Part shown: one piece after another, positions 1-64,000 of the stretch | How positions within the stretch are numbered: position 1 is the first letter of the stretch | Layout: the number at the start of each line of letters is the position of its first letter | Source: Isoetes taiwanensis | Taxonomy: Eukaryota; Streptophyta; Lycopodiopsida; Isoetales; Isoetaceae | Direction of reading: 5' to 3' | Length of the DNA stretch: 64,000 nucleotides | Assembly: GCA_021234155.1 (NCBI GenBank) | Contig: JAJEKV010000014.1 | Span: 642,949 to 706,948 of the forward strand | The notes under the pieces: model-generated | The model's database searches: none | Told to the model about the DNA's origin: nothing | Seen by the model: the letters and a program-made list of their open reading frames with translations, nothing else | Program-made: the position numbers and the translations under genes

Positions 1-741
1 GATCCCTCATGTCTTGAGCATGATGAATTCGATCGCAGTATAGGCAGTGCACTCGCCCATGGTGATGCGACGGGCGGACCTCGCCCTAAACATAAACACT
101 CCGGTTCGCAGATGCACCAGGGGTTGAGATCCTCGAGGTCCGGATTGTAGGGCACCGTGAGGTTACCCGGAACCCCTGATCCGGGTCGCTTTACGGCCTT
201 TCTCATTCCACCATCATTCGGCTGCTTTGCTCTCTTACCTTTGTCCATTCTGTTGGCGAAGAAGGCGGAGATGGAGATGGAGATGGAGATGGAGGCGGAA
301 ATAGAGGCGGAGACGGAGATGGAGATGGAGCTGGGCTAGCACTTTCTGATGATCCGGGATTGCCGCTCAAGGGCTCAAGAGCTCCAGGCGTCGCAAGATC
401 GTGAGTGATCTTGAGAGTGGGTTTTTCTTGTTCTTGCTTCTTTGTTATATAGTTCTAGGGTTCACGAAGATATGCGAATTCCGCTAATTTCTTCTGACCG
501 ATCTACCTTAAATCTTTGGTCTTGTCGTAGTCTTGTCCCTCTGTTGTCTTTTCGAATTTAAATGCGTGGATATTAAGCCACGGCTCCTAGCTACTTAGCT
601 TACCTACGTCTGTTTTAGTCCTCTTCTATATTCTCATTATTTCATTCTTCGCCTCCTTTAATGCTTTTCGGCTTGTCGCCCGCGTGTCCAGCCCCCTTTA
701 AATGTGTAGTCTACACGTTATCATACATTTGCCAGGTATTC

Positions 742-792
<51 letters not shown>

Positions 793-1304
793 GGATATTT
801 ATCTCACGTTTATTATTCCCTCACCCCATTTCCTTTTCTTTTATTTTCGTTTTTATTTCATAATATTGTTATTTCCTTGCTAATTCGAATTTTCATGACC
901 GTTGTGTACGGATTTGTGAATATGCTTCCGATTCTCGTCCTCCATCCTGCCCCTCGACCCATAGCTCCGTTAGCTATGCTGTGCTGATTGGCATCCCTCC
1001 TTCTTCTGTTCCATTAACCTTGTCCCCTTCCCTTATTACGACTAACACTCTGATACTCCCATTTTCGAAGCTCTCATGAATCTGGCTACAGTTCTCTTGT
1101 ATTTTTAGCATTTTTAGTATTTTGAAATAACTATTTGGATCTCCGACTACAATTGGCTACTTCTGCTAAACCTAACTTACAAACATACGGATAACAAACA
1201 CAGATTGGAAAGTAAATCACAGATTACTGACCTGTTTATCGCTATCTTCCATCGATTCCCCATTCGCCCATCGCCCATCGCCCATCCGCCCAGTGCGTGG
1301 ATTT
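1..1304. other. Intergenic, simple repeats
   Basis: I see no supportable gene here. It contains a purine-rich microsatellite built on GGAGAT/GGAGGC at about 267-333, and a TC run leading into 33 consecutive T at 754-786, which could be the reverse-complemented poly(A) of a retroposed sequence. The reading frames over these tracts are compositional artefacts. Confidence 0.6.
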
Positions 1305-4300
1305 GAATAAAATAGAATAGAATAGAATAAAGTTAAGTTTTTATCGTCCGCGGAGACCAATTGGCCTATAGAACGCAAAAAGGAGGCACAACAAGCGTAT
1401 GACTGTCCAGTTTAAAAAACCCCTGCTTCGAAGGATTTTTGGGGAAAAAACTATAATACGATTAGGATTGTTGTTAAACTGTACACACGTCTATCATGAA
1501 CGGAAAGAAATATGTACATATATCAGGCAAGTGCCCAAGGACTGAGCTGATCTCGGTGATCCATGACCTCTTAAGGTATGATCCCAACATCCGTACCGAG
1601 GCCGTGCTCAACATCTCATGCAGGGGCTGGCCAGGACGGATTAGCTCAGCATAACGTATCTGAATGTCATCACATGTCACAAGGCTCTGAAGGGTGTGGC
1701 ATTCATCTTCCACAACTCCAACTTGGCATATTGACAAAGCCTCTCCTGGCGCGGCTCCCCAATCCATCTCCCCGTCTCAATTCGGAGATGGTGTACACCT
1801 GTGCAGGTAATGGATCCTCACTTTTTCAATGGGTAGATGAGTGCGCAGGTAGCATTGTGGGTCCCGCTACAACATGGGGTTTATATGATGTTGATAATGT
1901 GTCGTCTTGACCAGTTCAAGGTTATTGGCATTCCATAGCTTGTCGAGGAAGCATGTATCAAGGTATTGTCTGAGACTGTGGTGATCTACCTCCATTTGCA
2001 CTCGGATGCACCTTTGCTTCTACACAATCCATCGGGCCAGCCACTGAGCTCTCTTTTCCCACTAGCAAGCCTTTAGGCGTTGAGGCCTCATTGAGGCCAC
2101 AGTGTAAGCAAGGTTAGGGAGACGAGTATCATCCATATTGATCACCTTCTGGAAGTAGACGATGTGCCTGTCAAGGGCCCCCCTCTGAAGAGGCAAAAAA
2201 TATGTATCCTGCAATAGTATCTGGTATAGAACTGTATACTTTACCCACAGGGCTCGTGCCAAGAAAGCTTTTTGCACCTGTTCCAAGTCATTTCAAGTGG
2301 CGAGGAAAACCATCGGGCCCCAGACCTCGACCCCATACAAAAGCACAGGTTCTACTAGCACCTTGAATAGGTGCGACTGGTGGGCCCAATCATACAGCTC
2401 CATTTTGTGGCTATTGTTCTGCATTGCATAGAGTGCCTTCCAACCTGCTGCGGCTCGCAAGCGGATGGAATTGTCCTAGTTCATGGCAGACGGGAACTCC
2501 ACCCCCAAATATTTGTAAGCGGGTACCACTTCAACATTTTGGCCACGATAAGTGAGGATCAGTGCCCTTGGCTAGTGTGTAGACGATATGAGAACCACCT
2601 TGGTCTTGGTCAAGTTGACACACATGCCAGTCACCTGACAAAATGTGTCCAGGGCATCGAGATGGCATTGCATGTCCGCTTGAATGTGAGCCAGGAGGTC
2701 CACATCATCAGCATAGATCAGTTTCCTGGTGATTTGGTGTAGAAGTTAAGCCCCATTGCCTCCATTATCGGCAAACCATCTCTCTAAGTAATCAATGTAC
2801 AGGTCAAATAGTGTAGGAGAGAGAGAGGTCATCCCTCGCGGTCCCCGATACTGCTCTCAAAGGTTGGCCCGCTAGTTGTAAAAAGCCTGTGCATGTCTAA
2901 TATAACATGTACACTGCGCAAGTCTACGAAGCAGTAATATAGATCTTGTCAACGGTTCCTGTTGTCCTCAACCAGAGTTTGCAACGTGAAGATGTGATCA
3001 ATGGTTGAGTGCCTTGTCTTAAATCCTGCCTGCATGACTGTCTGCACTTCTGTTGTCTCTGCCCCTCTTGTCAACTGCTGCTCGAGGATCCCCGCGAGGA
3101 CCTTTGCAAATACTAAGCTAATCACGAAGGTCTGGAAATTGGCTGGACAGTGCGGGTCTCTTGCCTTGTAGATTGGGACAACCCTACTAGTGGTCCACTG
3201 CGGGGGGAAACCTTCCCGCAATGCGTTGTTGAACATGACAATTAGTGAACCGGTGCCATGGTTGGTCCTGCCCACTTGAGTAACTCCGCCTGCAATGCCA
3301 TCGAGGTTTGGCAATTTTCTATTTGGCTAGACACTGCAACCCTGCGCTACCTCCGCCTCTGTGATTTCCAGCACCGGGCCCTGCTGGGGGGGAGGAGGGG
3401 AGGTAATGCTGCCCGTGCACCCTCAGGATTGTAGAGCTGCTATAGTTATTGCCTTCACTGCTCGGGGTGATGTTTCTTGTGGGCAGCACTGACCTCCTGA
3501 GCACTCTTTGCCAGAAGGTCCTGGGATGACGTTCCAGGAGGAAGAACATTTCCTGTTGATGGGCCGCAATGTACCTAGCCTTTCTAGTCTTAAGGAAAGT
3601 GCGGTATTGCTTGACCGCGTTCGAGCATAGAGCAGGATCTGTAACTTGTCGGAGCCAGCATTTGTATTCTTTGCACTCAGCATCAAACCACTGGTTACGT
3701 GGAAAGGTCGTAGCTCCTGAGGTTCGCCGGGGATGACTTCTCCCCAAAACATCTTTCGGCAGCAGCTCCGAGGACATCAATGAGTCTGCCTGCCTTCTGC
3801 TCCAGCATTGAACACTGTGAGATGCTTGCCAGGTTCTCCTTAAGCATCTGGAAATAAGTATGAGCGTGCTCATAGTCATGTATGAGCTAGGGCATGCAAG
3901 GAGATGGTGTACATGTGGGTGGAACAATATACCAAGCCAGCTGCAAGTAGAGTGGCAGGTGGTCTGAGTCCACCTCCTCATCCCTACCATCTATTCCCAC
4001 TCGGAAATGCTTGATGAGATGCATGTCAATTGCTCGGCCACTGATACATAGTCCACCATGCTAGACCCGCCTCCCTGGTTCTCCTGCATGCAAGTATGCT
4101 GGCAAGAGGACGGCCACTGTGCTAGCCCATTGCAAATCACTAGGTCAAAGATACTGCAAAGCAACAAGAGCTACCTCCCATAGCGCGAGACCTGAATGTC
4201 AGCTGATGCCCGTGGCCAAGCTCCTTCTGAAAGACACAGTTGCAACACATCATCTGCCAAAGGGCCAAATCTCATTGGTTGTTCTGTGCCAGTGCATGCA

Positions 4301-4322
4301 TTGAAGTCTCCAACGAGCATGG
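1305..4322 (-). mobile_element. LINE, 5'-truncated, same family as the element at 61-64 kb
   Basis: A non-LTR retrotransposon reads on the minus strand from about 4322 to 1305. The 5' end falls inside the endonuclease domain: MLVGDFNA is encoded at about 4297-4322, and sequence upstream no longer matches the plus-strand family member at 63.1 kb. Reverse transcriptase follows, with YADD at about 2704-2720. The 3' end carries a CCGCGGACG motif near 1350 and a tail of TTCTA repeats (1306-1336) instead of a pure poly(A), as in several non-L1 clades. The peptide around 3550-3700 (RTSGATTFPRNQWFD) matches 63.6 kb (RTSGAATFPRNRWFD). The limits are estimates, as I could not confirm a target-site duplication. 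Confidence 0.8.
2700..4322 (-). pseudogene. LINE ORF2 remnant (endonuclease-reverse transcriptase)
   Basis: The remains of an ORF2 polyprotein that would nick target DNA and copy the LINE RNA. In order on the minus strand are the endonuclease core GDFNA (about 4300), a downstream SMVDYV-like strand (near 4050), a linker with RTSGATTFPRNQWFD (about 3680), and the reverse-transcriptase fingers at 2949-3314. The fingers read PPQWTTSRVVPIYKA, then QAGFKTRHSTIDHIFTLQ. The catalytic YADD lies at about 2704-2720. The frame is interrupted by stops and shifts near 4160 and 3314-3420 and between 2949 and 2720, so it cannot make an active protein. Confidence 0.8.
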
Positions 4323-4660
4323 CGAATCCGATAGATCTTATGAGAGGTTAGAATAGGAATCTCAACACTATTAAGCAGATAGCCTACTAGGTCATATGGA
4401 AGCACAGAAACAAAGTCACATGTTCAAATAGAAATGTGGATACTGCCTGGCTAAAAGTTGCTTTTCAAGTTGAATTGACTAAAATTGCAATGTCTCACAA
4501 AAATAAGACGCTAGATAAAGCAGCTGATGGCTGGCTAAAAATAAGAGAATTTAAAGGTCCTCTAAATGTTTTTAGTTGTAAGAGCATGTTAATTTCTGAT
4601 GACAATTTTTTGGCTTATAGAAATGCTGTTAGCATTGACGATCAGGACGAAATTTAGGCC
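4323..4660. other. Spacer between LINE and the 194-aa gene
   Basis: This 338-bp stretch is downstream of the minus-strand gene at 4661-5245 and probably holds its 3' untranslated region. A 73-codon plus-strand frame (4436-4657) with fairly protein-like composition (KTLDKAADGWLKIREFKG) ends four bases from the end of that gene. I do not recognise it, and it has no clear start context or promoter. It may be a fragment of another captured sequence. Confidence 0.35.
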
Positions 4661-5245
4661 TCAATTCGATGACCTCTCAGCTTCCTCTTCAGCTTGCTGC
4701 CTTTCCTGTGTTAAGTCGACGTCTATGATGTCCTCTACGTCCGACTCACGTCCTTCATCTTCCTCCTGCTCTGCTTCCCCGTACTCGAGAAGCATCTGCT
4801 CTTCTTCACCTGCTGCCATCACCATAGGCTCAATCTCTAGGGGTTGGACAGATGGTTCTTCTATCTGGATTTGGGCTCTATGGGATAGGAAAATAGCTAC
4901 AGCTGTGGTGTATGAGAAATATCTCCTCCTATTTACAGCTACTAACATATAATTAGGCAAGCGACTAGCCTTGTTTTCTAGGTACTTGTCTATCTTGGGG
5001 ATGTCTTGCAGAGCTGTACGAAGGGCCATGCTTGGAGCAAAATATCCCATGCAAGGGGGGAGTTCTACTAGAGAAGGCCTTATCTTGGCATGGAATTCAG
5101 CCATGATTTCTTGGTAATAGGGAATAGCATTGATGGTTGCATCCACATCAATCTCCTTCTGAAAGACGGCGAAGACTGAGTTGATGTCGGCCTCAGCCAC
5201 ATGAGCTGTGGCACTGTACCATCGCCTAAATGCAGATGTTGCCAT
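4661..5245 (-). CDS. Unknown 194-aa protein with acidic C-tail, partner of the H3-like cassette
   Basis: An uninterrupted 194-codon frame starting MATSAFRRWYSA. I cannot assign a family with confidence. Residues 1-130 are mixed alpha-helical in look. Residues 105-135 contain KASRLPNY, then VNRRRYFSYTTAVAIFL. This weakly resembles the end of the histone H2B fold (EASRLAHYN, then a REIQTAVRLLL helix). Residues about 136-190 are strongly acidic (GEEEQ, EEDEGRE, DVEDIIDVD), a composition typical of histone chaperones. The promoter, with a telobox, TATA box and paired upstream hairpins, is nearly the same as that of the broken H3-like cassette at 5958-7994, which implies common origin and co-regulation. 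The start is the first ATG, 111 bp after the TATA box. The family could equally be novel. The ORF itself is solid; the function is not. Confidence 0.7.
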   Translation of the reverse strand: MATSAFRRWYSATAHVAEADINSVFAVFQKEIDVDATINAIPYYQEIMAEFHAKIRPSLVELPPCMGYFAPSMALRTALQDIPKIDKYLENKASRLPNYMLVAVNRRRYFSYTTAVAIFLSHRAQIQIEEPSVQPLEIEPMVMAAGEEEQMLLEYGEAEQEEDEGRESDVEDIIDVDLTQERQQAEEEAERSSN

Positions 5246-5400
5246 GATACTAAGCCTGCTGGGGATATCAAACAGACGAAGAAGAACCTTTGGGAGCTAG
5301 AAAATCGCCTTGGAGTGAGGAGCAAAGGGGTAGGGTGCAAATGAGGGTTGTGGTCCTATTTATAGACAAAACCCTAATTTTGGAAAATTTTAGGGTTTGG
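5246..5400 (-). promoter_or_regulatory. Core promoter of the 194-aa gene
   Basis: On the minus strand, a telobox AAACCCTAAAAT (5387-5398) is followed by the TATA box CTATAAATAG (5356-5365) and the motif AAGGCGATTTTCTAG (5297-5311), then the ATG at 5245. The same three elements occur in the same order and at nearly the same spacing before the H3-like cassette (8118-7994). Teloboxes are common in plant promoters of S-phase and translation genes. Confidence 0.7.
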
Positions 5401-5538
5401 GGAATATCTATCATTCTAAGATGCTGCTATGCAAATCATAGGCAAAGTAAATTAAAGAGTGCATGCTAAGGATCCTAATGCAATAATTTTCATCTAATTT
5501 GGAGAAAGTTGAGGCAAGTTAGGTCAGATTTGGTCTGA

Positions 5539-5610
5539 CCACTCACACAGTGCGCGAGAGGTCATTCCAAAATTCTCGGATTGGCTCCTGGCGCACTCTG
5601 TGAGGGGTGG
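5539..5610. repeat. 72-bp imperfect hairpin, copy 1
   Basis: The outer arms CCACTCACACAGTGCGC and GCGCACTCTGTGAGGGGTGG are inverted repeats. An inner partly symmetrical core (GGTCATTCC against GGATTGGC) nests inside. It is almost identical to copies at 5743, 8216 and 8428. It lies about 174 bp upstream of the TATA box of the 194-aa gene. Confidence 0.85.
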
Positions 5611-5742
5611 GGCTCTATTTGGGTCAAGGATGACTCAATTTTTGCAATCTAAGGGTGAAATCCTACTTATCTCGATGAGTTAGGTCGGATTGCATGCTTA
5701 CTTTCTATATTTGGCCAAGTCTTGGCAAAGATCAGTGGTCGA

Positions 5743-5814
5743 CCACTCACACAGTGCGCGAGAGGCTAATCCAAAATTCTCGGATTGGCTTCTGGCGCAC
5801 TCTGTGAGGGGTGG
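5743..5814. repeat. 72-bp imperfect hairpin, copy 2
   Basis: The second copy of the CCACTCACACAGTGCGC / GCGCACTCTGTGAGG hairpin, 204 bp from copy 1. Together they form the upstream pair of the 194-aa gene. Confidence 0.85.
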
Positions 5815-5957
5815 GGTCAAAAACACTGAGTTTTGGTCCAAATTTAGTAATTCCAAGTGCAAATATCATTAGTACAACCTCATTACTTACAATCTTACAC
5901 TTTAACATGATCAAAACATAAATTTGTGTTTACAAAACGTTATATGTTTACAATAAA

Positions 5958-6230
5958 CTAGCAATCTTCTTTCTTAATAAATCTGGCTAGTTTCATGTCC
6001 CTAGGCATACAAGTTACTCTTTTATCATGTAGAGCACATGCTAGAGAGTCTTCAAAGTGTTGTACTAGCCTCTGCTCCGCTGCCTCCTGGTGTGCGAGTA
6101 ACATGTCATCTGTTACTCTCTTCGTGTTGTCAAACTCCTGCAAAATTTCGCGGGTCAGTCTCGTGAAGGCGGCTCGTGGAATCAACAACCCGTAGCTCCT
6201 CTGAAAATGGCGGATCTCCCGAGCAGCTCT
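5958..6230 (-). other. Histone H3 fold domain with CENH3-like residues
   Basis: The helices can be read in order. AlphaN is AREIRHFQRSYGLLI, alpha1 is RAAFTRLTREILQEF, and loop 1 is DNTKRVTDDM. Alpha2 is LLAHQEAAEQRLVQHFED, then LACALHDKR. Loop 2 and alpha3 are VTCMPRDMKLARFIKKE. H3 has REIRRYQKSTELLI, LVREIAQDF, LQEACEAYLVGLFEDTN, AIHAKR and VTIMPKDIQLARRI at the same places. EIRHFQ, LLIP-x-A-x-F and QEAAE are typical of plant CENH3. Loop 1, however, has the length of canonical H3, without the usual CENH3 extension. The domain frame itself has no stop. Confidence 0.88.
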
Positions 6231-6948
6231 CGCGAAGTATGAATCTACCTTTCTCTTCATTGGCTTTTTGGGGGTGCTGGTCTCTCTAGGGGCGGCTTCA
6301 AGGTGTTCTTCTTCGATAGCCTGCCTCCCTCCACGTAGGTCACCTTGTGCTCCTCGTAGTACTTCGAGTACTCCTCATACATTTTCATGTATTGGTTGTA
6401 CTCCTTGAGCTTCTTCCTGTACTCTTGCTCGTGCTTGAGTACATAGGATTCCCTTGCTGGCTTGGGCTTCTTAGAATCTGCCGTTGGCTTGGGCTATTTA
6501 GGGTAGGGTGGTGCTGCTGCTGCCGACTCCTCCTCTTCGGCGTCGACATTTGAAGGTCCCGAGCCTTCAGCTGGGCGGGGAACCCTTGTCTCCTCATTTG
6601 ACTCAGTGTCAGAGGGCGAAGAGGGCAGCTTGTCGGGCTCCCGCTCCGTTATGGTAACCCCTTTTGCCGGTGTCGATTTCATCTTTCGCCGGGCTTGCGC
6701 TCCAGCTTCTCTTCCTTCCTCTTACTCTTTGTTTCTCTCTTCTCCTTCCCCCTCTTCTCCATCTCCTTTAGTCTCTGCACCATTTTCTCTGTCATTTCTT
6801 CATCTTCGTCTTCTTCGTTCTGGCCCCCATCACCCTAGCTCTCAGGGTTCTCTTGCAGGCTCCTCTATATGTTGGGCGTGCTCCTCCTCCTCTTGGTGTT
6901 CCTGATCCTCCTCTTGGACATCAGGGTTCGCGTTCGGATCTTGCTCTC

Positions 6949-7879
6949 GGTGTTGTTTCGCACGTGCCGTATTTTACGTTTACGCACGTCCGTACCTTCC
7001 TCCGCGATTACTATCACGTACTATACCTATAAGTTGACGGTCAAATTAATCCCTTGTTTTATTAATGCCAGTACTTAGCATTATTAATGCATGCGATGCG
7101 TATGATACGTATTTTATGTAAAAAAAATCTTTCAAATGACATTAGACCAATACAATTGATAAAATTATACATTAGGAAAAATACATTATTATATATTATA
7201 GAATAGGTGTAAAAAAGACATTAGGAGGTTTTAGACATTAGGGAAATTATGGAATTTTAAAAAGAAAAAAAAAGCACATAATCTTCTTGCAAATAAAAAC
7301 CCAAAACCCCCGCGTTTTCCCCCTCTTTCTTCTTACCCTGGCTGTTGAATCGAAATGGAAATGGAGATGCAGACCCACCTTTCTCCTTGTTTTGTCATGG
7401 TAGGAGGCAAACCTTCTCCTTAATACTTTAATAGCTTGCATTCATGCCGGGGAAAGAAATACTGAGGTCAGGTGGTTAATAGCCGGATGCAACAAATGAG
7501 CAACAATTACTTGAATTTATTTGTCTGTGGGTGTAGATTGCAGACTAGAATATATAACTCTTAAATAGACATATTTTGGATTGAAAAATTTAAGAAATAC
7601 TTAATTTTCTAAAGTAATATATTCTGGTTCATTATTTAAAACTTGAAGTTCTTCATACTAGTTGTTATTGCAACTTTTTCAAGTGCAATACAAGAAATAA
7701 TAGTTCGAAAAATTACAGAAAGTACTTAACGTATAGTACGTAAAGTACGTATTTAATAAGTACTTTATAATTCCAAAAAACGTATTTAAAGTACTTTTTA
7801 AATGAAAGGTATGCATACGGTATTAATACGTTACGTACGTATAATACTCGTACCGTACTAAACGTACCTGACAACACTG
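6949..7879. mobile_element. hAT-like non-autonomous element in the H3-like gene
   Basis: The 931-bp insert is flanked by an 8-bp direct duplication TTGCTCTC (6941-6948 and 7880-7887), the hallmark length of hAT-type elements. The ends are inverted repeats: GGTGTTGTTTCGCACGTGCC at the left, and CAGTGTTGTCAGGTACG at the right read inwards. The subterminal DNA is rich in TACGT motifs. No transposase frame is seen. Removing the insert and one TSD copy restores a continuous glutamate-rich frame (RAERE joined to QDPNANP), which shows that it entered an existing coding exon. Confidence 0.82.
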
Positions 7880-7994
7880 TTGCTCTCTCTCGGCTCGCTC
7901 CTGAGCCTCCCTGGCCTTTTGTTGAGCAGCCAACACTGGCGCTGACGAAATTGTCGGGCACTACCATTCAAGCAGTTTGTTTGCTGCGAGCCAT

Positions 7995-8130
7995 GTTTTG
8001 AAATAGCTTGATCGCCTTCCGGGCGCCTAAAAATCGCCTTTTTGGATGGAGGGCAGCTAACTGGAGAAGGGAAGTGAAAATGAGGAACCCTAATGGTCTA
8101 TTTATAGGTCTGGGGATTTTAGGGTTTGGA
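7995..8130 (-). promoter_or_regulatory. Core promoter of the H3-like cassette
   Basis: On the minus strand lie a telobox AAACCCTAAAA (8117-8127), the TATA box CTATAAATAG (8098-8107) and AAGGCGATTTTTAG (8027-8040), then the ATG at 7994. The TATA-to-ATG distance is 104 bp, against 111 bp in the sister cassette, and the element order is the same. Confidence 0.72.
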
Positions 8131-8215
8131 CCTGCAATTTCATGTTGTACAATTCTGCAAGGTATTAGTGTATGTAGGATAAATACATTAGGTTTGTTTA
8201 GGCAAAAAGTGTCCA

Positions 8216-8285
8216 CCACTCGCACAGTGCGCGAGAGGCCATTCCAAAAATCTCGGATTGGCCCTGGGCGCACTCTGTGAGGGGT
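8216..8285. repeat. 70-bp imperfect hairpin, copy 3
   Basis: The same hairpin as at 5539 and 5743 (CCACTCGCACAGTGCGC / GCGCACTCTGTGAGG), with the inner GGCCATTCC against GGATTGGCC symmetry better preserved. It lies 109 bp upstream of the H3-like TATA box. Confidence 0.85.
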
Positions 8286-8427
8286 CACCCCTTTTTTACT
8301 CTAATTTTCAATTTATAAGGAGTTTCTTAGTGTTATAACATGCAAATATAGCTAAAATTGAAGGATTAAGCTATCCTGCACCATCAAATTACATAATTAT
8401 GCATCTATCTAGGTCAACATGGGTCCA

Positions 8428-8497
8428 CCACTCACACAGTGCGCGAGAGGCCATTGCAAAAATCTCGGATTGGCCCTGGGCGCACTCTGTGAGGGGT
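8428..8497. repeat. 70-bp imperfect hairpin, copy 4
   Basis: The fourth hairpin copy, 212 bp from copy 3. It completes the pair upstream of the H3-like cassette, mirroring the 204-bp spaced pair upstream of the 194-aa gene. Confidence 0.85.
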
Positions 8498-8677
8498 CAC
8501 ACCTTTTTGGCCATAATTTTGCAGGGTTTTGCTAAAAATTCTTACTAACTTAGCATTATTCTACTTGCTGCACTAGAGATTGGAAAAAATTTCCCAATTT
8601 TTTGAGGTTCATGTTTGGGTGGTTATTCCCAAGACTAGAAGTCTACTGTTAGTCCTAACAGGGAATGGTCAGTGCTC

Positions 8678-8697
8678 GATCTTGGTCTACCAAGATC
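8678..8697. repeat. Perfect hairpin in the retroelement leader
   Basis: GATCTTGG-TCTA-CCAAGATC is a perfect 8-bp stem with a 4-base loop, next to the primer-binding site. As RNA it could form in the leader of the minus-strand retroelement. Confidence 0.5.
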
Positions 8698-8699
8698 AT

Positions 8700-8711
8700 G
8701 CTCTGATACCA
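8700..8711 (-). promoter_or_regulatory. Retrotransposon primer-binding site (initiator tRNA-Met)
   Basis: The minus strand reads TGGTATCAGAGC, the standard plant LTR-retrotransposon primer-binding site complementary to the 3' end of initiator tRNA-Met. It begins one base after the end of the LTR at 8713-10357. This polarity puts the internal region of that element on the left, over the histone-like cassettes. Confidence 0.8.
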
Positions 8712-8712
8712 C

Positions 8713-10357
8713 TGTGATGTCCCCTACTTCCTCTACGATGCTCCCATCGTATCAGAAGGCAAAGTTCATCCCCCTGACAGCCAAACTGGCAGGGGCTATC
8801 CACCTGTCACCAATCCCAAGAGATGGGCCAGCACGGAAGATTGGATGGGTCATTTGCCCCGTCTTCCTTCGGGTCGACCTAGCTGCGAAAGTGCAAATAA
8901 ACATGAGCACATAACATCAATACATCAATAAAGTCACCCCAAAGGGTGAATACATCACAATATAACAAGAGCAACATCATCAACATCAGCAATCAAAGGG
9001 GATCCTACCCAGGGCTCAGACTCATGGGGGATCGATTGATGGCTTGGGCCTCCAGAAGTCAATGCAGACCGAATTCATGGCAAATAGATTGGGCTGGCAT
9101 AAGAACATGGCTGTTGGGTAGTCCATTCCATCCGTCCCTCCCGTCAGGGAAGATGCCCTCCGGACCGCGCAAGGTGGTCGCCTATTACGCGGCTCACTGG
9201 GACTCTTTTGATATCTGCTTTTTCCTCTTCCGCTTAGCAAAGCCAGCCCCCTGAGTGCACACTTTGCAGAGTAGGTTGAAAAGTATTGGGACCGGACTAT
9301 AGCCTGCCGGGTGCATAGCCAAGAGGGCTACTGCTGGGTTGCATCTCCCCAGCCCCGATGAGGCAGGAGGAGAGTAACCTCCCCTCCAGAGGCATGCATG
9401 CCCATCACAGGCGGCTAGAGGGCCACTGCCCTTATTCGACTTGAACCCCATTGAAGGTGACGCATCACCCAAGAGGTGTCGAGCTCATGCCTTGCCCACA
9501 CGCAGTGGCAAACCATTAAGCCTAGCCCACTGAGATCCCTGGTAGGCTTTACACACCAGAGGGATCAATCTGTGATGGGACAAGTCCCCCTTATCCCTCG
9601 GTCTAGCCCCGCCACCCACAACCAGGCGGGCTCCTATGCACGGGCCATATTAATTGGGAATTAATGAGGCTATCTAGGATCATCTGCTACGGAGGCTTTT
9701 AGGGTCTCTATCCCCCTTCCCAATACATAAGAGAGCACAGAGTGGAATCATCATCATCATAAAGAACTGAAATGTATAATATCTAACCTATCTACCTAAA
9801 CATCCAGAGTTAGGTTCCTTTGTTAGAGCTTGTGACCTCGGAATCTATAAGGCCTCTAAGGCTGAACTAACATGCTAAACCAACTCATTGCCAGACTAAA
9901 ATGCGGCATTGCACAACAGAATGACCATTTACCTGATCCCTGACTCGCTCCTCCTTTTCGGAATGCGTCCATACCTTCGTTCAGGCCGAAGGCGGCTGCT
10001 GCTGGAAGATTTGTTGTGCAAATGCAGCTTTTCGGAGCCTGGCAATGTGAATTAGGGTCTTGGCTTGGCCAGAATGATCCAAGGAAACCCTAATTGCGAA
10101 AAGGAGAAAGGTTTAGGGTTTAAGGAAAGCCCTTATATGGGGACTTTTAAGGTTAGGTTAACATTGGCCAAATGGGGTTTTTCCATTTGGCAATGGGGGT
10201 TTATAGTTGTATATGTTTATTAAACATGCACAACATACGAGGTTGCCCCCTAGGTGCAACCCTTTACGGTTCGCCCGTACTTGTCCTGATGACATGTATG
10301 TGTGACGTGGCAGTATAATATACGTATTTGGATCGTATATTATACTAGAACGTCACA
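8713..10357 (-). mobile_element. LTR (5' LTR by polarity) of a retroelement on the minus strand
   Basis: About 1.64 kb of LTR, starting TGTGACG (minus strand, 10357) and ending CATCACA (8713), with a primer-binding site directly adjoining. It is highly similar in inverted orientation to 33574-35328 and more distantly to 10915-12010 and 46329-47905. Shared landmarks are GCGGCCTGTGCAC, GACACCTCTTGGGT and CGATGGGAGCATCG. The first 57 bp (10301-10357) form a palindrome. Short reading frames within it are not genes. Confidence 0.85.
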
Positions 10358-10914
10358 CAAACTTAGCAAAATGTCAAATGAAATAATAGATATAGAGACT
10401 CTTGCTACAATGGTCTATATCAATTTCATTACAAAGTTAAGCCTGTCGAAATTCAATGATATAGACCAATACTTTAACCACAAAGTCTATCACAACATTT
10501 ATCTTCTATTAACTGTACATCCGACAGCCCAAGCTCTGATTGATGGGAATCTTCAATCAGCAACCTGTATCAACCCGATGAACCCATCTGTCTATTCATT
10601 TTATTGTTATACTCATTGCTCCGGCTATTAAGCCAAACCAAATGCTCCATATCCATTTTTGGTTTGAACTATTATAGAACACCATGTATATCTTTATCCT
10701 AATAATGCCCTGAATATCTTCGGCCCTTTTTATTTCATATAGATTAAATATAACTCTTAACCCAACCATATAACCTAGGTCTACTGTTGAGACCATATAT
10801 ACTGATAACTTCATATACATGTTTTCTTCAACCACATGCAGTATCTATAAGCCCATTACTTAGATGCATTCTTTTGTGTATACATTGATTCTACATGATA
10901 TAATCTTATCAGTA
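10358..10914. other. AT-rich intergenic stretch
   Basis: I see no gene or named repeat. Short reading frames on both strands lack a recognisable domain. Confidence 0.5.
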
Positions 10915-12010
10915 TGAATAGTTGGATGATTAGATTCTATTTTATGCTTTATTTGAGATTATGATGGATGTTTTGTATGTGATTGTTCTCTCTTTCTGTT
11001 TCTCCTGTGTGTATGGGTTAAAGGGAGGTAAAGACTTAAAAGGCTACCTAGGAATAGAGATGCTCTTAGTTAGAAACCCTTAAATCCCATTAAATGCGGC
11101 CTGTCCACAAGAGCCCTCCTGGTTGTCGATGATATGATATGGCTGAGCACCAAACAAGAATCATAGTGGTGAAGTGGGGGTGGGACCTTACCTAACGTGG
11201 CTACAAGGCTCCCTATTGCGGCTGAATCTATAGTCGGTCATTGCGTATGGGCCGAGTTTGGGTCTGACACCTCCTGGGTCACATGATATGTGCCGATAAG
11301 GACGTCCTGGGCTCGATGTGCGCACTACGGTGGCCTATGGATTTTGAGGGTTTCAATCCGGTACGAATGCGTGGTTGCCAATGGGGCCACGATCCTCTAG
11401 CCACCCATGGAAGCACCATGCTCTGGGAAGGATTCCTCCTTCCCTGCCTCATTGGACTGGGGAGATGTAACTCATAGGGTGAATCCATGAGATTGCGTAT
11501 ATGGAAGGCTACAACCATGCCATAGCATGACTCAACCTATCTGCAAAGTGTGCACAGAAGGGGCAGATGAAGTGGACTACCCTAGCCATTGTTCTATACC
11601 AGCCAACGCCATTGCCACTATTCTTGTCTGTTGGTATTCGGAGGCCCTGCCTGTCAGTTGACACCATTGAATCTGAACCAAAGATTAGACCCTTCATTTA
11701 TGATGCATTTGTTATGTTTCCTACTATTACGATGTGTTGTGCTATTGATGGATGTCCCATCCTTAAAGGTGGCATATTATTTTATATATTATGTGCTTGG
11801 TGCTAACTTTTATGTACGCTTCTGCTATATAGGATTCCCATAGAAGGCATGGGGCGAATGACACCTCCATGTCCTTCACTCGGACACTTGGCCATCACAA
11901 GTGGTCCGAGGCAGACGGGGGGGTCCTTCTGTGGTGATGTGGTTGCCATGGGAGGGGAATTTCCAGTATTTGCACGATGGGAGCATCGTATAGGTTCAGG
12001 GAGCGTCACA
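10915..12010 (+). mobile_element. LTR fragment, 5'-truncated
   Basis: It aligns by eye with 46770-47890 (GATTATGATGGATGT, AAATCCCATTA-ATGCGGCCTGT, TATAGTCGGTCA, ATTCCCATAGAAGGCATGGG). It ends with CGATGGGAGCATCG and GGAGCGTCACA at 12010, as the other LTRs of this family do. The start of the LTR is missing, so this is a relic. Confidence 0.7.
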
Positions 12011-13690
12011 ATACTCACCTTCCAAACTTTGCCTACACATTGAACATGGGTCCACAACGACTTAAAGCCTACTGGAAGGAGAAGCGAGCCAGTTATTCTT
12101 GTGAAAAAACATGGGTGTACATAGGTACAGAACAATGAAAGTCACATTCGCCTGAAGCAATATCTAGATACATGCTGCCTGGTAAGGTTTGGGATGCTAA
12201 TGCGTTAGAGCTAGTAAAGACATCACAATACAAAAATCAGATTAATCGTGAAGAAGCGCAGGACGATTGTGTGTATTTCACAAGAGTACACCGCCTCAGA
12301 ATTGAAACAAGTAGATGGGCTCAGGAGGAGTGAGAAACACAGGGTATAACAATGTTGCCAAAGGAGATATTTAAGAGGAATGCCACACTATTCAGAACTA
12401 CCCAACATTTGTGGCTATTCAGATACGATATATCTGGTGGATGGACAGTAGTTGGCTAATGCGTTCTTTATGGATGCATCCTATAGGTCTTTTGGTCTCA
12501 ATGGACGATAAAATTCAATCCAATCCAATTCGTAATCCATGATGATGTCAAAAGTCATCATCATAAATGTCATGTAATGCAAATTATATAATAGCTCATT
12601 ACAAGACATTTAATGGAATGGCAAGGGGGAGAGGTTTCAGGGTGTGGACAAGCCCGACATTGAAGTAAAAATGGTGCAATATCGTCCCCCCTTGCCCCCC
12701 CCCACCCCAAAAAAATAAAATAAAATAAATAAATAAATAAATAAATAAATAAAGATTCCCCGAAATTCGCCATGATCCCATTAGATTATTTGTAATTCCC
12801 TCGAGATTCACTGTGACTCCTCAAGGTTCTCCCAAGATACCCTGAGATTTTCTCATAACTCCTTTGATTTCCCAATGTTTCCTTTAATCCCACCAAGATT
12901 CCCCTATATTTTTGGAGATTCATCTAAATTTCCTCAATATTCCTTGAGATTCCTTCACTCCTCAAGATTCCCTTTAGACTTTCTAGTTTCTCTGCGAGAT
13001 TCCCCTAGAGATATCCTCAAGATTTTGTGGGATCCCCTAAGGTTATTTGCTATTTTCTGAAGATTCCATGAGATTTTCTTAAATTCCCTTAAGATTTCTT
13101 TAAATTCCTTTAGATTTCCTAGAGGTGGACCTACACATGGAACACATTCATTTCAATGTTCTTGAGAAGAAGAGTCGAAAGTGCAAGCCGCGCTCCATTC
13201 TGACCTATGCATTGCAAGTTACGATCCTTGAAGTTTGCTTGAAAAAGAAAAGGGTGTAAGAAAGAAACAACATATAATGACTTCTTATCTTATATACATG
13301 TGTTATTCATTGGGCAATCAAATCCAAAATTGAACAAGGTGCTACGCACAGAGGGTTGCCCTCCACTTTCTTGAGGGTGAAGTGGCCTAAATATAATCGT
13401 GAAGTCATGTTTTTACAATCTATATTTAAATTAAACTAGACCTCTACCATATTCTTGCAATCAGTTTGTAATTCTGCTACATTCATGTACAAGCCTATCC
13501 ACAAGTACCCATCGATCAAATTGTGCATGTAACTGAATAGTTTAGTATTCTCGTCTCCGTGGCATCGCATCCCCGTTCTTGATCAACAACTGGATTGGCC
13601 ATCTCAGATAAATAAATTGTGTCGGTTAGCCAATTTCCACACCAGCTACCCAGCAACAATGGTGACTACCAGTTTACATGTAAGGGTAGG
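12011..13690. other. Intergenic with microsatellite and degenerate GATTCC repeats
   Basis: No gene is supported. A TAAA microsatellite lies at about 12716-12752. From about 12755 to 13130 the sequence is a degenerate array of short units resembling CCTCAAGATTCCCT, which gives spurious open frames. Confidence 0.6.
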
Positions 13691-13696
13691 TTTGGA

Positions 13697-13800
13697 GCAA
13701 TCACTAGCATATCCTAGGTATATTCCAGCATATACCTAGGATATGCCACAAACCCACATAAGTGAGGGTTTGCCCCCCTAGGGGCAACACAAAAAGCACA
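13697..13800. repeat. About 95-bp dispersed repeat, copy 1
   Basis: The block CTAGGTATATTCCAGCATATAC, then GAGGGTTTGCCCCCCTAGG, recurs at 18270-18363 in the same orientation. It ends with the palindromic CCCCCTAGGGGCAAC module. I do not know the family. Confidence 0.6.
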
Positions 13801-16024
13801 TCAATATCTAAAAATGCAGTTATTCTTAGCGTCAAATTATCTTTATTGCTTTTAATCAATGATCAATTCCTGGTGAAGGATGTCCCCGAGCGTGTGGGTT
13901 GTCTTTGACTCAGATAAGTCGAATTCAATGTTCCCTCTAACTAGTAGCATAAGTGTAGTTGGTGAACAACCTATAGGAAATGCATCCATGCGCACTTGCA
14001 ATCTACTCAAATTGTGAATGTTAAGTCGTTCAAGAATTGTTATATTCCCATTAAGTGTACAACATGCAGAACACAAGTCTTGACTGTTAAAAAGGTTAGA
14101 ACCTTCAACTTATGGTTCTGTATTGCCAACAATCTTGGGTGCACCATTTTAGATTGTTCAAAAGTCTTGTTATTCCCTTAAGATTCCTTTAAATTATTCA
14201 AGAGCTTTTATCCAAGTTTCATAGAGATTCTGTAAAGATTCTTTAGAATTCAATAAACATATGCTTAGATTCTACCCCACTACATGAGTTTTGCATGAAA
14301 TCTATGGGATTCTTAAGGGAATCTATACAGAATCTTAAGGAATATCCATCCCTGTCTTGAGGAGATTCGTAGATAGATCCGCCAAGTCAAAGCAACATCT
14401 GATACATTTCGGGCAGATTTTGTATTTTTTTATAGTCAAAGCAACATCTGATACATTTCGGGCAGATTTTGTATTTTTTTATAGAAGCCGGACGACCTTG
14501 TGAATATAAAGGAAAGGAAGAAAGAGAACCGCATGTCTTTTCATACCGCTGGCAACAAATTTCTGCGTTTTTGTGGAGATAAGGAAAGCACAACTGACTA
14601 GCTTCAAAACCGTGCCCGTGCCCAAACTCTAATCCAATGTCTAGACATTTTTATTAGTTGTCTATCGGTTATTTTTACCAGTTGCTTATCGGTAGGGCGC
14701 AATGCATCTTCCAACTTGGGACTGCCAAATGTCATTGCCAAACTACATGCCAGAGCAAAATTGCGATCCAACTTCTCGACTGTTATTCTTTTTATCGATC
14801 TTAGTCTTTTTAAACAATATTCACACTGCCCTTATAAGTTGATCAATGGGCCGCATTTAATCATATGCAAGAACACAAACATCATATGCAAGAACACAAT
14901 CGAGGGCTATATACCTGCAAATTCATATATCACAAATCATATCGAGTTGGTTAGTCATATGAGGATAAATCACCATACATTGTATATATATACACAAAAT
15001 GACCATTCACATCTACACATATTATTATGTATAATGTGCCCATAGCAAATGCCTTAAAAAAGGACACGTTAATTGGCAGTTTGACGAAGCATTACAGACA
15101 TCACAACCAGAAGTTGCACATGGCATGCATTGGCCGAGTAGTTTAGAACATCATAAAACAATAAGCATCAACCCACTTCATAAATACGAACAATTTTTTG
15201 CCTATTCAATTTGGAAAGGCAATAAATAAGAGCCGCATTGTTGCAATATCAGAAATTATATTGGTAACGCCGCCGCATGTTACAAAAGAGTCGTAGTCCT
15301 TGCACCGACCATTAGGAAGGCAAAAGACCTTGGGCGTTCACATTTCGACATGTTGCAAGTATGGCACTATGACTGCACAAAACGCCCAAGTATGAAGCGA
15401 CCATATTATGCTTGAACTTGCCAAACAACCTTGAAGCGTTCACGTTCGGGCATATTGCGATATACCGGTGGTTATAAAGGCTCTATGACCAACAAAATGC
15501 TTAGTATGAAGCTTGCATATAAACTTGCAAACCGACCTTGTGAATATATAACTTTTCTCGGGTTAAAAATGGTGCGGATTTCGTCAATGACTATAAACAT
15601 TCTACTGCATGTTTACACGTTAGTAAAGACTCGATCTTGGTTTTCCACCGCATTTTCTGCAATGTTCTAGGGCCAACTCATTGTGGTGACAAAGCAATAT
15701 AACTTTAGAATGTTTACATTGAGCAATCAGAGATAAACCAATAGCTTTCAACTCTAGTTTATCCGAGTAACGCGATCCACAAGGCGACCATCAACATATG
15801 TTCCTTTGTGTGTTTCAAGCTCGGGCACACTTCATGTCTTTGAATAATAAAGTTAAAATGTTATCACAACTTTCAGCCGTAAATAATATCACGTATCAAT
15901 GGTCATACAAAAACGTTATGGCCAATTCATGAAGAAAATATTAAGATAACATGATGAAGAGAAAACGAGCAACTCCACCTTAGTAGCGGGTTTTCCATTC
16001 ACTTTGGCAAATCCCTCCTTAATG
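13801..16024. other. Intergenic
   Basis: No supportable gene. It contains a perfect 49-bp tandem duplication (14386-14484) and degenerate GATTCCTTTAA-like repeats at about 14165-14370. The remainder is AT-rich unique sequence. Confidence 0.5.
14386..14484. repeat. Tandem duplication, 49-bp unit x2
   Basis: The unit beginning AGTCAAAGCAACATCTGATA is repeated exactly once, back to back. The identity of the copies suggests a recent duplication. Confidence 0.8.
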
Positions 16025-16360
16025 CTACTCGCACAATTGGGCTCTGGCCGACTCTAGGAAGCTGCTCGCGATCCAAGCATCGACGAGGTCTTGCAAGTTT
16101 GGTGGAGAAGCTGCGGCAAAAAAAACCTTGTGGGGGGCATCGGCTGAACGAAAAATGCAAAATCTTTGTCGAGCTCCAATTTCTAGCAAGATGTTGCAGC
16201 CACGGCTCCCCGGAAGAGAATCAAAGCGACTTTTGAGAAGTTGTGTTACCACCGATTTCGCTAACAAATCATGCTCCACATGGCAATAAGTGCATTCCGC
16301 CAAGCTTTGGCAATAGGCGATGGATTTAATCGCCAAAAGCAAATCGTAGTGAGGCGCCAT
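16025..16360 (-). CDS. Hypothetical 111-aa protein, uncertain
   Basis: The minus-strand frame starting MAPHYDLLLAIKSIAYC has more protein-like composition than its surroundings. It has three cysteines near residues 17-26, CNILLEIGARQRFCIF around 55-70, and an alanine/leucine-rich end. I recognise no domain, signal peptide or membrane segment. It could be the last exon of a spliced gene, a repeat fragment, or chance. A small family-specific protein cannot be excluded. Confidence 0.25.
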   Translation of the reverse strand: MAPHYDLLLAIKSIAYCQSLAECTYCHVEHDLLAKSVVTQLLKSRFDSLPGSRGCNILLEIGARQRFCIFRSADAPHKVFFAAASPPNLQDLVDAWIASSFLESARAQLCE

Positions 16361-18269
16361 TGTTTTCTCACACGTTCATGTGCATCTCACTTAAATAGTT
16401 ACCTTTAGCGCATTATGATATGATAGTCGAAATGCCAAGCTTTCCATGCAAAAGTGACAAGAGCCAATCTACCACCTTCTCATCATGCTTTAGCCACGAA
16501 GAAATAAGCTTACATAGAGTGTATGTCCAAGTTACAACAGTTGAGCAGGTTGGCGACTTACGGATAACTCTTATTGTATAATAGTCATTGCAGTGGATCG
16601 CCACTTTCTGTGTTAAAACCAATGTTGCAATATAGAAGAAGAAGATTTCCACAAGGCGGCGTCCTATCGGACATGTGACACTTTACAACACACCCAGATG
16701 GGTCCCGCCCCCACCACCCATTCTTTGAAGTGGGTCCTTCCCCCACCAACTTTACATTGCATGGCCAAAACCAATGTTGAACCAATGACCTTAGAACAAG
16801 GAAAACATTTAAGAAAAGATACAGTACTGATATAACATGACACTGAAAGGTTTCTATCAGCTGCTCATGAACTAATTATACACAAGCAATTAATCTGCAT
16901 GACAATTGTGTGCGTCATGCCAAACTCTATTTCAGAGGAAAATATCTTCTATGCAAATGCCACCACAGCCTACTTTCATTACATTACTCTAAAAGCATCA
17001 TCAAAGCCTTCATCTATTGCATAATGCAAAAGCATGCAGAGGACTGAAACATTTATAGCGAAATAATTGTTGGCCCACAATTTCTATCATAAAATCATTG
17101 ATGTTATACGATAAGTCTGATGTGAATCCTGCTACCCTATTTCACTAGCAAAACATATTGTGTTCGAGTTAAAACTGAAAGGATCGTATTCCTGGTAAAT
17201 ACTTTCACAATGCATGTTTACAGGCAAAAAAAAGGAAGTCACACCTTTGTTTTCTACCACGCAATTATAATAAGATCACACAATAAATATTACTGCTTTC
17301 ATGTTAATTGTACCTGTTGACAATCATCGTTGTGCACTCAAGATATTCTGTTAAAACTTACGAAGCAAATATGGGAGTGCAGCTCAGGTGGCAAGTTTTG
17401 CAGTAAAGCAAACAATGTAAATTTCCATGATTCTACCATATCCATTCTCGAATCATCCTACCCAAACATTAGTAGAAGCATACTTAGCAACAAACCAACG
17501 TATGGTTTTTCATGTGACGCATACAAAATTTTCACCTTAAAGTAAATATAAAGTTGTGAGTAAATCTTACAGGATAACGCAACTTGGTATCTGCCACCAT
17601 TTTAGCATTTAGAACTCCCGAGGTTCCAATAGTAAAGCCCGTAAAGCTTGGTTTATTCTCTGTTTTTGATATCATCTCTTCGATTGACAATATGTTTGAT
17701 GTCCTTGAAAGAGAAAATGTCCCAGTTTCACTGCGCAGATAAAACTCTTGGTTATCATTTCATTTTTCTCAAATGCCTAAAACGTGGATGCAAGCGACCG
17801 ATTCTAAAAGGAAAATTGAAAAAGGAAAATATTGTACCTACTACTATTTCAGGTGACTACTCCGCTTCAATGAAATGATTACGGTGACTCCGCTTCTTTG
17901 AAACACGAAAGAAAAACACGATTTAGGTAAGCCTTCACAAGAAACAGGGGCTACAGAGAAAAATCGAGCTAGGTTCATGGCTATGGCAGGGCGGCGTTGG
18001 GTAAACAGAGTTCTATTTGCTACTATCACGCAAGGAAAAGCAAAAATCGAACCTCTTGAACTGCTATGCTACATCCTAAGCTCTTTTCTAGAAGCAAACG
18101 ATTCCCAGCAAAGAAAATCATGAAAGGCAGAGTAAATAACTGCCATGCTCTTGGACGCCAGAGGAAAATGCTTGGAAGAAGAAGAAGGGTCGAGCTGCCC
18201 CATTGCCACGCCTGCGAAGGAATGGGGCTGGATGACCGAGCATTTACAGGCAGCAGCCAGTTTTTAGCA
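16361..18269. other. Intergenic
   Basis: AT-rich sequence. Several short frames exist but none has a recognisable domain or good start context. I cannot exclude non-coding exons. Confidence 0.45.
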
Positions 18270-18363
18270 GTCATCAGCATATGCTAGGTATATGCCAGCA
18301 TATACTTGAATATGCCCACATACCCACATAAACGAGGGTTTGCCCCCCTAGGGGCAACCCAAA
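18270..18363. repeat. About 95-bp dispersed repeat, copy 2
   Basis: The second copy of the block at 13697-13800, with GCATATGCTAGGTATATGCC and the terminal GTTTGCCCCCCTAGGGGCAA palindrome. Confidence 0.6.
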
Positions 18364-18861
18364 AAATAGAGCATTAGTCTAGCGACAATTGCAAACATAT
18401 GCCAACCTTAACGTCCCTAAGGCAACAAGGTAAACCTTAGTTGCACAATAGGCCATCACATTAGATACACAACTAAATAAATAGGAATTCTTAGATAGTG
18501 ACAAGTTCTAGAGTCACCCTTACAATCATATAGTATTAAAACCTATATAGTATTAAAACCTATATCTAGTACAAGGAATCTATATAATAAAAAATATACT
18601 ATTGTAGTAGATGTGTCAATAAATGCCACACATGCAATAGAATAGCATGCATGCATGATGCCATTAACACGAGCCTTTTTAATAAAAGTGCAAAGTAAGT
18701 ATTATTCAATATGGCCACTACTTGTCATGTATACTCGGACGTGTTCAATGGCCACCACGATTATTAGTCAAGCCAAGCATGTAGTATTGTGCCATGTGGT
18801 TGATCTTTGTGAATTTGCTCATATACTCTAGATATCCATTGCTAATCCTTCGGGATCTACA
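18364..18861. other. Upstream region of the PRA1 gene
   Basis: AT-rich promoter-side sequence with a short duplicated TATAGTATTAAAACC (about 18530-18562). I could not pick a confident TATA box. Confidence 0.4.
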
Positions 18862-19392
18862 TTGTATTCCAAGATGGGAAATATGGATGAGCAAATGGAT
18901 GAGATGAAGGCTTTTTGTTTCAAGATTAAAGAAATTGCTTCACGACGACGCTCGTGGATGAAATTGGTAGACCACACTGAATTCCTTAAGCCTGATTCCT
19001 TCAGTGATGCATCAATCCGCATTCGTAAAAATATCCACTATTTTAGAGTGAATTATATGATATTCCTTGTGGTGCTTATTATTTTATGCCTATTATGGAA
19101 CCCAGTGTTCTTGTTAGTGATGGTTTTTATGGTAGGAGCATGGATCTTTATGTATGTGTATAGGGCTGATCCAGTTATATTGTTCGATCGACCAATTGGT
19201 GAAAAGGAGGTGTTTATAGCCATGAGTATTGTAACGTTGGTGGTGTTCTTTGTTCTTACAAGTATTGGAGTCTTCCTTGTCTCCACTCTTCTTGTAGGTT
19301 TCCTTGTTATTTGCGTACATGGAGCTTTTAGAGTCCCAGATGACTTGTTTGTTGAGGAACAAGAATCCACATCATCATTTTATCCTGTTTAA
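18862..19392 (+). CDS. PRA1: PRA1 family protein (prenylated Rab acceptor)
   Basis: A 176-codon, uninterrupted, apparently intronless frame. PRA1 proteins bind prenylated Rab GTPases and help sort them between ER, Golgi and endosomal membranes. The N-terminal 50 residues are hydrophilic and face the cytosol. Residues about 30-60 carry RSWMKLVDHTEFLKP, then a RIRKNIHYFRVNY segment that fits the conserved R-x-x-x-N-x-x-Y-F-x-x-N-Y motif of the family. Two long hydrophobic hairpins follow (about 62-95 and 112-150), separated by the short polar loop YRADPVILFDRPIGEKE, as in known PRA1 topology. The C-terminus (VPDDLFVEEQE) is acidic, also typical. A second Met at codon 5 (MGNMDEQM) may be the true start. 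Plant PRA1 genes are often intronless. The gene looks functional. Confidence 0.85.
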   Translation: MYSKMGNMDEQMDEMKAFCFKIKEIASRRRSWMKLVDHTEFLKPDSFSDASIRIRKNIHYFRVNYMIFLVVLIILCLLWNPVFLLVMVFMVGAWIFMYVYRADPVILFDRPIGEKEVFIAMSIVTLVVFFVLTSIGVFLVSTLLVGFLVICVHGAFRVPDDLFVEEQESTSSFYPV

Positions 19393-19681
19393 TCTATATT
19401 TATCTAATTTTGAAGAGCTCCATGATTCTTCTATTAATGAACTCTTCATCAACCATTTGTGTACTAAAAGTTTTAGATCACGTGTATTATATGTATGTTT
19501 GTTCTTTTGCTTTCCTGTGGTGTCGAAAGCCCATTTTTGGTTAGATTATCGTAGTGAATACAATAGGCTATGCCTCACCATCATTTAAATTTTAAAATGG
19601 CATTTATATTTATATAAGATATTTTAGTTGGAAATATAAAAAATAGTTGATCGTTCCAAATACAATTCCAATAATATCAGC
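19393..19681. other. Downstream of PRA1
   Basis: The probable 3' untranslated region of the PRA1 gene and AT-rich spacer. The open frame at 19304-19588 overlaps PRA1 in another frame and is not a gene. Confidence 0.4.
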
Positions 19682-20295
19682 TTTTTTTTTTTTTTTTTTT
19701 TTTTGAGGGATGAAAACCAAAAAGTTTATTAATCAGATATAAAAAATATAAAATTTACACGTCTCATCTAACTGTGTAAGCACAAAATGATGTCATAGGA
19801 GCACGAGCCTGAAGCACAATGTACTTACTCTAAAATAGGAGATTAACGATAAGAATCAATTTGAAGATACTGAATCCAAATATGTTCCGTCACTTCCGAC
19901 TCAAGGGAAGAATACTTGTAAGCTATTAGTATCTTTTTTGGGGCCACTGTAGTAACACCACATGGCAATGAATAAATGCCCCGAAAAATGTGGCGTCTGC
20001 GACACTCCCATATCGACCACAAGAGCCAACCAGAACCAAGATGGAATGCCCTCAGTTAAGCTGGGGGGCATGCATTGGGATAGGATGCCAAGAGAGTGCA
20101 TCGGCAGTCCAATGCGCTGTCAACAAACCTTGTAGCCAGGACCACGCCGGCTGAACCTCTAAACAATAAAAAAGACAATGCTCAAGAGTCTCAATATCTG
20201 AAAGGCAGAGCGGGCATATTGCAGATATACGAGCATCATAACGATGTCAGAAGGCATTAACATCTAGGCATCTGTGGATAACCCGTGGATTTAAT
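19682..20295 (-). mobile_element. L1-type LINE 3' end with poly(A)
   Basis: Read on the minus strand, the end of ORF2 encodes a zinc-finger reverse-transcriptase tail. The residues are HRCLDVNAF, HRYDARISAICPLC, then IETLEHCLFYCLEVQPAW, the CPLC...E-x-x-x-H-x-x-x-x-C pattern (zf-RVT) of plant L1 elements. Non-coding sequence follows with AATAAA near the end and a run of about 22 A (T at 19682-19704 on the plus strand). It is a 5'-truncated insertion with one in-frame stop after VNAF. Confidence 0.8.
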
Positions 20296-21319
20296 TGTCT
20301 ATTTACTTAGTTAAGACATTTATTATTCAAAAAAAGTTGCAAAAAAAAAATTACATTGAAAATGTCCACTAGATCAATCCCACCCCGCATTATTGCAACA
20401 TAAAATAATGTGAAAAGGAAAGCAAAAACTCATGAATAAGTATAGGTCTACATCCTTTTGCTTCGATGTAACAGTCTTGGCCGTTTGATGGGTTAGTATA
20501 CGTACTCATGTACATATATACATGTTGACATGCATGCAAGATATAACATGCATGCAAGATAGGATTAAAAATATGTAAAGGCCCTATGATATAGAGAGGC
20601 AAATTGAGAAAGGAACTTTAGAAGCATTTTGGAGACATGAACTAGAGGCCGCGCTTTTTGGAGGAATTGCAATCAGAGCTGTGGAAGCCAGAGCTCGAAG
20701 ATTCATCATTGATTTTCTTAATTTTTAGATGGAGCTTGTGAATTTATTGGGAATTGCATAAGCTGTCCAGAATTGATTTGTGCATGCTAATATTATGGAT
20801 TGATATCAGAAATTGGAATTGTGGTAAAAAGTTAGTCTGTTGTATCAAAATCGTCTGCGCCAGAAGCGGCACTATGGAAAACTCCATGAATTGATCAGAA
20901 ATGGGTCAAATTTGTTGGGAAGTTCTGATTTGCCCGGGAAGAACCTTAATTTGATGAATCAATGTGTTTTGGGAACTGCCACAACGCCGGATTTGGAACA
21001 TTACTTGCTTTTTGTTTGTTATATTTCTGGCCTAATTGTTACTTTTGTCCATTGCTTGTTCAAAGGAAAACAATAGAAAGTTCAGGGGCTTGGATTGAGG
21101 ACCGACCATTCACAGAGTATGCCCAGGTCCTGCTGCAAGAGATTTAGATGAAACATGACGGAAAATATGTGAACTCTGCATTGCTTTAATATAACATGCT
21201 AAGAAAGAATAAATCTCTCTTTTATAAGTAAATAACTCGGATAATTGTATGGGCTTGCTCATGGAGATGGGGCTAGCCTTGGGGCTATTTGAGAAGTGTT
21301 CCAGACAATTGAGGTCAGG
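20296..21319. other. Intergenic
   Basis: No supportable gene. The 78- and 61-codon frames at 20840-21147 overlap each other and have no domain. Confidence 0.45.
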
Positions 21320-22141
21320 AAGGAAGGAAGTATATTTTAACGTCCGCGGAGGCTAAACTTGACCTATGAGACGGTACATGCAGTACACAAAGCAGATAAA
21401 ACCACACCAAAAAGACAAATGCTACTATACAATGTGTCCCTACTCTTTGGGATGAAAACCCCACATGGGAGGAAAAACCTGGTAGTAGGCTCTCGGATCC
21501 CTTGTCTGTAAGGGATTCTCGACCGGTAGAGACTTGCAAAATGTAGGATCGAGAGGCGTGCAACCATTGGCGATGCCGGCAATTGATGCTGGCGGTGCCC
21601 GCTGAGCATCTAAGATCGGTATGTGTTGCTCGGATATGCGTATATGCGGACACTCTTGCGAGCATGGTGCTCATCCTCTCTTGTCGCATGTGGCAACACC
21701 GGCATATTCTCTCATGCGGGGATTCTATGCCCTCCATCGTAGTCCAGCGACTTGTTTCAATTACGAGATGATGGGACCCCATCCTCCCGGAGGCAATAGC
21801 TCTCCGTTTCTTCATAGATATATCGCTTTCAAATGCTTGGTGTGGGCCATGTTCGGTGTTGGATTAACTTGGCGTGTGGTAGTGCTCTGTTTTAGGCTTT
21901 GCAGTGGTTGCGTCCCACCAGTGGTGGCAAAGCGCTCATTCAGGTGTGCAGCCTGTTCCTGGGCATCAGGCATAGCCACAATCTGCTGGTAGTCTATAGA
22001 CCACGTTGGAACCACCCCTGACAGTGCTCCTGCCATACCCTCTTCAGTCGTTGTGGCTCTCGTGCCAATAACAAAGCCCTCGGGGGAAGACGTTGTGCAT
22101 CCATGCTGGTGACCTTGTGGAAATATGCAAGATGTCTGCAC
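21320..22141 (-). mobile_element. LINE 3'-end fragment
   Basis: The 3' terminus on the minus strand (CTATAG/CTCATAGGTCAA region, then CCTCCGCGGACGTTAAAA) resembles the end of the LINE at 1305-4322 (GGTCTCCGCGGACGATAAAA). It is followed by CCTT repeats as tail (21318-21335). No catalytic motif remains, and the left and right limits are approximate. Confidence 0.5.
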
Positions 22142-22255
22142 ATAGCGGAATGTTGCAGGAGACCCTATGGAATTTAAGCTGGAAAGACATAATTTTGAGG
22201 CTCTATATTAATTGTGCTATTAAATTGATTAGCTAAGGAAGTGGTATTAAAATTA

Positions 22256-22500
22256 CAAGAAACTTATCGCGGCAGCCAAGGCCGCCGCGAACGTTTCTCT
22301 AGTTCCAACCCGCTGAGGTTTGGCCCACTATTAACGTTCAACCTGTTAATGCAATGCATGCTTAATAATGGGTTTCTATTCACAAGGGTGCGAGACCACA
22401 TGTGGTAGCATTTATGAATTGCCAAGCAGGCGGGATTTGAACCCACATTGTTGCCTTGTGTCCTCTTGCCCATACGATAGATAGTTGCTGCGAGACGACC
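22256..22500 (-). repeat. tRNA-derived SINE-like sequence
   Basis: The minus strand contains GGGTTCAAATCCC, a perfect RNA polymerase III B-box/T-arm, preceded by a degraded 5' half with no convincing cloverleaf. The plus-strand piece ACAAGAAACTTATCGCGGC also recurs at 47909 (ACAAGAAATTTATCGCGGC), so the family is dispersed. It is not a functional tRNA. Confidence 0.5.
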
Positions 22501-22549
22501 ATGAGATTCCCAATGCTGGTATCCCTTTCTCTCTTTTATCCTCTCCTTT

Positions 22550-22850
22550 TTATCACCCGATGCTAGTCAGTGGGGTTTGAGCCTGAATGGGTGCTGCCCA
22601 GAACCAATGGCCTGACCACTAGGCTAACAACGCAGTTGCCATTATCTCTTTCTCGCCATCCATTGCTAGTCAGTGGGTTTTGAGCCTGGATGGGTGATGC
22701 CCAGAACCAATGGCCTGACCACTAGGCTAACAACGCGATCGACCTTTTTGTTTATTTAGATGCACCCGATGATGGGCAGTGGGCTTTGAGCCTGGACGGG
22801 GGTTTCCTATAACCATTATCTTAATCACTTGGCCGTCAACGCGGTGAGCA
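22550..22850 (-). repeat. Three tandem tRNA-like units
   Basis: Three head-to-tail units of roughly 90-110 bp lie at about 22555-22636, 22650-22738 and 22765-22848. Each reads on the minus strand as GTTAGCCTAGTGGTCAGG (A-box-like), then GGCTCAAACCC (B-box-like). The third is the most diverged. No acceptor stem pairing suggests a working tRNA. They look like tRNA-derived SINE heads. Confidence 0.55.
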
Positions 22851-23171
22851 TCTTTTTATCTCTGCCTCATTTGTTTAATGTAATTTATTTGTTTAATGTT
22901 TGTAGTTTGATTTGTTGAAGAATAGATGTGGGGAACCTCATGGTAATCAAACAACATGCCATCTATCGTATGGGCCAGAAAGGGAATGGGATGAGAGATA
23001 TAGAGCACGCAACTTGTTTGAAGTATGCATGGAATAAAAGTGGATCTGCCGGGTTGTCTCATCATCGCTCGCATGGCCGCATTGGTCCACAGAAATGCCT
23101 TGTGGACTACAATGGCGCCGAAGTTTTGTATGCAGGGGCAAGCACAGGTCTGGCTATGGCGGGCGTCGGAA

Positions 23172-23347
23172 TAATGGCCGCAATAAATGCAAAGTGTATT
23201 AATGGCCGCAATAAATGCAAAGTGCATTAATGGCCGCAATAAATGCAAAGTGCATTAATGGTCACAATAAATGCAAAGTGCACACATGTCTCATCAAGTT
23301 ATTAGAGTGTATTAATGGCCGCAATAAATGCAAAGTGCACACATGTC
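23172..23347. repeat. 28-bp tandem repeat
   Basis: The unit AATGGCCGCAATAAATGCAA plus AGTGCATT occurs four times in tandem (about 23174-23285), and again after a short unique segment near 23312. It explains the repetitive open frames at this place. Confidence 0.8.
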
Positions 23348-23898
23348 GTGCTTTAATAATTTTTAAGGAATGTGGGTGCAAACTTGCTCATTCTTTGCTC
23401 AAGGAAGCTTAGATGGATTGATTGAGCAAGGGGAGTCACGTGGTTGTGGCTCCTCCTCAATATAAATATTAACTAGGAAAATACAAAAAATGTTCCTCAA
23501 AAATATTTTTTGACACTTGGCGTGCATGCACTGGAGCATCAAAGAATCTCGAAGAATAGAATCAAAGTGTATGCATTATATATGGTTTGAATAAAACATT
23601 AAAACCATAGCTAACGATGTCTTAAGAAATTAATGTTGTATGATGATAGTACATATCTCGGAAGCAGATGAATTGGTTCTTTGTTGTCAATCTATCGTAG
23701 CAGAATAGAAACATGTCCAGCATAATGGCTTGGTAACCGTTAAGAAGAAACGGCTTGAACTTCAGCAAATCCTGGGTAATGCTATAAGTTAAGGGCCACA
23801 TCTGTTCATTGTTGAAAGAGGGGCTGAGAACCACAAGGACAGCTCCACCACTTGGGCTAGGCATCACAAGCTTAACCCCGATAATCATCTAAGGAGAA
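23348..23898. other. Spacer before the gypsy element
   Basis: I find no 5' LTR or primer-binding site of the following gypsy element here, so its left end is missing or diverged beyond recognition. An 88-codon minus-strand frame (23622-23888) has no recognisable domain. Confidence 0.45.
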
Positions 23899-24752
23899 GC
23901 GTACCTAAGACTCCACGACATCAAGAACCTTCCAGAGTGCAGGGACAGGGGCTACAGGATAGACGAGCTCCTACATCTCCTACGTCAACAACCGGACCTT
24001 GATGACTTCATCGACCGAGAGACACATGACTTCTCCATCAGCATAAGGGAGGCCCGGACGTACACTGGCCAATCATCGACGGACATAGAAGCCTACACCG
24101 GCATCAGGAAGATGATGGCTCAGCAGGAGTTGCAGAAGAGGAGTTCTTAGTGATCCAGGAGTGGATGGGAATCAGAGGGAAATCAACGAGTGCGCTCCTA
24201 CCCAGCACCTCAGCAGCAACACCAGCCGAAGGCAGCATTAGCTTAGCATCTTCTATGTTCAACGACTACAGGGAAATGGTAGAAGTACCGGTGGATGAAT
24301 ACTCCGGAAGACACAGGGCTGCAATCAGATCCAGAGAGGAGGCAGGGCATGATAAGGCGCTCAGGTTCTACCTACCTTTGCTCACTGATGGAAGGATAGC
24401 GGTTATACACCACCAATTCAGCCCACATGGGGAAGAAGGAGTCTTTATGCTTGTTGCCCTCTCAGGATTCGGAAGACATGCTCGCATGGCCCCAAACATC
24501 GATCATGTCATCCTTGTCAAGAGGACAATAGCTCTAAGCATCTTCGACTTCGCGGTCCCTTATAGGCGACAGGGCAGGTTGGCAGTCACCGCAGCCTATA
24601 CATCATAGAGAAGGGTCGAAGACTTGGTGACCACACTCCAAGGAGGCACGGCCACCAACATCTTGAGGAACTTAGGGCGAACGGTCGGCACAGTCCAAGT
24701 GAAGAAATTCTTGGAGGACAACCCAGATTATATAAGAAGATTCCAAGAATAG
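23899..24752 (+). pseudogene. Extra ORF upstream of gag, unknown
   Basis: About 285 codons with one frameshift near 24130-24150 and a stop at 24606-24608, ending TAG at 24750. The first part reads LRLHDIKNLPECRDRGYRID, then DLDDFIDRETHDFSISIREA. The second includes VEVPVDEYSGRHRAAIRSRE, RFYLPLLTDGRIAVIHHQ, NIDHVILVKRTIALSIFDF and NILRNLGRTVGTVQVKKFLE. The composition is clearly protein-like and it precedes gag in the same orientation. I do not recognise a family. A viral accessory or movement-type protein is only one idea to test. Confidence 0.5.
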
Positions 24753-24914
24753 AATTAAAATTTTCAATTTTCTATGTCTATTTTTTAATGTAAAAATATT
24801 ATATCCTATAAATATAAATGGTGATATTACGCATGTCTCTTGATATATTTTGTCCCCACAATTATATCATCAAACAAACCAATGCAATAACAAAACAAAG
24901 AACTAATCATCACA

Positions 24915-26173
24915 GTGCAATCTAATGTGTATGCAGCTAGAGTAGCCAGGAATGTGGAACAGGATAGACAACTTCTGGAAGAACAAACACCCGCAAGACA
25001 ATTCCAGCCAAGGAACCTGTACCAAGAGTTCGAGGCACCAACCCCAGAAGAAGAAATATCCCAGTTAAGGTCGGACATCCACGAAATAAGAGTCTTGCTG
25101 GCAGGAACGACAGCAATGGAACCAGACTAGAATGTCCAACTACCGGAAACACTAGCGGGCCGAGCAGTCAAACCAAAAAAGAGAAGCCGGATAAGGAGAT
25201 CACCCAGCACGGATTCCTCCAACTCTAGCTCCGACTTCGACTCTGAGTCTGATGAGCAGGAGAATGAACGACAGGATTGCCGGGAGGGTCCCAACCGTGA
25301 TAGGGGCAGGGCAGAAGCCGACTACCAGAAAGTCGACTCAACACTGAGCAATGTGTGGAACGCTAGGAAGTTGGAACAGTTCTCAAGAGATAGCAGGTCT
25401 GGAATGGAGGCCAAGGCATGGTTGGATGAAATGAGGGAGTATGGGAATGCTTATAGCATGAAGGATAAGGACAAGGGCAGAGTAGCAACAGCCAACCTTA
25501 AGGGAGTAGCCAGGATTTGGTGGAAAGGCTATGCCAAAGCCCATGGGTTAAGCAGAGATAGCTGCAGATTCAAGAAGTTTGCCAAAGCATTTAAGCGTCA
25601 TTATTGTGCCAAGGAAACACAAGTGTCATATGATGCAGCAGTTCTGCAGGCAGCAGGGCAATAAGACAGTCCAGAAGTACACTGAGGAGTTCATGAGGCT
25701 GAGGCTCTATGTGCTGAAATTGAGCAAAAGGCATGCAATAGAGGGGTACATTGAAGGCTTGAACGAGGAGATTAGGAAGCTGGTGAGAGCAATAAACCCC
25801 AAGACAGTGTCAGAAGCAGAGTCTAAAGCAGTGAACTTGCAAGGAACGGGACCCCAAGAGAGCGGAACGAGGCAACAGTACTATCAAGACAAGGGGAAGG
25901 CTGCAGAAAGCTACAACCCAAGAGCAACAAGCCTAGCAGCTAGCAGACCTCAATATAACGCAAATTATGGGAAGCAAGGCAACGCAAACTCTGGCAAGTA
26001 GGACAAGAAGCAAGTCAGCTTCAAGGAGCAAGGAGGTGGTTCCAACTACTCAAAGGCAGTTAAACAGTTCTTACAGTCCATCCCCAAGGAGAAGAGGCAG
26101 GAATGTATTGAAAAGCAGTTGTGCTTCAGGTGCTTCCAGCCAGGACATCGTACACATAATTGCCCATTTGTGA
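24915..26173 (+). pseudogene. Gypsy gag (capsid-nucleocapsid)
   Basis: Gag forms the cytoplasmic virus-like particle in which the element RNA is copied. An N-terminal coiled segment (VEQDRQLLEEQTPAR) is followed by a Ser/Asp-rich linker and the retrotransposon gag core (AKAWLDEMREYGNAYSM, VARIWWKGYAKA, KFAKAFKRHYCAKE). After a frameshift near 25650 come YTEEFMRLRLYVLKLS, then the zinc knuckle CFRCFQPGHRTHNC (26119-26160; C-x2-C-x4-H-x4-C intact). Stops at 25128-25130 and 25999-26001 are each one C-to-T step from Gln. Confidence 0.8.
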
Positions 26174-27457
26174 TGAATGCGGCGTTAGCGGAGCTAGGAT
26201 GGGAGACACCCACGGATATCGACGAAGAAGATGCTCCCGACTACATCCAGGGTGAGTGCCACATCTTTGCTGCTATTGATTCTGAGAATGCTGAGAGTCA
26301 GTACCAAGTCATTTCGACGACTGGGAAGGCCCAAGCCAAGTCCTTCATAGTGTTGATAGACACAGGGAGTACCCACAATTTTGCTTTGCCCAGGATGGTA
26401 TAGACGTTGAAGCTGAAGCCTTTGAAGTCCAAGCCTAGGCCGGTTGTGTTGGCAAGTGGGCCAATCCGACACACAGCAGGGAAAAGGATCAACTTCAACA
26501 TAGACTTGCCAGGTATCAATGTTGGAATGGGAGCAGAAGTGATGAACATCGGCAAGTACGACTTGATCATAGGCATGGAATACCTTGGACCGGCTGGAGC
26601 CGTGATTGATCAAGGTCATTGAGATAACAGGTAAAGAAGTCATCTCAATCATGCAATGCATGCCTAGTAAGAAGTTACTTAAATGCATAAGAAAGGAGCA
26701 AGTGGCCTATGTCTTTAAACTCAAAGTTGACGAGCAAGAGATAGCCGAAGAGAAAGAGGCCAAAGCATTGAGCAAGCTCCCAAATCCTATAGCAAAGTTG
26801 GTAAAGGAATTCCATGATTTGTTCCCAGATGAGATTAAGCAACTTCCACCTTACAGAGGAGTCGAGTGTGAAATAGCACTTGAGCCAGGAACTAAACCAA
26901 CAAGCAAGGCACCCTACAGGATATCAACCCAGGAGTTGACAGAATTGAAGAAGCAATTGCAGGAGTTGCTAGACCTAGGGTTTATAAGACCTAGTGTCTC
27001 TCGATTTGGAGCGCCAATACTCTTCGTGAAGAAGAAGGATGGAAGTATTAGAATGTGCATTGATTATCGTCAATTGAACAAGCACACCATCAAGAACAAG
27101 TATACTCTACCTCGATCAGATGATTTGATGGATCAATTGCAAGGAACAAAGGCCTTTTACAAGATAGATTTGAGATCAGGTTATCACCAGATCAGAATCA
27201 AGGAAGAGGACATCCATAAGTCTGCATTCAGTACGAGATATGGGCACTATGAGTTCACAGTGATGCCGTTTGGATTGTCCAATGCTCCAGCAACCTTCAT
27301 GAAGCTCATGAATGATGTTTTCCGCGAGTTCCTAGATGCTTTCATCGTAGTTTTCTTTGATGACATTCTAGTCTACAGCAAATCCTTAGAGGAGCATGTC
27401 CAACACTTGAGAAAAGTACTTGAAAAGTTGAGGAGGTATCAGCTTTTTGCGAAGCTA
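26119..27457 (+). pseudogene. Gypsy protease and 5' part of reverse transcriptase
   Basis: The protease active site VLIDTGSTHNF lies at about 26350. A stop (26401-26403) and a small frame change near 26610 follow. Then comes reverse transcriptase with [64 protein letters not shown] and the catalytic [11 protein letters not shown]. It is cut after FAKL at 27457 by the insertion at 27458-30615 and resumes with [16 protein letters not shown] at 30621. Confidence 0.87.
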
Positions 27458-30400
27458 ACAAGATTGCGTATTAAACGGGAGCAAATCATTGAAACGGGAG
27501 CAAAAGGAATATTCCTCAAAGATTCCCTTTTTTTCCCAAAAAAAGAGCTAAAATGAGGTAAAAAATTTATTTTGGGTATAAATTTGCATTTTGACCCCCC
27601 CAAAATCACTCATTTTTTTGTGCAAAGAGAAAATTGACTATGTCAAAGTGACAGTTTTCCTAACAGTTAGAATTTACCTGAAGTGTGTTTTTAGACAAAA
27701 CCACTAATTTAAGTGTACGTCCTACACAACATTTTGTTAGCTTGGATTGTATTCCAGAAAACGTACTTTTAGGTTACAATGTGTTCTTTTTTAATAATAT
27801 AATATTTTAAAGTACCAAAATTGTATTCGGGAAATACAGTTTTGCTATTCGAGGATAACAGAACTGTATTCCGGAATACACTTTTGGTTTTGCTCGAAAT
27901 CCAAAGTGTATTCCGGAATACACTTTTGATGTACAAGTTTCTGAGAGTCAACAGTAACCTTGCAATTTTCCAAGTTTTCCGGGTTTTCAGCATTTTCAAA
28001 GACCTTGCATTTTTTTTTTCAATTAATATGAATGACTCTGCGATTTTATTTGTTTCTTTTATGTGGGAATACAGGAACGTCGTTCTAAATACTGAAGGGA
28101 TTAGCGAAAGTGAAAATTTAACCAACAACAACTAGATTTTTTGGCATTGATGACCTTTCATTTTTTTTTTTTTTTTGTGTGGATACAGGGTCATGGTTTT
28201 AAGAAATAAAGGGATATTGATTTTTTTGTTTTAAAGTCAGGGATACTGGGTTTTGGTTCAAAATGATAAGTGGGAAATGTATTCCGGAATACACTTTGTA
28301 TTCCGGAATACGTTTTGATGTTTTTTTTTCAAGCCTTTGCTCAAGGCGATCACTCTTTCTAGACCTCGGGCTACCATTTCTCATGGATCTTGGCCTTGGC
28401 ATTGTTGTTGGCTACAGATTAAGCTATGGCGCAGTAGTTTTCAAAGTCCGTTTCCAGTTTAGGGTTTTGACGATTTAGTTTACTTCAGGGATCATGGCTA
28501 CAGAATGAGAGAGATGGGTTGGGCGTGCCAGGATGGTTTTTGCAGAGCAGAGCAAGAGCCATGACGGTTTTGCAGAGCAGAGCAGAGCAGTGCACTGATT
28601 GAACTTTTTTGGCTGTTGTTAGCGGTTTTGGTTGCATCGATTTGGAGGTTTGCTCCATTCGACCTTCATTATGCAGATGGTCTCAAATGGGAGAGATGGT
28701 AGCTGGATATAAAATTTCTCAGGTACAATCCTCTGAAAGCACTAGATTAACAGTCTTGGAATAAGAATTCTGTTTATGTTCAGCTGTTGTGAACAGGTTA
28801 TTTTCTTCAAAGGAAAGCTTTTGATTATTAGAGTCGGAAGCCTTTGTGTTTGTGGTGGAAAAACTTATATGATTACCCCTCGACTTTCATGCACTGATTC
28901 GATTCTATGTAGTTAAATAAATGTGTCAGATAAGGGTCTAACAAGCTCTTACTTTGGCAGGTTAAAACGAGGTTTTCTATGTAGACGAAATGCACAAGTT
29001 GTTCTTTAAGAGCTGTAACAGTAGACGGTTTATCACCTACATGTGAATACTTAAAGGCTAAAAAGCATGCATGAAAAATGCAGGAGCCTAGGTAGGCATG
29101 AAATGTGTTGTGTTGCAGGCATGCAAGGTCCTTATTTTGCAGATAAAAGAGGTAAATATAAGTCTGTTTGAAGCTCAGGCATGTGGATCTAAACTAAAAA
29201 TAGGATGTCCATACACCAGCTTGTGCAAACTAGGCTGCTACAAAGGTGCATATAATTTGTGAATTTGTGGTTCAAGTTCCATTCCAGAGTATAGATAGAG
29301 AGATGAAGACTAAAAGACTAGGTGCCATTTCTTTGGATGTGGATGTTGCTATCAGGAAGCTATCAATGAAGATTGTTTTTCTTCTACGACTTCAAAAAAC
29401 TTGTATTATCTGTTTTAATTGTATCTTGTTGCAAGCGCATATCAGATATTGGATGTTCTATATTGGTTGTTCTATGTCTGGCCAGGTAATGCAATCTAAT
29501 GATTACTTCCAATCCAATCTCATTTGAAGAATTATTCCTTTCAAAATGCTATGGTTCTTGATCTGTCAAACAATAGTATTTGATTACTAAACTGGCAATA
29601 GGTGCATCTTATCATGTTCATTTTGAATAAAATGTCTCATGTCCTCTATTTATTTCTTGTAAATATTCCATTTTCATTTCTTATTCTGGTGTATCAGCAA
29701 TATTACATGTTTTGGCTTATTTCTGATCTGATTATTTTCTTAGCATGGTTAAAACACATGTTGTCACCAATACAGGCTTAACTAGTGGACCTGATAATGT
29801 CTCTGAAAAAGGTATTGATTGGATCATTTCGTTTAAAGATCATGTATATGTGATAATATTTGAGGATGTGGTTCTCTAGTTTATGGCCAATAGTATAAAA
29901 GTCTATAGGATTTAGTCTTCTAGGCTTGATATAAATGGATAGTACAATGAAGGGATCAACCAAGGTTAACGTATGTCCCAACATGCTTTGTCTTGGTTAG
30001 TAAATGCAATATATCTCCCTTGTTTTGTATCTTTGGAAAAAATGACTACCACACTATTGTATTCTGGAATAGCATAAGAGTGCAAGGTCCTATTCCGGAA
30101 TAGCATAAGAGTGCACATGCAACCAATAATCCTATTCTGGAATAGCATAGAAATTCTGAAAACACTAATTAGGTTTTTTTAGACAGATTTCGCATGCTCT
30201 GGTGCTTTTACTTCATTTCACACTAGAAAACTTATTTTTACAACTTTTTCACACCTTGCACTTTCAGTCTGGTGCTCGTAATTTAACTTGTGATCTATAA
30301 AATCACCTTTTTTTTGTCTTGTGTTGCCAATTCATCAGTGGCAAAAGAAATAAATGTTGTTGAAATAACGTATATAAAATCGTAATCACCATGATGTTTT

Positions 30401-30615
30401 GAACATAACCCCTAAAACTGCTATTTCAAGTGGCTGACATGTTGACCTAGTGGGTTTTTTTTTTGGGGGGCTAAAATAGCACATATTAAATTGTAATCAC
30501 CACGATTTTTTGGCCTAAACCCCCAAAAGGGCCATTTCAAATAATTAATATGATTTTAGAAGGGAATCTTCAAACGGGAATGCTGCAACACTCCCGTTTA
30601 ATATGCAACCTTGTT
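27458..30615. mobile_element. 3.16-kb DNA element inserted in the gypsy reverse transcriptase
   Basis: It is flanked by a 5-bp duplication AGCTA (27453-27457 and 30616-30620; a 4-bp AGCT reading is also possible). The ends are inverted repeats of about 24 bp: ACAAGATTGCGTATTAAACG at the left and AACAAGGTTGCATATTAAAC read inwards from the right. Both continue into CGGGAG, with further AAACGGGA copies just inside. The interior has at least eight TATTCCGGAATA-type palindromes clustered near both ends. I find no transposase, so it is probably non-autonomous. The superfamily is not assigned. Confidence 0.82.
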
Positions 30616-30620
30616 AGCTA

Positions 30621-32830
30621 TCCAAGTGTCACTTCGCAACAGAAAGAGTGGAGTACTTGGGGCATGTGATCACGGCAGAAGGGATCTCCACCGACCCTGC
30701 AAAGATTGAAGTGGTAATTGATTGGCCGGCACCAAAGAACACCCATGAAGTGAGGAGCTTCCTCGGCTTAGCAGGGTATTATAGGAAGTTCGTCAAGAAC
30801 TTTGCAAAGGTGGCAACTCCATTGACGGACCTCACCAAAGCAAGAAAGATAAAAGATTGGGCAAGTCATTGGCAAAGGAAAGCCCATGCAGCATTTGAGA
30901 CGTTGAAGGAAGCTTTAACGACTGCGCCAGTCTTAGTATTGCCAGATCCAAGCAAGGATAAGCTTGTAGCGACAGACGCTAGTAGGATAGCAACAGGTGC
31001 AGTCCTCATGCATGAGGAAAGGGTAGTCGCATATGACTCCAAGAAGATGAATGACGCAGAGCAACGCTACCCGACTCATGGCCAAGAGCTTTTGGCCATT
31101 GTGAAGGCCTTGAGAATCTGGAGACACTACTTGTTGGGAAGAAAGTTCCAACTAGATACAGATCACCAAAGCCTCCAGTACATCTTCACGCAACCACTCC
31201 TGAATCTGAGGCAAAGGAGGTGGATGGGGTTTCTTGAAGAGTATGACTTCGAGATAGTCTACAAGCCAGGCAAGCTAAATGTAGTCGCAGATGCGCTCTT
31301 CAGAAAGCCATTGAAGACAAGGATGCATTGCAATGTCATATCGACTCTCACAAGTGAGTATGGCAAGAGAATTGAGGAGACGTTGCCAACAGATGGCGAC
31401 TTTAAAGAAGCTTGGGCAAGCCTTTGTAAGGAGGCCATGACAGATAAGGAAAGGGAGACCTTCAGGCACTATAAGAAGGAGGGTAACTTGCTATACCACA
31501 AGAATAAGTTGTGTGTACCTGAATCTTCGGGAGTGATGAAGTTAATCCTCCACGATACACACAATAGTCCCATAGCAGGGCATGCAGGGTTTATGAAGAC
31601 ATATTTCAAGATCAGAAGCAGTTACTTCTGGCCCGGTATGAAGAAGCAGATAGCAAGATACATTCGAGAGTGCCAGTTGTGCCAGCAGACAAAGGCAGAG
31701 CAACTCCGAATCCCAGGTGCCTTGGAGCCAGTGCCAGTGCCAAATGCAAAATGGAAAGTCATAAGTATGGACTTTATTACAGGACTCCCAAGGACAGCAA
31801 GAGGCAAGGATGCCTTGATGGTGGTGGTAGATAAGTTGTTCAAGATGGCACATTTCGTGCCGTGTAGGACAACAGACACAGCATTGGATACTGCCATCCT
31901 ATTCACTAAGGATATTTTTAGACTCCACGGTATGCCGAGGGAGATAATCTCGGATAGAGACTCTAAATTTATGAGTGCATTCTGGCAGGATTTGTTTACT
32001 ACCATTCAGACGAAGCTTTCTATGAGCATAGCATATCACCCGCAGACGAATGGTCAGGCGGAGTGAACCAACGGGATGCTAAGGAGCTATGTTTGGAACA
32101 AACAGTCTAAGTGGAATGATTTCATCCACATAGTGGAGTTCGCCTACAACAGTACCAAGCAGGAGTCATCCCATATGTCTGCTTTCATGATTAATTATGG
32201 GTATCAGTGTCTTACCCCAGATACATGGCACAATCCAGTGTCAAAAGTGGAAGTCTCCCAACAGATGTCGGATATGCAGCAGTTAGTGGAGGAGGTAAGA
32301 GGATATCTTCTAGCAGCGAGAAGTAGGCAGAAAAGCATAGCCGATAAACACAGGACTGTAAGGGAATTTCAGGTGGGAGACAATGTATGGTTGAAGATCA
32401 AAGTGAAGCACGCCAAGCTCCGCATCGGCAATTGCAAGAAGCTTGCTCCAAGATGGGCTGGGCCATTCAGGATAACCAAAAGAGTAGGTAGCTAATCCTA
32501 CAAGTTGGACCTGCCAGCACACCTCAAAATCCATAGGGTCTTCCATGTAAGTCTCCTAAAGAGGCACACTCCTAATCCAGAGGAAGTATTGGAGACAACT
32601 GAGTTATTGGAAATGACGGACGACTAGCTTGAAATCGTCCCAGAGGTTCTTCTTGACAGGGCCTATAAGAAGACAAGAAGATCCCAATTTCTCTAATACC
32701 TAGTGAAATGGACGCATTTACCTGTGGAAGACGCTACGTGGGTACTACAATTAGATTTGGAGAAGTAGTACCCCCAATTCATGGAGCAATGCAAGGGTCG
32801 GCTCGTCACCGAAGTGGTCGGCTCGTCACC
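30621..32830 (+). pseudogene. Gypsy RT 3' end, RNase H, integrase, chromodomain
   Basis: The connection domain ([27 protein letters not shown]) leads to RNase H ([47 protein letters not shown]). The integrase zinc finger is H[10 protein letters not shown]... CQLCQQTK. The catalytic core has [17 protein letters not shown] and [10 protein letters not shown], and the tail is chromodomain-like (EIVPEVLLDRAYKK, then YLVKWTHLPVEDATWVL). One frame runs throughout from 30648. It is broken only by stops at 32064 (TGA), 32493 (TAA), 32625 (TAG), 32694 (TAA) and 32766 (TAG), each a C-to-T change of a likely Arg or Gln codon. Confidence 0.88.
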
Positions 32831-33573
32831 GAATCGATAGGAGAGTGGAAGGTAGATTAAAAAGTCTACTTCCATCCCACGGAAGTAGACGACCTTGAGA
32901 GATAAGAGGTCATTCAGGCATGCATTAATAGGAAAGCACCTCTAGTCAATGCCTACCACGGGAAGGACGTCATCCTTCACGCCCAAATACGGGAAGGACG
33001 CCACTCTTCACGCCAAAGGCAACTAAAGGTGTAGGCATGGGTGATCATCCTAGGCATGATAGGGCGCTGTCTCCACGGCCAAGATGGAAGAAACATAATC
33101 TTCCTACGCCGGGAGATTAGTCTTGCATCCATGTAAATTGTAATTAATGGGTGGTTCCCTAACAACCAACCTTATAATAATTAAATGTATACTGACGTAG
33201 TGTTGGACCTAGGCCAATAGGAGAGTTTAGCGGCAGGAAGGTCGCACTGCAAAGACTTGGCAACACATATTTTGTCATAATGTGTTGTAAGGAAACGATA
33301 TGGAACCTTAATTAGAGAATTTTGGAACTATGTTAATAATAATGGTATAAGCCATAAAGTTTTGTGAATAATAGACGATAAAGCAAGAGGATGAAAGAAC
33401 CTCTTATCATAGTATAATATTAAACAAGGATGTGTTATGATAAATTAAAATATTAACTTGGGGTAATTATGTTGTAAAATTATCTGTATCAAATGTAATT
33501 GCAGGATACGCAGGTTTCCAAGGTGGGGAGACGCGTGATGCTGAGGACAACATCAATTCAAGGTGGTGAGATT
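32831..33573 (+). other. Gypsy 3' untranslated region and polypurine tract
   Basis: Non-coding end of the element. It contains short duplicated segments (GGTCGGCTCGTCACCGAA twice near 32796-32834; GGGAAGGACG with CACTCTTCACGCC repeats near 32960-33010). It ends with AATTCAAGGTGGTGAGA just before TGTGACG of the LTR. Confidence 0.65.
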
Positions 33574-35328
33574 GTGACGTTCCAGTATAATATACGATCC
33601 AAATACGTATATTATACTACCACGTCACACGTACATGTCATCAGGACAAGTACGGGCGAAACGTAAAGGGTTGCACCTAGGGGGCAACCTCGTATGTTGT
33701 GTATGTTTAATAAACATATCCCGGGGATACCACTTAGTGTATAAGGGATACGCCATGTGCGAGGAAGGGGTCATAAAAAACCCCTTCGTATACGCTTTTT
33801 TTAAGGTCTAAAAAACCCCTTTCCGTATGAAATACATCACTAGAGATTGGATTTTTTAAGGTCTAAAGAACCCCTTCCCGTACATATTCGTACGCTTTAG
33901 GTTAAAAAAAACCCCTTATCGTCCACTCACATGGTATATACGGCCTACACTATGTGAATCCCCCGGGAAACATATACAACTATGAACCCCTATTGCCAAA
34001 TGGCAAAACCCCATTTGGCCAATGTTAACCTAACCCTAAAAGTCCCCATATAAGGGCTTTTCTTAAACCCTAAACCTTTCTCCTTTTCGCAATTAGGGTT
34101 TCCTTGGGTCATTCCGGCCAAGCCAAGACCCTAGTTCGCATTGCCAGGCTCTGAAAAGCTGCATTTGCACAACAGATCTTCTAGCAGCAGCCGCCTTCGG
34201 CCTGAACGAAGGCATGGACGCATTCCGAGGAGGAGGAGCGAGTCAGGGATCAGGTAAATGGTCATTCTATTGTGCAATGCCGCATTTTAGTCCGGCAATG
34301 AGTTGGTTTAGCATGTTAGTTCAGCCTTAGAGGCCTTATAGATTCCAAGATCACAAGCTCTAACAAAGGAACCTAACTCTGGATGTTTAGGTAGATAGGT
34401 TAGATGTTATTCTACATTTCAGTTCTTTATGATGATGGTGATTCCACTCTGTGCTCTCTTATGTATTGGGAAGGGGGGTGGAGACCCTGTAGCAGATGAT
34501 CCTAGATAGCCTCATTAATTCCCAATTAATGCGGCCTGTGCACAGGAGCCCGCCTGATTGTGGGTGGCGGGGCTAGACCGAGGGATAAGGGGGGTTTGTC
34601 CCATCACAGATTGATCCCTTTGGTGTGTAAAGCCTACCAGGGATCTCAGTGGGCTAGGCTTAATGGTTTGCCACTGCGTGTGGGCAAGGCATGAGCTTGA
34701 CACCTCTTGGGTGATGCGTCACCTTCAATGGGGTTCAAGTCGAATAAGGGCAGTGGCCCTCTAGCCGCCTGTGATGGGCATGCATGCCTCTGGAGGGGAG
34801 GTGACTCTCCTCCTGCCTCATCGGAGCTGGGGAGATGCAACTCAGCAGTAGCCCTCTTGGCTATGCACCCGGCAGGCTATAATCCGGTCCCAATACTTTT
34901 CAAATGTGCACGGGAGGGGCGAATGGAGTGGACTACCCAATAGCCATGTTCTTATGCCAGCCCAATCCATTTGCCATGAATTCGGTCTGCATTGACTTCT
35001 GGACGCCCAAACCGTCAGTCGATCCCCCATGAGTCTGAGATCTGGGTAGGATCCCCTTTGGTTGCTAATGTTGATGATGTTGCTCTTGTTATATTGTGAT
35101 GTATTCACCCTTTGGGGTGACTTTATTGATGTATTGATATTATGTGCTCATGTTTATTCGTGCTTCCGCAGCTAGGTCAACCCGAAGGAAGAACCCATCC
35201 ACTCTTCCGTGCTGGCCCATCTCTTGGGATTAGTGTCAGGTGGATGGCCCCTGCCAGTTTGGCTATCAGGGGGATGAACTCCACCTTCTGATACGATGGG
35301 AGCATCGTAGAGGAAGTAGGGGACGTCA
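33574..35328 (+). mobile_element. LTR, probable 3' LTR of the gypsy element
   Basis: It begins TGTGACGTTCC after a polypurine tract and ends GGGGACGTCA at 35328. It is the same family as the inverted LTR at 8713-10357, with near-identical blocks throughout. The first ~58 bp are palindromic. It contains a 248-bp MITE (33720-33967). About 53 bp later a copia-type primer-binding site follows, so the right part may belong to the copia element. See the finding on the junction. Confidence 0.75.
33720..33967. mobile_element. 248-bp MITE inside the LTR
   Basis: It is flanked by the 8-bp duplication AAACATAT (33712-33719 and 33968-33975). Terminal inverted repeats are CCCGGGGATACCACTTAGTG at the left and CCCGGGGGATTCACATAGTG read inwards from the right. 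The LTR copy at 8713-10357 lacks it and shows the empty site. It is hAT-like by TSD length. Confidence 0.88.
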
Positions 35329-35403
35329 TAGTTTGCAAGTGTGTCTGATAATAATAATAATCTCTATAGCTGTATTCTTCATTGGTATCAGAGCCAGGTT
35401 GCA

Positions 35404-36329
35404 ATGTCTACTAGATTTGGAGCAAATCTACTGAATGCTATAGAGGTTTTTAAAGGTGAAGGAGGTTTTCAAATTTGGAAACAAAGTATAAGAGAAGTTC
35501 TAGAGTTGAAAATTTGTGGTATTTGATAGATGAAAATACTGTCAGACGTACCAGTGCAAATGTAACTGGAAGGACATCTAGTGCAGGGGAAACAAGCTCA
35601 AGTTCAACTTCTGGGGAATCTGTTATTGGAGGATCTAGAGGATCCGCAATAGTTACAGTTACATCAGAAGTAAGTGATGAAAGATTAAATATTATGGAAG
35701 CTCAAGCTATTATATCATGCAAAGTTGGATCAGTAATCAAGCTAAGAGGTATGTCCCCAAAGGATATGTGGCAATACATGGTGAAGGCGTATGAGGCAAA
35801 ATCATCATCTCAAATAGACGTTTTGGAAAAACAACTTAAACAGCTTAAACTATATCATAAAGATGCTCTTACAGAATTCCTTGAGAAATTTGATTCTATT
35901 ATCGTAGATCTAGAAGGAGCAGGCATTATTTTGAATAAAGAATACCAGATCTTAGAAGTTGCAAGGTCAGTTTCACATAGGGATCATTTAGCTACATTAC
36001 TGACGAATGCGGCCAGATCAAAGGAACATGCAATCCAGATGTTACGAACAGAGTTTGAGCAAAGTACCATTGGGCGTGATGATGATGATCAGACATCAGA
36101 AGTCCTGTATAAAGGTAAATTTAAAGCTAAAAAGAAGGGTAGCTCAAGTGGCTCTAATAAAGGCAAAATCGGGCCATGCTATCACTGTGATAGTTATGGT
36201 CATTTGAAAAGTGACCGCCCGAAGTTGGGAAGAGATTATAATTGTGAAGGAAAAGGGCAGTTGGCTGTGAACTATCCAAGCCCTAAAGTGGCAGGGGCAA
36301 AAATACAACTTCTCGAGAAGAACATATAA
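35404..36329 (+). pseudogene. Copia gag
   Basis: It starts MSTRFGANLLNAIEVFKGEG eight bases after the primer-binding site, shifts frame near 35520, and continues with MWQYMVKAYEAKSSSQ, LEKQLKQLKLYHKDALTEF and FDSIIVDLEGAGI (UBN2-type gag core). The zinc knuckle reads CYHCDSYGHLKSDR, so the fourth ligand Cys is replaced by Arg. The product could not pack RNA normally. Confidence 0.8.
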
Positions 36330-36438
36330 ACAGATGTAGAGGCAGTGCAAGAAGGAATCCAACAATTAATCTTGCACAGGAAACATGAGGAGAAGAAGAC
36401 GAACAAAATGAGGATGAAGAGGTATGTAAGTCTGAATT

Positions 36439-37510
36439 ATGTGCTTTGATACAAGCAAACAATGTAATCATAAACTCTTGATTTTAGATTCAGGAGCTGA
36501 AAGGACAGTGATGTGTTCATCAAAGCTGCTCAAAGAATGCAAAGTAAATAATGGTGGACATGTTCAGCTGGGGAATGGTGATCTCCAAGAGATTAAAGAT
36601 TGTGGGATGCTTGAACTTTTCAATCTTGAAGGGAAAGTAGTTAAATTAAAAGAAGTGCTGTGCGTTCCTAGTCTAGTTAGGAACTTGATTTCCATATCTC
36701 AACTTGTAGATAAAGTCTTGTTTGAAAGACTTCAATGTAAGGTCATGATGGATAATAAAATCGTGTTTATTGGAAGACGGGTTGGAAATTTGTTTGGTTT
36801 AGATGTTGAATCCTGTTTGCCAAGTAATAATCTTATAACAATTCCTACAATTGAAACATGGCATGAGAGGTTATGCCATATAAATTCAAAGGCGGTTGAG
36901 CTGTTAATTAAAAAGGGATATTGAGTGCGCAACAATGCAAAACTGAAAATTTCAAATGTGCTGGATGTATTCTTGGGAAAAATAGCAAACTTCCATTTAA
37001 AAAGTCATCATACAGAGTGCTGGATCTTGTGCATACAGATTTGTGCAGACCCTTAAATATCACAAGCTTATCAGGCAAAAAATATTTCATTTTTATCAAT
37101 GACTTTAGCAGAAAGTGCAAGGTTTACTACTTAAAGTCTAAAGATTTAGCATTTGAGGCCTTTAAGGATTATCTGAATGAGGTGGAAGTGGAAACAGGTA
37201 GAAAAATTAAATGTCTACGATCAGATAGGGGAGGAGAATACTTATCAAGTGAATTCAAATAATACTGCAGGAATCATGGAATCAAATGACAATTAACTTG
37301 CAGATTTTCCCCTCAATAAAATGGAGTTGCAGAGAGGACAAATCGTACAATATTGAATGCCATAAGAAGCATGCTGAAATTTGCTGGCCTGCCTAATTTT
37401 TTGTGGAAAGAAGCAACAAAGGTTGCTGTATATGTAGAAAATTTGCTGCCATCTATAAGTACCATGGATACTGTGCCCGACATGCTTTGGACGGGGAAAA
37501 TACCTACTGG
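36439..37510 (+). pseudogene. Copia protease-integrase
   Basis: The protease site LLILDSGAERTVM is followed by the VQLGNGDLQEI and LVRNLISISQL segments. GAG-pre-integrase is WHERLCHINSKAVELLIKKGY. The integrase begins CAGCILGKNSKLPFKKSS, DLVHTDLCRPLN, then FINDFSRKCKVYYLKSK, then CLRSDRGGEYLSSEFK and NGVAERTNRTILNAIRSML. Stops interrupt it at 36922, 37260, 37287 and 37317. The last three replace the Gln, Arg and Gln expected in the family. Confidence 0.85.
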
Positions 37511-38515
37511 GTGGCTTGAATACAATAGGGAAGATGAAGCACTAGAAAAGGAAGATACTGTGTTTCGATTACATTGGATAAATTTGTTTCTGCGTGCTCT
37601 TCATTAGATTCAGATAATTCAGAAGAGTTATCTGAAATAAGCTCATAAAGAATATGAGGATGAGCTGTTGAAGGGTTGCATGGCATCTCCGAAGAGGATA
37701 GCTATAATTAAAATACCCCTAGAAGCTCTGAAATGATAATGAAGAGATAGAATCCAAAGGTACTTCCACTTATTTGTCAGTTGATGAAGTGGCTCTAGTG
37801 GATGAAAAGTTGCTTAGTGCGCGCGCGTGCGCATGTGAGATCTGATCCCCTCTTCCCAAGGGGGGGGGGATAAAAGCTAATATGCCTTCAAGCGTTCTTT
37901 ATCTGAAATCCTTGTGAATATGTGACAACTTTTTTATATCTGAAATCCTTTTTGAATTGTAATTGTATATCTACCTTCCAATGATCCTTCGTATAATACT
38001 TTTGATTAGGTTACTTATAAAAAACACAACAGTTTCTCCTTCTGACTATACATGGCATTTCTTGCAATTCAGCATAGCATGGCAGATAATTGCAGATATG
38101 AAACATGAAATGCTTGTTAGCATATATAATGAATAAGCAGATAAAGTCGAGTTAAAAAAGAATTGCTTATTAACTAATCCAAGGGCTCTCTGCCTTCTCT
38201 TCTAAAATAAATTATTCATCTGGATGAGGTAAAACTTGTTCGCAGCTTGCATTTCTTGTAAAGTGATGGCCTTTCACTATTTACAATTTTACAAAAAATT
38301 TGTTTGCATCGATGTCAAAACAGTGTTATCCATTCAAGACACAAGCTTCTAATATAGATCCAGTGCCTACTAGTATACCAAAGACGAAATCACCTGCTTC
38401 GTACAATAACTATAATAGAAATTCGTTGAACCTGATAGTTTTCTCCAGGTTCTCGCTCAAATGGATGATGCCTGAAGAATTCTTCAAGTCACCATTTGCA
38501 AGAAAATGTCTAAGG
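37511..38515. other. Spacer with Z-DNA-type and G-run tracts
   Basis: No gene. It holds an alternating GCGCGCGCGTGCGC run (about 37818-37832) and a G9 run followed by ATAAAAG (about 37861-37876). The latter could be a decayed polypurine tract of the copia element, but no LTR follows. Confidence 0.45.
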
Positions 38516-39675
38516 GGGTGTAAATATGGTAATGCTACCCAAAAAGCACTGTCCGGACAAGTGTTGTAAGTGCTTTAGGTGCTTTACCCTCGAGTGCTTT
38601 TTCGTTCAACGACATCGTTTGATGATTACTCCAGAAATAGAACGGATCATCCCGTGGAGGTAGGGATCGATGATATGGATGATCCCGCGCGAATTGGGAG
38701 ATGAATTTTCATGTTTGGCGGGATTTCTAGATGGCGGGATTCTTGGAGGAAATTCTTGGTTGTCATTCTTTGAAGATTTCACAGAACTTGAGATTTGTCT
38801 TCAATTCCAATCAATTCAATCTTTGATCCGTTCTCATGGCTGATAATTCACTTGCAATTCTCAATCCAGAATGCCAATCCCAATTCTAATTCGAGAGCAT
38901 TGCTGATCGGGAAAGGAGAATTTATCCGGATTTTGAAGCCAAGAGGAAGAGAGAATCGAGAAAGAGATTGAAACTAAAGGAAAAAGAAAACATTGCACCA
39001 AATGAGAAGAAGAGAAAACATTTTCTCGATTGATAGAAGGTTGCAAGAGGCATCAAAAGAGCTAAGCGACTCTTTTAATCACATTGTGAGGAATGTTTGA
39101 GAGGATTTAGACAAAGGGAGAATTCTTCAAAGACTTTTGAAGAAAAATACACATTACCATTGCAAGGAGAATTACGGATCCCAAGAACACGGCTGTAATG
39201 CATACCATGATTTCCAATGTCAGAGACACAATGCAGCCCCAAAAATGCAAAGAAAAAGCGATATTTTGCAAGCAAGAAAGAGCACTCTACAAATGGCGAC
39301 TGTTGGGGCCCGGGGATCAATCAATGCAATTTCAAGGGTTCTATCTATTCCACGAAAAACATTTGCCATGGCATTTAGAAGACAATTTTTGCGAGAATCA
39401 AGCCGGCCCCTGGTCAATGTTTGGAAGGAAGAAAAGAAAAGATGCCTTCAATTTGAAGAAATAGCCACGGTCGGGGAAGTATTGGGACGAAAATACCGAG
39501 TATCACCTTATAAGAAGCATGTGAGGAAGCATTTGAATGATAAAGGTGAGAAAATTGATCATCCTATTCATCCGCTAGAGATGACACAGGTATAGTTTCG
39601 ACCATACATTTTGAATGCTTTCTTTTCTTTCTTTTGTTTAGAAAGTAACTAAATTTTTTCATTGTGCGGGTTCAA

Positions 39676-41500
39676 CTATATCTTGGTTTCAAGAAGGAAC
39701 ATCCGGATATGAAGATGTCAAAGAAGCTTTTTCGGCTGAAGCCAAGCTACATTAGAAAATTAAAAGAAAGGGGAGACTGTTCTTTGCGCCAATACCATTT
39801 GCATTTAGAATTTGCAAAGGCAGGCCATCAATAATATGAGGACAGATCCTCATGGTGTTCACAAGGAATGTAAATGTAAGTGCAAAGTTTGTGGCCCAGG
39901 TCAGATCTGTATGGCCAAGGAGAACACCATTAAATCAACTAATGATTATTGGAGAATGGTGGTGTGCCAAAAGGATGAGAGTGAAGAGTGGCATAAGCAC
40001 GTGTGTTTGATGCAGACTTGTACAAAGTGTGGGTTAAAGAAGTAAGTATGGTTTCCTTTTGCTTGTACATTACTTTTAAGTAGTATCTAATCTAAACCGG
40101 TTTCCTGTCGATAGTCTTGGTCATCTTTTCCTCAACGAGTTATCTTGTCCAGGTTGTATGTGAGTGTCCCCGCTTAAAAGGAATGCTTCGACTTCACTCA
40201 AACACAGGAAAAGATTGAGTGTTCATGCTGCAGGATTTATGTTCTCTCGAAATTTCAAAGTCACGCTACCTTGAAATAACTAAGTGCGTAACTAAATCAC
40301 ATTGTGCCTTGCTTTTATTTGAAGCACTAAGGTTTGCGAGGTATTCTCTGAGTTGTTAGAGTCTAATCCAGGTGATAGAATTCCAAAATTATCCTATTAG
40401 AGTGATGTGCAAAATCTTGGATTACGCGGGGACATTGACCAATTCTTGACCCGGTCGGTGTGATCATTTTCAACAAGCTCGATGCAAGACTTGATCGGTG
40501 AATCCACATATTCTCAGCCCCTTTGAGTTCATGCCAAGATTAAAATCATTTGCAAAACCATTAGGTTGTGGCTGTAAGGAGTCTTAGAGTCTAGACTTTT
40601 TTTTTCTTGAATTGGGAAAGTTAACAGAATTGATACATCCGCCATTATTGTTTTTGTATTGCGGGTTGCCAACATGTCCTAAAGAGAGGAACAAGCAAAA
40701 GTCTATCAATGTCCAATGGAAAGTATTTGAAAAGGTACTAACTATCAAATTCAAGCATATTACTTTTTAGGAGTTGAGCTAATCATTTGACATTGAACCG
40801 ACGGCAGAAGAAGTCCAAAGAAAGAATCTTGCCAAGCTATCTAAGAAACACGCAAAGGTTACTAGATTGGCCTACAAGGAGGCGATCCTTTTGAATTTAA
40901 TGAGCATGCAACAAAGACTATGAAGTCTTTTGTTCCACATAATTATAAAGCTCATTGGCAAGCTAAGGAATTCAAGAAATGCTTGGCAACCATACCGGAT
41001 GATACTATTGTTTACATCATAGACTTTGCAGAAAATTACGGATTTAAGATCCAACAGAAGCTCAATCTGTCATTGGCATCTTGATCAGGTGTCAATTCTA
41101 GTGCATATTACTTACAGGAGGATGAAGAAAGAAGAAGAAGAAGAAAGAAGGAAAGAGAGGAAGAGAGCTTGAACAAGAAGAACAAGGACTCGGCCAAGGA
41201 GAAGAGAAAACAAACTCTCAAAGGTATTGTAAAGGAGACTCATTTCTATATTAGTGATGACAAAACACATGACCGCGAATTTGTCCAACATTGTCTACAA
41301 ATGCATCTTTGATTGGTTGCAAAGTATTGGAGTTGAATATAAGAAACATGTATTTTGGAGTGATGGTTGTTCTTCTTCACAGTTCAAGTCTTCAAGACCA
41401 TTCCATTTTCTTGGTAGATTTTATGGGAGAAAGGGTAAGGATCTCCTATGGAATTTTTACTAGCTCACATGGCAAAGGTGAGCATGATGGTCTTTGAATG
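39676..41500 (+). pseudogene. DDE-type transposase remnant
   Basis: Pieces in shifting frames: YLGFKKEHPDMKMSKKLFRL, GDCSLRQYHLHLEFA, a cysteine cluster (ECKCKCKVCGPGQICM, HVCLMQTCTKCGLKK), VYIIDFAENYGFK (about 41015-41045), FWSDGCSSSQFKSSRPFHF and FTSSHGKGEHDG (about 41350-41490). The DFAENY, SDG-x4-QFK and SHGKG-x-x-DG motifs in this order are those of a transposase-like protein family I know mainly from animal genomes. The carboxylates in these motifs are good candidates for metal ligands. Introns and stops break it into at least five blocks. I do not assign a superfamily firmly. Confidence 0.6.
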
Positions 41501-43317
41501 CGTTTATAAAGAGGATACTAACTCAAGAGCAAATGAAGTACAATGGATGCAAAGCTGCGGTGTGCACATGAGGTTGTTAATTTTCTCCAATTGTACTTTC
41601 AAAATCATCCATCGATAATGATATCAAAAGGTATTATTCCTTTTTTTGTTGTTTTTAGGCGGTCTTTGAATTCTATTTGTCCGGACTTAAAAGCACTTAC
41701 AAAGACTTGATGTTCTGAGGTTATTACGGGAGGTGGAGTCTTCAAACATTGGCGGATCTGAAAAAATTGAATGCCATACCTTGAAGGGAACAACAAAGAT
41801 TCAACGCATCGGGCCATGTGACAAGGAAAACTCTTTGAAGGTAGCTTATAGACCATTGTCATGCTTTTGCAACTATTGCATTCAATTCAAGTGGGATAAA
41901 TGTGTGTATGTGAGTGAATTGGTGATTGGGAGAACAATGAGTTGAGGTTAAAGGAGCCTAGGAATACGGTGACAACATTGAAAATGAAGAAGAGGCCGAG
42001 AGTTTGATAATGAGGAAGAAGAAGAGGATGAAGATGATGTAATGAGTTCCATGATAGAAGTGGGGGATAATTTTGTTGTAAATCTTTGAAGAAGGTAATG
42101 AAGAAGGGGTAGATTTTTATGTGCTTAGGCACCTTTGAAGCAAAAGAATACTTTGCTAGAAAATTATAAGGATGGATGGGGGAATGTGTTTGGGGTAGAA
42201 GAAGTTATTGTCTCGGGACTTTATTATAAACAAATTCCAGGTAGTCTAAATTTTGAGGTGATGGAGGACAAACTTGAGGCAAGTGTTTATAGCCATCTTG
42301 TAAGACTGTCAAAGTTTGACATGATTACGGATGAAGATGACTCTAACATGTATACCATGAATGAAGACACTTGCCAACAAATCATGAGTAGTCTTCCAAC
42401 TACCTCATAGAAGGTAATGGATGAAGTATAATGGATGCAAAGCTGCGGGATCAAAAGGTATTTTCCCCTTTTTTAGTTGTTTTAGCATGTTACGATAAGT
42501 CTTTGCCACATCACTTAAAAGCACTTACGACACTAACATTACGGAGGTTTTTTTTCGGGAGGCGAGTCTTCAAAATTTGAATCTAGTGGGAGGTTAATTC
42601 CTGAATTACGATCTTTGGGAGGTGCAAAAAAGTTGACTTGCCGGGGACATTGACCAAATTTTGACCTGGTCGGTGTCATCAATATGAACAAGGTCGATGC
42701 AATACTTAGGTCCAAAATCAATCCACATCTTCTCAACTCCTTTGAGTTCTGCCAAGATTAAAATCATTTGCAAAGCGGTTTGGGTTGTGGGCATGTAATT
42801 AGTCTTGGAGTCTCAACTATTTTTTCTTGAATTGGGAAAGCATCACATCTGCACAATTAACTTTGCAATTTCAAGAAAATTCATAAAAGAACACAATATG
42901 AAAGAGAATGAAGATATATTACATTGCAAGATGGTACAAAATTCTTTTGTAGTTACAAAATGGAGGCAAATCTGCACTCTCATAGTATCTGTACAAAATG
43001 GAGGCAAATCTGCACTCACATACTTACATGCCTCTATGTAACAAAATTGAGGCAATTTAAAAAGTTTACACTAGGATCAGGAATCTAAAAACTTCTGTAG
43101 ATGAACCAACTGGTCTGCACTGAAAACATTTCGATGTGCATCAACTAACCACTGAATCTGGCCCTTGCAGTATGCTTTGACCAGCAGCTTTTCTTATCTG
43201 CTCAATGTCTGCTGGAATAATTCTTCAAGAACACCCAAGGAAAGACTTGTATAACATTACGCTCTAGTGTTATCCTTGATCTGACTAAAGTATCTTGACA
43301 TGTGTAACTTTGTCTAA

Positions 43318-43840
43318 TTATTGGAAGCAAATAAGCGTCCGGAATTGTATCGGGTTGGTGACGGTGAAAGTAGGCACCATAATGGAAGTAAATGGTGGGG
43401 ACAGAAATGTCTTGTAAACCTCATCATCTGCAAGAATTACATTTCTGCCATACTCAGGGAAAGCTGCATATACCTTATGGAGTGGCTTCATAAAAATAGG
43501 ATTAGAAGACTCCAAAGGATACTTGAAAGGCATCTCATCACGAAAAACTCGGTCCCAAATGAAGATGAATTTGTCTTTCTTAGCGGGACATAGGACATCA
43601 AGCACCTCATGAACATTAAATCTGTTCATAGAGGACCAAATGGCTAAGTCATACCCGGTAAGATGCTTCCTCCAAGAAAGCATGTACTCCGACTTTGAAT
43701 ACAACTACTTTGTTAGTTGTTGATGATTTTAATAATTGAGGGTTTATCTTTTTAAGATCATCCCTCAATTGATTACTTCTTCTAAAGGTCTTCACGAAGC
43801 GCCATTAAGATCTAGAATCAGCAATCTCTTTTGCCTAATA
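43318..43840 (-). pseudogene. Captured FCP1-like phosphatase domain
   Basis: On the minus strand the start motif KRLLILDLNG (about 43836-43810) is followed after a stop and frameshift by VGVHAFLEEASYR and then a 128-codon open frame. That frame carries YDLAIWSSMNRFNVHEVLD, KFIFIWDRVF, FMKPLHKVYAAFPEYGRN, VILADDEVYKTFLSPPFTSI and MVPTF. This is the FCP1/NIF (HAD-type) phosphatase fold: DLNG in place of DLDGT, then WSS and DDE-x-Y. The DxDxT nucleophile pair appears as D-L-N, so the parent was probably one of the plant FCP1-like proteins without a canonical second Asp. It lies inside the transposon, antisense to the transposase, which fits gene capture. Confidence 0.75.
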
Positions 43841-44269
43841 ACAATTGGCGGTCGCGGTGGAACTTGAAGCTACATTTACACTTTGTACTTGATGGACCTA
43901 ACATTCACAACATTAATCAAGTGAATACACACCCAAATTCAAGTACAAATATTGAGATTAAATTAAAAAGCACAAGACACGGAAGTTAATTGGGATACAT
44001 TTAAGTCCTCATCACTTTGGACTACTTGGTCACTCCACGAAGATTCTGAAAAGACAACTCAAATAATGAATACAATAATTTAAGAATTCAAATTAAACAA
44101 TCGGGGAATGAATTATTACGCTCAAGGGATGTTGTTATTCCCCCTCATGGATTCAATCATTTTTTGCAAGTTTTGTACCTTTATCTTGTCTGAGATAGTC
44201 TTTGCGGCTTGTACATTTGGTGCGAGGGTTCTAGTATTGGCTGCTCTTCATGAACTTCTTTTTGAACTT

Positions 44270-45760
44270 TCAAACCACACTTGCAATATCGGCAAGGGTT
44301 GAGTTTATGTTGTCCATGACATCCTTCTCAACCTCTTCTTCATTGCCTTGCAAGTTCTGTTGCCCCGCATCATTCCCATCATTCTTTTGACCTCTCCCTC
44401 TCAAAGGATACTTTCTAGTAACCTTGGCTTTGGTCCGAGCAGTTTGCTTTGGCCTTGCCACCTCCTTTCTTTTGCTAGTCTCTTCTTTATTCAATGTCTT
44501 CTTTTCCTTCCATGTCTTCTTCACAACCACATCAGCTTTTTTTTTTTTTATCTTGCTTTTGCTTCTTCCGGTTGGAGTGTGAAGACATACTCAATCTCCT
44601 CATCACAGGCGACCTTTGTTTCTTCTGAAATTTCTTTGCCACTTCTTAAGCTGCATTGGGGTCACCTTTCTTTGAACATTCTACGTTTCAATATCAGAAT
44701 CATCCCTGACATGTCTCAACCTTCTCAATCTGCTAGTAGAAGGGGACTTCAATTGGTCAGATTGCACATCTACTACATCTTCAATTGCCCGACCTGTATT
44801 TGATCCCCAAATCTGATTTCTTGAAACTTAATCTAGGATCAAAGGAAGCAACCTGCTCAAGCGCCTTGAGAATGCTCAAGCCAAGCTCAACATAAAGGTC
44901 TTCGGGAACTAGGCATTCACATTTCAAACATTTGCCTTCCTTTAACAAGGCGGCACACATCACATGATATTCATGTGAGCAATCAAGAATTAAAGAAAGC
45001 TTGTACTTATCGGAAATCCCAAACCACAAGCATTACAAAAATTTTGTAAAAACACGGAAGATTTCTCTTGATGGTGTTGATGCGAGAAAGTTGAATTCTT
45101 GATGTCTCCTAGACTGTCAAGGTTTTTGCATATTCCTTGGTGCCTTGATGTCACCATCCGGTTGAATTAATTACGCCTCCAAATTTCCCTTCTTCAAAAT
45201 CAGATCACGGATCTCCAGTGCATAATGACTCCATGGACTCTGCGGCATACTCCTCAAATATTAACTTTCTCTCTCCAACTCCTTTATTTCTGTTCTACTT
45301 CTCATGAATGAGCAGGCCCTCTTTCAACAAGCGGTGATTTCAATTGTTCCATCTTTGTGTGTTTTTTTTGGTTAGCCTTTTTAAAAATTTTGTCATTTGA
45401 CTTTTCTTAATTTTGCCGGGCTAACAACTATATCCTGCATTTCTTTTTCCATCGAGTTTTCTTGATCATAAGTTTTTCAGATTCTCTGTCACTATCTGTA
45501 GATTAGGTTTCAAGTTTGTCCGATCAAGTTTACTACTTGCTACCTCTTTTGCTGGCGAGGCTTTGAATCAATTTCTTGTTTCTCTTTAAAACCACGAACT
45601 CTCGGCCTGCTATATGCACGTAAACCATAACACATGCACCATATGCAGCCCAATTGATTTGATGGCCTTCGGGATCTTCAAGACCTTCTTGGCAATTTTC
45701 CCAAGCAAATGCAAGGGCAAATTGCTTCACGACTTCATTGTTTGAAACCCCATCACGGAT
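44270..45760 (-). pseudogene. Further minus-strand coding-like segments in the transposon
   Basis: Three blocks. 45533-45730 gives KQFALAFAWENCQEG, then INWAAYGACVMVYVHIAGRE. 44781-45029 gives LILDCSHEYHVMCAALLKEG, then KCLKCECLVPEDLYVELG, a cysteine/histidine pattern resembling a small RING-like or zinc-binding fold. 44270-44530 is lysine-rich with ARPKQTARTKAKVTRKY. They may be exons of the same captured gene as the FCP1-like domain or a second transposon protein. I do not recognise the product. Confidence 0.35.
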
Positions 45761-46328
45761 AAAGAATCCTTAACAAACTGTCCAATTTGGCCTTGGATGT
45801 GGTGAATAGCAAAGCAACTTTAGTGCCGACCTTCGACTTGGAATCGAGGGGTTCTTGCCAAACCGATTCCCAATTGTTCTTGTGTAACATTATTAGCCAA
45901 TTGAATCTGCTCGAGGCTGCAAACCATGGTTTGAAAAAGTGTATCCTTTCGAAATCCTCACCAGAATGCCTCCTCTACCATTGTAATCGATTCCACGAAT
46001 GTAAGTTCGGATAATTGATCTATGATGTGAGCGGGAGAAAAACAGAGCAAAAGAAACACAAATTGGGATAAAAAAAAAGGAAGGTGCCTGGAAGCTAGGA
46101 GCGCGCGGGAACCGAGGTCGAGATTGTGGGAGGTATAACTACGGGTTGCTAAGTGCTTGGAAGTGCTTTAGGTGCTAAGTGCTTTCGCATTTTTTTGGGT
46201 AGCATTACCATATTTACACCCAAGGACGGAACTTGATCCAATTCAAAATCTGAGAATCTTGATTTGCCTCTCATTGTTGGTTGCGTGCCTATTCCTTTTT
46301 AGAGGAAATCAGGAGTGCATTTAGCTCA

Positions 46329-47905
46329 TGTGATGTTCCACGTATTTATATGCCTTTTTAGGTATAAATACATGACACGTCACTATGAATAATTAATGGT
46401 GCATTAATTATTCATAAGCTAAGGTTAGCTATGTTAACTCATTAATTAAAAAGGTGGAAACCTAACCCTAAACCCTAATTCTAATTTAGGATTTAACCTA
46501 ATATTAAAAAGACTAAAATACTAAATTACTTATAGCATTGACACTTGGCCCAAATCGATTGGGCAAGGGAGAGTTGCTAACTTGGGACACTCAAATTGGG
46601 CCTTCCAACCCCCAATTTACCCCAATTCAATTTGGGAGCAATTGGAGAAGGAGGAGGAGCTTATTCAACCAGCAGGGCATGGAGAACCTAAGAGATGGGA
46701 GATCTGTTCAAATACCGGTTAGTAGGCTTAGTTAGCTTGAGATTTTAGTTAGGAACTAACCCTTGCTTGTTAGATGGATGATTAGTCTCTCTATTTTATG
46801 TTCTAGATGAGATTATGATGGATGTATTAGATATGAATGCTCTCTCCTTTTTTTTTTCCCTCCTGTGATATGCTCCTAGCTAGAACCCCTTAAATCCCAT
46901 TAGATGCGGCCTGTGCATAAGAGCCCACCGGGCTGTAGATGTTATGATGTGGTTTAGCACCAAATAATGGTTACTGCTGGTGAAGTGGGGGCGGAGCCTT
47001 GCTGAGCGTGGCTACTGGGGCTCCTACAGTATGCTAGACTTATAGTCGGTCACTAAGTGTGGGCCAGGTATTGGTCTGACACCTCTTGGGTCGCAGGATA
47101 CGTGCCTATAAGAACGTCCTGGGCTCGGTATAGGTTTAGAGGGGTAAGTCGGGTATGGATGCATGTGCACCTGGGTGGCACGTATGCTCTAGCACACCCA
47201 TGGAACCACTGTGATTCTGGAGGGGATTCATCCCTTTCCTGCCATCGGACCGGGGAGATGTAACTTGGAGTAGTCTCATAGCGTGACTCCATGAAATTAC
47301 GTCTCCGACAGGTTATAACCATGCCATTGCATGATCCAGAGGGGCGGATGGAGTGGACTACCCTAGCTACTGTTCTATGCCAGCCAATGCCATTATAATT
47401 ATTCCATCTGCAGTTATCCAGAGACCATAGCCCCCACGAGTCTGAATCCTCATTTATGGTGCATTCCCTTTGTTATGTTGGTATTTTGTTGTTATTTGTA
47501 TTGATGATGATGGGCCACCCTTCATGGTGGCATATTACTTATTTGTATTGTTGCCAGGCCAGGTGCTGTAACGTTCCTAACCGACATGCCCTTAACCAAC
47601 TGGGCAAAACCGTCTAGACGTTTATGAGTAGTCGCTTCTACCCATTTATGCCGGTGTCTCGGGAACGCCCCACAGGCACATTCAAGGTTCGAATACTCGA
47701 GCGGTCTACCATGGGCCCGTTACAGGTGCTAACATGTATGTGCACTTCTGCTATATAGGATTCCCATAGAAGGCATGGGACGAATGACACCTATGTGTCC
47801 TTCGCCCGGACACTTGGCCATCACAAGTGATCTGCGTCAGACGGAGGGCCTTTTCGTGGTGATAGAGTCGCCATGGGAGGGGAATTTCCCTTATTTATAC
47901 AAGAA
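46329..47905 (+). mobile_element. Solo LTR related to the 8.7- and 33.6-kb LTRs, 3'-truncated
   Basis: It starts TGTGATGTTCCACG with a ~55-bp terminal palindrome and contains ATGCGGCCTGTGCA, GACACCTCTTGGGT and TTCCCATAGAAGGCATGGG. It stops being alignable near 47905 (GAGGGGAATTTCCC), before the CGATGGGAGCATCG end seen in the others, and passes into ACAAGAAATTTATCGCGGC, a repeat also at 22256. It carries an insertion at 47568-47722. Confidence 0.75.
47568..47722 (+). mobile_element. 155-bp insertion with tRNA-like boxes
   Basis: It is flanked by an 8-bp duplication CAGGTGCT (47560-47567 and 47723-47730). The ends are GTAACG and CGTTA(C), inverted. Inside are A-box-like TGCCCTTAACCAACTGGGC and B-box-like GGTTCGAATAC. 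The related LTR at 10.9-12.0 kb has the empty site (GTGCTTGGTGCTAAC). It could be a tiny SINE or a MITE. Confidence 0.7.
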
Positions 47906-50642
47906 ATTTATCGCGGCGGCTCAACCCCTCATCTTTTGCTAATCCACTTACTGGCCGAAATATTGTCGAATTGAGAGTGTGCACCAATTTAAGAGTACTC
48001 AAGATTTGAACTCATACAATTGCCTTGTGTTCCTGTTGAATATGAATATTGCTGCTTTAATCTCAGGCTATTGAAGCATCAATATTGGTAAAAGTGAGAA
48101 TATGAAGTGAGAAAAGTGCATCTTTCACACATTGGCAACATATATGTATGAGCAATCCATATACAAAGTATTGTAGAAAATATGTGTATTGTTCGAGGGA
48201 GCCAAGGTCTAGAACATATTAAAAGCGTCAGATGTAAAGGACGACCAGGCTATTTTTTGCCTTTTCGACCAATAGCAAATTGATGCATATCCAGATTCTT
48301 TTCGTGAATCTGCCTTGCTAATGTTGCACCTCCGCCTAACAGGGTCGGGCCCCTTTCCTAGACCAGAAAATCGCCTAGAGGGCCATTTCCCTATACGAAA
48401 TACAATAGAATTATATGTATTATCAGAACATATGTGTACATTGCACAACCTTCTTGCATCTGAGATTAATTTACAAAGTTACAGATCAAAACCAAATAGT
48501 GATAACACCCTAGCTCCACTACTCTATCTTCGCAAGGAATGCAAAGCATGGTCTGTGTCATTGAAGCCATATGAAAATTTTCGGAATCTGAAGAACACCA
48601 AATGGTCTTATTTTATTTAGAAAATGGGCTCATTTGAATGCCTGCCTGCTGCACAAATAAGAATTTTTTTATGAACTTCAAGAAACCATGTTCAAGTAAA
48701 TTTTGAAAACTCGGATGCCTACCTGTAGTAGAATACTCCACTAAGGCACAAAATAATGATAAATAACTATACTGAGTCAGAGATATTTAAGTTGCTAATA
48801 AACTGCGCCAACAAATCTGGAAAAGGATGTGCTTTATTTGTTAATCTGCAGAAAAATATGATCTACCATCCATGCAGAAAGTTTTACCAATCAAATTTTG
48901 GCAGTGCATCAGCCGTATAAAGTAAAGAATTACATCCCTTTCTTGAACCAATAATGGTCCCAATGTTTATCCATCAACAAAGGAGGCTTGGAAGAATCCC
49001 AAATTCTCTGATCTGCTGCAATTCATTTACCTGCCATGTTGTTGTATCAATGCACCAGGCTATTACATATGCTCTCAATTTCAGGGGCATTCAAGCAAAT
49101 GACATAGTTGTTGGATTGGTTACAAAAGATCGGACCTGTACATTAATTACTTGATACAAAGCCACCTCCTATCTATGTCCAAAACTAGACGTGGCGACAT
49201 AACCTGGAGATGGAAGCTCTAAATCAAAATACAGGCCCATACCAGAAGAATGGTTGTCTTCAGCTGTCAGCCGTAAGAGAAAATTTAATCACTGCTCAAG
49301 AGCTCATGTGTCTTACCAAGAAGCAGCATCTGCAAGCACAAGCAGACAATCGTTAGGTGGGCCAAGTACAAATTCAATAGCATAGAAATGGTACGTGTTT
49401 TGGGTTCTGTGAACTAGGGCTCTGCGCTCTGTGCCCTAGGGCTCTGTCTTTGAACTGTAACATGAAGAAATCGGTGCAATCAAGCAAGGACGACCAAGAA
49501 ACACTGATTTATTGGAAAAACCTTCCTTCTTTTTTAACAAAAAGAAATACCAAGCTCTTCAACGGCGCCATTGATTGCCTCCAGAACAAAAAAAATATTC
49601 TCTGGTCAAAATAATTTTCATGTAACATCAACCTCCAGAAATGAAACGTCTTCTGCGCCAAATCCGCCTGCATGCTGCAACACAGAGTCAAGCAAGGTAG
49701 GTATGTTGCAGCAAAAATATCAAGCCCCCCCGATCCAGTCCTGTTTGTCGCTGCTCACGGATTCCACAGATCCGACCACGTTTGTTGTTGGTGAACAGCT
49801 TGATCCGGCATAGGAGGTCGCGTGTTGGCGGACAGCTTGATCCGGTAGGAGGTCGCGACAGGTTACAGGATCAGACGTTTTCAAGAAAACGTGTCAACAT
49901 AGATTGCGGCGCAGAAAAATTCAGGGGAACAAAAACAAAAATGACAAATTCAAGAATGCATTATATCTTCTTTTTTATTTTGGGATGGGGTTGGGAACCG
50001 TGCCAGGGAACGCCGCATGTTACGCCGCATGCGGCGTTCCCTTTCATCTTGCGGCTCCCCTACGGCTCCCCTGCCGAAACTTGAGTTGCCAGAATTAATG
50101 CCAATTCAAATTGGCCGAGATATTCGATGCAATGTCCCTCCCTCCTACGAATTTCTCTCGGTTTTTTGCTCTCTCATCTTCGCGCCTCACTGGATCGTCT
50201 GATTCTTGAGCTGTTTGGATCGTCATATGGTGAGTCCAGATTGTATAACTCAACAAGTTTACTCTAATGGTTTGCGGAAAACTTTTGGTCTCGATGGTCT
50301 TTCTCTCCTCTATACCTCCTTTGATCAATTTTCTTGCAGAAAGACGTCAATGTTCCGCTCTTATTTGCAAGTTCGAACTTCCTTTGCACTTTTACAATAT
50401 GGAGCGCATTTTTATATGCTCACACATTTTGTGCAAACGTTCACAATATGCTTGGCGCATTAGATCAATTAATCGGCTTGCTTAGCCAGAAAAGAGGCTT
50501 TCAGTGCTTTCTTAGCTTTAGAAAGATCAGAAAAAAATGGAGTTATCAAATCGGCTTCAATTTTTAGGCATTTTTATTATTCAATAGGCCAAGTTGTGGC
50601 AAGCATCTGAATATGCACTCTTCTCATATTTCTCTCTGTTTC
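47906..50642. other. Intergenic
   Basis: No supportable gene. It includes a degraded tRNA-like repeat at about 47909-48070 (AAGATTTGAACTCATACAAT...TTGCCTTGTG, as at 22440) and a GC-rich palindrome CGCCGCATGCGGCG near 50022-50035. Pyrimidine-rich sequence near 50140-50220 is followed by ATATG|GTGAGT, a good splice donor, so a transcribed 5' leader is possible. Confidence 0.4.
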
Positions 50643-51190
50643 ATGTCTTCTGAGCCATTGTTGGAGCTTTACAAAATCGTGCAGAGACAGAGGTAAAATG
50701 CACTGACCCATCTATACTAAAACGTGATTCAGTATTCTTACTCATCTCCGATTCTTAGTTTGGCACTAAAATGTCATTCAATCATTCTTATTCATCTCTA
50801 TTTCTTAGTTTGGCACTATTTCTCGCCTCAAAAAACAAAGAGAGGATCATATTATTTATCAGTAACTTCGTTTCTTGGGAACTCGGTATATCAAGAAACG
50901 AAGCAGCTCAACATTTCTTTGAATAGGTTAGCGTATGGGCGGTTTTCCAGCTCTTTCTCTTCTATTGTAGTTTTAGCATTTGAAGCGTGTCCTTTGTTAA
51001 TCGTTACTTCCTTGCGGTGTTACCCGTGATAGCAACAGGTTGGAGATTCAAGGAAGTGCTAAAATGGTAAAATGGTTTTGGAGATGCCTCTTACATGTTC
51101 TAAAAGCTTATTCTCTTTTTTCAGAAGAAGCTTCCAGTTTCTTTAGTGAAGTATCCGCATCTGAGGTTAGATCTGAAGAGCGAAATAGAG
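50643..51190 (+). CDS. Possible split gene, two short exons, uncertain
   Basis: ATGTCTTCTGAGCC at 50643 opens MSSEPLLELYKIVQRQR, ending at a donor AG|GTAAAA (50694). A strong acceptor (TTCTCTTTTTTCAG, about 51111-51124) precedes a segment that reads KKLPVSLVKYPHLRLDLKSE in one frame and ends at AG|GTAAAT (51190). Both read like real coding exons, but the exon phases I infer do not join without a small correction, and I cannot find later exons. The function is unknown. Confidence 0.25.
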
Positions 51191-54100
51191 GTAAATGGTG
51201 AAGCTCGGGCTATGGCAAAACCGGGTCGCTACGGTTGGTTTGTGCAAAACGATATACTGGTAGAGATCACATGCAAAGAAACTCATTTCAATGCTAAGGG
51301 ATTTTAGATATAAACTAAATATTGGTATCCCCGAGAAGCTATTGTGAAGCCTGTCATTAGCCAAAGAAGGATTTGGAGGTGACAACAAAATAGGTTTCAT
51401 CTCCTTAAAATTTTTAGAGTAAATCTCCATTCGATGCTATTGTTCGTAATTACGAGATTCAGAGTCTGCACGCTAACGAAGTTTCGGCTTTCAATTTCAT
51501 CTCTATTGCTTTTGAGTTGGGTTAAAATAACTATTGGAGCTTATCTTTGTTTCTCTTTTGTGCTTTCTTCCATGGTTTGTTTTGCCTCCCTTAAATCTAG
51601 CTGCAACAAATGATGGGAAGGAGCTTCAATTGCGTGATTTATAAGTATTGGCTGTTATGGTGATCATGCAGAAACTTTGATGCCCATTGGATTGGGAAAA
51701 TGAAGCCACACAAATACTTCTACCATTGATCAATTAGTGACGATTTAAAACTGATTTCTGAACTTCCAGACCATGATCGCAATGCGTATATTGTATTTGT
51801 TGTGTTCAGGGTAATAGACAACATGGATTCTTTTGATAATCGATGACTCCTGTTATCATAACAAGCCATTTGAGTGGTGTATCTATTGGCAAGGGCTGTT
51901 ACCTAAATTTTTCCCACTCATTCTTTCCCTTTTTCGATCTTCATTCCCTTCCGGTATATTGATAGTTTGTTTTTCTTATTGTTCATTTGCAGAGTATTTG
52001 ATGGGCTCATACTATTATAACAAGCCATTTGACTCGCGCATCTACTGCCAAGGACAACAAATTTCCTGTCTATGAAGGTTTCTCACATCTTCTCCACTCA
52101 TTCTCATTCTTTTTTCTTGAAACAATTTCTTTATTCCATCTTCAATCCCTTTCAATCTTTTCATAGTTTGTTTTTCTTAGTGTTCATTTGCAGAGTATTA
52201 TTATACATGTGCTTGAGGCAAAGTGACATAATTTTGTTCTTAAAAATTATGCATCTATTGGATCCTGGACTAGATTCATACAGGATGGTCACGTTATGCT
52301 TTGGGAGCAAGGACTTCCAAGTAAAAGTTTGTTCTTCTCATGTTTAACCTATAAAATTCAGATCCTATTGTTAGAAATGCAATACATGTCCATGAACAAT
52401 GATTATAGGGATTGTTGTCTAAGAGGTATTTTTAAGGCATTTGCAGATCATGTTTATTAAAAGTGTTATTTCCACCGTATTGAAGATCGTAGTGGCAAAT
52501 ACAGTTTGGTGCATGCATTCTATTTATGCTCAGTGCAGGGCATAATAAGTCCTGCACTTTTATAATTGCTATTCAGTTCTACTCTTTAATACCTTTAGGT
52601 TTTCACTGTTAACACCTTTACAATGATATACGCTGTTACAACCATTTAGGAATCATAAGGTTTTGTCACCTTTGGGACATCTAAGTAAGTTTACATCTAT
52701 TCCATCTTGAATTTGTCATATTACTTGATTCTTACTTGATTCTGTTTTACAAAAGTTAGCCGCACAGTGGTACAGATTTCAGTGTTGATATTTGCATCAA
52801 GGCTTCATCCAGTTTACATTTGAAACCTACGAGAGACATGATATTTTACCTTGCACATTATGTTGATCAACCATATGCAGAAAAAAAACAGCGAGACAAT
52901 TTTTGGAAGAAATAGTTGTCTAATTATTTCACAAATAAATAGCATTGATATTGATCTGTCTTATGATTAAAATAATGGAAAATATGGCAAATGCCATGCC
53001 GGGATCACGATAATATTTATTATTGTATCTTGCAATCCTTCGTTTACAACAGTTGATGTCCCTTGCTATGCATGTAGCCTAGGCCCTCTTATGTTGTTTA
53101 TTAATTGCTGATGTCACGCACATCATTTATTTCAACACACGCTACAAAAATGGAAGATATTAAAAAAGAACACCTATAAATGTACCATAGAAGTACCTTT
53201 GGGCTTTCTTCTTCTATCATCTTGATATGTGAATGAACCCCTAGACAGTTTTCTGGCGTGGAAGTATCTATTATCACACTCAATTTAAACCTTATCTTAA
53301 ATTTAAGCATTGTGTGGAGGAGGATATGGAGGTATCTATTATCAACTCAATTTAAACCTTATCTCAAATTTAAGCATTAAGCATTGCACTGCATCCTTGG
53401 CCTGATTTAGAATAAAAAATGAACGAAGCTCAATGTCCTCAAAGTACAAAAGGTTTAGGAGCAAACTCTGACTCGAGATAGTCATAATTGTACAAAAGAT
53501 TGACAATGGTTTCGGATTCTAATTCATGCTTAGAGTTGTATGTTTGCTCGAGAGTGGCAAACGTTTTTTTGAGTCCATGCCAATCCACCATCAATATATG
53601 ACATCCTTTGCTATTCTGCTGTATGGATACTATTGTTGGTAAGTTCTGCTAATGACAAGAATTTTAAACAACACTCATTAAGCATGGATGTTCCATCCTT
53701 GGTTTCGACTTGCGCAGTTCACAACCTGGCCACCTCTCACCACCTCTACCGATCCTAAGCATGGCTGGAGTTTGTGGCATCCCTAGCAGAGCTGCTACAA
53801 GCATTTGGTTTGTTTTCAGAACTTGAAATGGGAGATGGTTCAGTTTCTCAGGCTTAAGGCTCTTGGTTCAAAATGCAACATAGCTTCTTGAAGCTTTTGA
53901 TGCATCTAAGCTGCAAAGACTAAGGCACATTCTGATGCTTATCTCGGCAAGCAAATCCGCCTGGAAATCTTTTAATCCGTTGCTGGAAGTTTGGGCAAAT
54001 CCGATGTTATATTGTAAGCACTGAAACCTTCTCAAGTTTTTAAAATTTTTGTAAACATTCGTTCTGGCAGCGTGGCATATATCATTTAGGTTTACGTGTA

Positions 54101-54960
54101 TTTACATTTTAAAATTTCACGAGTCTATGGATTGATGCTGGAGCATGGTTTAGTGGGAAGCCTCAGATAACTAGACTATTCATTTCTGCTGTTAATAGCC
54201 TTTTCTGCTATTTATTGGCAATCCTAAGTGCAGATGCATGTCATTTGGCCTAGCAATGTCGCAGAACCAGATTTGCAGATCAAGATATAATCATCAACAA
54301 TCAATGGTACTATCTAGAGTTTACACAGGTATATGATCTACGCATTTTAAAATACAGGAATTGAAGATTGTATGCCACTTGGACTGTGATAATTGTATGC
54401 CACTTGGAAAATACTGCTGTAGAATACTGTGCTGGAAAAGTAAGGAGAAGCAAAAGACATCGGAATTGGCAAGGTAAGGAAAGGCAAGCCTAACCAGGAA
54501 AACTAAACTAATCTAACTTCATGCAGGATGCCAACATTCTTCACTGATATTCAAGCAATGCTCCCATCTCTGTTAGAGGAATACAAATTGCCAAAACTTA
54601 ACATTTATTTACATCTTTAACCCGTGGAACTACATATGCCCATATGAGATAGAGTTTAACGCAACATGTTATAACATTCCCAAGAGATTTTACAATATAA
54701 AAAATGTCATGCTTTCCAACCTTATTGGTTTCCAGATTAACATATGCCTCTATACATGTCTGGCATTGCTATGCTCACTCTTCACATATGCACTCACCAG
54801 AACCTCAAAGTGTCTATTTATAAGATCTCAAAAATTGTATCCTTTTAAAGAATGGTTATATGGATAATTTACTAAACCAAGGCACAACTATTATTGCTCG
54901 GTATCGTCATATCATGCAACTCTGTAGAATTCAATAGTTTAGTATTTATGGGTTTAGGGC
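51191..54960. other. AT-rich region with local duplications
   Basis: No gene is recognised. A diverged direct duplication covers about 51845-52025 and 52010-52200 (ATAACAAGCCATTTGA twice; TAGTTTGTTTTTCTTA-TGTTCATTTGCAGAGTATT twice). The TTTGCAG|AG acceptor-like sites suggest possible spliced non-coding or decayed exons. A smaller duplication lies at about 53262-53380 (GGAAGTATCTATTATCA / CAATTTAAACCTTATCT). Confidence 0.45.
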
Positions 54961-55511
54961 TCATGTGTTTAGGAGTTTAGGGTCAAAAGATTCATCATAT
55001 CATGCGACTCTGGCAAATTTAGAATTAAAAACATACTCACACACATCTTCCATACTCACACACATCTTCCATCTCCCATTACAGACACAACCAACATCCA
55101 AATTTTCCACTAGACTCCAATTGCAATTTGTTGACTACGCATTCTTCAACAAACTAAATTACCACAAGCCCCAACCAATACCCTAAATTGTATGTATTCC
55201 TTTACCTCTACCCATTCAATTCCACATGATGAATTTTATTATGCCCAATATCCCTACACCCTTCACACTTGGCACTCAATTACTTCTATGGATACGATTG
55301 CATTTACATGTTTTCATTCCACCTACGAACTCCATTATGTCTATCTGTTCCACACGTCCACGACTAATGCCCGGCATCGCCGGGCACACGTTTCTAGTAT
55401 GTTTAGATGATGGGAGCATCGTATGGATTCGAAGCACATCACAGCTCACATTTTCATGTGTGCTAGAACTGTAACTAAATGGTTTATCACCAATCAATTT
55501 TTAGTTCCACA
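54961..55511 (+). mobile_element. Possible LTR-end relic
   Basis: GATGATGGGAGCATCGTATGG (about 55405-55425) followed by CACATCACAG (55436-55445) matches the conserved 3' end of the LTR family (CGATGGGAGCATCGTA ... GACATCACA). Sequence to the left does not align convincingly, so only a short LTR remnant is supported. Confidence 0.4.
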
Positions 55512-55605
55512 ATGCTCCAAGTTTCATTTTCTTGGTGTGAAATCAGAAGTCTTGGATTTTATGCTCCAAGTTTCATTTTCTTGGTGTGAAATCAGAAGTC
55601 TTGGA
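55512..55605. repeat. Tandem duplication, 49-bp unit x2
   Basis: ATGCTCCAAGTTTCATTTTC and the following 25 bases are repeated exactly at 55561. Confidence 0.85.
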
Positions 55606-56208
55606 AAATCCATGATTATGTACACAAACTTATAGGAACCCGAGAGACCACCCAAGCTGAAACGTTCATCTACTAGTTGGATGTCACACAATTCATAACG
55701 AAGTGATTACGTCATCTGCTTGAGTAGGTACAATAGTTGACATGCCAATGAACACAAATCTTGCCCCCATTCTGTAGGCTAACCTGGTCTAGCATGTTTT
55801 CTACTGAATGCTCGAATTTTGGTAAATACCTCATGCCCTCCTGAAAAAGCTATCTTAGGAATAGTCACTTATATCAGTAATGTATATCCACCTTACAAAA
55901 TATTATAGGCCTGCTCATTTGAAACTCTTCCTATGAGCTTGTTTTTTAAGATGGACTTTTCTAGGTAGCTTGCTCTATATCATCATCAGAGGTATCATTG
56001 TACATGCTTGACTTTTTTCTCATCTTGTATTTTCTAACTTTGGTCAAACCTCATGTAATCTTCTTCTTCTTCTCCAATTTAGAGAGCCCACATTTTTTGT
56101 CAAGATTGTCCCTAGAGATGTAAATGCTGCACCTAGCTTCTCTAGCAGTTGGCATTGTTTTCAAATATTGCAAGGAAGTTAAATACTTAAAATACCTAAA
56201 AGCAGTTG
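55606..56208. other. Intergenic
   Basis: AT-rich, no gene or repeat recognised. Confidence 0.5.
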
Positions 56209-56632
56209 TCATGGAAGCTTTCTCAATCTCGTGGGAGTTGGCCATTGCTACACTGAGCTACATAAAGTTTTCTCAATGTCTATACAAAATTTCATGTTTA
56301 GCTAGTTTGAAAAGATTAAACCAAGATGCTAAATGGAACTGTGAATTGAAGGCCATGAGTGTCAGTACTGGTCTTCATTACTTATTTAGTCCGACGTAAT
56401 AGACGCTCTAACCAAGTTTCATGGAAGTTTTCTCAATCTCGTGGGAGTTGGCCATTGATACACTGCGTTGCATAAAGTTTTCTCAATGTCTATACCGATC
56501 TATACATCTCGTCATGTTTAGCTAGTTTGAAACGATTAAACCAAGATGCCAAATGGAACTATGAATAAGACCACGAGTATCAATATTGATCTTCATCACT
56601 TATATAGTCTGATAGATGCTCTAACCAAGTTT
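56209..56632. repeat. Tandem duplication, about 210-bp unit x2
   Basis: The segment starting CATGGAAGCTTTCTCAATCT at 56209 recurs at about 56420 (CATGGAAGTTTTCTCAATCT) and both end CTCTAACCAAGTTT. The copies differ by scattered substitutions and a small indel, so the duplication is older than the 49-bp one nearby. Confidence 0.8.
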
Positions 56633-57792
56633 CCTTTTTAACCCAAGAATGAAAATTTTGTCATTAATAGGTACCTTATGACCTTTGCTGATCAAAGATC
56701 CACTAGTTATTATCTGGGTCCACTTGTCTCTGACGTTGTTCGGGACCATCTGACCATTCCAACCAATTTCTTCGTCATTAATTAACTCCCTTTTTTTTAA
56801 GTCTTTCATTGTGACATATTGCAAGAAAACATCGCCTAATTTAGTGTCGACAATGGCGAGATATTACTGTAACTTTATGCTCCATCTTGTTTACCATGTT
56901 TTCCACTATTTCCTTCAAACTATCGGACTTTGATATCTTATTTGGATTAATTGAATGTATTATTCAACCTCATTCTTCATATAGGACTACAGATGATGGT
57001 CAATGCTATAGTTATCAATGGAAGTCAAACTATGTATCGGAAAATATTATAGCAATAACAAACCTGGTATAAAATTTTGACATAAGCAGCCTAGTTAGTG
57101 GATATCATGGTTCATCATTGCCACCTTTCCTTTGTCTTGCTCTTTGGGCTTTTAAAACACTGGGACTCAAAGCACTAATATGCTTGTCTGGATAGACATC
57201 GTTATTCTGTGCATGCAAAAAGTGGAAGGCAACAATCTAGAATACTTTCTACATATTCCTAAGAAGTTTGCTGCATTGTGTAGATAGAGAAAGCCATATC
57301 AGTAATGACTTGAGTTTGCTTGCTACTATGAAACAGCATTGCTCTATCATCATGAACATAACTTAGAGAATGCAAATTTGTATAGAAGTATGATCCAAAA
57401 TAGTATATATGCAATTATCACAAAAATGCCATTTAGATTGACAATATGGAAAATAAATTCAATGTGTCGAACCAAAGTGTTTGCTAAGTACATTTGTTTA
57501 TTTATTCAATAAAACATGATGCTTCAATTGCAAGATAGGGAACATAAATTGGGTACCAGATACACATCATATACTCACTTGCCTACGCTCACGATCTTCT
57601 AAAGTGGACTAGAAGGAAAAACCAATTTTCCCTTTCCTTCATAGTTATTTATGACAATACTAAAAATGCCCACGCACTCTATGTTTATGAGCATTGATCA
57701 ACCATAACAACATATCACCACCATAGAATTCATGTAAATGTGTTGGCTAGTATTAAAGTTGCCTCAAAGAAGAATTCAAAGACTAACCCATT
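56633..57792. other. Intergenic, 3' side of Lhcb
   Basis: No gene seen. The last few hundred bases probably contain the Lhcb 3' untranslated region and polyadenylation site on the minus strand. Confidence 0.45.
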
Positions 57793-58596
57793 CTACGAGC
57801 CAGGTACAAAGTTGGTTGCATAGGCCCAAGCATTGTTTGCAACTGGATCGGCAAGATGATCATTAAGGTTTTCAATAGGACCCTTTCCAGTCACGATAGC
57901 CTGAACGAAGAAACCAAACATGGAGAACATGGCAAGGCGGCCATTCTTGAGCTCCTTGACCTTGAGCTCAGCAGCGGCTTCAGGGTCATCAGCCAGGCCA
58001 AGGGGGTCAAAGCTACCACCAGGGTAAAGAGGGTCAGTGACCTCACCAAGAGGACCGCCAGCAACACGGTATGCCTCGACCGCGCCCATGAGGACAACTT
58101 GAGAGGCCCAGATGGCGAGGATACTCTGGGCATGGACGAGGCTAGGGTTACCAAGGTAATCAAGACCGCCTTCTTTGAAAATCTGGGAACCAGCCTTAAA
58201 CCAGACAGACTCACCAAATTTAACACCATTTTTAGCCAAGAGCTCAGGGGTAACGCAACCAAGGGCACCCAACATGGCCCATCGGGCATGGATGACCTCC
58301 AGTTCCCGGTTGCGGGCAAAGGTTTCGGGATCTGCGGACAGGCCAGCGGTGTCCCAACCGTAGTCACCGGGAAACTCACCGGTTAAGTAGGAAGGGGTTT
58401 CGCCAGAAAGGGGGCCCAAATATTTGAGCCGGTCTGGGCCATACCAGGGGCTAGAACTGGAGCTCTTGCTAGCAGATTTTCGCATGGTGATGCGGGCCTC
58501 TCCGGCAGGGCCGCTCTTCGCCAAGAGCTCATTCTGGGGCTTTGTAAGGACCTGCCCGGAAACGCCAGCCAAAGCTGTTGCTGCCATAGCTGCCAT
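57793..58596 (-). CDS. LHCB1: Chlorophyll a/b-binding protein of LHCII, type I (Lhcb1-like)
   Basis: An intact 267-codon, intronless gene. The product is imported into chloroplasts and binds chlorophylls a, b and carotenoids in the thylakoid membrane, where LHCII trimers feed photosystem II. Residues 1 to about 37 form a transit peptide ([17 protein letters not shown]...). The mature part starts near [25 protein letters not shown] is the LHCII trimerisation motif. Helix B carries [17 protein letters not shown] (chlorophyll ligands Glu, His, Arg), helix C lies at about 155-175 ([18 protein letters not shown]), and helix A carries [19 protein letters not shown]. The C-terminus is [18 protein letters not shown]. 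Length and motifs are normal for Lhcb1/2; intron absence favours Lhcb1. Codons are G/C-rich compared with the surrounding AT-rich DNA, as in highly expressed genes. Lhcb2 is the alternative name. Confidence 0.95.
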
Positions 58597-58770
58597 TTCT
58601 CGGAGTACGAAGATCGGCTACTCTCTGCTTTCAAAAATAGGGTTATATAGCATCTCCAGGTAATCCCTTCCATTGTCCTCGCAATTCTTCTAGCCAATCG
58701 TTGCCTTCGTTTCCAAGCTCTTCAACCTCTGTCCTTAGAAATTTTGTCGTTATCTGACCACTTCCTAGAT
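58597..58770 (-). promoter_or_regulatory. Lhcb promoter
   Basis: On the minus strand, GCTATATAACC (TATA box, about 58642-58652) lies some 50 bp before the ATG. GATTGGCTAG (CCAAT box, about 58691-58700) and CAGATAACG (GATAA/I-box-like, about 58750-58758) lie further upstream. CCAAT plus GATAA elements near the TATA box are usual for light-regulated Lhcb genes. Confidence 0.6.
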
Positions 58771-60280
58771 TATTCTAACGAGGATTTTTGTAAATGTTAT
58801 GGCCACACATAAGTTATCTAAGACCACCATCATGGGATGGATAATAAAATTGCTTATTTACTTTGGAAGTCGGATGTTTTTTTAACATATATGATTCTAA
58901 TGTAAGCATCTTGTCGAGCAGAGTATTGTAAGCTTTCTTTTCTCGGTTTGGCTGTATTAGCCAATGTCCTTAATGCTGTAGATGTTAGGTGTCTATTTAC
59001 TCGGTTATGTTGCTCAATCCAACGAACCTAGATGAATTTGTGGCTTAAATTTGCCGCCAAGCTTGATATTCCAAGTCTAGTAGAAGTTTGGTGGTGGCTT
59101 AGGGTTTGCCACCATGGCCAAACAAAAAGATTTTTAGCCAGTAAACAGATGTAAACGGCAGGATGATAGCAGCTATGCCTCCAATTCATTGATCTTGTGT
59201 AAAGCTTATTGTGCTAATTCGAACTCTAAATAAATTAATTCTAAACGGGTTGCAGGACAAGAACAAACATTCTGCATATATTCTGCAGGACAACAAAGTT
59301 AACAGGATATATTTTCATCTTTTCTAGTTTTTCCGAATGCTACAGAGGTTTTTTAGCAGAGGCTTACCTCTTGATTGGAGACGTCGTCTGGTTGGGACCA
59401 TCTGGGCTACAAAAAAACGTTTTTGTTGAATGGGTTTTTCCAGTAGCTTGAAGGAAAGGCAGCAACATCGTATGATCAAAGACAAATACCATGATTTAAG
59501 GAACAACATTTAGCAGGTTAGATCATGTGAATAGCCATATTTATGATGTGTAGACAGATCGGCAAAATTGGTTAATCTTAGGCATAGAATGGGATAAGTA
59601 GAAAGGTGGTGAGCGTTGCTGGGCTTTTGTCGGGATTAAAGTAAAAAAATAATAGAAATTGACGACGTTGGGGTCTTCCTCCTTTACTCTTGATGATCAG
59701 GGTTACTTTGCGGATGGCCTTCTTATAAATCACAAGAAATCAATTCGGATTATGCAGAGTTATATTCTAGAGTTAGGCTACCTTCCCATGGAAACAACGG
59801 GACTTCGAAATTTCTTGTCAAGGTGAAGTCGAGCCAGTTCCCATGTTCAGATTTAACTTCAAAATTTGAGGTCAACTTCCAAGGCTGGCTTCGATTTTTC
59901 AGAAATGGAGGGGGATTTCTGAACTCTCCGGTTACTTGCCTTTGAATCTTGAGTCCGGTCAAGGCGCATGGGAACGTAGCCTTATGCGGAGTTAGTTCTC
60001 TAGAGTTAGTCCATGATCCCATACCAGAAGATATTGTGTACAGCTAGGGTCCCAAAAAATTTAAAGTGATCCAACAAACTTATTGCCGTCATGAGTTGCT
60101 GTTACAATGGTTAAAATTAGGATGATGTTGATTGTTATAACATCATTTAAAAATAAGATAATCTTGATTGTTGTGAGGGTGATGTGCATTCAATTGGACA
60201 AATGATTTTGATCTACAATGAGCTCTTTGCTTTTCACAAAAGATGCCCCTGGATGTATTATGCGTATAAACTATCATAGC
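58771..60280. other. Intergenic
   Basis: AT-rich sequence upstream of Lhcb. I see no other gene; short frames at 59324-59509 and 59750-60022 have no domain. Confidence 0.5.
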
Positions 60281-60530
60281 TCTCTCTAGCGCCCGCTTCC
60301 ACTTTCTCTCTCTAGTGCCTGCTTCCACTTTCTCTCTCTAGCTCCTTCTCCACCTTCTCTCTCTAGCCCTCCTCCACCTTCTCTCTCTAGCCCTCCTTCT
60401 CCACCTTCTCTCTCTACCTCCTTCTCTCTCTAGCCATATACCAACTTGCTAGCCACCTTAGTATCTCTCTAACCCTTGACCACACTCTCTCTAGCCAAGA
60501 TTGACCGCTCCCTCTCTCTAGCCAAGATGA
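60281..60530. repeat. CT-rich tandem array
   Basis: Repeats of TTCTCTCTCTAGCNCC-CTTCCACC units of about 20-30 bp, strand-asymmetric pyrimidine on the plus strand. It leads directly into the next minisatellite. Confidence 0.75.
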
Positions 60531-60945
60531 CTCATGGCGCGCCAATAAGATGTGCCAACTGCTAGCACACTCAAAATACGCAGGGTGATGTGCCAGCTGC
60601 TAGCACACTCAAAATACGCAGGGTGAGTCGCCTCAAAATACGCAGGGTGATGTGCCAACTGCCAGCACACTCAAAATATGCCAATTGCCAGCACACTCAA
60701 AATACATAGGGTGAGTCGCCTCAAAATACGTGGGGTGATGTGCCAACCGGCCGCTAGCACACTCAAAATCGCCAAACCGCTAGCACACTCAAAATACCAC
60801 CGGTGAGTGGCCTCAAAATACGCAGGGTGAGTCGCATCAAAATACACAGGGTGATGTGCCAACTGCTAGCACACTCAAAATACACAGGTGAGTCGCCATG
60901 TGCCAATTGCTAGCACACTCAAAATATGCAGGGTGAGTCGCCTTC
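60531..60945. repeat. Minisatellite, GATGTGCCAACTGCTAGCAC units
   Basis: Irregular tandem units combine TGTGCCAACTGCTAGCACAC, TCAAAATACGCAGGGTGA and GTCGCC in varying order, with unit length about 40-75 bp. Degenerate copies and internal deletions are visible. Confidence 0.8.
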
Positions 60946-61110
60946 TGCTTCTTTCTTATGTCCAAATCCATTCCAGCCTATTCCAAAAGCTTCTTCGAGT
61001 CAAGCCCATCCCAAAAGAATTCTGACAGTAGCCGAAATCGAACCTCCCTCCCACAGGGTTGAACCTCTCCGAACCCCCCCCGTGCCAACCACTGAGGGCG
61101 GGCATCGTTT

Positions 61111-62268
61111 ATGCCAGCCCCCCTGGGAGAACCAGGGGGATGGACCGCCGCGAAACGGCCCCGATCGGATAACAAGGACAAGGGAGAAACCTCTTCCATG
61201 AGAAAGGAGGCCCGGGCGAAGGCCCAATTTATGAGATCGACCTGGGAGACAGATGAAGGTTGCTCAGGCCCGACAATGCACCAACCGCAGGCGCAGACGA
61301 AGGCCATGAAACAAATGGAGGAACGAATTGAGAGCAACAGAACCCGGATTGCAGGACTGGCAGAAGAGATCCAATCTTCAGCGTCCCACGTACTCAAAAG
61401 ACAGTTCACAACGGAGAGGCAACGGATTGCAGAGATGGAGACCCGCATGCAACGGTTAGAAGACGGGCTTCGCTTGACACACTTTGAGAGGCAACAGGAG
61501 AAACAGGGTCTTGCTGACCTACGAGCTCGCGTGGACTCCCTCCTCACCACCATAGAGACCATGGCACGGGACATGCAGTGTGCTGAGCAAGATACAATGG
61601 CAACCATCTCCCGCCTCAAGTCAGAAGCTGAGGGGTCTGCCACTATAATACGAAACGTCCAAGCCGCCTTTGAAGCCAGCCAGGCAGAGCTAAGAACCCT
61701 ACAGAGTAGGACTGAGACACAAGATCAGGAGATACAGGAGCTCCGAGCAACTGTTGGCCAGCAAGACAAAGGCCTCCATGTCGAGGTCCATGAACAATTG
61801 CTTGATGGTGCACCTAATGAGTTGGCCAAGCAAAGCGAAATTTCAGCAGAGCTAGGCTCGGAGCTCCGAGCAGAGGTCGTAACCGCGGGGCCCACATGCC
61901 CAATAGCCCACAAGTCGCCAACCAGGCAGTCAGACAATACCTGTCCATCTCGAACACCACATCGCCCTTGCTGTGAACAGCCCACATACTCCAGACAACA
62001 GGCATCACCTGTTGGGACAACCAATGTTGCCCCGCGACTCAGTGAGCAGCAAGAGCAGGGCCGACGACGTCATAATGTGGCGGTACGTGCACTCTCAGAG
62101 GAAATAGGAGAGGGTCTCACCGTTTATCCAGATCGGATCCTATCTGCGCATAGCATTTCAAACCATCAGTCCACATTATCCGAGCAGCAAGCTATCTTGG
62201 GGGGGCTCAACGCGCCGCATCTCCCGCAGCGTTGTCACCTTTATGGTTGCAGACATACGAGTGCATGA
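61111..62268 (+). CDS. LINE ORF1-like coiled-coil protein
   Basis: An intact 385-codon frame starting MPAPLGEPGGWTAAKRPRS. Residues about 65-225 are heptad-rich coiled coil (MKQMEERIESNRTRIAGLAE, MQRLEDGLRLTHFE, ADLRARVDSLLTTIETM, ELRTLQSRTETQDQEIQELR). The C-terminal third is low complexity with Cys, Pro and Ser. ORF1 proteins trimerise through such coils and bind LINE RNA. I see no CCHC knuckle or RRM. Position directly before the endonuclease region supports the call. The start could be another in-frame codon, since upstream sequence is also open in part. Confidence 0.65.
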   Translation: MPAPLGEPGGWTAAKRPRSDNKDKGETSSMRKEARAKAQFMRSTWETDEGCSGPTMHQPQAQTKAMKQMEERIESNRTRIAGLAEEIQSSASHVLKRQFTTERQRIAEMETRMQRLEDGLRLTHFERQQEKQGLADLRARVDSLLTTIETMARDMQCAEQDTMATISRLKSEAEGSATIIRNVQAAFEASQAELRTLQSRTETQDQEIQELRATVGQQDKGLHVEVHEQLLDGAPNELAKQSEISAELGSELRAEVVTAGPTCPIAHKSPTRQSDNTCPSRTPHRPCCEQPTYSRQQASPVGTTNVAPRLSEQQEQGRRRHNVAVRALSEEIGEGLTVYPDRILSAHSISNHQSTLSEQQAILGGLNAPHLPQRCHLYGCRHTSA

Positions 62269-62749
62269 GGCAATTTTGCGTCAGAGTAGGCAATTGAAAG
62301 GGACTACCCTGTATGTCACCCAGGATCTTACTCGATGCAACAGAAGTCCTGCCGGCAACAGCTGGCTCAAGTCAAGGGCGTCCGCCATAGAGGGGGCACT
62401 GCAGGATTGGTCCGAGGCAAGCTTTGCATTTTCAGGTCGGCGTCTGCCGAGGTCACCGATGCAATGCGTCAAGCTGCTACAGCATCCAGAGGCCCCATTG
62501 CTACCACTACAGGAGCTACCCCACCGATTGCCACTCCTATTACTGCCACCGGTGCCTATCACGCACCTCTCCCCGCTTTGCTCCAACCGCTCCCACAACG
62601 TTGCTCGGGCATCCCTGCTGCTCCCCACACGGGGAACGGATCATCGTGTGTCTACATCAAATGCCAACAAATAGGAACTATCGTCCGGGATGGTATCTTG
62701 AGGCGCCGGGGCTTTCCTTGGCGTAAAGGGGAGAGTCTCAACTCTATTA

Positions 62750-64000
62750 CAACGAGATATGGATCTCATTTTCCTCATGGAAACATGGGAACATCGGGGA
62801 ATGCCTGCCGAACCTCCCAGGCTATCTGCATTTTTGGTGTTCAACGAGTGCACAGGCAAGCGAGGGCATGTGGGAGGTTGCCTGCTACTATCGTGCAACC
62901 TTGGGGCAGTCAGTCTTGCTGCACAAAACAGATAGGTACAATTGCTACTTGTAGGTGCGCGTGCAGTATGACAGTAGCAGCATCCTCTTCGTAGCAGCAT
63001 GCTACTTTCCACATGCCGAGAGCAACTTCTATAACACTCATTCGAATATGGATAGATTGGAGCCCTATGTCGATCTATATGATGACATACAGCAGCACAA
63101 ATAGTTGGGCAAGATTATGCTGCTTGGAGACTTTAATGCACGCATGGGAGCCGAGCAGATCTCGAAATTTGAGCCCCTGCCAGAGGACGTCTTGCAGTTG
63201 AACCCCGTAGAGGTAGCTTGGTCAAGGATATCAGATGACAACTATATTTCACGCTATGGCAGACAGTTGTTGCTGCTGGATAGTATCTTTGACCTGGTTA
63301 TTTATAATGGGTTGGCACAATGGCCGTCTTCCAGCCGCTACACTTGTAGACAGGAGAACCAAGGGGGCGGCTCCAGTGTAGTGGATTACCTGCTGGTCGA
63401 GGAACAGGATCTGCACCTGGTTACTCATTTTTCCATTGGAACAGACACTCGGGATGAGGAAGTTGACTCAGACCAGTAGCTCCTGTTCGTACATATACAT
63501 TGGCAGGCTCCCCGTGCATCCACTGGCTCAATACCCCGGGTGCCCCATCTGTGCCTGGACTCCGACAGCTACTGTAAGATGCTTTGGGAGAGGCCACTCA
63601 CGGAGAACCTCGGGCGCTGCCACCTTTCCCCGCAACAGATGGTTCGATGATGAGTGTCGAGAGCTCAAACGCGAACTCCGGCAAGTCAGTGATCCCACCT
63701 CCCACCCACAGGCCATCAATCAATACCACTCCTTCTTCAAGAACAAGAAAGTCAGATACCTCGCAGAGCACCAGCAATAGATGTTCGGTCTCCTGGATCG
63801 GCATCCCAAGACATTCTGGAGAAGGGTATTGAGCAAGGTTGTACAACCCACAGGGAACATCACCTCGGAGCAATGGGTACAGTACTTGCAACAGCTTTAT
63901 GACCCGCTCGGGGGCCGGGCACCAGTACCTCCACAGATGGGCATGGCTCTGGTCATCATCACAGAGGGGGATGCCATCATGGACCTGCAACGCCTAGCTA
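62750..64000 (+). pseudogene. LINE ORF2, endonuclease part, broken and incomplete
   Basis: Endonuclease motifs in order: DLIFLMETWEHRGMP (about 62757-62800), KIMLLGDFNARMG (63111-63149), SRYGRQLLLLDSIFDLVIYN (about 63245-63310) and SSVVDYLLVEEQ (about 63370-63405). The linker RTSGAATFPRNRWFDDECRE and HPKTFWRRVL follow. Frames change near 62900-63100 and 63470-63600, and stops are frequent. Reverse transcriptase lies beyond the window. Confidence 0.78.

Follow-up and report, generated by a model that had tools for sequence, protein, structure and literature searches.

Features of the locus

The window, by which we mean the whole stretch of 64,000 nucleotides of Isoetes taiwanensis DNA that was analyzed, contains an H3-like gene and, as its downstream neighbor on the same strand, a second open reading frame that we call gene 2 (Table 1).

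Table 1. Features of the H3-like gene, gene 2 and the adjoining LTR, in the order in which they are read on the minus strand
Feature	Position	Strand	Basis or remark
LTR copy A, starts TGTGACG	8713..10357	-	blastn and alignment to copy B, 33573-35328
Primer-binding-site motif TGGTATCAGAGC	8700..8711	-	directly after LTR A
Hairpin module 1	8410..8520	-	repeat; folding z -4.86
Hairpin module 2	8199..8308	-	repeat; folding z -3.88
TATA-like CTATAAATAG of H3-like gene	8098..8107	-	direct reading; about 105 bases upstream of ATG
ATG and MARSKQTA, then TGA	7968..7994	-	direct reading, motif count
AT-rich tail interruption	6949..7879	-	hAT-like insertion candidate, or intron
Tail pieces, K/E-rich and Y-rich, with stops	6260..6948	-	two frames other than that of the fold
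Open H3 histone fold	5958..6260	-	100 codons; Pfam, PDB and reference alignments
Hairpin module 3	5728..5826	-	repeat; folding z -9.14
Hairpin module 4	5522..5622	-	repeat; folding z -4.57
TATA-like CTATAAATAG of gene 2	5356..5365	-	direct reading; common to both genes
Gene 2, open ORF with acidic end	4661..5245	-	194 codons; ORF list

The open reading frame that closes the H3-like gene matches the Pfam Histone family with 71.4 bits against a cut-off of 26.4, and H3 chains of the PDB align with its residues 12-98 (best E 5.9e-20); the H3 histone fold is thus present at full length and without gaps. It contains EIRHFQ, LLIPRAAF and QEAAE, and its loop 1 has the length of canonical H3 (87 aligned residues, 0 gaps). 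These results bear out much of the initial annotation, which had placed an H3-type fold about 2 kb downstream of the start on the same strand, had listed EIRHFQ, LLIP-x-A-x-F, QEAAE and a loop 1 of canonical length, had set an HMM search of the 6260-5958 frame as a check beforehand, and had read the gene as an H3 derivative. A structure model from the single sequence has helices at 2-23, 29-46, 51-76 and 86-99, which may stand in histone-like order, with low confidence (mean pLDDT 61.6). Searches against NCBIfam gave only matches below cut-off, among them an archaeal histone at 12.7 bits, and a protein search confined to candidates of about 55 to 175 residues, a range that excludes long-tailed relatives, passed one candidate through its word filter and found none significant. 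Neither the fold nor gene 2 has a second copy in the window.

The start, the tail and the decay of the gene

The string MARSKQTA spans 7994-7971 on the minus strand, with its ATG at 7994, and is directly followed by a TGA (7970-7968). When matches to MARTKQTA were counted in all six frames of the window and of 20 Markov-1 random windows, at least seven of the eight residues matched once in the window and never in the random windows, at least six matched twice and never, and at least five matched six times and 26 times, respectively. The MARSKQTA string exceeds chance expectation. It had been described as lying directly after a promoter; the ATG is in place, and the promoter is recognized by its motif, the TATA-like CTATAAATAG. 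A second string that resembles the H3 tail, ARPKQTARTKAKVTRK, lies at 44270-44530 (-) in an 86-codon ORF without a Pfam match, and its likeness is possibly due to chance; an ORF near this string has a weak match to NIF phosphatase (22.7 bits, cut-off 21.8).

Between the start and the fold there follow, in order, a short A/E/Q-rich piece, the AT-rich interruption, acidic and K/E-rich stretches and, next to the fold, one rich in Y, K and E. Frames 1 and 2 hold the K/E- and Y-rich pieces, which contain internal stops, and frame 0 holds the fold; on either side of the interruption the tail is in frame 1. Two open tail pieces reached no Pfam cut-off (DUF1825 matched weakly, below its own), and one tail piece compared with the PDB found only three chains, at E 0.34 to 0.95. 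All parts of the long-tailed H3 protein proposed in the initial annotation can therefore be found, namely the start, the K/E- and Y-rich pieces and the fold, but one long protein cannot be read from the present sequence: the TGA after MARSKQTA, the three frames, the stops and the interruption of about 0.9 kb rule it out, and no single intact ORF leads from the N-terminus to the fold. With its parts set apart by these stops, frame changes and the interruption, this copy of the H3-like gene is decayed and does not form one continuous coding gene.

The same breaks could mean that what looks like one gene is a chance row of several, with start, tail pieces and fold each coming from a different one. 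We regard this as highly improbable, since strand and order are those of an H3, a single promoter motif precedes them and the frame is equal across the interruption. From the strand, the order and this agreement in frame we infer that they are the remains of one gene.

The interruption has a GC content of 0.321, compared to 0.515 in the adjoining 5958-6950. Its left edge reads CAG/GTACGT, which we take to be a donor-like site, and the interruption is possibly an intron given this edge. It also has an 8-base repeat, GAGAGCAA, with GTGTTGT and ACAACAC near the ends, and an 8-base duplication is given as a trait of hAT elements in one report (PMC6710886). The interruption is accordingly listed as a candidate hAT-like insertion. 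An insertion argued from terminal repeats alone was rejected as proof, as such structures are common by chance: the window has three, and 50 random windows gave 117, or about 2.3 per window. One of the three (33712-33975, +) corresponds to an additional stretch of about 256 bases in LTR copy B, with CCCGGGG ends and an 8-base repeat; LTR copy A lacks this stretch and thereby shows the empty site.

H3 or CENH3

The fold was compared with four hand-entered reference sequences (H3.1, H3.3, Arabidopsis CENH3 and CENP-A). It aligned with H3.1 at 80.5 bits (50.6% of 87, no gaps), with H3.3 at 78.2 bits, with Arabidopsis CENH3 at 71.2 bits (48.8% of 84, 2 gaps) and with CENP-A at 60.5 bits (47.1% of 87, 6 gaps). 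By score, the fold would thus be slightly closer to H3.1 than to Arabidopsis CENH3. A longer loop 1 is described as common among CENH3s (PMC4628103); in the alignment, loop 1 of the fold is no longer than that of canonical H3.

The likeness to plant CENH3 lies in EIRHFQ, LLIP and QEAAE, which the hand-entered Arabidopsis reference also has, and the difference lies in a loop 1 of H3 length that lacks W and in a score to CENH3 slightly below that to H3.1. Because of its H3-length loop 1 we have not filed the fold as a CENH3 despite the shared residues. The earlier suggestion that the protein is perhaps centromeric has lost its support, as the longer loop 1 described as common among CENH3s (PMC4628103) is missing and the scores lean slightly to canonical H3.

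Gene 2 and the repeated cassettes

Gene 2 resembles nothing in the collections searched: its best Pfam match is PH_BEACH at 15.7 bits (cut-off 27.5), NCBIfam gave no match, the PDB gave none up to E 1, and a protein search produced 123 candidates of which none was significant. What connects it to the H3-like gene is the DNA ahead of it, for the upstream regions of both genes have in common CCAAACCCTAAAAT, CTATAAATAG, CCTCATTT-CAC (with one base differing) and AAGGCGATTTT. The core of the hairpin modules occurs exactly four times in the window, twice ahead of each gene (0 of 100 shuffles), and for all four modules none of 200 shuffles folded as well. Rfam had no match in 4600-10400.

A promoter and hairpin modules repeated ahead of each gene could also belong to a multigene mobile element of a different kind, or to an old integrated DNA virus with repeated gene-start modules, into or beside which the gypsy LTR fell; in Pfam, moreover, neither gene is gag- or pol-like. 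This origin is very unlikely in our view, as a primer-binding-site motif lies directly after the LTR and a scan of viral contigs, aimed at close relatives of the fold, found six stretches that fit a pattern and confirmed none.

The LTR context

LTR copy A ends at about 8713 and matches copy B, at 33573-35328 (+), in three pieces with blastn identities of 94.8% over 946, 90.8% over 434 and 96.6% over 147 bases. The ORFs upstream of copy B contain reverse transcriptase, RNase H and integrase zinc-binding domains by Pfam, and the integrase core before it scores 32.5 bits, just short of the cut-off of 32.6. From this domain order we take copy B to be the 3' LTR of a Ty3/gypsy element. The motif TGGTATCAGAGC, presumably a primer-binding site of the plant initiator-Met tRNA type, occurs twice in the window, after LTR A and at 35383. 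LTR A and its motif therefore have the arrangement of a gypsy-family 5' LTR followed by its primer-binding site, and the H3-like gene is the next recognizable gene on the minus strand.

Other mobile sequences lie in the window. Copia-type gag and pol pieces occupy 35383-37607 (+), behind the second TGGTATCAGAGC and directly after LTR copy B. LINE-like remnants were seen by eye at 1390-4320 (-) and 63117-63475 (+), where the scanned ORFs matched no Pfam family; 3960-4320 and 63117-63475 share 68% identity across 362 bases. A further repeat is common to 11057-11971 and 46867-47896, in pieces, with 71% and 86% identity.

We consider it an even chance that the locus is a Ty3/gypsy-family element in a plant genome that carries an H3-derived gene and a second gene in repeated cassettes, the cassettes and LTR A then being parts of one element. 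This reading is favored by the H3 fold and the MARSKQTA start; by the tail keeping its frame across the AT-rich interruption; by LTR A matching the LTR behind the reverse transcriptase, RNase H and integrase zinc-binding ORFs and being followed by the primer-binding site; by LTR, primer-binding site and both genes standing on one strand; and by the promoter and leader motifs that both genes share, together with the four hairpin cores. It is weakened by what blastn and Pfam failed to find. The window has no third LTR copy that could be the 3' LTR of copy A, and the element may extend beyond base 1. Nine minus-strand ORFs between the primer-binding site and base 1 were scanned with Pfam, only the fold among them reached a cut-off, and none had a gag or pol domain. 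Copy B has no counterpart of the cassettes by blastn and is itself without a detectable 5' LTR. The single occurrence of the fold and of gene 2 in the window, and the lack of a confirmed or significant relative of the fold in the viral-contig scan and in the length-limited protein search, also count against the reading. Lacking gag and pol domains in the ORFs scanned below the primer-binding site, the element with LTR A would have to be incomplete or else non-autonomous, unless it runs past base 1. The initial annotation's proposal that the gene is carried by a mobile element thus gains from the position behind an LTR and a primer-binding-site motif, yet falls short of proof with no 3' LTR seen in the window.

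The missing 3' LTR and the missing gag and pol domains would also be expected if a decayed host gene of H3 or CENH3 type, or a retrocopy of one, merely adjoined a truncated gypsy LTR, with the cassettes lying outside the element; the broken state of the H3-like gene and the crowd of nested elements in the window agree with this as well. We hold it to be somewhat unlikely, for an adjacent pair of genes with a common promoter, leader and hairpin modules is unlike a lone retrocopy, and LTR, primer-binding site and genes all share one strand.

Comparison with known systems and possible function

Element-borne H3-like genes are already published for fungal hAT transposons, and the LTR context here differs from them (PMC3538342, PMC6710886). 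A hAT transposon of Pyrenophora tritici-repentis carries the H3-like gene H3L next to an ORF whose function is unknown, and transcripts are described (PMC3538342). The likeness would be an H3-like gene together with an ORF of unknown function in a mobile element, and this precedent favors the reading of the Isoetes locus as an element (PMC3538342). The H3L element is a fungal DNA transposon with terminal inverted repeats and several near-identical transcribed copies (PMC3538342), whereas the Isoetes locus, seen as a single decayed copy, has a plant LTR context, hairpin-promoter modules and a long charged tail. A second report describes how a hAT transposon captured an H3 in Pseudocercospora fijiensis, and extends this to five further genomes (PMC6710886). 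As proposed for Isoetes, an H3-like sequence has decayed within a mobile element, amplified in that case; the sequence there is the host's H3 coding sequence, in contrast to the LTR context and diverged fold found here (PMC6710886).

Among plant LTR elements, Retrosat2 with its ORF0 and Retand with its antisense ORFs are published cases in which ORFs of unknown role have been added (PMC3485330, PMC11963269). If the Isoetes locus is an LTR element, it shares such an additional gene with them; they differ in that a histone fold is absent from both abstracts. A literature search at the level of titles and abstract beginnings found, among the papers listed, no LTR retrotransposon with an H3 gene, and the word "histone" is absent from the main text of a review on gene capture by plant elements (PMC13317346).

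If the locus is such an element, it would be a gypsy-family one, perhaps non-autonomous, in which a pair of additional genes directly follows the 5' LTR, each cassette consisting of two hairpin modules, a TATA-like promoter, a similar leader and an ORF. The first cassette would once have encoded an H3-derived protein in which a long charged tail joined an H3-like N-terminus to an H3 fold; the present copy is dead. We would expect an intact form of this protein to enter nucleosomes as a partner of H4, and through its tail it could steer or mark chromatin for the element's benefit, for example where the element's copies lie or where it inserts. The further proposal that a plant LTR family encodes its own long-tailed H3 variant and a partner protein from hairpin-promoter cassettes, altering nucleosomes on its own copies, is in our estimate unlikely.

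Should intact copies exist, a plant retrotransposon equipped with a histone would allow one to test how an element acts on host chromatin from inside the nucleosome, and also how H3 variants with CENH3-like residues originate; should there be none, the locus would be another captured and decayed host gene. The authors of the H3L work ask whether altered chromatin helps elements, so that the question of a chromatin benefit has already been raised for the fungal hAT (PMC3538342).

Two further ORFs of the window match protein families. One at 18862-19392 (+) matches the PRA1 family with 142.1 bits. The other, open at 57793-58596 (-), encodes a chlorophyll a/b-binding protein (Pfam, 175.3 bits); in a protein search that served as a control, nearly all of its named relatives among the 120 of 5761 that were listed belong to plants and green algae, including Ceratopteris and Adiantum. 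The presence of this gene points to a green plant.
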